A stretch of DNA of 35,686 bases from a virus, in the IMG/VR virus record IMGVR_UViG_3300025687_004874, positions 1-35,686 of that record; one strand, written 5' to 3'. The position numbers and the translations under genes were made by a program. The notes below the pieces were generated by a model, which was not told the DNA's origin, made no database searches, and saw only the letters and a list, made by a program, of their open reading frames with translations. Of the stretch, positions 1 to 35,686 are shown in pieces (positions within the stretch are counted from its first letter, which is position 1; the number at the start of each line of letters is the position of its first letter).

Positions 1-1044
1 CTATCTGGACTTAAATCTACCGGAACCATTACCGGATTTGAAGATGCGGACGTTGTTGCTGGTGTAACAAATGTAGCAGCTAAGTTTGGTGTAGGTGCTA
101 CTAATGATTGGATTGGTGGAAACATACCAGGGCCGTTACAAGGTGCAGCAATGGATTTAACAGGGCGCGGCGGTCAATATGCTATTGATTTTGTAGATAA
201 TAAACTTTTACCCGAGCTAGGCGGAAGTTCAGTAATCAGTAATGGCATTAATGGAATTGTTGGTGGTGCTGGAGATATTTTAGGAAATGTTACCAACAGT
301 ATCGGCGATTTTGCAGGAGACACACTAGGTCTAGGTGACGTAAGTTTTGGTGATGTTGGATTTGGAGATTTAACCGGCAGTCTTGGAGACTTTGCTGGAG
401 GCTTTGGTAGCGCACTAGGACAGTTTGGTACAGATTTAGGTAGTTTTATCAATGGTGGTGCCGGAGAATTATTAGGACAGATTACCGGAGGATTTGCTGA
501 TCTCGGCGGAGAAATTTTTGGTGATATAACCGGAAGTATATCAGGTAGCCTAGGAGACTTAGCAGGCAGCATTGGCGGCATTAGTGCTATCAGTGACGTT
601 GCTGGCAATTTAATTGGCGGTGTTAGTGGCGCATTGAGTGGAGCACTGAGCGGTGTACTCAGCGGTTTTGCAGGTAACTTGCTTGGTGGGCTTTTTGGTG
701 GCGGCGGAAGTGGTCCTGTAACTATTACTCCGCCGGCAGTAACACAAACAGTTAATCGTGCTGGTATTGATGCTACTGTTACAAGATTAATCGGCAATTC
801 AAAAATTGCGCCACCAAATTACACTGGAATTGTACAAGCCAGCAATTTTCAGTTACCTTCATTAAGTGGATTAACAGACACCGTTAACAGTGTTGTTTCT
901 GGTGATCAACCAGTTGAAGTATGTTCGTGTTCAGATCCAACACTTATTGGTCCAACTAAATCCGAATGTGAAGCAGCAGGCGGCAAATGGGTTTGTTATA
1001 CAGTAAATAATAAAGGCGCCGGTGCAGCCGGCACATGGGTATAA
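1..1044 (+). CDS. Glycine-zipper-rich virion protein, 5'-partial
   Basis: The reading frame is open from base 1 to the stop at 1042-1044, so this is the C-terminal 347 residues of a longer protein; the ATG at 151 is internal. The middle (about residues 90-240 of the visible part) is dominated by small residues, with many GxxxG and LGDxxG spacings and a hydrophobic Gly/Ser/Ala/Leu run ending in GGGG near residue 235. That pattern suits a glycine-zipper, membrane-active or tightly packed helical segment. The C-terminus has four cysteines, including the pattern C-E-A-A-G-G-K-W, which recurs in phage tail and fibre proteins. It ends 3 nt before gp25, the region where T4-like phages keep baseplate hub and lysozyme genes, so a hub or central-spike partner is plausible. 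That role is inferred from position only; I do not recognise the family. Confidence 0.75.
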   Translation, partial: LSGLKSTGTITGFEDADVVAGVTNVAAKFGVGATNDWIGGNIPGPLQGAAMDLTGRGGQYAIDFVDNKLLPELGGSSVISNGINGIVGGAGDILGNVTNSIGDFAGDTLGLGDVSFGDVGFGDLTGSLGDFAGGFGSALGQFGTDLGSFINGGAGELLGQITGGFADLGGEIFGDITGSISGSLGDLAGSIGGISAISDVAGNLIGGVSGALSGALSGVLSGFAGNLLGGLFGGGGSGPVTITPPAVTQTVNRAGIDATVTRLIGNSKIAPPNYTGIVQASNFQLPSLSGLTDTVNSVVSGDQPVEVCSCSDPTLIGPTKSECEAAGGKWVCYTVNNKGAGAAGTWV

Positions 1045-1047
1045 TAT

Positions 1048-1422
1048 ATGGCACGTTTTAAAGGTTTTAGCACAATAAACAGATACAAGAAGTTTACGTT
1101 AACTGATAACGAGTTAATCAAACGTGATTTGTTAAATGCACTCACAATTCGCGAAGGTGAATTGCCGGGACGTCCTTCGTTTGGTACACGTTTATGGAAT
1201 TTTATTTTTGAACCAAACACACCGGACATTGTGCGCCAAATTACAGCAGAGCTAGAACGAACAGTAACCTACGATCCTCGCATTCGCATTGAAGATGTTA
1301 TAGTCACAACAGACCCCGAAGGAGTTATCTTAGAACTTGTTGTTGCATTTGTGCCGGATCTAAATCCACAAGTGCTTCAAATTAAATTTGACGAAGAATC
1401 TCAAACCGCACAATATCTATAA
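1048..1422 (+). CDS. 25: Baseplate wedge subunit gp25
   Basis: This 124-residue protein matches the GPW/gp25 family, and T4 gp25 is about 132 residues. Visible hallmarks are the conserved block around residues 41-56 (GRPSFGTRLWNFIFEP) and the D-P-R-I element at 76-79, which corresponds to the EPRI-type motif of the family. In T4, gp25 joins gp6 and gp53 in the baseplate wedge and resembles the sheath-initiation end of contractile systems. Although it is often called lysozyme-like, the family role is structural. The gene starts 3 nt after the preceding stop and is followed by gp6, the usual order. The 19 bases across its start are nearly identical to those across the start of the giant gene at 4885. 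Confidence 0.93.
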   Translation: MARFKGFSTINRYKKFTLTDNELIKRDLLNALTIREGELPGRPSFGTRLWNFIFEPNTPDIVRQITAELERTVTYDPRIRIEDVIVTTDPEGVILELVVAFVPDLNPQVLQIKFDEESQTAQYL

Positions 1423-1442
1423 AGTGCGTAGTTTATAGTTTC

Positions 1443-1450
1443 TATAAATA
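1443..1450 (+). promoter_or_regulatory. T4-type late promoter box
   Basis: An exact TATAAATA octamer, the sequence read by the T4 gp55 late sigma factor, lies in the 57-nt gap between gp25 and gp6. In T4, transcription starts roughly 6 nt after the box, which would give a leader of about 24 nt before the gp6 ATG at 1480. That leader carries a purine-rich TAAGAG element. The position and exact match make this convincing, although the phage's late sigma factor is not in the window. Confidence 0.78.
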
Positions 1451-1479
1451 CTACAATTATAAAATAAGAGTATTTTACT

Positions 1480-4400
1480 ATGGCTACGACTTCACGTCAA
1501 ACTACTATTTTCGGCATTGAAGATTGGAAAAGAATCTATCAAACGTATCGAGAAGCAGATTTTCAAAGCTACAACTTTGAAACATTACGCAAAAGTTTTA
1601 TTGATTATCTTCGCCAGTACTATCCCGAATCGTTTAATGATTTTGTAGAGTCGAGTGAATTTGTTGCTATGCTAGACTTAATGGCTTTTATGGGCCAAAG
1701 TCTTTCGTTCCGTGTAGATTTAAATAGTCGTGAAAACTTCCTAGATACCGCAGAGCGCCGAGACAGCGTTGTTAACCTAGCTAAATTAGTTGGATATACG
1801 CCAAAGCGCAATCAAGCAGCCAGAGGATATCTAAAAGTAACCGCAGTTAGCACAACAGAAACCGTATTAGATTATAACCGTAACAGTTTAGCAAATGTAA
1901 CTGTTAAATGGAACGACCGTACTAATCCAGATTGGCAAGAACAGTTTAAAACAATCGTTAATGCTATCTTAATTGATAGCCAAACTGTTGGTAATCCTGC
2001 TAACACACAAAACATTTTAGGCGTTAACACCAGCGAATACACAATTAATCTAGCACCAAATTTGTTACCAGTGGTTCCATTTGCTGCTACAGTTGATGGT
2101 GTTAACATGTCGTTTGAAGTTGTAAGTGCATCTAGTGTTAATAAAACTTATCTGTATGAACCAACACCACGGCCAGGCGGCGACTTTAATTTGTTGTATC
2201 GCAATGATGGATTAGGTTTTGGCAGTACCGAAACAGGATATTTTTTCTATTTCAAACAAGGCGCACTAGAAACCAGAGAGTTTAATTTACCAGAACGCAT
2301 TGCTAACCGCACAGTTGATATTAATATTGAAGGCATTAACAACAGCGATGTTTGGTTATACAAAATCAACAGCTCAACCGGCGCTATTATTGAACCGTGG
2401 GCACAAGTCGAAAACATCTACGGCAATACCACACAAGACGAAGGTGATACTAGAAAAGTATTCAGTGTAACCAGTCGTGCAAATGATCAAATTACCATGA
2501 ACTTTGGCGATGGTGTTTTTGCAGAAGTACCGGTAGGCACTTTCCGCAGCTATACACGCACATCAAACGGATTGGAATACGTTATTAATCCTAACGAAAT
2601 GCAGAACATTGATGTTAGTGTAACATATGTTAGCCGTAAAGGTCGTTTAGAAACAGCAACTTTTACACTAGGGCTACAAAACAACGTTAGCAATAGCCGC
2701 GCTAGAGAAACAATCGCAGACATCAAGCGTCGTGCTCCTGCCCGTTATTACACACAAAATAGAATGGTAAACGGTGAAGACTACAACAATTTTCCGTTTA
2801 CACAATTTTCAAGTATTATCAAGAGCAAAGCTGTTAATCGTAGTAATATCGGTACAAGCAGATATCTTGATCTAGTTGATCCAACCGGCAAGTATTCTAG
2901 CATCAATACGTTTGGTGGCGATGGTTTGTTCTACGAGGAATTTTCAGAATCTGCGTTCGGTTTTACTTTTGTCGATAAGAACGACATTGAAAATGTAATT
3001 CGAAACCGAGTAGAACCAGTGCTTGCTAGTAGACCAATGCTGCATTTCTATTATGATCAGTTTGTGCGCAAGGATCTAGATATTTTTAACATGAACTGGA
3101 ATCGCAGCACCAGTTTAGTAAATGAAACCACTGGTTATTTTTATGACAACAGCGATAATGTAATTGCTGTTGGCAGCACGATCGGCGACGATAGACAATA
3201 CGTTAACCAAAATTGTTTGGTTAAGTTTGTTGCACCCAGCGGGCAATATTTTGATCGCAATAACAGATTACAAACAGGAACACCAACTGGCCCAGGTCAA
3301 AGAACAGAACTGTGGGCAAGTGTTAAGAGTCTAGTTGGCAACGGCACAAATGACGGGGCAGGCAATGATGCAGATGGTGTTGGCCCAATTACACTAAACA
3401 ATTACATTCCAACCGGTGCTGTTGCAGATTTGGTAATTCCTGTATTTAATACCGATTTACCAACGGCATTAGAGCAAAGTATGCTAGCACAAATTGAATT
3501 GTATAGAGATTTTGGTCTAGGATACGATAACGAAACCGGTGAATGGTATCTTATCAGCGCCAATAACTTGGACGAAGAAGGCGACTTTAGTTTAACTAAT
3601 GCTGGCGATACTTCTAACTTAGGATTGGATGCTAGTTGGTTGGTTAAATTCATCAGCTCAGGCACAACCTATACTGTAACCAGTCGCACACTAAATTATT
3701 ATTTCTCAAGTGTAGCAGAAACACGTTTCTTCTATGAGAACAATCAAAAGATTTACGATCCTAAAACTGGTAAAACAGTTAACGATTATGTGATGGTATT
3801 AAAAACAAATAGTCAACCGGATAGCAATAGTCCATTAGTTGGTGAAGTTAGACTTGACATTATTGGACAGACTGTTGAATCTGATGGATTTGTTAATGAC
3901 TTTAATGTAGAAGTAAGTTTTGCAGACACAGACGACGACGGTGTCCCAGACGATCCAGACTTTTTTACTACACTAGTTGCGCCAACAGTAAACACTAATA
4001 ATAAGTTGGTGTTCTTTGAACAAACAGTGGATTTTGATAATCTAGAACGTTATCTACCATTAGCTACCACTGTAGTAAACACCATTTATGGAACACAGGA
4101 CGAAATTGAATTAGTTAAAGCAGAATACAGCGATGGACAAGTATTCTATGCCTATAATGAGGACAAGTTCTTTACATTAACTGTTAGTAACGGAACACGC
4201 ACTATTGCAGAAGACTCTGGGTACATTACTAGAACTGGTAGAGGCAATATTCAATTCCAATACAAGCACAATAGTCCAGAAACACGTCGTATTAATCCAG
4301 GGTCAACTAACATTATTGATTTGTTCCTAGTTACTGCTAACTATTACACAGAGTATCAGCGTTATATTCAAGATACAACAGGAACAGTTACCGAACCACT

Positions 4401-4881
4401 AAAACCAACCACAGATGAATTAACTACATTATACGAATCTCTAAACAACTATAAGATGGTCAGTGACAATATGATTTTTAATAGCGTAGAATTTAAACCG
4501 TTGTTTGGCAGTAAAGCTAATTCAGCACTACAAGCATATATTAAAGTGGTTAAACTTGAAAATACAGTTGTGAGTAATTCTGAAATCAAGAGTCGTGTTA
4601 TTGAAACAATTAACACATATTTTAATATTGATAACTGGGACTTTGGTGAAACATTTTATTTCTCAGAACTAGCAGCCTATATTCATGAAGAACTAGGCGG
4701 CATAGTTGGCAGCGTAATCTTACTGCCAAAAGACCCAAGCAAGAGTTTTGGTGATTTATATGAAATCGGCTGCGATGCAAATGAAATTTTTGTTAGCGCA
4801 GCAACAGTAAATGACATTCAAATTGTTGATAGTTTAACAGCAAGCCAACTAAGAATAACAAGCACAAGCGGAGTGGTATAA
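1480..4881 (+). CDS. 6: Baseplate wedge subunit gp6
   Basis: This 1133-residue protein is the gp6 homologue. The N-terminal 110 residues carry the typical gp6 signature, including Y-R-E-A-D-F, a conserved helix with MAFMGQSLSFRVDLNSRE near 68-85, and LAKLVGYTPKR. Gp6 forms the dimeric scaffold that ties baseplate wedges into a ring around the hub. It is much longer than T4 gp6 (660 residues), as is common in marine T4-like phages. The extra length falls in the middle and includes an acidic loop at about 816-827 (D-T-D-D-D-G-V-P-D-D-P-D) that fits a thrombospondin type 3 calcium-binding repeat. The C-terminal part (about 1000-1133) resembles the J-like region that contacts neighbouring wedges. 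The gene is driven by the TATAAATA box 30 nt upstream and ends 3 nt before the giant baseplate gene. Confidence 0.93.
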   Translation: MATTSRQTTIFGIEDWKRIYQTYREADFQSYNFETLRKSFIDYLRQYYPESFNDFVESSEFVAMLDLMAFMGQSLSFRVDLNSRENFLDTAERRDSVVNLAKLVGYTPKRNQAARGYLKVTAVSTTETVLDYNRNSLANVTVKWNDRTNPDWQEQFKTIVNAILIDSQTVGNPANTQNILGVNTSEYTINLAPNLLPVVPFAATVDGVNMSFEVVSASSVNKTYLYEPTPRPGGDFNLLYRNDGLGFGSTETGYFFYFKQGALETREFNLPERIANRTVDINIEGINNSDVWLYKINSSTGAIIEPWAQVENIYGNTTQDEGDTRKVFSVTSRANDQITMNFGDGVFAEVPVGTFRSYTRTSNGLEYVINPNEMQNIDVSVTYVSRKGRLETATFTLGLQNNVSNSRARETIADIKRRAPARYYTQNRMVNGEDYNNFPFTQFSSIIKSKAVNRSNIGTSRYLDLVDPTGKYSSINTFGGDGLFYEEFSESAFGFTFVDKNDIENVIRNRVEPVLASRPMLHFYYDQFVRKDLDIFNMNWNRSTSLVNETTGYFYDNSDNVIAVGSTIGDDRQYVNQNCLVKFVAPSGQYFDRNNRLQTGTPTGPGQRTELWASVKSLVGNGTNDGAGNDADGVGPITLNNYIPTGAVADLVIPVFNTDLPTALEQSMLAQIELYRDFGLGYDNETGEWYLISANNLDEEGDFSLTNAGDTSNLGLDASWLVKFISSGTTYTVTSRTLNYYFSSVAETRFFYENNQKIYDPKTGKTVNDYVMVLKTNSQPDSNSPLVGEVRLDIIGQTVESDGFVNDFNVEVSFADTDDDGVPDDPDFFTTLVAPTVNTNNKLVFFEQTVDFDNLERYLPLATTVVNTIYGTQDEIELVKAEYSDGQVFYAYNEDKFFTLTVSNGTRTIAEDSGYITRTGRGNIQFQYKHNSPETRRINPGSTNIIDLFLVTANYYTEYQRYIQDTTGTVTEPLKPTTDELTTLYESLNNYKMVSDNMIFNSVEFKPLFGSKANSALQAYIKVVKLENTVVSNSEIKSRVIETINTYFNIDNWDFGETFYFSELAAYIHEELGGIVGSVILLPKDPSKSFGDLYEIGCDANEIFVSAATVNDIQIVDSLTASQLRITSTSGVV

Positions 4882-4884
4882 TAA

Positions 4885-7800
4885 ATGGCACGTATACGTT
4901 CAGTTGATTTTTTACCTGAAATTTTTAGAACCGACGTTAATCGCGAGTTCTTAAATGCTACATTAGACCAGCTAACACAACAACCCAAACTAAAAAGAAC
5001 ACAGGGTTACATTGGTCGTCGTTTTGGACCAGGTGTATCATTAGGTGATAGCTATCTACTAGAGTCATCTACAATACGCTCAAACTATCAACTTGAACCC
5101 GGTGTTGTTTTCACAGATGATGATAACAATGTTGCAGACGCAATCACATATCCGGGTATTATTGATGCTCTTGCTGTTAAAGGCGCAAATGTAACACGGC
5201 ATGATAGATTGTTTGCCAGTGAAACTTATTCGTGGAATCCTTTAATAGATTTCGATAAGTTTATTAACTATGGTCAGTATTACTGGTTGCCCGAAGGCCC
5301 TGATCCAGTGGATGTGCGTTCAACTACGGTTGCTGTGGTTGATGATTTCGATGTCACTACCGAAAATGGTGCTTATAATCTAAGCGATGTCGCTGGAAAT
5401 AATCCAACATTAACGCTAGTAAGAGGTGGAACATATACATTTAATGTTAACCAAGACAGTGGCTTTTGGATTCAAAGTGAAGCCGGTGTTGACGGAACAC
5501 TAAATTATTCACCTAATATTAGTAGTCGAGGTGTTCTCGGTGTTGTTAACAACGGCGAAGACGTCGGTATTGTAACATTTAATGTACCAAAAGCAGATGC
5601 ACAACAATTCTATTATGATTTACCCGATCTTGGAAAAATTGATCTTGCTACCATGGCAAGGTTTGACAGCATTAATCATCAACAAGTTGATGGCTTTGCA
5701 GGCATCGATGGCATTACAGATCTAGAAGGACGCACTGTGGTATTCATTAACCCACAGGAAGGAGATAGTGAAGATCTAGGTTGGCAACGTGTTGGATTGT
5801 ATGACAACGATGGCAACCCGTATGACACCGCAGAATTTGAAAATACCGTTTACTTAGATACAAGAGAAGAACGTTATAGTATTTTTAGAATTGCATATGT
5901 CCGTCCAGACGGAAGTTCAGACAATGGTGCATATATTGAATTACTAGCAGTTGATACTATTGAAATCAATGAAAAATTCTCAATTGGTTATGGTGCAGAA
6001 TACAGCAACCGTGGCTTTTACAAAAATGCATCGGGCTTTATTGAAGAAATTCCACTGCTAACCGCAGCAAATGATGTGTTGTATTATCAAGATGGTTCTA
6101 CTGCAAACAAGTTCGGCGTAATTAAGTTAGTTGATCAAGAAGGTGCAGAATCATTAGACCTGTCTGATATTCTAGGAAAAGAAACATATACAAGCCCAAC
6201 CGGAGTTTCGTTTACTAATGGGTTAAAAGTTAAGTTTCAAGGAACAACTAATCCAGCAACATACAGCGGCAATGAATACTATGTTGAAGGAGTTGGCGAA
6301 TCAATCGTATTGGTCCCAGTTACAGATTTAGTAACTCCAGATACCTATGTGAATAATGTTTCTGGAAAAAACAATGCACCTCAAGACCTGGACTACCTCA
6401 CAATCAAGCGTTCTAGTTTAGACTTAAATCCATGGTCTCGCAGTAATCGTTGGTTTCATATCGACGTAGTTAATGCAACTGCCGAATATAACAATGATGT
6501 AGTTGATTTAGATAACTCGTATAGAGCAAAACGGCCAATCATTGAATTCGATGCTGGTACTAGATTATATAATTTTGGTACAGAAGCAACTGCACCTATT
6601 GATGTAATTGATTTTAACCAAAACGATGCACTATCAAATGTACACGGCAGCGGAGGATATTCAGTTGATGGTTATAGATTAACTAATGGCTCAAGAATTA
6701 TATTCGCAGCAGACACAGATCCAGACGTAAAGAATCGTATATATACTGTTCAAATTGTCGACCCAGATGACGACTCGACAGCATATGGCGAGATTATTAA
6801 TTTATATCCCGCTGAAGATGCAGCAGTGCTTGTCGATCAAGTGGTATTTTGTACCAGTGGCAATTCGCAACTAGGGAAACATTATGTTTATAATGGTGTT
6901 ACTTGGACAGTAGCACAGGAAAAAACCTCAGTAAACCAAGCACCACTCTTTGATATCTTTGACAGTAATGGATACAGCTATAGCGACACCGCAATTTACC
7001 CGAGCACAACGTTTGCAGGAACAAAATTGTTTTCCTATAAACCAGGTACTAGTTCTACAGTTGATCCGGTGCTGGGTTTTAGTTTATCATATCTAAACAT
7101 TGATAATATTGGCGATATTGTTTTTGACAATAATCAATACACAGACACATTTGTTTATGTTGTAGACTCAAGCAGTGTAAACGGTGCAACTAAAAACGGG
7201 TTTGCAAGAAAATACACAGGACGCATAGATTATTCTAACGAAATAGGTTGGAAAACCAGTGCAGATCGTAATTGGCCTAGACAGGTATTTACATATGAAT
7301 ATGCTGGTGCTCCGTTATCACTTGATGTAACACCGCGCACTGATTTAACAATTCCTGCTGTTAAGGTTTATCTAAATAACAAGTTTGTAAATCCAAGCAC
7401 ATATTCTACTGTTGTTATTGATAATCAAACATATGTAACTTTTAATAGCGGAATAGCATCAACTGGTGATTTGGTACAGATCAAAATTATTAGTAATGAA
7501 AATAGCACAGTTGCATATTATGAAGTTCCAAGCAACCTAGAAAGCAACATATTCAGTGAAAACTCTGCAACGTTTACCCTAGGTACAATTAGAAACCATT
7601 ATAATCGTCTAGTTGAGAATGTAAATGGTTTTGCAGGCGAAATCAATGGCGCAAACAATCTGCGAGATCAAGGAAACGTTCCCGCATATGGTGATGTTAT
7701 CGTTCAGCATAGTGCACCAGTTGCACCGGCTGCATTCTTCTTAAGAAATGCAGAATATGATTTCTTTAATGCACTTGATTATAATGCAAAACAATACGAA

Positions 7801-10800
7801 AAGTTTAAAAATCAACTATTGTATTGGGTTGAAAACAACGAAACCTACGGGTTAACAGCAGCACAAGTTTTAGACGCTGCGTTGTCTGATATCAACAATG
7901 GTAAGTCTAGTAATAGTGCTTACTATTGGAGTGATATGATTCCGTTTGGTGGCGATTATACAGAAACTGTAAATGAAGTTACAGTTATTTCTACTAGAAA
8001 CTTTAACACTGTAAATGTGTATGATTTTACAAATGCTAATAGTTTTGGCTTGCTAGTATATCGCAATGACGTGCTATTGCGCAAAGACAGCCATTATACG
8101 GTAGCAACTGATGGTCCTCGTATTACATTAACGTTCGATCCAACTGTAGGCGAAACAATTACAATTAGAGAATACGCAACAACCTATGGTAATTATGTCC
8201 CAGAGACACCAACTAAACTAGGACTGTTCCCACGCTTTGACCCAGAAATATACGAAGACGATACTTATGGAACACCGCGTACAGTAATACAAGGACACGA
8301 CGGTAGTATTACTATTGCATTTGGTGATGTCCGCGACGACGTGCTGTTAGAATTTGAACGTAGAATTTACAATAACTTAAAGAGTCTAGACAGCGGCGAT
8401 GTTCCTCTAATCCCGTGCGATGTTATTCCAGGAAAGTTTAGAGAAACAGATTACACAGATCAAGAAGTATCAGAAATTTTAGCAGAAGGTTTACTAAACT
8501 GGGTAGGTTGGCACAAACTTGACTATAAAACACAAAGCTATGATGCCGCTAACGAGTTTACTTGGAACTATAGTACTGCAACTAGTCAATTAGACGGCAC
8601 TCTTCTCAAAGGCGGTTGGAGAGGAATTTACAAATATTACTACGATACTGATCGCCCGCATACCCATCCTTGGGAAATGCTAGGTATAACAGACGAGCCA
8701 TCATGGTGGGAAGATCGTTACGGTCCAGCACCATGGACTTCTGGTAACTTAGTAATGTGGGAGGATCTCGAAGCTGGTTATATTAACGAACCCGGAAACC
8801 AACACTATGATTTGCGTTTTGCACGCCCGGGGTTAACTAACATTATTCCAGTGGGATCCGAAGGAGAACTATTGGATCCAATGATGTCTCTGGTTGCAAA
8901 TTATAATCAAACCGATTTGAAAAAGAGCTGGGTAGCCGGAGACATTGGACCGGTTGAATCTGCATGGAGACGTTCAAGCAATTGGCCGTTTGCAGTACAA
9001 AAACTACTTGCACTAACCAAACCAGCAGAATATTTTGCACTAATGATTGACTGCGACCGATACAAATACAGTACTAGTGTTGAACAATATGTGTATGATG
9101 GACGCCAACGTTTAGATACACGTAATGTAGAAATTTTTGATGCCGCTAATCCAAAACACAGTTACATTAACTGGATTGTGGAATATAATAGAAGTATTGG
9201 TATTGAATCCTCGGATGAACTAGATAATGATTTATCAAACGTTGATGTTCGACTATGTTATCGTGTTGCAGGATTCACAGACAAAAAATATCTAAAGATC
9301 TTTACAGATAAATCAAGTCCCGATAGTTCTAATACCAGTTTATTAATTCCTGATGAAAGTTATAGCGTACTTTTATATAAAAACCAACCATTTGGGGATT
9401 TACAGTATTCAAGTGTAATGGTTCAAAAAACTGATAGCGGATATGCAGTTTATGGAAATAGTCAAACAGAAGCATATTTTAGAATACTTCAAAGCAATAC
9501 CGGCGGCGATTACGAAACAGTTAATTTTGGGTCTGATAGATATAGATTGCCGCGCAGTTTTACTAACCGTGTTGTGCGTGTACCTTATGGTTATACATTT
9601 ACTAACATTAACAGTGTTATTGATTTCTTAGCGAGTTATGGAGAATTTTTAAAAAGCTCAGGTCTTGTTTTTGAAGATATTGAAAATAACTATACGCTTG
9701 ACTGGGCACAAATGGCCAACGAGTTTTTATACTGGGCAAACCAAGGATGGCAAACCGGCAGTTTAATTAACTTAAATCCGGCAGCCAATCAGCTTCAGTA
9801 CCAGCGTGCTCGTGCAGTGGTCGATAACCTAGGAAATCTAGCAATTAATGAACAGCCATTAGATCAAAACCGCCAACCACTACTAAAAAGAGATTATGCA
9901 GTAACACGTCTAAACAATAATTTTAAACTTACATCTTTGTCAGATGACAAGAGCATTAGTTATTTACGAATCCGTGCAACGTCGTATGAACACGTCCTGG
10001 TATTTGATAATGTTAGTATTTTCAACGACTTAATGTACCAACCGGTCACTGGATTGCGTCAACAACGTTTACGTATAGATGGTTACAAAACATTCGAATG
10101 GAATGGCCAGCTCGATGCACAAGGTTTTATTCTCAATCAGGATAACGTGGCGGCATGGAATGCAAATCAAAGCTATAACAAGGGTGACATTGTCAAGTAC
10201 AAAAATGCTTATTGGTCAGCAGCAGTTAAAATCCAACCTGCTGAAGAATTTGATCTTGAACAGTGGGCAAAAGTTGACTATGATAACTTTAGTAAGGGGT
10301 TATTACCTAACATCAGCAACAAAGCTGATCAAATGCGCAACTTCTACAACAATTCTGTTGCAAACCTAGAATCAGACGCAGATTTACTTGGACTTGGTCT
10401 AACTGGATTCCGCACTAGAGATTATTTAGAATCGTTAAATCTAGATGATATCAGTCAGGTACAGGTTTATGGAAACCTAATTAGACAAAAAGGCACACCT
10501 GCAAATGCCAAGTTATTCCAAAGTGTTGAGTTTGATAAAGAGCAAGCCGTTTATGACATTTACGAAAATTGGGCAATTAAGCGTGCGACCTACGGTGCCA
10601 ACGACAACAAACGTTTTGTAGAATTTGCACTTGATCGCGAGGCATTGCGTGCAAATCCAAGTACAATTGAAATTGGATTTAACAGTAACGAATCAAACGC
10701 GGATCAATTTGTTGCGGTTGATGCTATTTACAAACAGAGTGTTAAAAATACAACACAAAACATTTTACCAGAATTAACAGAAGACCTAACAGACATTGGA

Positions 10801-13800
10801 TTACCAACTGCTGGTTTTGTTAACGCAGACGATGTTGATATTACACTGTTTGATTTGTCTGATCTAACAGCAATTAACGATCAATTGGATGAAGTTAGAG
10901 ACGGGACACATATTTGGGTAGCACGTTCGAATGTGTATGACTGGAATGTGTATCGTTGTGATAGCATATCACCGGATGTTACCACAGCGATTGATAATTT
11001 AAATGGCACGCTGTCACTTATCTTTAACGAGCCTACAGATTTATCTGTAAACGATATTATTATCGTAAAAGGATTCAGCACAAGTGTTAACGGTGCACAT
11101 CGTGTTAGAAAGATCAATGATGCTACATCAGTAATCATTGACGGCACTATTGCCGGCAATGAATCAACATTGACCGGACTTGGGATTGCGTTCAAACTAG
11201 TAACTGCTAGATTAGATCAAGCCAGTGATGCTGCTGATAGCGAATTTAACACACGTTTATTTGAAGGTGATAAGATTTGGGTAAACAGCGATGTCGACGG
11301 CAAATGGAAAGTATACGAAAAGCGTATTCCATTCTCGTTGAGTCAAAGCCAAGTTGCTCCGGGTGCAGCATCAGATATTGGTTTTGGATCTAGCGCAGTT
11401 CAAGGATTAAATGGCACAGGGTGTATTGTAGGTGCACCAGGATATCTAAGCGGTAATGGAGGATTGTTCTGTTATAATAAAGATAATAACGAATATGCGT
11501 TTAACCGTGTAGTAGCAGATGTTAAAAATATTGAAGGATTAGGAAACTCTGTTTCAATGTCGTCCAATTGGGCAGTAGCAGGTGCTAAAGAAACAGAAAA
11601 TAGCGAAGGTGCTGCTGTTGTAATTTTTAGAAACCCCTCGCTGAACTTGTTCCAAGAACACCAAGTTCTTATTCTACCTGATGCTGACAGAGATGCAGCC
11701 GGAGCAGAATTTGGGTATGATGTTACAGTCAGTGAAGACGAACGTTGGATTTATGTATCTGCTGCCGGAATTGCTAAAGTATATGCTTTTAATCGTGTTG
11801 ATTATCAAGAACAAACAGCAAGATTTATAACAGACGGCAATACTGCTACATACAATCTTGATGAGTATATAGAAGTTGACAATAAAACACAGATTACAGT
11901 TACAGTAGACGGCGAAGCGTTAACCGATAGCGAATTTAATTTAGTATCAAACGTACTATCTATCAACGATGTTCCTAATGCTGGTGTAACTATTGAAGTT
12001 GCAAGAAAGAGTGCAGTTGGCGCAGTTGGTGACGGAAGTACAACAACATTTACAGAAGTTACTCAGCTTTACACAGCCGTTGACGAAGAAGCAGTTCAAG
12101 TATATGTAAACGGTGTACTACAACGCCCTTACTATGATTATAGTTTTAACATTGATAGTACCGTTGCGATTGATTTTGCAGTAGCACCAGCAGAAGATGC
12201 TGCTATTATCTTTAGAGCTGAGAGTTATTATAGATATGTAGATACAATCGCTGGTTCTACTAGCGAAGGATTTGGCAAGAGTATTGCTACAACCAGCGAT
12301 GGCCAACAGTTGATTGTTGGCGCTCCAGAGGCAACAAACGGAAGTTTAGCGAATTCCGGTAAATCCTATGTATATGAAAGAACAGTTGAACGTTTCATTG
12401 TTACTAACAGTACAACAAAAACCTATGCACCTTATAGAACAATAGCGAATACAAACTCAGTACACATTAATAATGTACATCAGCTAAACAGTATCGAAAA
12501 CGTTGGTACACAGACATATACCATTAACGAAACCACAAACAAAGTAACGTTTTCATCCGGAGTCTCTTTACGTGTAGGCGATAAGATTGACATTGACATT
12601 AATACATTCCAGCTTGTACAAACACTTACACTTGACGATAACAATCAAGGTGCACATTTTGGCAAAGCACAGAGGATTTGTAGAACAGACTGTTCCCTAT
12701 ATGTTAGCGCACCACAAGATAATTGGGTATTACCCGAAGCAGGATCAGTAACACGTTTCTTAAACCGTAGTCGTGTTTATGGAACAATAACCGGCACAGA
12801 ATCAAACCCAACTGTCGCAGTTGGCAATTCAATTCGTATTGATAACCAAGATGTGTTCTTTACAAATACGTCTGTTGCACAAGCAGCACAAGATATTAAC
12901 GATGCTATTATTCCAAACGTACAGGCCAGCGTAAACAGCAACAATCAAATTGTAATCAGTGTTATTAATACTAATGAAGCTCCAATCTTAAGTAAGGTTA
13001 CTGTTATGCCAGGAATAGGAACAGCATTTGCTGACCTAGGACTGGAACCTTTTGAAAATGTACAAGTTATTACAAGTCCTGCGCCAAACGAATATGACCA
13101 TTTTGGTAGCAGCATACATGTTGAATACTCGTCTACAAACTTGGTTGTTGGTGCTGACCGCGCAATAGCACGTATTCCAACTACATTTAACAAGAATCTA
13201 ACAGAAACCGTATTTGATTCTGATACAACTAGATTTGTTGATGTAGTGGAGGAGAGCGGTGCTGTTTATACATTTGACCTGTTACCAAGTTCTAGTTTTG
13301 GAACTCCGGGTAAGTTTGTGTTTGGCCAACAGATATATGACGGCCAGATTAGTGAACTAGATCGGTTTGGCACTGCGGTAAACTTTACTGATAACTTATT
13401 GATAGTTACAAGTCCAGGATATGACACCGCAGTTGAAAATATCGGCAGATTGGTTGTATTTGAAAATCCAACTAGAGATCAAGCATGGCAATTGATACAA
13501 AGCCAACCTACTGTTGTTGATAGTAGATTAACAAATTATCTATACATTTACAGCAAAGATGCGGAACTAGTAAATGTATATTTGGATTTTATCGATCCTA
13601 TTAATGGCAAATTATTAGGACCAATTAAACAAAATCTTGATTACATTGGTGCTGTTAATCCGGCTGTATATAATGCAGGCAGTGCAGGATCGGGAATTTA
13701 TTGGGCCAAGGATCATGTAGGCAAACTATGGTGGGATACCGCACAGGTTCGTTATCTCAACTATAATCAAGAAGATATTGCATATAGTTCAAAAAATTGG

Positions 13801-16800
13801 GGACAACTATTCCCGGGTAGTTCAGTTGATGTGTATGAATGGGTTGAAAGCGCAGTGCCGCCAAATCAGTATACAGGACCAGGAACAGTCCGTAGTACTA
13901 CAGAATTTTCAGCAGTTAGTGGTCTTGACGCAACAAGAACAGTAACCGCACGCTATTACTTCTGGGTTAAGAATAGAACATCAACAAATAGAGCTGCTAA
14001 CAAAACTCTAAGCGCACGTGCTATTGCTGGTTATATTGAGAATCCGCAAGCATCTGGAATTCCATATGCAGCACTTATTCGCAAGAATGTTGTTGCTCTG
14101 TACAACACAGATGAATATATCGCTGACAATTACGATAGCGTACTACACATTGAGTACAATCGCACATTAACAGATAATAACGTTTTTGTTGAATACGATT
14201 TGATTCGCGAAAATTACGCTAATGACTTCTTGCCAGATTTATTGTATCGTAAATTGCAAGATAGCCTATGCGGTGTTGATACCATTGGTAACAAAGTACC
14301 AGACTTTAATCTAAGTCCAACAGACAAATATGGGGTTGAATTCCGTCCTCGCAAGAGCTTATTCCAAGACAAGTTTGCAGCACTTAAAACATATATCGAT
14401 AAAGCAAATTTAATTATTAAAGATTATCCGTTTACAGAGTTAAGAACATTTAACTTGTTAATAGCACAAGAACCAACGCCTAATTCGTCATCGGGCGAAT
14501 GGGATGCAACAGTTGCAGATATGACAGAACTAGGGTATCAAAACCTGGCTGTTGCTGGTGTAGGATATCGTTATCTTGTTGAAGTCGACGATACAAACAA
14601 CGGTTTATGGACAATCTACGAAGTTAACAATTCTCTTGGATTAGATTTAGTTAGAGTACAGAGCTATGACACTAATCGATATTGGGATTATGCTAACTGG
14701 TATCTAACTGGTTATAATGATTTAACAAAACCATCAAGAATTGTTAACACCTACAGTGAATTATTAACAATTTTCCCAAGCGAAGGAACTGTTATTAAGG
14801 TTGATACTAACGGCAACGGTAAATGGGAATTGTATGCTTATCTAAGTAATGTGTGGCAGCGTGTTGGATTACAAGACGGCACTGTGCAGTTTAAAAAATC
14901 TTTATACGATTACACCATTGACCGTTACGGTTTTGACAGCGAAGTTTTTGATACACAATATTTTGACCAAGAACCAACACTAGAGCTAAGACAAATTATT
15001 CGTTCAATTAACGAAGAATTTTTAATTGGTGATTTTTTAATCTATCGCAATCAATTACTAATCAGCATGTTTAACTATATTCTTGCTGAACAAGGACGTG
15101 TTGATTGGTTAAACAAGACCTCGTTGATTGATGTTAATCACAAGGTTAGAAACCTAGAAGAATACGCAATATATCGCAAAGATAACCAAGATTTTGTATT
15201 AGACTATATTAATGAGTCTAAACCATACCACGTTAAGATTAAAGAATTCCTGCTGCGCTACGAGGGTATTGACACCATTGACGGTATGGTTATGGATTTT
15301 GATGTCCCGGCAGCATACGACAGCACATATAGCAAATTTGTAAGTCCTGTGCTCGACGACGATATTGCAATACTAGAAACAGATGTAAGCAATAGAAAGA
15401 CCAACGACGCAGTATGGGATACAATTCCGTGGAATCAATGGTATGATAATAGACTACTAATTATCGACGAGATTGTGATCACTACCGGTGGTTCAGGATA
15501 TACTGTTGTTCCACAAGTTGAGATTACTGGAGATGCAACTACACCAGCAACCGCAACAGCTACAATCAATGAGTCTGGAGAGGTTAGTGCAATTACTATT
15601 GTAACACGCGGTAGCGGTTATAGATCAACGCCTGTTGTTACAATTAGCGGAGGTAACGGAACCGGTGCGGTCGCTGCTGTGTACATGAAGCAGGATCTGG
15701 TTAGAAATCTAAACACCACAATCAAGTACGACAGATACGAATATAGTTCGCAGATTGTTAACTGGGAACCAAACACTGTATACGATGAAAATCAATTGGT
15801 TCGATTCAATGATCGAGTATACAAAGCCGTTAATGCAGATGGTTCTACTGCAAGCGATAGTTCATTTGATCCAGCAGAATACCAAATTGTTGCCGCAGAT
15901 ACCTTATCAGGTATTGATCGTACTACGGGTTTTTATGTAGCGGATGTTAACGAACCAGGTCTAGATCTAGCATTGTTAATTGACGGGTTAGATTATCCCG
16001 GTGTGCAACTACAGGGACCTAGATTTGATGCTAATACTGGATTTGATATCGGTAACTTTGACATCAACGTGTTTGATAACTTGGATTATGGTCCAGAAGG
16101 GTTACCAACATACTCAGAAGCCATTCTTGATAACGAAATCTTTACATCGTTTACGGGATCGTATGTTGGTGTTGATTTAAGTGGTATTGAAGCAGTACAA
16201 GCACTAGCCGCTGCAACAGTTAACACCAGCACAACAGAAATTAGCGAAATTACGGTTACGGAACTAGGCAAAGGATACTCTGCAGATGTACCGCCATCAG
16301 TTACAATCAGTGCACCGAGAGATAATATCACTGCTACTGCACTAGCAACAATTGATTTTGCTACACTAACTGTAGACGATATCGCAGTTACCGGTAGTGG
16401 GTTTGGATATATATCAACACCAAGTGTAAGCATTGTTGCACAACCAGATACTCCGGGCGAAACTGCAACTGGGTTCTCATTAATTTCCAGCGGTAGCGTT
16501 ACTGGTGTTACATTATCAAATAACGGTAGTGGATATCTAAGTCCTCCAGCTGTAACATTTGACGATCCGCCGAGCGTAGCCGCTGCTAGAGCAACTGCAA
16601 CAGCGAATGCATTAAGCAGCACCGGGGGAGTTACAGCAACTACAATTACAAACGGCGGAAACAGTTACGTAAGTGCTCCAGCAGTAACAGTTACAGATCC
16701 TCCGGCGAGCGTTACTGCAATAGCAACAGCATCAATTGCGGGCTATGAATTAGACACAGTCACACTAGATCTAGCCGGTAATTATTATAGCGTTGCTCCA

Positions 16801-19800
16801 AGTGTAACAGTAGCAGCACCAACTGCAATTGCTGCGCAAGCAACAGCTACAGCAACAATTGGCGGTGATCAAGTACAAAGTATCAGTGTTGACCAACCGG
16901 GTTATATGTATCAAACTGTACCAAATGTTACAATCACTCCAGCAGCTCCAACAGCAGGCAATAACGCAGCAGCAACAGTTGCACTAGACACAACTACTGT
17001 AGGTTTTGATGGTGTTGATGGTGATGGTGATGGTTTTGATGCCGTAGCATTTGACACAGAAGGTGGCATTGGCACATTTACTATTCTTGTCGACGGCGAT
17101 GGATATACATCTGCTCCTGTAGTTACTATCAGTGCACCTGACATCAGTGGTGGTACTCAAGCAACTGCATCTGCTACTGTAAGCGGTGAATCTGCGCCAT
17201 TATATGCAGGCCAAGGTCGTGTGGTATCTATTACAGTTACTGAACCGGGTTCAGGATACTCTACTGCGCCAACAGTGAGTATTGCTGCACCAGATTCAAC
17301 TATTAATCACGGTACCGGCGCAACAGCAACAGCAACACTAGATGATACAGCAGTTATTAGTATTACTGTTAGTAATGGCGGTAGTTATTATGATATTGCG
17401 CCAACTATTTCTATTGATCCACCAACTACAGTTACTACTGCTACAATAGATGCTATCGTAAGCGGAGGAGTTGTCACAGGATTTACCATTACCGACAACG
17501 GTTGGGGTTACTTAGAAACTCCAAGCATTACTATTGCTGCTCCAAACGTTACTCCAGTAACAGCAGCATTTACAGCAAACTTAACCGGCGATGCTGTAAC
17601 AAGTTTAACAATTGACACAGCAGGTGCAGGTTACTTAACGGCACCAACACTTACAATCGCAGCAGATCCAAGTGTAGCAAATGACATTGCTACTGGTACT
17701 GCGGTAATGACAGACGGCAATGTGCTTAGTGTAACTATCGATAACCCAGGAGCAAACTATACGTCTGCACCAGTAGTAACATTCAGTGCGTCAACTGGCA
17801 CAGCTAGTCACGGAACTGGCGCGACTGCTACTGCGGTAGTAGTCAATGAGCAAGTAGTTGGAATTAACATTACCAATGCCGGTACTGGATATGACCTAGC
17901 ACCAGATGTTGTTATTCAAGCACCGGCTCGTACAACCAGACGTGCAACAGGTACGCCGGTTGTTGTTGGTGGATCAGTTACTGATATTATTATTACTGAT
18001 CCAGGGTTTGGATATTTGCGCACACCAACTGTAACAATTGGTAATCCAAGCGATATTGACCCAGACGCCGACATTGTTGGTGGTGAATTTATTGATGTAT
18101 ACAATTCACACGCACCAGAAGAACTTGTGCCTGGCGCAATTTTTGACACACTAGATCTAAAAGTCTACACACGTTCAGGATATGATTACTCGGGCAATGG
18201 TCATGGGTTTGAAGTTAAAAGCCGTGCTTATGTGAATCCAGGTGCGGGCAACACAGTTTCCTGGGATGGATTAATTAAAAATCCAGCAGAAATTGTAGTA
18301 TGCAATCTAGACACTGGCGCACGCTTATACGAGAACATAAACTACGCTGTTGATTGGGCTGACAAAACCATACAGCTTAACAGCGGATTAGCTACACTAG
18401 ATAGAGTTAAATTATTTGTATACGGTGTAGGTGGTGGAAATCAACTATTCCGTAATTCTTACAGTGGAGCAGACTTTGCTAACACCTTGACGGTACCGGT
18501 TGCATATACTGACATTGATGATATGCTAATTCTAGTTAACGGAGAAGAAATTTCAAGCTATAGCTATGCTGAAGGTGCATTCATTAGCGATACTGTGATT
18601 ACATTTAACAATAACTATACCAGCAACGATTATATCAGTCTTGTTGTATTTGGCTCTAATCCAAGCGAAGATGGATCTACCATAACTGATCTATCTTACA
18701 GCTATCCAGAAACAGAACTGTTTACTTGCGATGGATCAACTACCGCATTTACTCTAACAGTGAGCACAGCCGGTAAAAATGCTGAAAACTTGATTGTTGA
18801 ACACAACGGACTACGTTTACAACCGGCTACTGCAAGAAGACACATTGGAGATGGTTCAAGTATAACAACTTACGAATTACCACTTGGTGACGAAACCGGT
18901 ATTGATATGACTGAAGTTACTGCATCAGATGTTGTAGTTTATGTTAATCAAATCAAACAAACAGATTCAGTTAATTATCAATTGGATCCAGTTGACGACA
19001 GTAGTAACCGTACTATTACCTTCTTAACAGAGGTACCTGGACCATATGACACTGTAGACATCTATGTTACTAAAACAACGGGTCCTGTATTAGAAGGAAT
19101 TCAGCAACCACCATATGCTAGATACACAGTATCAGGAAATACTCTAACTGTAGTTGATGGTTTTGGTTTATCACTGAATGCTGGCGATACAATTGCAGTT
19201 ACAGCTTGGCGAGATGTTAGAGAACAGGATGTATTCACACAAATCTTCAAAGGACCAACAGTAATATCAGAACCAACAAGAGAATTGTTTGATGCATACG
19301 GTTTTGATACAGATTTATTTGATAGAACTACATTTGCTGGCAGTAGCGTGAACTTGTTCAGTTTAGATCGCGCTGTTACTAACAGTGATCGTATGTGGGT
19401 AACACTAAACGGACGCAGATTATCTCCAGCTGAAGAATACGATACTTTTGTTGTAAATAATGCCGGCACCCAGTTATTAATTTCAGGCGGCGTAATTAGC
19501 GATACTGACATAGTAGCAGTTACATCATTTACAAATAGCATTGTTCCAGAATCAATGGGATTCCGTATTTTCAAGGATATGCGTGATAACGTTGCTGTGT
19601 ATAGAAACAATACCAGCAGTCAGACATTCCTAACTCGCACCCTAAAATGGACAGACGATGTTATCTATGTTAACGATGCCAGTAAACTGGGTACACCGAA
19701 TTTAAACGCAGCAATTTTTGGTATTTTAGAAATTAATGGCGAACGCATCACATATCGTGATGTTGATTTGGTCAACAACACGGTTAGTGGATTACGCAGA

Positions 19801-19986
19801 GGCACAGCGGGCACGGGCATGCAAAGAGATCACGCCGTTAATGCATTAGTTACAGATCTAAGCCGTGGGCAAGTTCTACAAACACCGTATAATCAAGTCT
19901 GGTATGATCAAGGCACCACAACCGCAAGCAACGGCATTGCACTTCAGCAACAAACCACCACAGCGGCCAAGTTCCTAAAAGGGTGA
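4885..19986 (+). CDS. Giant baseplate/tail structural protein at the gp7 position
   Basis: This single uninterrupted 5033-codon frame (roughly 0.55 MDa) sits directly after gp6, where T4 has gp7 (about 1030 residues). The N-terminus (MARIRSVDFLPEIFRTD) and about the first 200 residues resemble the large structural proteins of marine T4-like phages. Domains seen in order are: beta modules of the type V-x-V-N-G...Y...GD at about 820-870 and 1040-1110; a CBM5/12-like module at about 1755-1780 (W-N-A-N-Q-S-Y-N-K-G-D); seven FG-GAP-like blades at about 2167-2866, interrupted by inserted beta modules; a conserved segment at about 3445-3460 (P-Y-H-V-K-I-K-E-F-L-L-R-Y); sixteen Gly-Tyr repeats in two blocks (about 3529-3602 and 3789-4392) with a second CBM-like module between; and more V-N-G beta modules up to a conserved C-terminus with a LRRGTAGT motif. 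A GGAG lies 11 nt before the ATG. The protein probably combines gp7-like wedge functions with surface-exposed adhesion domains. The gp7 assignment rests on gene order and size class rather than a clear fold match. Confidence 0.85.
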   Translation: MARIRSVDFLPEIFRTDVNREFLNATLDQLTQQPKLKRTQGYIGRRFGPGVSLGDSYLLESSTIRSNYQLEPGVVFTDDDNNVADAITYPGIIDALAVKGANVTRHDRLFASETYSWNPLIDFDKFINYGQYYWLPEGPDPVDVRSTTVAVVDDFDVTTENGAYNLSDVAGNNPTLTLVRGGTYTFNVNQDSGFWIQSEAGVDGTLNYSPNISSRGVLGVVNNGEDVGIVTFNVPKADAQQFYYDLPDLGKIDLATMARFDSINHQQVDGFAGIDGITDLEGRTVVFINPQEGDSEDLGWQRVGLYDNDGNPYDTAEFENTVYLDTREERYSIFRIAYVRPDGSSDNGAYIELLAVDTIEINEKFSIGYGAEYSNRGFYKNASGFIEEIPLLTAANDVLYYQDGSTANKFGVIKLVDQEGAESLDLSDILGKETYTSPTGVSFTNGLKVKFQGTTNPATYSGNEYYVEGVGESIVLVPVTDLVTPDTYVNNVSGKNNAPQDLDYLTIKRSSLDLNPWSRSNRWFHIDVVNATAEYNNDVVDLDNSYRAKRPIIEFDAGTRLYNFGTEATAPIDVIDFNQNDALSNVHGSGGYSVDGYRLTNGSRIIFAADTDPDVKNRIYTVQIVDPDDDSTAYGEIINLYPAEDAAVLVDQVVFCTSGNSQLGKHYVYNGVTWTVAQEKTSVNQAPLFDIFDSNGYSYSDTAIYPSTTFAGTKLFSYKPGTSSTVDPVLGFSLSYLNIDNIGDIVFDNNQYTDTFVYVVDSSSVNGATKNGFARKYTGRIDYSNEIGWKTSADRNWPRQVFTYEYAGAPLSLDVTPRTDLTIPAVKVYLNNKFVNPSTYSTVVIDNQTYVTFNSGIASTGDLVQIKIISNENSTVAYYEVPSNLESNIFSENSATFTLGTIRNHYNRLVENVNGFAGEINGANNLRDQGNVPAYGDVIVQHSAPVAPAAFFLRNAEYDFFNALDYNAKQYEKFKNQLLYWVENNETYGLTAAQVLDAALSDINNGKSSNSAYYWSDMIPFGGDYTETVNEVTVISTRNFNTVNVYDFTNANSFGLLVYRNDVLLRKDSHYTVATDGPRITLTFDPTVGETITIREYATTYGNYVPETPTKLGLFPRFDPEIYEDDTYGTPRTVIQGHDGSITIAFGDVRDDVLLEFERRIYNNLKSLDSGDVPLIPCDVIPGKFRETDYTDQEVSEILAEGLLNWVGWHKLDYKTQSYDAANEFTWNYSTATSQLDGTLLKGGWRGIYKYYYDTDRPHTHPWEMLGITDEPSWWEDRYGPAPWTSGNLVMWEDLEAGYINEPGNQHYDLRFARPGLTNIIPVGSEGELLDPMMSLVANYNQTDLKKSWVAGDIGPVESAWRRSSNWPFAVQKLLALTKPAEYFALMIDCDRYKYSTSVEQYVYDGRQRLDTRNVEIFDAANPKHSYINWIVEYNRSIGIESSDELDNDLSNVDVRLCYRVAGFTDKKYLKIFTDKSSPDSSNTSLLIPDESYSVLLYKNQPFGDLQYSSVMVQKTDSGYAVYGNSQTEAYFRILQSNTGGDYETVNFGSDRYRLPRSFTNRVVRVPYGYTFTNINSVIDFLASYGEFLKSSGLVFEDIENNYTLDWAQMANEFLYWANQGWQTGSLINLNPAANQLQYQRARAVVDNLGNLAINEQPLDQNRQPLLKRDYAVTRLNNNFKLTSLSDDKSISYLRIRATSYEHVLVFDNVSIFNDLMYQPVTGLRQQRLRIDGYKTFEWNGQLDAQGFILNQDNVAAWNANQSYNKGDIVKYKNAYWSAAVKIQPAEEFDLEQWAKVDYDNFSKGLLPNISNKADQMRNFYNNSVANLESDADLLGLGLTGFRTRDYLESLNLDDISQVQVYGNLIRQKGTPANAKLFQSVEFDKEQAVYDIYENWAIKRATYGANDNKRFVEFALDREALRANPSTIEIGFNSNESNADQFVAVDAIYKQSVKNTTQNILPELTEDLTDIGLPTAGFVNADDVDITLFDLSDLTAINDQLDEVRDGTHIWVARSNVYDWNVYRCDSISPDVTTAIDNLNGTLSLIFNEPTDLSVNDIIIVKGFSTSVNGAHRVRKINDATSVIIDGTIAGNESTLTGLGIAFKLVTARLDQASDAADSEFNTRLFEGDKIWVNSDVDGKWKVYEKRIPFSLSQSQVAPGAASDIGFGSSAVQGLNGTGCIVGAPGYLSGNGGLFCYNKDNNEYAFNRVVADVKNIEGLGNSVSMSSNWAVAGAKETENSEGAAVVIFRNPSLNLFQEHQVLILPDADRDAAGAEFGYDVTVSEDERWIYVSAAGIAKVYAFNRVDYQEQTARFITDGNTATYNLDEYIEVDNKTQITVTVDGEALTDSEFNLVSNVLSINDVPNAGVTIEVARKSAVGAVGDGSTTTFTEVTQLYTAVDEEAVQVYVNGVLQRPYYDYSFNIDSTVAIDFAVAPAEDAAIIFRAESYYRYVDTIAGSTSEGFGKSIATTSDGQQLIVGAPEATNGSLANSGKSYVYERTVERFIVTNSTTKTYAPYRTIANTNSVHINNVHQLNSIENVGTQTYTINETTNKVTFSSGVSLRVGDKIDIDINTFQLVQTLTLDDNNQGAHFGKAQRICRTDCSLYVSAPQDNWVLPEAGSVTRFLNRSRVYGTITGTESNPTVAVGNSIRIDNQDVFFTNTSVAQAAQDINDAIIPNVQASVNSNNQIVISVINTNEAPILSKVTVMPGIGTAFADLGLEPFENVQVITSPAPNEYDHFGSSIHVEYSSTNLVVGADRAIARIPTTFNKNLTETVFDSDTTRFVDVVEESGAVYTFDLLPSSSFGTPGKFVFGQQIYDGQISELDRFGTAVNFTDNLLIVTSPGYDTAVENIGRLVVFENPTRDQAWQLIQSQPTVVDSRLTNYLYIYSKDAELVNVYLDFIDPINGKLLGPIKQNLDYIGAVNPAVYNAGSAGSGIYWAKDHVGKLWWDTAQVRYLNYNQEDIAYSSKNWGQLFPGSSVDVYEWVESAVPPNQYTGPGTVRSTTEFSAVSGLDATRTVTARYYFWVKNRTSTNRAANKTLSARAIAGYIENPQASGIPYAALIRKNVVALYNTDEYIADNYDSVLHIEYNRTLTDNNVFVEYDLIRENYANDFLPDLLYRKLQDSLCGVDTIGNKVPDFNLSPTDKYGVEFRPRKSLFQDKFAALKTYIDKANLIIKDYPFTELRTFNLLIAQEPTPNSSSGEWDATVADMTELGYQNLAVAGVGYRYLVEVDDTNNGLWTIYEVNNSLGLDLVRVQSYDTNRYWDYANWYLTGYNDLTKPSRIVNTYSELLTIFPSEGTVIKVDTNGNGKWELYAYLSNVWQRVGLQDGTVQFKKSLYDYTIDRYGFDSEVFDTQYFDQEPTLELRQIIRSINEEFLIGDFLIYRNQLLISMFNYILAEQGRVDWLNKTSLIDVNHKVRNLEEYAIYRKDNQDFVLDYINESKPYHVKIKEFLLRYEGIDTIDGMVMDFDVPAAYDSTYSKFVSPVLDDDIAILETDVSNRKTNDAVWDTIPWNQWYDNRLLIIDEIVITTGGSGYTVVPQVEITGDATTPATATATINESGEVSAITIVTRGSGYRSTPVVTISGGNGTGAVAAVYMKQDLVRNLNTTIKYDRYEYSSQIVNWEPNTVYDENQLVRFNDRVYKAVNADGSTASDSSFDPAEYQIVAADTLSGIDRTTGFYVADVNEPGLDLALLIDGLDYPGVQLQGPRFDANTGFDIGNFDINVFDNLDYGPEGLPTYSEAILDNEIFTSFTGSYVGVDLSGIEAVQALAAATVNTSTTEISEITVTELGKGYSADVPPSVTISAPRDNITATALATIDFATLTVDDIAVTGSGFGYISTPSVSIVAQPDTPGETATGFSLISSGSVTGVTLSNNGSGYLSPPAVTFDDPPSVAAARATATANALSSTGGVTATTITNGGNSYVSAPAVTVTDPPASVTAIATASIAGYELDTVTLDLAGNYYSVAPSVTVAAPTAIAAQATATATIGGDQVQSISVDQPGYMYQTVPNVTITPAAPTAGNNAAATVALDTTTVGFDGVDGDGDGFDAVAFDTEGGIGTFTILVDGDGYTSAPVVTISAPDISGGTQATASATVSGESAPLYAGQGRVVSITVTEPGSGYSTAPTVSIAAPDSTINHGTGATATATLDDTAVISITVSNGGSYYDIAPTISIDPPTTVTTATIDAIVSGGVVTGFTITDNGWGYLETPSITIAAPNVTPVTAAFTANLTGDAVTSLTIDTAGAGYLTAPTLTIAADPSVANDIATGTAVMTDGNVLSVTIDNPGANYTSAPVVTFSASTGTASHGTGATATAVVVNEQVVGINITNAGTGYDLAPDVVIQAPARTTRRATGTPVVVGGSVTDIIITDPGFGYLRTPTVTIGNPSDIDPDADIVGGEFIDVYNSHAPEELVPGAIFDTLDLKVYTRSGYDYSGNGHGFEVKSRAYVNPGAGNTVSWDGLIKNPAEIVVCNLDTGARLYENINYAVDWADKTIQLNSGLATLDRVKLFVYGVGGGNQLFRNSYSGADFANTLTVPVAYTDIDDMLILVNGEEISSYSYAEGAFISDTVITFNNNYTSNDYISLVVFGSNPSEDGSTITDLSYSYPETELFTCDGSTTAFTLTVSTAGKNAENLIVEHNGLRLQPATARRHIGDGSSITTYELPLGDETGIDMTEVTASDVVVYVNQIKQTDSVNYQLDPVDDSSNRTITFLTEVPGPYDTVDIYVTKTTGPVLEGIQQPPYARYTVSGNTLTVVDGFGLSLNAGDTIAVTAWRDVREQDVFTQIFKGPTVISEPTRELFDAYGFDTDLFDRTTFAGSSVNLFSLDRAVTNSDRMWVTLNGRRLSPAEEYDTFVVNNAGTQLLISGGVISDTDIVAVTSFTNSIVPESMGFRIFKDMRDNVAVYRNNTSSQTFLTRTLKWTDDVIYVNDASKLGTPNLNAAIFGILEINGERITYRDVDLVNNTVSGLRRGTAGTGMQRDHAVNALVTDLSRGQVLQTPYNQVWYDQGTTTASNGIALQQQTTTAAKFLKG
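15468..15690 (+). repeat. Gly-Tyr beta repeats, block A (2 copies)
   Basis: Two copies of a roughly 40-residue unit lie within the giant protein. The unit pattern is (I/V)T(I/V)xxxGSGYxxxPxVxI, followed by a small-residue run rich in Ala and Thr. The copies are visible as GGSGY...P-Q-V-E-I and RGSGY...P-V-V-T-I. The block stops at a Met-Lys-Gln segment, after which come about 186 residues of different sequence containing a CBM5/12-like module before the repeats resume. Confidence 0.8.
16249..18060 (+). repeat. Gly-Tyr beta repeats, block B (14 copies)
   Basis: Fourteen consecutive degenerate copies of the same 38-50-residue unit are encoded here, about 120 bp each. The recognisable core in successive copies is GKGY, GFGY, GSGY, GNSY, GNYY, GYMY, GDGY, GSGY, GSYY, GWGY, GAGY, GANY, GTGY and GFGY. 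Each core is followed by xxxPxVxI and an Ala/Thr-rich linker. The DNA copies have diverged, so this is a protein-level repeat array, probably a stack of beta-solenoid or beta-sandwich units forming a shaft or fibre. One linker after the sixth copy of the block holds an expanded Asp-Gly tract at 17011-17040. Confidence 0.85.
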
Positions 19987-19998
19987 CATCTACGGTTG

Positions 19999-20006
19999 TA
20001 TAAATA
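19999..20006 (+). promoter_or_regulatory. T4-type late promoter box
   Basis: An exact TATAAATA lies 12 nt after the stop of the giant gene. With T4-type spacing, transcription would begin near 20012. An ATG at 20013 would then be almost leaderless, while the ATG at 20046 would have a leader of about 33 nt. The box therefore helps to decide the start of the next gene. Confidence 0.8.
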
Positions 20007-20045
20007 ATAAAAATGCAAAATACGAACGCACAACAAGAAAAAAAG

Positions 20046-20672
20046 ATGGATAGCAAAGAAACCAAACCCAACGAGTCGAGCACGGTTAATATTCAAGGTC
20101 ACATCAAAATCTTTGATCCAAACACCAAAGAAGTGTTTATTGACAAGCGCAATGCTATTCACTATGAAAATATGAGTGAAGCTCTTGCACAAAGTCTCGC
20201 CAATAAAAACCTAGGCTACATTTATCAAATGAGTTTTGGTAATGGCGGAACCAGTGTTGATCCAACCGGTGTTATCACATATTTGCCGCCTAATAGCACA
20301 GGCCAAAATGCCGATTTATACAACCAAACCTACAGCAAGGTTGTAGATGATAATTCATCTACAAACACCGACACCAGTCGCAACAATTTAACAGTTTTGC
20401 ACACTTCAGGACGTGTATATACGGATATTCTTGTTAGCTGTTTGCTTGATTACGGCGAACCACTAGGTCAACAGGCATTTGATAACAGCACAAATTTGGA
20501 TGGTGAGTTTGTGTTTGACGAACTAGGATTAAAATCGTGGAACGGTTCGGCAAGTGATTTAAAATTAATCACACACGTAATCTTCCACCCTGTTCAAAAA
20601 TCATTGAACAGACAGATACAAATTGATTACACAATTCGTATTCAGACATTAACGAATTTAAGCGCAGCATAA
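20046..20672 (+). CDS. Conserved small virion structural protein
   Basis: This 208-residue protein has a conserved look. An N-terminal beta segment (HIKIFDPNTKEVFIDKRNAI) is followed by a central region with ITYLPPNSTGQNADLYNQTY and a C-terminal segment (THVIFHPVQKSLNRQIQIDY). Proteins of this type occur next to baseplate and fibre genes in marine myophages. I recognise the type but not a proven function; a baseplate or tail-completion part is the reasonable inference. An in-frame ATG at 20013 would add 11 Gln/Asn/Lys-rich residues. I prefer 20046 because the late promoter at 19999-20006 would leave almost no leader before 20013, and because a purine run (GAAAAAAAG) sits just before 20046. 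The frame ends 57 nt before the fibre gene. Confidence 0.75.
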   Translation: MDSKETKPNESSTVNIQGHIKIFDPNTKEVFIDKRNAIHYENMSEALAQSLANKNLGYIYQMSFGNGGTSVDPTGVITYLPPNSTGQNADLYNQTYSKVVDDNSSTNTDTSRNNLTVLHTSGRVYTDILVSCLLDYGEPLGQQAFDNSTNLDGEFVFDELGLKSWNGSASDLKLITHVIFHPVQKSLNRQIQIDYTIRIQTLTNLSAA

Positions 20673-20692
20673 ATATGCGTAGATGATTATTG

Positions 20693-20700
20693 CATAAATA
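20693..20700 (+). promoter_or_regulatory. Variant late promoter box (CATAAATA)
   Basis: CATAAATA differs from the T4 late box at one base and lies 29 nt before the fibre-gene ATG at 20730, a distance like that before gp6. A second CATAAATA overlaps the preceding stop at 20668-20675. Either could fire late transcription of the fibre gene. The mismatch makes this less certain than the two exact boxes. Confidence 0.45.
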
Positions 20701-20729
20701 ACATAAACAGAACTTGGAGTTAGTCAAAA

Positions 20730-22214
20730 ATGGCTTATACTATTAACAAAACAGACGGTACAGTGTTTGCTTCAGTAGCAGACGGTACAGTAAACACATC
20801 ATCAAGCATTACTATTATTGGTAAGAACTATGCTGGTTATGGTGAGTTTTTAGGCGAGAACTTTATTAAACTATTGGAAAATAGTGCAAACAGTACAGCG
20901 CCAAGTGCACCATTGCGTGGTCAAATGTGGTTTGATACGGGCAACGGATTGTTAAAAGTTTACAATGGCACAACCTGGAAAAACCTAGGTGCTGCAACTT
21001 CAAGTACATCACAGCCGTCCAGCAACGTTGCTGGTGATTTGTGGTTTGATTCGACAAACAGTCAGTTAAAAGTGTATGATGGATCAGCATTTATCTTAGT
21101 AGGTCCAGCGTTCACTGCTGGTACTGGTACTTCGGGTGCAATTGTTGACACAATTACTGATACAGGTGCTACTGATCACGTTGTTGTTAAGCTATTTGTT
21201 GAAGACACAATCGTTGCTATGGTAAGCAAAGATGCAACATTTACTCCTGCTAGCACAGTTGATGGAAGCTGGGGATTACAAACAATTAAACCAGGTATTC
21301 AACTAAGCACCGCAGTTTCAAATTCTTATTTTCAAGGTACTGCAACAAACGCAGATACACTAGATAACCTAAATAGCACTGACTTTTTGAGTGCAATTGG
21401 AAACGATACTACAACTGGATCACTTTATGTGTTAAACGACACTGGTTTCCGTGTTGGTGCTGACCAAGACTATCGTATTAGCGTTAGCGGATCAGATGTA
21501 ACCGTACAAAATGCTAATGTCGATGGCGACATTATTTTCCGTGTAAATGACAATAGCGTAGTAACCACTGTTATGACATTAGACGGCGCAACTAGCCGTG
21601 TAATTTTAGCAGGCGATCCAACCACAGCATTAGGCGCTGCAACTAAACAATATGTTGATGCTGCAACTAGTACAGTGGGTGATTTGTTATATCGCGATGG
21701 TACTAACACAATTGCTGGTGTTATTACTCCAGATGGCGACGGAACACGCAACTTTGGCGCATCAGGCACACGTTTTGCTACAATTTACGCAAATGAATTC
21801 AACGGTACTGCAACATCAGCAGAGTACGCTGACTTAGCAGAACGCTTTGAAGCAGATGCTGAGTATGAAGCAGGCACTGTTGTTGAACTAGGTGGCGTTG
21901 CCGAAATTACTCGAGCAGTAGAAGAATTATCAGAAAACGTCTTTGGCGTTATCTCAGACCGTGCAGCGTACTTAATGAACGCAAAAGCAGGTACAAATGC
22001 TACACACCCACCAATCGCTATGAATGGACGTGTGCCAGTTAAGGTTATTGGCCGTGTTAACAAAGGTGATCGCCTAGTTAGCGCAGGCAATGGCTTTGCT
22101 CGTGCAGCACAAGACGGTGAAGCAACAGCACGCAATATTATTGGTCGTGCGCTAAATACTAAAGAGGCAACAGGCGAAGGCACAGTAGAAGCAGTCGTTA
22201 AAATTAATTTTTAA
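20730..22214 (+). CDS. Tail fibre/adhesin-like structural protein
   Basis: This 494-residue protein has the N-terminus MAYTINKTDGT, a conserved region with GKNYAGYGEFLGENFIKLLEN, and two tandem copies of a GxxWFDxxNxxLKVYxGxxW unit near residues 64-90 and 103-128. These occur repeatedly in marine myophage fibre proteins. The middle is beta-rich. A TKQYVDAA element near residue 305, as in many tail fibres, precedes the C-terminal domain (about 355-494), which starts with ATSAEYADLAERFEADAEY and carries GVISDRAAYLMN and GRVPVKVIG. That domain type resembles the intramolecular-chaperone or peptidase-G2-like ends of phage fibres; I cannot verify autocleavage from the sequence. A GGAG at 20716-20719 sits 10 nt before the ATG. 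The likely role is host recognition or a fibre attached to the baseplate. The late-type promoter variant and position after baseplate genes support this. Confidence 0.8.
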   Translation: MAYTINKTDGTVFASVADGTVNTSSSITIIGKNYAGYGEFLGENFIKLLENSANSTAPSAPLRGQMWFDTGNGLLKVYNGTTWKNLGAATSSTSQPSSNVAGDLWFDSTNSQLKVYDGSAFILVGPAFTAGTGTSGAIVDTITDTGATDHVVVKLFVEDTIVAMVSKDATFTPASTVDGSWGLQTIKPGIQLSTAVSNSYFQGTATNADTLDNLNSTDFLSAIGNDTTTGSLYVLNDTGFRVGADQDYRISVSGSDVTVQNANVDGDIIFRVNDNSVVTTVMTLDGATSRVILAGDPTTALGAATKQYVDAATSTVGDLLYRDGTNTIAGVITPDGDGTRNFGASGTRFATIYANEFNGTATSAEYADLAERFEADAEYEAGTVVELGGVAEITRAVEELSENVFGVISDRAAYLMNAKAGTNATHPPIAMNGRVPVKVIGRVNKGDRLVSAGNGFARAAQDGEATARNIIGRALNTKEATGEGTVEAVVKINF

Positions 22215-22239
22215 AATAAGAAGACTACAATCAATCCCA

Positions 22240-22275
22240 GCCATAACATCTATGTGTGGCGTTGAAAAAGTCAAC
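22240..22275 (+). promoter_or_regulatory. Two small hairpins in the fibre/structural intergenic gap
   Basis: The 83-nt gap 22215-22297 contains an imperfect 6-bp stem (GCCATA with TGTGGC, one G-T pair) at 22240-22260. A 5-bp stem, GTTGA/TCAAC around AAAAG, follows at 22261-22275. There is no T tract, so this is not a standard terminator. It could be an RNA-stability or processing element between two late messages, or chance. The AAAGGGAA Shine-Dalgarno-like run at 22282-22289 for the next gene lies just beyond. Confidence 0.3.
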
Positions 22276-22297
22276 TAATACAAAGGGAAACTAAAAG

Positions 22298-23299
22298 ATG
22301 GCATACGCATCAGGCGATACTATTCTAGACGACCACTATAACATTTTTGTTCAAGGTGGTGCATCAGCAGTAGACAACAACACAGCAAACGTAAACACAA
22401 TTTGGGGCACAGGAACCGGTGATAAGGGATACGGTGCAAGTGGCACACTAGCAACAGTAAGTGCTGGTACAACAATCACAGCAACGCAATGGGTAAACCT
22501 ATTAAACCGTGTTAGCTCTATTGCGAATCACCAAGGTACCTCAATTACTGCAATTTCAAATCCAACTACAGGCGATACTATTAGTGCGTATACAGCATTA
22601 AGTGGTAACATTAGTAGCATTTTTACTAATAGATTAAATTGCGCAGCTAGTGGTACAGACGCAACAACTACTAGTTCAGGTACAAACACTTGGAGAGATT
22701 TACAAACAACTACATTTACTGTATCTTTTTCAAGTGCAAACCAAGCACGCTACTTCTTTAACGCAGGCGGACGTTTAGCACTAACATTTAGTCGTTCAGG
22801 CGGAACAGCAAGTTCAAAGAATACTGGATGGACTAACTTATGCACAGCATGCGGTACAATTTATCTTACTGGTGGTTCAGGTACTGCTACAATTGCAGGT
22901 GGATCATACACTGGTACAAACAAATTAGGTGGCTCGGGTTCAACTTCAACACTAGCAACTACCACGGGCTGGTATGATTTAACTACTTCGTATGTAGAAG
23001 TGTTTAAACAATATGACTCAACTTACCTATATACTGCAAACTATATCAAAGTAGAAGTTGCACGTAATGCAACTAGCACACAATACCTAGTTAAAGTAAG
23101 TTTTGTTGATGCTGCTGACTCAACTGGGTGGGCAGATGGCACATTCAACGACGGTGGCGCACAACTTGACGAAACAGTTGACGGCACATTATCGGCAGTG
23201 ATGACTGTTAAACCACCAGCAACAACTTATATTGGTTCTGCAACGTGGGGCACAGTTTCGGTTTCGAATACTGCAATGGGCGGCGATACTTACGTATAA
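22298..23299 (+). CDS. Probable virion structural protein, beta-rich
   Basis: This 333-residue protein is rich in Thr, Ser, Gly and Ala, with the N-terminus MAYASGDTILDDHYNIFVQGG and a short helix (TATQWVNLLNRVSSIANHQG) near residues 62-83. After that come many short beta segments. It has no signal peptide or membrane segment. Composition, late position after the fibre gene, and the same style of start (ATGGC) as the other structural genes support a virion component such as a fibre tip or collar protein. Proteins with this N-terminus are typical of marine phage genomes and are annotated only as structural or hypothetical. It has an A-rich upstream region with AAAGGGAA about 9 nt before the ATG. 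The gene is the last of the structural module, and two hairpins follow directly. Confidence 0.7.
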   Translation: MAYASGDTILDDHYNIFVQGGASAVDNNTANVNTIWGTGTGDKGYGASGTLATVSAGTTITATQWVNLLNRVSSIANHQGTSITAISNPTTGDTISAYTALSGNISSIFTNRLNCAASGTDATTTSSGTNTWRDLQTTTFTVSFSSANQARYFFNAGGRLALTFSRSGGTASSKNTGWTNLCTACGTIYLTGGSGTATIAGGSYTGTNKLGGSGSTSTLATTTGWYDLTTSYVEVFKQYDSTYLYTANYIKVEVARNATSTQYLVKVSFVDAADSTGWADGTFNDGGAQLDETVDGTLSAVMTVKPPATTYIGSATWGTVSVSNTAMGGDTYV

Positions 23300-23320
23300 T
23301 TTCAAGCGTTGCATTGAAAT
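23299..23320 (+). other. Hairpin at end of structural module
   Basis: A perfect 7-bp stem (ATTTCAA with TTGAAAT) and an 8-nt loop begin at the last base of the preceding stop codon. A second, GC-richer hairpin terminator follows 2 nt later. Together they may protect the 3' end of the late mRNA or strengthen termination. The first stem has no T tract of its own. Confidence 0.45.
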
Positions 23321-23322
23321 TG

Positions 23323-23350
23323 GTAAAGGGCTTAACGGCCCTTTACTTTT
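23323..23350 (+). terminator. Intrinsic terminator
   Basis: A perfect 9-bp stem (GTAAAGGGC with GCCCTTTAC) around a TTAACG loop is followed immediately by TTTT. It separates the structural module from the downstream array and is the only clear terminator in the window. Confidence 0.85.
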
Positions 23351-23370
23351 GACTGCATTTATAGTATAAT
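23342..23370 (+). promoter_or_regulatory. Candidate sigma70-type promoter
   Basis: TTTACT (4 of 6 matches to TTGACA) and a perfect TATAAT at 23365-23370 are separated by 17 nt, and they overlap the right arm of the terminator. Transcription would start near 23377, only a few bases before the ATG at 23381, so the first gene would have almost no leader. No TATAAATA late box is present here. This suggests that the downstream array may be read earlier than the structural genes, but the evidence is a motif match only. Confidence 0.4.
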
Positions 23371-23380
23371 AAGTAGTACT

Positions 23381-23686
23381 ATGAATACTGAACAACTTGT
23401 TGAAACTGTGCGTCGTAGGTTTGACCACGATGCAGCTAAAAAAGTCTTACGTGAAAAATACGAAGCAAAGATGTTGTTTGCATACAACGGTGGCATGTGG
23501 CGTGCTGGTCCAGAACTGTTAATGACTATTGCAGTATGTCCAGATGAAAATTCTGTAATACTCGACGAGTACCGCAATCCTGTGCAGATTAACACACTAG
23601 AACTTGAATTATTAGCGCAACAACGTTGGCAAGAACAAATGAATGGGTGGCTAAATGAGTTTCAAGAACTCAGCCGTCAAAGGTAA
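23381..23686 (+). CDS. Conserved T4-like phage small protein upstream of gp4
   Basis: This 101-residue protein is probably mostly helical, starting MNTEQLVETVRRRFDHDAAKKVLREKYEAK, with a central AYNGGMWRAGPELL element and a charged C-terminus ending in EFQELSRQR. It has no signal or membrane segment and no catalytic motif that I can name. Proteins with this layout accompany the gp4 head-completion gene in marine T4-like phages, but their function is unknown to me. It overlaps the gp4 start by 32 nt, which indicates translational coupling. No good Shine-Dalgarno sequence precedes the ATG, which lies 10 nt after a TATAAT element, so translation may be nearly leaderless. Confidence 0.75.
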   Translation: MNTEQLVETVRRRFDHDAAKKVLREKYEAKMLFAYNGGMWRAGPELLMTIAVCPDENSVILDEYRNPVQINTLELELLAQQRWQEQMNGWLNEFQELSRQR

Positions 23687-23966
23687 GTACCGACCGCAAA
23701 ACACATATAAAACGTTAAAAGAGAGCTACATTTATCGTAGCCTCTGGGAACGGCGCTTTATGTTATATTGCGATCGATGTGATAAAATTATCTACTGGAC
23801 TAACGAAGAGTATCATATTCCGTATTTTTCTCCAGAAGATAATAAGTGGCACAACTATTACCCAGATTTCTATATTAAATATATAGATAAAAAAGGTAAT
23901 ATCAAAGAAAAGATTATTGAGATTAAATACGAATTTCAAGTGCTAACCGAAAAGGAACTGTTTTGA
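23655..23966 (+). CDS. 4: Head completion nuclease gp4, internally shortened
   Basis: This 103-residue protein is recognisably gp4 of T4-like phages (T4 gp4, also called gp50, is about 150 residues). GKYRPQN is followed by IYRSLWERRFMLYCD, W-x-N-E-E-Y-H-I-P-Y, and the PD-(D/E)xK nuclease-type elements P70-D71 and E89-I90-K91. In typical members the E-I-K is followed by roughly 40-50 residues, including a helix with Q-A-K-W-x-A-A, before a terminal strand resembling W-x-F-x-I-L-T-E-K-E-L. Here E-I-K runs straight into YEFQVLTEKELF, so the protein looks like an in-frame internal deletion that keeps the active-site residues and the last strand. Gp4 completes DNA-filled heads before tail joining. 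It overlaps the preceding gene by 32 nt. The comparison with usual members is from memory of the family. Confidence 0.82.
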   Translation: MSFKNSAVKGKYRPQNTYKTLKESYIYRSLWERRFMLYCDRCDKIIYWTNEEYHIPYFSPEDNKWHNYYPDFYIKYIDKKGNIKEKIIEIKYEFQVLTEKELF

Positions 23967-24139
23967 TTAACAAACGCAGAATATTTCGCACACTGGTTCG
24001 TTGGGCAGATGAACTAAACATTTGGCTTGAAAGTATCAGCGGCGGAAATTTAAAACGTGCTGTGCTAGAAGCAAAGCAAGATCGCACCACAATAGAAGAA
24101 CTTGATCGCACTATTGGAAAAGCATTAGGTATTAAATGA
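23963..24139 (+). CDS. Small 58-aa protein, TTG start
   Basis: This frame fills the space between gp4 and the first glycosyltransferase-like gene. It begins at a TTG that overlaps the gp4 stop (TTTTGA) and ends in TGA within an ATGA overlap with the next gene. The only in-frame alternatives upstream, before a TAA at 23924-23926, are rarer start codons such as ATT or ATA. The product (about MINKRRIFRTLVRWADELNIW...) is probably entirely helical: a basic N-terminus, then a Glu/Arg/Lys-rich amphipathic C-terminus (TTIEELDRTIGKALGIK). Tight overlaps on both sides and clean codon use support a real gene. I do not recognise it. Confidence 0.6.
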   Translation: MINKRRIFRTLVRWADELNIWLESISGGNLKRAVLEAKQDRTTIEELDRTIGKALGIK

Positions 24140-24957
24140 CTCGCGGATTTTTAATTTTTGCGTTTAACAACGAAGTTTTGGACTACTTGGGTCATGCCGT
24201 GTGGATTGCCGACCGAATTGAGCGCATATTAGGATTACCCACTAGTATTGTTACTGACGAAGCAAGTGCTATCACTAAACAAAATGTACAGCATAATTTA
24301 ATAATAACAGAAGCACTAGCAGGTCATCAACGCAATTTTAACATACACGAAGATGGCAATGTTGCTACCTGGAAAAATGTAAATCGTTTTCAGGCATATG
24401 AGCTGAGTCCATACGACGAAACTGTTGTAATCGATGCCGATTACATTGTAAATAGTGGTCAGTTGCTTAACTTGTTTAATTCTCCTGAAGATTTTTTAGT
24501 ACATCGTAAACCCTACGATATCACAGATCGTAAAAGTTTCCAACCATACGATTATTTGCCAAAATATAAATTCCCGCACTACTGGGCAACGGTAATCTTT
24601 TTTAGAAAGTCAGAATTTGCTAAAACAATTTTTAACACAATTCGTATGATACGTGAGAATTATGCGCATTATTCACGTGTGTATAAGTTTAGAAGTAGTC
24701 CTTTTAGAAATGATTACGTTGTTAGTATCGCACTAAGCATTGTGTACGGGCATCGTATTAATAGCATTCCAAAAATTCCTTGGAATATGCCAATGATTGC
24801 AAACAATGCTGATATTATACAACTAGATGATCGTAAATTTGAAATACAGTATCAAAAAAACGTTAACCGAACAGATAAACCAATGCGTGTTATGGTTAAA
24901 GATCACGATATTCATTTCCTTAATAAGTTTTCTTTGGAGAAAATGATCAATGGTTGA
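24136..24957 (+). CDS. GT-A-type glycosyltransferase-like protein 1
   Basis: This 273-residue soluble protein has the order expected for a GT-A fold. A first strand (GFLIFAFNNEVLDYLG) is followed by helices, a second strand near 36-40 (TSIVT) and a D100-A101-D102 motif in ETVVIDADYIV that would bind metal and nucleotide sugar. Then come an acceptor-side region with WATVIFFRK and a C-terminal His segment (DHDIHFLNK). No signal peptide or transmembrane segment is visible. It starts in an ATGA overlap with the 58-aa gene and overlaps the next gene by 8 nt. The DxD placement supports a sugar transferase, but donor and acceptor are unknown, and a non-catalytic GT-A-like protein cannot be excluded. 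Confidence 0.68.
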   Translation: MTRGFLIFAFNNEVLDYLGHAVWIADRIERILGLPTSIVTDEASAITKQNVQHNLIITEALAGHQRNFNIHEDGNVATWKNVNRFQAYELSPYDETVVIDADYIVNSGQLLNLFNSPEDFLVHRKPYDITDRKSFQPYDYLPKYKFPHYWATVIFFRKSEFAKTIFNTIRMIRENYAHYSRVYKFRSSPFRNDYVVSIALSIVYGHRINSIPKIPWNMPMIANNADIIQLDDRKFEIQYQKNVNRTDKPMRVMVKDHDIHFLNKFSLEKMING

Positions 24958-25774
24958 AGCAGAACGCGGCTATTTAATTATGGCGGAAAATACAGACACA
25001 GTTGACTATGTTGACTGCGCTCGCGCCTTAGCACGTTCTCTAAAATATCACACACCCCAAGCAAAAATTTGTTTGGTAACAAGTGCAGATGTTGATGATC
25101 CAGTGTTTGACTATGTAAAACCATTACCGTATGGTGATCAAGCGCCTAATAGTAAATGGAAGTTGCGCAATGATTGGCAAGTTTTTGCAGCTAGTCCGTT
25201 TAGACAAACGATTAAACTTGAAGCAGACATGGTTATTCCGCACAGTATCTGGCATTGGTGGACAATGTTTGAACATCGAGACGTGGTGTTAACAACGGGT
25301 GCACGAAATTATCTAAATCAACCTACACCAGTTAGACATTATCGTAAAATATTTGATTTAAATGGGTTACCGGATGTATATAATGCCGTTACGTACTGGC
25401 GTTTTAGTCGAAATGCACAATACTTTTTTAATGTAGTACAGCATATTTTTGAAAACTGGGCAGCTTTTCAAACCACACTTAAAGGCGGCACCGAAGACCC
25501 AGGAACAACAGATGTTGTGTACGCACTTGCCGCTAAAATTGTGGGCGTAGAACGTGTTACACTTCCGGATACAAGTTATCCAAGTCTTATTCATATGAAA
25601 GGACAAATTAACGGATTAAGTCAGGAAAATTGGACACGTGAATTAATCTGGGAATTAGATGGGTCCAACATTAGAATTAATACAGTTGATCAAGAATATC
25701 CTTTTCATTATAATATTAAAGAATTTAGTAAGGCGTTAAACGAGCACTATGACAAACTTTTGGCAAGCTCTTGA
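24950..25774 (+). CDS. GT-A-type glycosyltransferase-like protein 2
   Basis: This 274-residue protein shares layout with its upstream neighbour. A first strand (GYLIMAENT) leads into a helix with YVDCARALARSLK, a strand KICLVTS, and E91-A92-D93 in IKLEADMVIP at the DxD position. A long conserved core (YNAVTYWRFSRNAQYFF) and DPGTTDVVYALAAK follow. The first acidic residue of DxD is Glu here, a variant tolerated in several GT families. Similar length and motif spacing suggest the two are old paralogues. The ATG at 24950 has GGAGA about 9 nt upstream and overlaps the preceding stop by 8 nt. The 3' end overlaps the next gene by 26 nt. No membrane segments are seen, and the substrate is unknown. 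Confidence 0.66.
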   Translation: MVEAERGYLIMAENTDTVDYVDCARALARSLKYHTPQAKICLVTSADVDDPVFDYVKPLPYGDQAPNSKWKLRNDWQVFAASPFRQTIKLEADMVIPHSIWHWWTMFEHRDVVLTTGARNYLNQPTPVRHYRKIFDLNGLPDVYNAVTYWRFSRNAQYFFNVVQHIFENWAAFQTTLKGGTEDPGTTDVVYALAAKIVGVERVTLPDTSYPSLIHMKGQINGLSQENWTRELIWELDGSNIRINTVDQEYPFHYNIKEFSKALNEHYDKLLASS

Positions 25775-26081
25775 GCAAGTAGATCAAACACAGCCGTTGT
25801 TTGATCTTGAATATCGTTTGTACTATGACGAAAAAACCGGCGAGCCCTTATTTTATACCACACAAGATGAACCCGGTATATACTTAACAGTAGACAAGCA
25901 ATTTTACGAAGAATCTCGATATGATATCTACGTAAAGGATGGTAAAATTGAACGCATTAAGCATGAACCTCTTGGTAAATTAGTGCCAGCAGAAACAGGT
26001 ACATCAACACACCCAAAAGACATTACTATTGTAATGAAATCGTCGACCTATTGGAACACAAAAACATATGAATTTAATTGA
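25749..26081 (+). CDS. Conserved 110-aa protein in glycosyltransferase cluster
   Basis: This small acidic protein starts MTNFWQALEQVDQ and has a beta-rich core (LEYRLYYDEKTGEPLFYTT, then PGIYLTVDKQFYEE and YDIYVKDGKIE). Its Thr-rich tail includes TSTHPKDITIV. Proteins with the pattern YRLYYDExxGxPLFY are familiar as conserved hypothetical proteins in marine phages. No catalytic motif is visible. The gene overlaps the preceding gene by 26 nt and the next by 14 nt, so its production is coupled to the two flanking transferase-like proteins. A partner or small subunit role is possible but unproven. Confidence 0.65.
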   Translation: MTNFWQALEQVDQTQPLFDLEYRLYYDEKTGEPLFYTTQDEPGIYLTVDKQFYEESRYDIYVKDGKIERIKHEPLGKLVPAETGTSTHPKDITIVMKSSTYWNTKTYEFN

Positions 26082-26994
26082 TATTGCAGACCTAGACGTA
26101 GTATATTTGAGCTACGACGAACCACAAAAAGAAGAATTTTGGGTGAAAATCAAAAACATGGTACCCTGGGCAGTTCGTGTTGACGGTGTCAAAGGATCAG
26201 ATGCGGCACACAAAGCCGCAGCGGATGCAAGCACAACAGAACGTTTTATACTAATTGATGGAGATAATTTGCCGGACCCAGAATTCTTCAACATGCAACT
26301 GGAAATAAAAACACCCGATTATGAACGGGCTGTATTTCGTTGGAGAGCTCGCAATCACATTAATGGACTTATGTACGGCAATGGCGGATTAAGTTGTTGG
26401 ACACGCGAATTTATCTATAATATGCGTACACACGAAGCAAGCGATGGTTCAGATGATACGTGTGTTGAGTTTTGCTTTGATCCGTTATATTGGCCCATGC
26501 ATGATTGCTATAGTGTAACATATCCTAACGGCAGTGCATTCCAAGCATGGCGTGCAGGATTCCGCGAAGGTGTTAAAATGTGTTTAGATCGTGGACGCAA
26601 ACCCAGCGAATTAGAATTTAAAGAAAGTGTACACAGTCGCAACCTAGATCATCTAACTATTTGGCATAACGTTGGTATGGATGTTGAAAATGGTGCGTGG
26701 GCTATACTAGGTGCACGACAAGGTACATATATGACTATGTTAGGCGACTGGGACTATCGGGCAGTGCAATGGTTTGACAATTTGACAGACATTTGGACGG
26801 ACACACAACACGAAGATCCAGAAAGAATGATTGAATTATACGGAAAAGATTTAGAAACACGTCTTGACTTGCCAATGAACATATTGAATGCGAAAGCAAG
26901 TGCATTTTTCAAACATCATTATCGCAGCAATTGGCATAATATGGGAACAACTGTGCGAGAAATGGATGTTATTCGCGGACATGAAGGTTGGTAA
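26068..26994 (+). CDS. GT2-like glycosyltransferase family protein
   Basis: This 308-residue protein resembles GT2-like GT-A enzymes. A first strand (DLDVVYLSYDEP), a helix ending in WAVRVDGVKG, and AAHKAAADASTTERF lead into the metal-binding motif D64-G65-D66 of FILIDGDNLPD. Downstream are W-R-A-R-N-x-I-N-G-L-M-Y-G-N-G-G, typical of an acceptor-loop region, and a Trp/His-rich segment (LTIWHNVGMDVENG). The C-terminus (about 250-308) is helical. No transmembrane helix is present. It overlaps the previous gene by 14 nt and meets the first radical SAM gene at TAATG. Of the three transferase-like proteins here, this has the clearest DxD context; donor and acceptor are unknown. Confidence 0.72.
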   Translation: MNLIDIADLDVVYLSYDEPQKEEFWVKIKNMVPWAVRVDGVKGSDAAHKAAADASTTERFILIDGDNLPDPEFFNMQLEIKTPDYERAVFRWRARNHINGLMYGNGGLSCWTREFIYNMRTHEASDGSDDTCVEFCFDPLYWPMHDCYSVTYPNGSAFQAWRAGFREGVKMCLDRGRKPSELEFKESVHSRNLDHLTIWHNVGMDVENGAWAILGARQGTYMTMLGDWDYRAVQWFDNLTDIWTDTQHEDPERMIELYGKDLETRLDLPMNILNAKASAFFKHHYRSNWHNMGTTVREMDVIRGHEGW

Positions 26995-28406
26995 TGGAAC
27001 AAAATAAAGGAGACGAAGTAGACAAGGACTTTAAGTCAAAGTTCTTGAGCGATGCAGAAATTGCACAGCAAAAGTTAGATACAGTAAGTCCAAGTTTCTG
27101 CTTGGCTAAATGGAAACAAGTAAGTTTACATTTAACAAACGGCATGAATAACTCATGCTATCACCCGCCTTTACACAAAATTCCTGTAGAAGAACTTGCC
27201 ATAAATCCTAGCAAATTGCATAACACTAATTATAAGAAGCAGCAACGTGAGAAAATGATTCATGGTGAGCGTCCAGAAGAATGTTTTTATTGCTGGGCAA
27301 TGGAAGATAATGGTAAACTCAGTGATCGACATTATCGATCAGGCGAACCATGGGCCATTGAAAGGTTTGATGAAGTTGTTGCTGATCCAATGGCAGATAC
27401 TAATCCTGCATACGTTGAAGTAAATTTTAACAGTGCTTGTAACTTAGAGTGTAGTTATTGTTCACCTCAATTTAGCAGCTCGTGGATGCGACAAGCAAAG
27501 GAACACGGAGCATACCCTACTAGCCAACCACACAACGATCCTGCATATTTTCAAGGCAACAGGCGTCCAATCCCGCATTCAGAATACAACCCGTATGTAG
27601 AAGCATTCTGGGAATGGTGGCCAGATTTGTATAAAGATCTAAAACACTTTCGCATGACCGGCGGTGAGCCGCTAATGGATCGAAATACATTCCGTGTATT
27701 TGATTATGTATTAGACCACCCAAAACCAGACTTACACTTAAACGTAACCAGTAACCTAAGTGTTGAACAGAAATTATGGGACAAGTACTTGGATTATGTT
27801 AAGCGTATTTGTAATGAAGGCAAAAATGTAGAACACTTTATGCAGTATGTTAGTCTTGATGGATTTGGTACACAAGCAGAATATATGCGTGCCGGATTAG
27901 ATTTTAATTTACTGTGGGATCGTGTAAATGAATTCTTAACAGAAGTACCTTACAGAAGCAGTCTAACATTTATTGTTACGATGAATAATCTATCAGTGAC
28001 AAGCCTAGAGCATTTGTTTACTGGAATTTATGGGTTACGACAATTATACAGTAACACATATCAGCGTGTTTGGTTTGATACTCCTGTATTACATACTCCT
28101 AAATGGCAGAGCATGCGATTGCTTCCAGATATGTATGCAGACAAACTAGAAGATTTAATGATGTGGATGATGGAACACGTAGAAACACTCAGTACACGCT
28201 TTAAAGGATTCAAAGACTACGAAATTAAAAGATTAGATCGCGATATTGCTTGGATGCGAGAACCTGCAGAAAATAAAGAACAACACATGGCGGATTTTTA
28301 TCGTTTCTTTAATGAATACGATCGCCGACATGGCTATGATTTCTTAAAAACATTCCCTGAGATGACTACCTGGTGGAATGAGTGCAAATATTACGCACAA
28401 CAATAA
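26994..28406 (+). CDS. Twitch-domain radical SAM protein 1
   Basis: This 470-residue protein has the radical SAM cluster motif C149-x3-C153-x2-C156 (CNLECSYC) and the SAM-binding G-G-E at 223-225 (RMTGGEPLMD). Ahead of the core is a cysteine module: C36 in F-C-L-A-K-W, C55 in NNSCYHPP, and C97-x2-C100 in EECFYCW. These are placed like auxiliary Fe-S ligands of SPASM/twitch proteins but N-terminal to the core. Here the position of the usual Cys-Cys pair reads Cys-Tyr-His, as in the next gene. I chose the ATG at 26994, in a TAATG junction with AAGG 6 nt upstream, rather than an in-frame TTG six bases earlier. The substrate is unknown. It opens a run of five related genes. Confidence 0.88.
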   Translation: MEQNKGDEVDKDFKSKFLSDAEIAQQKLDTVSPSFCLAKWKQVSLHLTNGMNNSCYHPPLHKIPVEELAINPSKLHNTNYKKQQREKMIHGERPEECFYCWAMEDNGKLSDRHYRSGEPWAIERFDEVVADPMADTNPAYVEVNFNSACNLECSYCSPQFSSSWMRQAKEHGAYPTSQPHNDPAYFQGNRRPIPHSEYNPYVEAFWEWWPDLYKDLKHFRMTGGEPLMDRNTFRVFDYVLDHPKPDLHLNVTSNLSVEQKLWDKYLDYVKRICNEGKNVEHFMQYVSLDGFGTQAEYMRAGLDFNLLWDRVNEFLTEVPYRSSLTFIVTMNNLSVTSLEHLFTGIYGLRQLYSNTYQRVWFDTPVLHTPKWQSMRLLPDMYADKLEDLMMWMMEHVETLSTRFKGFKDYEIKRLDRDIAWMREPAENKEQHMADFYRFFNEYDRRHGYDFLKTFPEMTTWWNECKYYAQQ

Positions 28407-28427
28407 CAAACCAGTTAAGTAAACAAT

Positions 28428-29786
28428 ATGAGTAAATTACGTAAGCCTGGTCGAGAAACAGACTTAGAAGTTAAACGTTGGATTGATGAATTTAGCACTT
28501 CATTTTGTGCTGCTAAATGGTATAATGCTACTATTTGGCTAGGATCTGGCATGACTACTAGCTGCCATCACCCACTGCCACATCACGTTAGTGTCGACGA
28601 AGTAACGGCTAATTATAAAGCATTACATAATACACCAAAGAAAAAACAAGAACGACAGATGATGCAAAACAGCGAACGACCAAAGGGTTGTGAATACTGT
28701 TGGAAGATCGAAGACATTGGTCGTGATAACATTTCTGACCGTGTATACAAAACTGTAATTTACGACGAATGGGACGTGGTTACAGCAATGGCCGCAGACC
28801 CAGAAACCGACATTGATTTAAAAACACTTGAAATTGCGTTTGACAGAACATGTCAGTTTAGTTGTTCGTATTGTAATCCAGCGTTTAGCACCAGTTGGGT
28901 AACTGATTTAAAGAAACACGGTCCTTATGAAGGTTTGATTTCCGATGGCCGCAACCATTTCACCCACACACATGATTCTGCACAACTGTTTAAACCAAAA
29001 GAAACTAATCCTTATGTAGAAGCATTCTTCAAATGGTGGGAATCAGATTTACATAAAACGCTACAGGAATTGCGGTTAACCGGCGGCGAGCCAATGATGA
29101 GCCCGCATACTATTCGACTTATTGATTGGTACATCGAAAATAAAACCGATGTATCATTTGCACTAAACAGCAATCTTGGGATTGAAGATGACAAAATTGA
29201 TAAACTAATTGAAGCAAGTCACAACATCAAAGACTTTCAGTTGTATACATCGCAGGAAAGCATGGGTGCTCATGCTGAATATATTCGAGATGGGTTAAAC
29301 TGGGAACAATGGGAGCGCAATGTTCGTCGTGTTATTACCGAAGGCAAGGTAGATGGCTTCCATGTTATGTGTACGATTAATGCATTGTGTTTAGAATCGT
29401 TAACTGAATTTTTAGATTGGATGATGAACCTAAAACGAGAATTTGGTAAGAATTACCCAACTTTTACACTAAACATTTTACGTTTTCCAAGTTTTCAATC
29501 TCCGTTAGTGTTACCAGATGATCTGCGTATGGATTATGCATACAAACTAGATACTTGGCTAGAAAACAACGCATATAAGAATTTAATATTACATGAAATG
29601 GAAGTTAATCAAGTACAACGGTTAATTGATTATTTAGACGTTGTTAAGACTCCGCATTCGGATACGTTTGATATGCCAGCGTTGCATAATGACTTTAAGA
29701 AATTTTATGCGCAATATGATCAACGCCGCGGAAAGAATATTGTAGAAACATTTGAACACATTGGAGCATGGTATAGTGGGTTATAA
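28428..29786 (+). CDS. Twitch-domain radical SAM protein 2
   Basis: This 452-residue protein is the closest relative of its upstream neighbour. It carries C142-x3-C146-x2-C149 (CQFSCSYC), G-G-E at 219-221 (RLTGGEPMMS), and the N-terminal module C27 (F-C-A-A-K-W), C46 (TTSCHHPLP) and C88-x2-C91 (KGCEYCW). Shared features with protein 1 are the Cys-x-His form of the second module element, N-P-Y-V-E-A-F before the G-G-E, and a C-terminal helix with YDxRxG. The 21-nt gap before its ATG is the largest in the downstream array and holds no hairpin. It overlaps the next gene by 11 nt. A radical reaction on an unknown substrate is inferred from the cluster motif. Confidence 0.88.
   Translation: MSKLRKPGRETDLEVKRWIDEFSTSFCAAKWYNATIWLGSGMTTSCHHPLPHHVSVDEVTANYKALHNTPKKKQERQMMQNSERPKGCEYCWKIEDIGRDNISDRVYKTVIYDEWDVVTAMAADPETDIDLKTLEIAFDRTCQFSCSYCNPAFSTSWVTDLKKHGPYEGLISDGRNHFTHTHDSAQLFKPKETNPYVEAFFKWWESDLHKTLQELRLTGGEPMMSPHTIRLIDWYIENKTDVSFALNSNLGIEDDKIDKLIEASHNIKDFQLYTSQESMGAHAEYIRDGLNWEQWERNVRRVITEGKVDGFHVMCTINALCLESLTEFLDWMMNLKREFGKNYPTFTLNILRFPSFQSPLVLPDDLRMDYAYKLDTWLENNAYKNLILHEMEVNQVQRLIDYLDVVKTPHSDTFDMPALHNDFKKFYAQYDQRRGKNIVETFEHIGAWYSGL
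29763..29766 (+). promoter_or_regulatory. Shine-Dalgarno that selects a GTG start
   Basis: GGAG at 29763-29766 lies 9 nt before GTG at 29776. The alternative in-frame TTG codons at 29752 and 29761 lie before or on the edge of this site, and no ATG occurs until codon 40 of the GTG-started frame. The site therefore supports GTG 29776 as the start of the third radical SAM gene. Confidence 0.6.
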
Positions 29787-31065
29787 TTATAATAGTTGGG
29801 AGCCAGTACGAGTTAAACCAGAAGACTTAACCGCTACAGAAACAGAATTTTTGCGAGATAGTAAAACATTTTGCATCTATCCCTGGATACACATGCATAC
29901 TTACCCAACTGGTGAAACATGGCCCTGTTGTCATGCTGAAATGGCAGTGGGTCCAGTGGGCACAACTAAAGAACACTCATTAGTAGAGCTTGCTAACAGT
30001 GAACGCATGCGCCAATTGCGTTTAGACATGTTAGAGGAAAACAAGAACTCTTATTGTACACGATGCTACGAACAAGAAGAAGCCGGATTCTTTTCAGGGC
30101 GCAAGTCAGCAAACAAGCATCATGGGCATCATATTAATCGAGTAGCACAGACTGATTTAAACACTGGTATGTTTGCTGATTTTAATATGATATATTGGGA
30201 TGTTCGCTTTAGCAACTTATGTAATTTAAAATGTCGTAGTTGCGGGCATATCTTTAGTTCGCAGTGGTATAAAGATCAAATTGCACTCGCAGGCCCAGAA
30301 TATGCTAAAAACAACAAGCAGTTAAACTATGCAGGCAAATTTGAAACAGATTTACTAGAACAAGTATTAGAACACATTGATTACGTAGAACAAATTTACT
30401 TTGCTGGCGGTGAACCCCTTGTTATGGACGAACATTATGCAATCCTCGAAGAACTCGTCAAACGTGGTCGAACCGATGTACGGTTAATTTATAACACAAA
30501 CTTTACACAACTTAAACTAAAAAATAAATCAGCATTAGAATATTGGAAGTTGTTTCCTAATGTTAGTATTGGCGCAAGTCTGGATGCAATGGAGCAGCAC
30601 GCAGAATATATACGTGCAGGTACTAAGTGGACAGATGTTGAACAGAATATTCAAGACTTAAGACGTGAATGTCCACATGTTGATTTTTACATTAGCTGCA
30701 CACTAAGTATTTTTAACGCATTGCATATTACGAGTTTTCATCGTAGTTGGGTAGACAAAGGATATATTTTCCCACAAGATTTTAATGTTAATATATTACA
30801 GGATCCTGCACATTACCGAATTGACATTGCTACACCAGAATACAAAGATCTAATACGCGAACAATTTGAACGACACTTAGCGTGGTTAGAACCACAAGAT
30901 CAACTAAATCGTGCTACAACCGGGTATCGATCTGCATTAAACTTTTTAAATAATGACAATTCTCAACTGTTACAAAAGTTTTGGGACAAAACTCGCCAAT
31001 TAGATATTATTCGTAACGAACATGTGTTAGACTATATTCCAGAATTATCAGCATTAAAACCATGA
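29776..31065 (+). CDS. Twitch-domain radical SAM protein 3, GTG start
   Basis: This 429-residue protein contains C149-x3-C153-x2-C156 (CNLKCRSC) and G-G-E at 211-213 (YFAGGEPLVMDE). The N-terminal module is C33 in F-C-I-Y-P-W, C51-C52 in T-W-P-C-C-H, and C94-x2-C97. It belongs with proteins 4 and 5, which keep adjacent cysteines in the module where proteins 1 and 2 have Cys-x-His. The likely product is a SAM-dependent radical enzyme with one core cluster plus an auxiliary cluster. The start is GTG 29776, supported by a GGAG 9 nt upstream. It overlaps the previous gene by 11 nt and the next by an ATGA junction. A His-rich stretch (NKHHGHHINR) sits just before the core. Confidence 0.87.
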   Translation: MGYNYNSWEPVRVKPEDLTATETEFLRDSKTFCIYPWIHMHTYPTGETWPCCHAEMAVGPVGTTKEHSLVELANSERMRQLRLDMLEENKNSYCTRCYEQEEAGFFSGRKSANKHHGHHINRVAQTDLNTGMFADFNMIYWDVRFSNLCNLKCRSCGHIFSSQWYKDQIALAGPEYAKNNKQLNYAGKFETDLLEQVLEHIDYVEQIYFAGGEPLVMDEHYAILEELVKRGRTDVRLIYNTNFTQLKLKNKSALEYWKLFPNVSIGASLDAMEQHAEYIRAGTKWTDVEQNIQDLRRECPHVDFYISCTLSIFNALHITSFHRSWVDKGYIFPQDFNVNILQDPAHYRIDIATPEYKDLIREQFERHLAWLEPQDQLNRATTGYRSALNFLNNDNSQLLQKFWDKTRQLDIIRNEHVLDYIPELSALKP

Positions 31066-32267
31066 ATTTACCTAACAAAAAATTTTGTGTTCTTCCCTGG
31101 ATTAGTTTAGAAACCAGTCCTATTGGCACTGTACGTCCATGTTGTTTGTATGATGGAGAAGTACAAAACGGTCAGAGTGTAAAGTTTGATTTAAACAAGG
31201 ACAATTTAAAAGATATTCAACGTTCAGAATATATGAATCAATTGCGCGGTAAGTTTTTACAAGGTGAACAGCCTGCAGAATGCAGACGTTGTTGGGCAGA
31301 GGAAGATGCTAATCGCACAAGTAAACGCATGCATACACTAGATCGTCTTAAAAACATACTAAAAGACGAAACAGAGTGGACTGCTGAACCTAAGCCGTTG
31401 ATGTTTTTAGATTTAAAACTAGGAAACATTTGTAACATTGCGTGTCGTATTTGTGGATCATGGAGTTCTAGCACATTTGCTGGCGAAGAAATTAAGGAAT
31501 TGCCATTTGAAAAACGCAAGGAAAGTTTTGCGTATCAAATGAATCGCCGCGGTAATTGGCCTCGCAAGAGTTTGACATTTTGGGAAGACCTTGAAGCACA
31601 AGCACCACATATTCGTTACATTGAATTTACTGGCGGTGAGCCTTTTATGATTCAAGAGCATTTTGATTTCTTGCAATATCTAATCAATAATGATTATGCT
31701 CAAAACATTGAAATACACTATAACACTAACACAACATTATATCCAGATGATGATACCGTCTGGAAGCCATTTAAGCATGTCGAAGTAGCATTTAGCATTG
31801 ATGATTTGCGCGAACGTTTTGAATATCAACGCTATGGCGCATCGTGGAAAACACTTAACAAGAATTTAGAACGCTTTAAGAAACTACGTGAACGCAGTAA
31901 TAACATCTCATTACAAGTATGCTCTACAGTAAACGTGTTTAATGTAATGTACCTAGAAGAACTTGCTAATTGGATTGATGCGCAAGATTTTGATTTTGTT
32001 TATTGGAATATGTTACATGATGCGCCGCAACACTGCATAACCAGTTTGCCTAAAGCAGCAAAACTTCGTGCTACTGAACGACTGCTAAGTGCAACAGTAT
32101 CAGAAAAACATCATAAAGAATTTAAGAACATTGCATTCTTTATGAATAGCCGAGACACAGATCCAAAATTACTAATCGAAGATAGCGTGCGCATGGACAA
32201 ACGTCGTAATCAATCTATGCATGATTATTTGCCAGAGCTAGCAGAGTGTTTGCATGAAAAAACCTAA
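31062..32267 (+). CDS. Twitch-domain radical SAM protein 4
   Basis: This 401-residue protein is the shortest of the five. It has C124-x3-C128-x2-C131 (CNIACRIC), G-G-E at 191-193 (EFTGGEPFMIQEHF), and the module C9 (F-C-V-L-P-W), C27-C28 (V-R-P-C-C-L-Y-D-G) and C74-x2-C77 (AECRRCW). This form, F-C-x-x-P-W...P-C-C...C-x-x-C, is the textbook arrangement of N-terminal twitch radical SAM proteins. The C-terminus is basic and helical, ending in M-H-D-Y-L-P-E-L-A. It starts in an ATGA overlap and itself overlaps the fifth gene by 14 nt. The substrate is unknown. Confidence 0.89.
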   Translation: MNLPNKKFCVLPWISLETSPIGTVRPCCLYDGEVQNGQSVKFDLNKDNLKDIQRSEYMNQLRGKFLQGEQPAECRRCWAEEDANRTSKRMHTLDRLKNILKDETEWTAEPKPLMFLDLKLGNICNIACRICGSWSSSTFAGEEIKELPFEKRKESFAYQMNRRGNWPRKSLTFWEDLEAQAPHIRYIEFTGGEPFMIQEHFDFLQYLINNDYAQNIEIHYNTNTTLYPDDDTVWKPFKHVEVAFSIDDLRERFEYQRYGASWKTLNKNLERFKKLRERSNNISLQVCSTVNVFNVMYLEELANWIDAQDFDFVYWNMLHDAPQHCITSLPKAAKLRATERLLSATVSEKHHKEFKNIAFFMNSRDTDPKLLIEDSVRMDKRRNQSMHDYLPELAECLHEKT

Positions 32268-33582
32268 AGAGAAACCTGAATTCTTATGTATGGCCCCATG
32301 GACACATACATATCTTTCCCCGCAAAGCGAAAGACGTCTGTGCTGCGCATCAAGAGAGCCCGCACAGAATTTTACACAGTATATCGACACTGCTAGTGGT
32401 ACTGGTAATTATAACCCACTTACACTAGAAGAATGGTGGAACTCAGAGCACGTGCGTGCAGTACGTGTTAAAATGATGCAGGGCGATATTCCAGAAGAGT
32501 GTCAAGTATGCAATCACAAACTCTTAAACACAGATGTGTACCGCAGTTATTTTTGGCACTTAACTTCTCACCACTACGACAAAATCTGGGAAACCACCGA
32601 CGAAACAGGATATACAACAATGAAACCCGTAAGTTGGGATTATCGTTTCTCTAACTTATGTAACTTTAAATGTCGTATGTGCGGTGACATGCTTTCTAGT
32701 AGTTGGGAATCCGAAGAAAAGAAACACAACATGTGGGATAAAACCAATCCCAAAAATAACTGGATGATCCCCGAAATACGTTCGCAAATACAAGAGTTTC
32801 AAACCAACGTCGTTGATCGAGAGTTTTCAGATGCAGTAGAAGAAAATCGTGTTGAAGAAGTTTATTGGGTAGGCGGCGAGCCATTAATGTTTGAAGAACA
32901 CTGGCGTTATATGAATCGTATTGTTGAATTGGGTCAAGGACATCGTGTGTATGCACGGTACAATACTAACCTATCACAAGTAGACTATCGAGGGTTAAAC
33001 TTATATAAAAGTATACTTATGAACCTACGCGATTGGCAAATCTGTGCAAGTATTGATGGCACAGGTGCAATAGGTGAATATATTCGTACAGGATTAAAAT
33101 GGAATCAGTTCTTACAAAATTACAAAGAAGGACAACGAATACAAACAAATGACCGCCAAATGCGTTTGGACTTTACACTTACTCTGCCAGGACTGTTTGA
33201 AATAGAAAATATGTTCCGGTTGAGCAAGGAATTAAATACACAGTTACTTGCAAAAGTTACCTTTGCATTTAGCCCAGACATTGTAATGAGTCCTCTTGCT
33301 TTGCCTAGGCACATACTTGATCGTTATGTTTCGTCTGTATTGGAAAAACTTAGACCACACGCTGACAGGCATCAACAACCATTGATTGATGTCTTGGAAC
33401 AACTTTTGAATAGACCTACACTAGAACAGCAGTGGCCAGATGAATACGCAGCGGGTATGCGTCTAGGCAAAGCAAGAATTTTAGCACTAGAAGAAATACG
33501 TGAACAACCCATTACAATGGCAGAAATATTAGAACAGGATTCTGAAATACATGAGTGGTGGAAAAATATTAGACAAGATTAA
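32254..33582 (+). CDS. Twitch-domain radical SAM protein 5
   Basis: This 442-residue protein has C136-x3-C140-x2-C143 (CNFKCRMC), G-G-E at 207-209 (YWVGGEPLMFEEHW), and the module C12 (L-C-M-A-P-W), C30-C31 (R-L-C-C-A-S) and C83-x2-C86 (EECQVC). It shares W-D-x-R-F-S-N-L-C-N before the cluster with protein 3 (WDVRFSNLCN against WDYRFSNLCN), so these two are probably close paralogues. The insertion between cluster and G-G-E, and a C-terminal extension of about 100 residues with leucine-rich helices, are its distinctive parts. It is the last radical SAM gene of the run; the next gene overlaps it by 32 nt or follows after 1 nt, depending on the start chosen. Confidence 0.88.
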   Translation: MKKPKEKPEFLCMAPWTHTYLSPQSERRLCCASREPAQNFTQYIDTASGTGNYNPLTLEEWWNSEHVRAVRVKMMQGDIPEECQVCNHKLLNTDVYRSYFWHLTSHHYDKIWETTDETGYTTMKPVSWDYRFSNLCNFKCRMCGDMLSSSWESEEKKHNMWDKTNPKNNWMIPEIRSQIQEFQTNVVDREFSDAVEENRVEEVYWVGGEPLMFEEHWRYMNRIVELGQGHRVYARYNTNLSQVDYRGLNLYKSILMNLRDWQICASIDGTGAIGEYIRTGLKWNQFLQNYKEGQRIQTNDRQMRLDFTLTLPGLFEIENMFRLSKELNTQLLAKVTFAFSPDIVMSPLALPRHILDRYVSSVLEKLRPHADRHQQPLIDVLEQLLNRPTLEQQWPDEYAAGMRLGKARILALEEIREQPITMAEILEQDSEIHEWWKNIRQD

Positions 33583-34642
33583 AATGACGTTGCGTAATTA
33601 TGCAACTGGAGATTTACATGCTGTTTATTTTGATGTATACGACAGTTCATTGGCACGCAAATGGTTAGCGGCACTAAATGATTTACTAAAACGTGAGTTA
33701 CATCTAGAAAAAAATTACTGTTTTTTTGGTTTTGCGAACGGTGATCGTAACGGCGAACTAATAGTTAACGAGATTAACCGTGTAATTGATTACATCAACG
33801 GTAGTGATTTAGGTTATCATATAGATGATCATTATACACTAGCAAACTCGATTGCGCTAGAAGGCGAAGTGGGCGATAAGAAACCTGGATTAAGATTAAA
33901 TCACGAACATTTTAATATGTTGCATAGATACTTTGAAGATCTTCAAGGTACCACTCAAAACTTATCGCCATATTTTTTAAAAGCAAACGATGAACAACGT
34001 TGGTATATTAGACAAACTAATTTGCTATGCCATGAATTTGAATCATGGGCGTTAAGTAATAGACAAAGTGTTAATGCTCCAATGTGGCAACGTCCAAGCC
34101 AAGTTATGTGCTGGATTAATGCTCCAAAGTTTGAGCTCGACGACAACGACTTCGAAGCGTTCGGTATTGAAACACTAGCACGGCCGCTCGGCGGTGTATT
34201 TGTTGGTGTTAACAAAGCCGTTGGTAAGCACCATTGGGAAGTTTATCAAGATGAAGGTCGGCATGGAAAAATGTTAGATGAGCTAACAACAACTACGTTA
34301 CGAGGACAGACACTAGCAGCCGGCGACTTTGATATCGAATGGGCCAATAACCCAGGAGAATTTCCGTGGATGCAACAAGACATTGTTGGATTTAGACAAT
34401 GGTTAATTGATAATGGAATTGATCCAGAGGATAAAAATTTAACAATCGGCCATCCTTTAATTGGTCAAGTGGATCTAGAACGCAGTTTTAATAGCACAAA
34501 TTACCAAGACATCTGGGATACACTGTATAAGTATTTAGATGTTTACAGTATTCGCACATCAGATGCGTATGCTGAATACAATTATCACTGGAGTGATCCA
34601 GATTTTGTTGACAGACAAATACAAGCAATAGGAAAACATTAA
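33551..34642 (+). CDS. Unrecognised 363-aa protein with His-rich core
   Basis: I do not recognise this family. The sequence is soluble with no signal peptide or membrane segment. Striking elements (numbered from the first ATG) are Y-H-I-D-D-H-Y at 89-95, N-H-E-H-F-N-M-L-H at 117-125 and L-L-C-H-E-F-E at 158-164. These are three His/Glu/Asp clusters that could bind a metal, although that is inference. Later parts are acidic and aromatic (KFELDDNDFEAFG, then KHHWEVYQDEGRHG). Two starts are possible. ATG 33551 overlaps the fifth radical SAM gene by 32 nt and has AGGA 10 nt upstream. ATG 33584 (TAA-A-ATG) gives 352 residues but has no clear ribosome-binding site. I list the first. Its place in the array suggests it serves the same pathway. 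Confidence 0.72.
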   Translation: MSGGKILDKIKMTLRNYATGDLHAVYFDVYDSSLARKWLAALNDLLKRELHLEKNYCFFGFANGDRNGELIVNEINRVIDYINGSDLGYHIDDHYTLANSIALEGEVGDKKPGLRLNHEHFNMLHRYFEDLQGTTQNLSPYFLKANDEQRWYIRQTNLLCHEFESWALSNRQSVNAPMWQRPSQVMCWINAPKFELDDNDFEAFGIETLARPLGGVFVGVNKAVGKHHWEVYQDEGRHGKMLDELTTTTLRGQTLAAGDFDIEWANNPGEFPWMQQDIVGFRQWLIDNGIDPEDKNLTIGHPLIGQVDLERSFNSTNYQDIWDTLYKYLDVYSIRTSDAYAEYNYHWSDPDFVDRQIQAIGKH

Positions 34643-34743
34643 TGAATATTTTTAAACGACTATGGAACAAGATTAAACTTGAAATCCGTTACAGAAAGAA
34701 ACTAAAGGAATTACGCAAAAGAGATCCGTTTATTTACAAATGA
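34642..34743 (+). CDS. 33-aa very basic microprotein
   Basis: This tiny gene links its neighbours by overlap at both ends (TAATG at its start, ATGA at its end). The product begins MNIFKRLWNKIK and ends KELRKRDPFIYK. It would form one amphipathic helix with a strongly positive charge, about 14 Lys/Arg of 33 residues against about 3 acidic residues, and a conserved-looking D-P-F-I-Y tail. I recall similar tiny basic proteins with this tail in marine T4-like phages. Perfect fit in the overlap chain argues for real translation. A nucleic-acid-binding, membrane-binding or partner-peptide role is possible; none is shown. Confidence 0.7.
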   Translation: MNIFKRLWNKIKLEIRYRKKLKELRKRDPFIYK

Positions 34744-35495
34744 GCATTGTTGTTGCAGGATACGGGTTTGTTGGACATGCTGTTGCTGCTAAATTTAGCA
34801 AGCACATGGATATTATTGTTGTTGACCCAAAACTTGGACCAGAAACAGCAGCAGATTACGCAGATGTAGAAGGCGTTATCGTTTGCGTTAACACACCAAG
34901 CGCAGCAGATGGTTCGTGTGATTATTCACGTGTAGCACACGTGTTGGAAACTGTAGACAGCGCCATTCCTGTTGTAATTAAATCAGCAGTAGATGTTAAT
35001 GGTGTATTTGCGTTAAAGAAACAATTCTCCGACCATCAGATTACATACAGTCCAGAATTTTTACGTGCAGATACAGCAGACAGAGATTTTGCCACACAAG
35101 ATTACGTAATACTAGGTGGTGGAGATCAGGATTTTTGGCTTGATGTTTGGACACGTGCTTTTCCTTATATCGAAGCACATTTAGTTACAGACATTGAAGC
35201 AAGTCTAGTTAAGTATGCTGAAAATAGCTTTTTAGCAACTAAAGTAAGTTTCTTTAATCAACTATACGATTTGTGTGAAAACATAGGTGCAGACTTTGAA
35301 AGTGTGCGCTATAGTTTGTGCAGAGATGAACGTATTAATCCTGACCATTCGTACGTTACTACAGAACGCGGCTGGGGCGGACACTGTTTCCCCAAAGATA
35401 CCACAGCAATGGTTAAACAAGCACGCGAAGCAGGTGCGCCATTTACGATATTAGAGCAAGCGTGCATATACAACAACAAGGTAAGAAATGGGTAA
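34740..35495 (+). CDS. UDP-sugar 6-dehydrogenase-like protein, short form
   Basis: This 251-residue protein matches the N-terminal and central domains of UDP-glucose/GDP-mannose dehydrogenases. The Rossmann NAD-binding G-Y-G-F-V-G is at 7-12, V-N-T-P...D-G-S-C-D at 50-61, and S-P-E-F-L-R-A at 104-110. The catalytic region has K158 and N162 (LVKYAENSFLATK), and the catalytic-cysteine motif G-G-H-C-F-P-K-D is at 213-220 (C216). These enzymes oxidise a nucleotide sugar to a uronic acid in two NAD-dependent steps. Bacterial enzymes are about 390-450 residues; here the C-terminal UDP-binding domain is absent. The frame ends cleanly 20 residues after the motif region, so this is a short form and not visibly broken. 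It starts in an ATGA overlap and overlaps the carbamoyltransferase gene by 8 nt. Confidence 0.85.
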   Translation: MSIVVAGYGFVGHAVAAKFSKHMDIIVVDPKLGPETAADYADVEGVIVCVNTPSAADGSCDYSRVAHVLETVDSAIPVVIKSAVDVNGVFALKKQFSDHQITYSPEFLRADTADRDFATQDYVILGGGDQDFWLDVWTRAFPYIEAHLVTDIEASLVKYAENSFLATKVSFFNQLYDLCENIGADFESVRYSLCRDERINPDHSYVTTERGWGGHCFPKDTTAMVKQAREAGAPFTILEQACIYNNKVRNG

Positions 35496-35686
35496 CATAC
35501 TAGGAGTAAGTGCAGGGTTTCACGATGCTGGCGTAAGTCTTATTAATAGACAAGGCGATATATTGTTTGCTAGTCATAGTGAACGCTACAGTAAAGCCAA
35601 GCATGATGCACACTTGTGTGCAGGTATTTTAGACGATGCAGAAATGTATGGTGATATAGATACTGTTGCATACTATGAGAACCATT
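35488..35686 (+). CDS. Carbamoyltransferase (NodU/CmcH type), 3'-partial
   Basis: Only the first 66 codons lie in the window; the frame is open to the right edge. The N-terminus (MGNILGVSAGFHDAGVSLIN, then I-L-F-A-S-H-S-E-R-Y-S-K-x-K-H-D) is the start of the ASKHA/TobZ-type domain of O-carbamoyltransferases: G-x-S-A-x-x-H-D-A, then S-E-R-x-S-x-x-K. Complete members are usually near 550-600 residues and transfer carbamoyl groups from carbamoyl phosphate to hydroxyls on sugars or antibiotics. The gene overlaps the sugar dehydrogenase by 8 nt, which supports work on a sugar-derived product. The ATG at 35488 is internal to the AAATGG context at the end of the previous gene. Confidence 0.85.
   Translation, partial: MGNILGVSAGFHDAGVSLINRQGDILFASHSERYSKAKHDAHLCAGILDDAEMYGDIDTVAYYENH

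Follow-up and report, generated by a model that had tools for sequence, protein, structure and literature searches.

A fixed row of five radical SAM genes beside the tail genes of an uncultivated jumbo T4-like phage lineage

In this study, we found that five anciently diverged radical SAM paralogues with an N-terminal twitch domain are held together, in order and under purifying selection, adjoining phage tail genes. As a fixed module, the row belongs to the tail/host-recognition part of the genome in an uncultivated lineage of jumbo T4-like phages. This arrangement suggests a multi-step phage pathway, which probably decorates the virion or the host surface. The window, that is, the whole stretch of DNA that was analysed, is IMG/VR virus record IMGVR_UViG_3300025687_004874 (35,686 nucleotides), and it encodes gp25- and gp6-type baseplate wedge proteins, a gp4-like head-closure protein and a giant protein of 5033 aa. 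Jumbo T4-like phages, Phosso and Atu_ph07 among them, gave the best gp6 matches (34-36% identity), and for the radical SAM proteins cultured phages gave no more than distant matches (Vibrio K566/K567, 22-24%). A DNA-level search of cultured phages with the window gave zero matches, and no bacterial relative was confirmed in a search of bacterial genome contigs. Radical SAM enzymes are costly catalysts and are usually oxygen-sensitive. We believe that a lineage holding five of these genes in fixed order, together with several scattered copies, must gain something substantial.

The five radical SAM genes and their neighbours

The proteins encoded by genes A to E are radical SAM enzymes as judged by their motifs. 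The first-pass annotation had described five adjacent radical SAM genes with C-x3-C-x2-C and GGE motifs, and this was confirmed: all five proteins passed the curated cut-off of NF033640 (N_Twi_rSAM, 170 bits) at 285-390 bits, and the cut-off was exceeded in 0 of 14 control genomes. Because the scores lie over the cut-off, the family match is not a matter of chance. In the alignment of the window proteins, each carries the C-x3-C-x2-C motif, GGEP and an N-terminal four-Cys module, and 24 columns are invariant across the five. Among the relatives, the order of four-Cys module, C-x3-C-x2-C and GGE is found in 87-98% of the proteins per clade. Viperin identity (NF038283) was ruled out, as A to E reached 16.8-30.3 bits against a cut-off of 180. 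The spacings A-B, B-C, C-D and D-E are +21, -35, -4 and -14 nt, respectively. An in-frame ATG at 26994, where the first-pass annotation had started gene A, is an alternative start.

Table 1. Features of the radical SAM row and its surroundings in the window
Feature	Coordinates	Strand	Remarks
GT8-like putative glycosyltransferase 1	24136..24957	+	128-132 of 176 groups; weak glycogenin profile match
GT8-like putative glycosyltransferase 2	24950..25774	+	133-134 of 176 groups; weak glycogenin profile match
Conserved 110-aa protein	25749..26081	+	117 groups
308-aa protein, D-G-D-N motif	26068..26994	+	140-150 of 176 groups; 61% mean column identity
rSAM A	26988..28406	+	N-twitch radical SAM, NF033640 325.8 bits; clade A = 170 proteins; dN/dS 0.055
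rSAM B	28428..29786	+	N-twitch radical SAM, 307.3 bits; sister clade of A
rSAM C	29752..31065	+	389.9 bits; Pfam SPASM and Radical_SAM over cut-off; 35-nt overlap with B
rSAM D	31062..32267	+	338.9 bits; AlphaFold pLDDT 96.3, radical SAM fold; 4-nt overlap with C
rSAM E	32254..33582	+	284.8 bits; clade E = 135 proteins; 14-nt overlap with D
363-aa protein, predicted cyclophilin-like fold with helical insert	33551..34642	+	118/176 groups; 32-nt overlap with E
UDP-glucose/GDP-mannose dehydrogenase family, short form	34740..35495	+	PF00984 E 1e-26; variable, 10 groups
O-carbamoyltransferase-type gene start, cut by window end	35488..35686	+	107 groups

The N-terminal cysteine module had also been proposed to be of the twitch type. 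This is backed by a profile of 100 relatives, in which model positions 9-82 resemble the twitch domain at the C-terminus of BtrN (E 1e-5), and by Pfam SPASM matches at the N-termini of C, D and E. BtrN is the sugar enzyme 2-deoxy-scyllo-inosamine dehydrogenase. Its twitch is C-terminal, whereas the detectably similar domain of A to E lies before the radical SAM core and not after it. The NF033640 family has this same layout, but the family name gives no function, and the ordered five-clade cassette goes beyond what the family definition covers. The top profile match was the RiPP maturase SkfB (E 2.7e-10). In the fold comparison with the AlphaFold model of D, SkfB (Z 12.5), viperin (12.5), BlsE (12.3) and anSME (12.2) were tied, and because this is a tie between peptide and small-molecule enzymes, the fold search does not separate the substrate classes. 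The SPASM/twitch RiPP maturases (SkfB, CteB) and anSME have the core fold in common with D (Z 11.6-12.5); however, the auxiliary-cluster domain of these maturases is C-terminal to the core, and they have a small precursor peptide gene nearby, which the window cassette lacks.

The joint profile of the GT8-like pair matched only glycogenin (GT8), weakly but uniformly (E 0.0015), and Pfam gave nothing significant for the pair. All 9 of the 9 large records have these two copies and no others, and they lie at the cassette. The 110-aa protein had no match among cultured phages. The 308-aa protein had no Pfam or PDB match, and we infer that it is possibly a GT-A-type transferase. The model of the 363-aa protein (pLDDT 90.7) is predicted to be cyclophilin-like from a weak fold likeness in VIA-align (Z 9.1, 3.5 A, 143/166 residues, top rows mostly cyclophilins); it had no sequence match in the PDB, and Foldseek returned nothing significant (E > 1). 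The full-length relatives of the truncated carbamoyltransferase have Carbam_trans_N and _C domains. Two tail-region genes, at 20730-22214 and 22298-23299, are conserved near the cassette in 100-114 groups. Variable genes, among them family 7, SGNH, epimerase and amidinotransferase genes, lie between A and B and after E. The amidinotransferase-like family occurs in 48/176 related groups and has no member in the window, which breaks off within the carbamoyltransferase gene. Only 21 nt in total are non-coding in 24136-34642, so no free precursor peptide lies there. A free RiPP precursor was sought and rejected, as this interval leaves no room for one and no repeated CH motif was found.

Conservation and order in the lineage

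The IMG/VR scans returned 94 matches for A, at least 600 for B and 136 for D. The analysed set of 251 loci, drawn mostly by radical SAM queries, was reduced to 176 viral contig groups encoding 864 different radical SAM proteins; as none of the virus records is known to be complete, absences count weakly. In the tree of relatives, each window protein falls into a separate clade of 135-170 proteins, with weak support for the D and E clades in this fast tree. In a second tree labelled by position only (14 contigs), A and B were joined at 100 SH-aLRT. This tree needed 7 label changes, where the minimum was 5 and shuffled labels gave a mean of 49, and the misplaced rows all came from one contig (L235). 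The first-pass annotation had left it to such a tree to tell a conserved cassette from recent duplication, and since each gene groups with its positional counterpart and not with its neighbours, recent tandem duplication is ruled out. Neither unrelated families lacking synteny nor core cysteines unconserved in relatives, which it had named as evidence to the contrary, were found.

The order A-B-C-D-E is kept in 104/113 groups that have all five clades, and the five genes are on a single strand in 112/113. Genes B and C touch or overlap in 108/127 groups, and C and D in 101/123. Where both flanks were visible, all five classes were present in 92/100 loci; in the other 8, ORFs fell outside the labelling size range through fusion, extension or splitting. 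A and B are fused into one ORF in one locus, and C and D in another. The joint of the A+B fusion is frameshift-like and could be an assembly error. The median dN/dS was 0.055-0.086 over all clades, which indicates purifying selection. Joint action of the five is supported by the fixed order, the overlaps, the unbroken set and the single A+B and C+D fusions. The serial or combinatorial chemistry on one product, or the multi-enzyme complex, that the first-pass annotation had suggested would be candidate forms of it. Sampling bias from the radical SAM queries was checked with the baseplate gene gp6 as the only query: all 11 of the contigs with at least 23 kb downstream carried the NF033640 family, in a small control in which three contigs were already in the radical SAM set.

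Related modules in other phages and in bacteria

Studies have shown that the Campylobacter phages CP220 and CPt10 possess 11-12 radical SAM genes, five of which make up an interchangeable module (2010, PMC2853527), and the first-pass statement that phages usually carry one or two is therefore wrong for T4-like phages. Like the window, the module combines five clustered radical SAM genes with sugar-transferase-fold genes in a T4-like phage, the GT8 match of the window being weak. The CP220 module contains two annotated sugar-transferase-fold proteins and an amidinotransferase distantly related to the one in some cassettes of our lineage. However, the enzymes of CP220 are shorter and lack an N-terminal twitch match, and their best NF033640 score of 30.9 bits places them outside that family; moreover, the cluster is swapped between close phages, whereas the cassette described here is fixed across its lineage. 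In pelagimyophages, radical SAM cassettes occur in the host-recognition cluster, a tail-fibre/glycosyltransferase region (2020, PMC7029224), and the T4-like genome TARA_ERS488813_N000010 has 12 radical SAM genes (PMC5332604). Both are T4-like and aquatic like the window, a likeness taken from the presence or number of genes given in the papers. The system had been called undescribed at first pass; five-radical-SAM modules (PMC2853527) and pelagimyophage cassettes (PMC7029224) were already known, and what stands is that the open-access literature searched yielded no description of the N-twitch cassette or of its conservation.

The distant homologues of Vibrio phage K566 lie among two GT8 genes and GT4, LpxC and PagP genes, and those on Azospirillum and Methylomagnum plasmids lie in surface-polysaccharide islands. 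The equivalent site in Atu_ph07 and Phosso is occupied by radical SAM genes of the SPASM type, next to a gene for a protein whose C-terminal end reads CHxSCHxSCHxSRSRR; in Atu_ph07 the module corresponds to gp165-171, and the protein with this tail is gp170. Unlike A to E, the Atu_ph07 enzymes do not belong to NF033640. The readings below can be tested with the help of the five-clade framework and of the parallel modules known from cultured phages (Vibrio K566, CP220, Atu_ph07).

Possible roles of the row

The reading that we favour, with a confidence somewhat short of even, is that the row tailors glycans of the virion or host surface and that each radical SAM enzyme carries out a separate step; we rank it ahead of tail-protein modification, small-molecule chemistry and mere accumulation, in that order. 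We lean to a glycan because the GT8-like pair is single-copy at the cassette with uniform, weak glycogenin matches, because carbamoyltransferase is widespread and SGNH, epimerase, UGD and amidinotransferase are variable neighbours, and because the distant homologues of Azospirillum, Methylomagnum and Vibrio K566 are in surface-polysaccharide settings. The sugar-related company of the CP220 module, the resemblance of the twitch to that of BtrN and the lack of a free precursor peptide in 24136-34642 point the same way. A separate step for each enzyme is suggested because the five are non-redundant, as seen in positional orthology, order, dN/dS and the unbroken set. Against the glycan, the transferase assignments are weak and have no Pfam matches, and the fold comparison ties peptide with small-molecule enzymes.

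BtrN and NeoN are radical SAM enzymes of aminoglycoside synthesis, and we take them as the model for the proposed chemistry. The GT8-like pair and the neighbouring transferase-type proteins would act as transferases and assemble a glycan, either on a tail protein of the virion or on the surface of the host. Each of the five radical SAM enzymes, perhaps working together in a complex, would perform one distinct C-H activation step on the glycan or on sugar precursors, for which epimerisation, dehydrogenation and deoxygenation are candidate reactions, and an auxiliary [4Fe-4S] cluster would be bound by the N-terminal twitch close to the substrate. Carbamoyltransferase, SGNH esterase, epimerase and amidinotransferase could vary the product between phages, and this variation may alter receptor specificity or superinfection exclusion, which would give the module its presumed role in host recognition. 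In its fullest form the proposal becomes doubtful, and we offer it tentatively: a five-step phage radical pathway, universal in one uncultivated jumbo lineage, that equips the virion with a new radical-tailored glycan or glycoprotein. Each enzyme class would take one step, and variable neighbours would cap the product differently in each phage. If decoration of the virion or host surface is true, it would be a new phage-host recognition chemistry among aquatic phages and would supply new enzymes.

Some of the same observations fit a protein substrate. The five enzymes might modify residues of a tail or baseplate protein encoded just upstream, in a RiPP-like manner, and the cyclophilin-like protein might assist folding or present the substrate; we regard this as rather unlikely, though it is the closest competitor of the glycan. 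The cassette lies inside a structural operon and adjoins conserved tail genes, SkfB heads the profile matches, and the cyclophilin-like partner and the equivalent site in Atu_ph07/Phosso, next to the CHxSCH-tailed protein, point to protein substrates and count against the glycan. However, the Atu_ph07 enzymes belong to another family, the GT8-like pair is obligate at the cassette, and a CHxSCH-type motif or precursor peptide is absent from the window and its relatives, which would still allow a larger protein as substrate. Chemistry on small molecules or nucleotides that serves host take-over or counter-defence (a viperin-like product, a cofactor or a modified nucleotide) seems quite improbable to us. 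Viperins rank high in both the fold and the profile comparison, and extra copies of the family lie among recombination and late-transcription genes, but A to E stay far below the viperin cut-off and the cassette sits in the tail region with sugar genes.

Even less credible is a selfish or accessory expansion, in which radical SAM genes pile up as movable genes and the row has no common pathway. It would account for the 6-7 copies in about a quarter of the intact cassettes and for the scattered N_Twi genes, which reflect more than one independent insertion near gp47/gp46; against it stand the fixed order, the complete set in nearly all flanked loci, the positional orthology and dN/dS values below 0.1. 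The large records of the lineage have 5-17 NF033640 matches each, and the nine examined in full contain 7-13 copies above the cut-off. The scattered copies lie near recombination genes, and no significant association with SGNH or family-7 genes was seen for them (39 copies, p > 0.2). Both observations count against the glycan reading, and the sugar association is therefore true of the cassette and not of the whole family. The scattered copies adjoin gp47/gp46-type, UvsW-type helicase and UvsX/SSB genes.

Candidate substrate in cultured phages

The virion-region protein gp170 of Atu_ph07 and its Phosso counterpart are candidates for a structural protein modified by a radical SAM enzyme in cultured phages. 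Both genes are immediately adjoined by SPASM-type radical SAM genes, which resemble the DynA/PapB/DarE maturases.

Coordinates of the features (L-numbers denote individual contigs)
Feature	Location	Remark
Atu_ph07 gp170	L259:23119-24009	C-terminal end CHSSCHASCHNSRSRR
Phosso counterpart	L260:41627-42547	virion-region; C-terminal end CHTSCHASCHSSRSRR
5033-aa giant protein	window 4885-19986	directly after gp6-like wedge gene
110-aa protein	window 25749-26081	kept in 117/176 cassette loci
A+B in one ORF	L249:6721-9432	903 aa
C+D in one ORF	L232:11344-13899	851 aa
Cytochrome oxidase subunit I gene	L362:10329-11894	Pfam COX1, E 1e-160

Other proteins of the window

For the window copy of the 110-aa protein, neither cultured phages nor PHROGs gave a match; a carrier or chaperone role is possible. 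Many GSGY-type segments are repeated along the giant protein, which is possibly a VrlC-like baseplate protein.

Joined and scattered radical SAM genes

The single ORF of radical SAM genes A and B may be the product of a frameshift. In L362, a 194-kb virus record, an N_Twi (N-terminal twitch) gene lies approximately 1.2 kb from the cytochrome oxidase gene, possibly an auxiliary metabolic gene or else the mark of a chimeric contig. Several contigs (L351, L352, L354, L355, L359 and L360) also have N_Twi genes that adjoin recombination nuclease genes of the gp47-like and gp46-like kinds, and these copies stem from two or more independent insertions (C-like and D-like).
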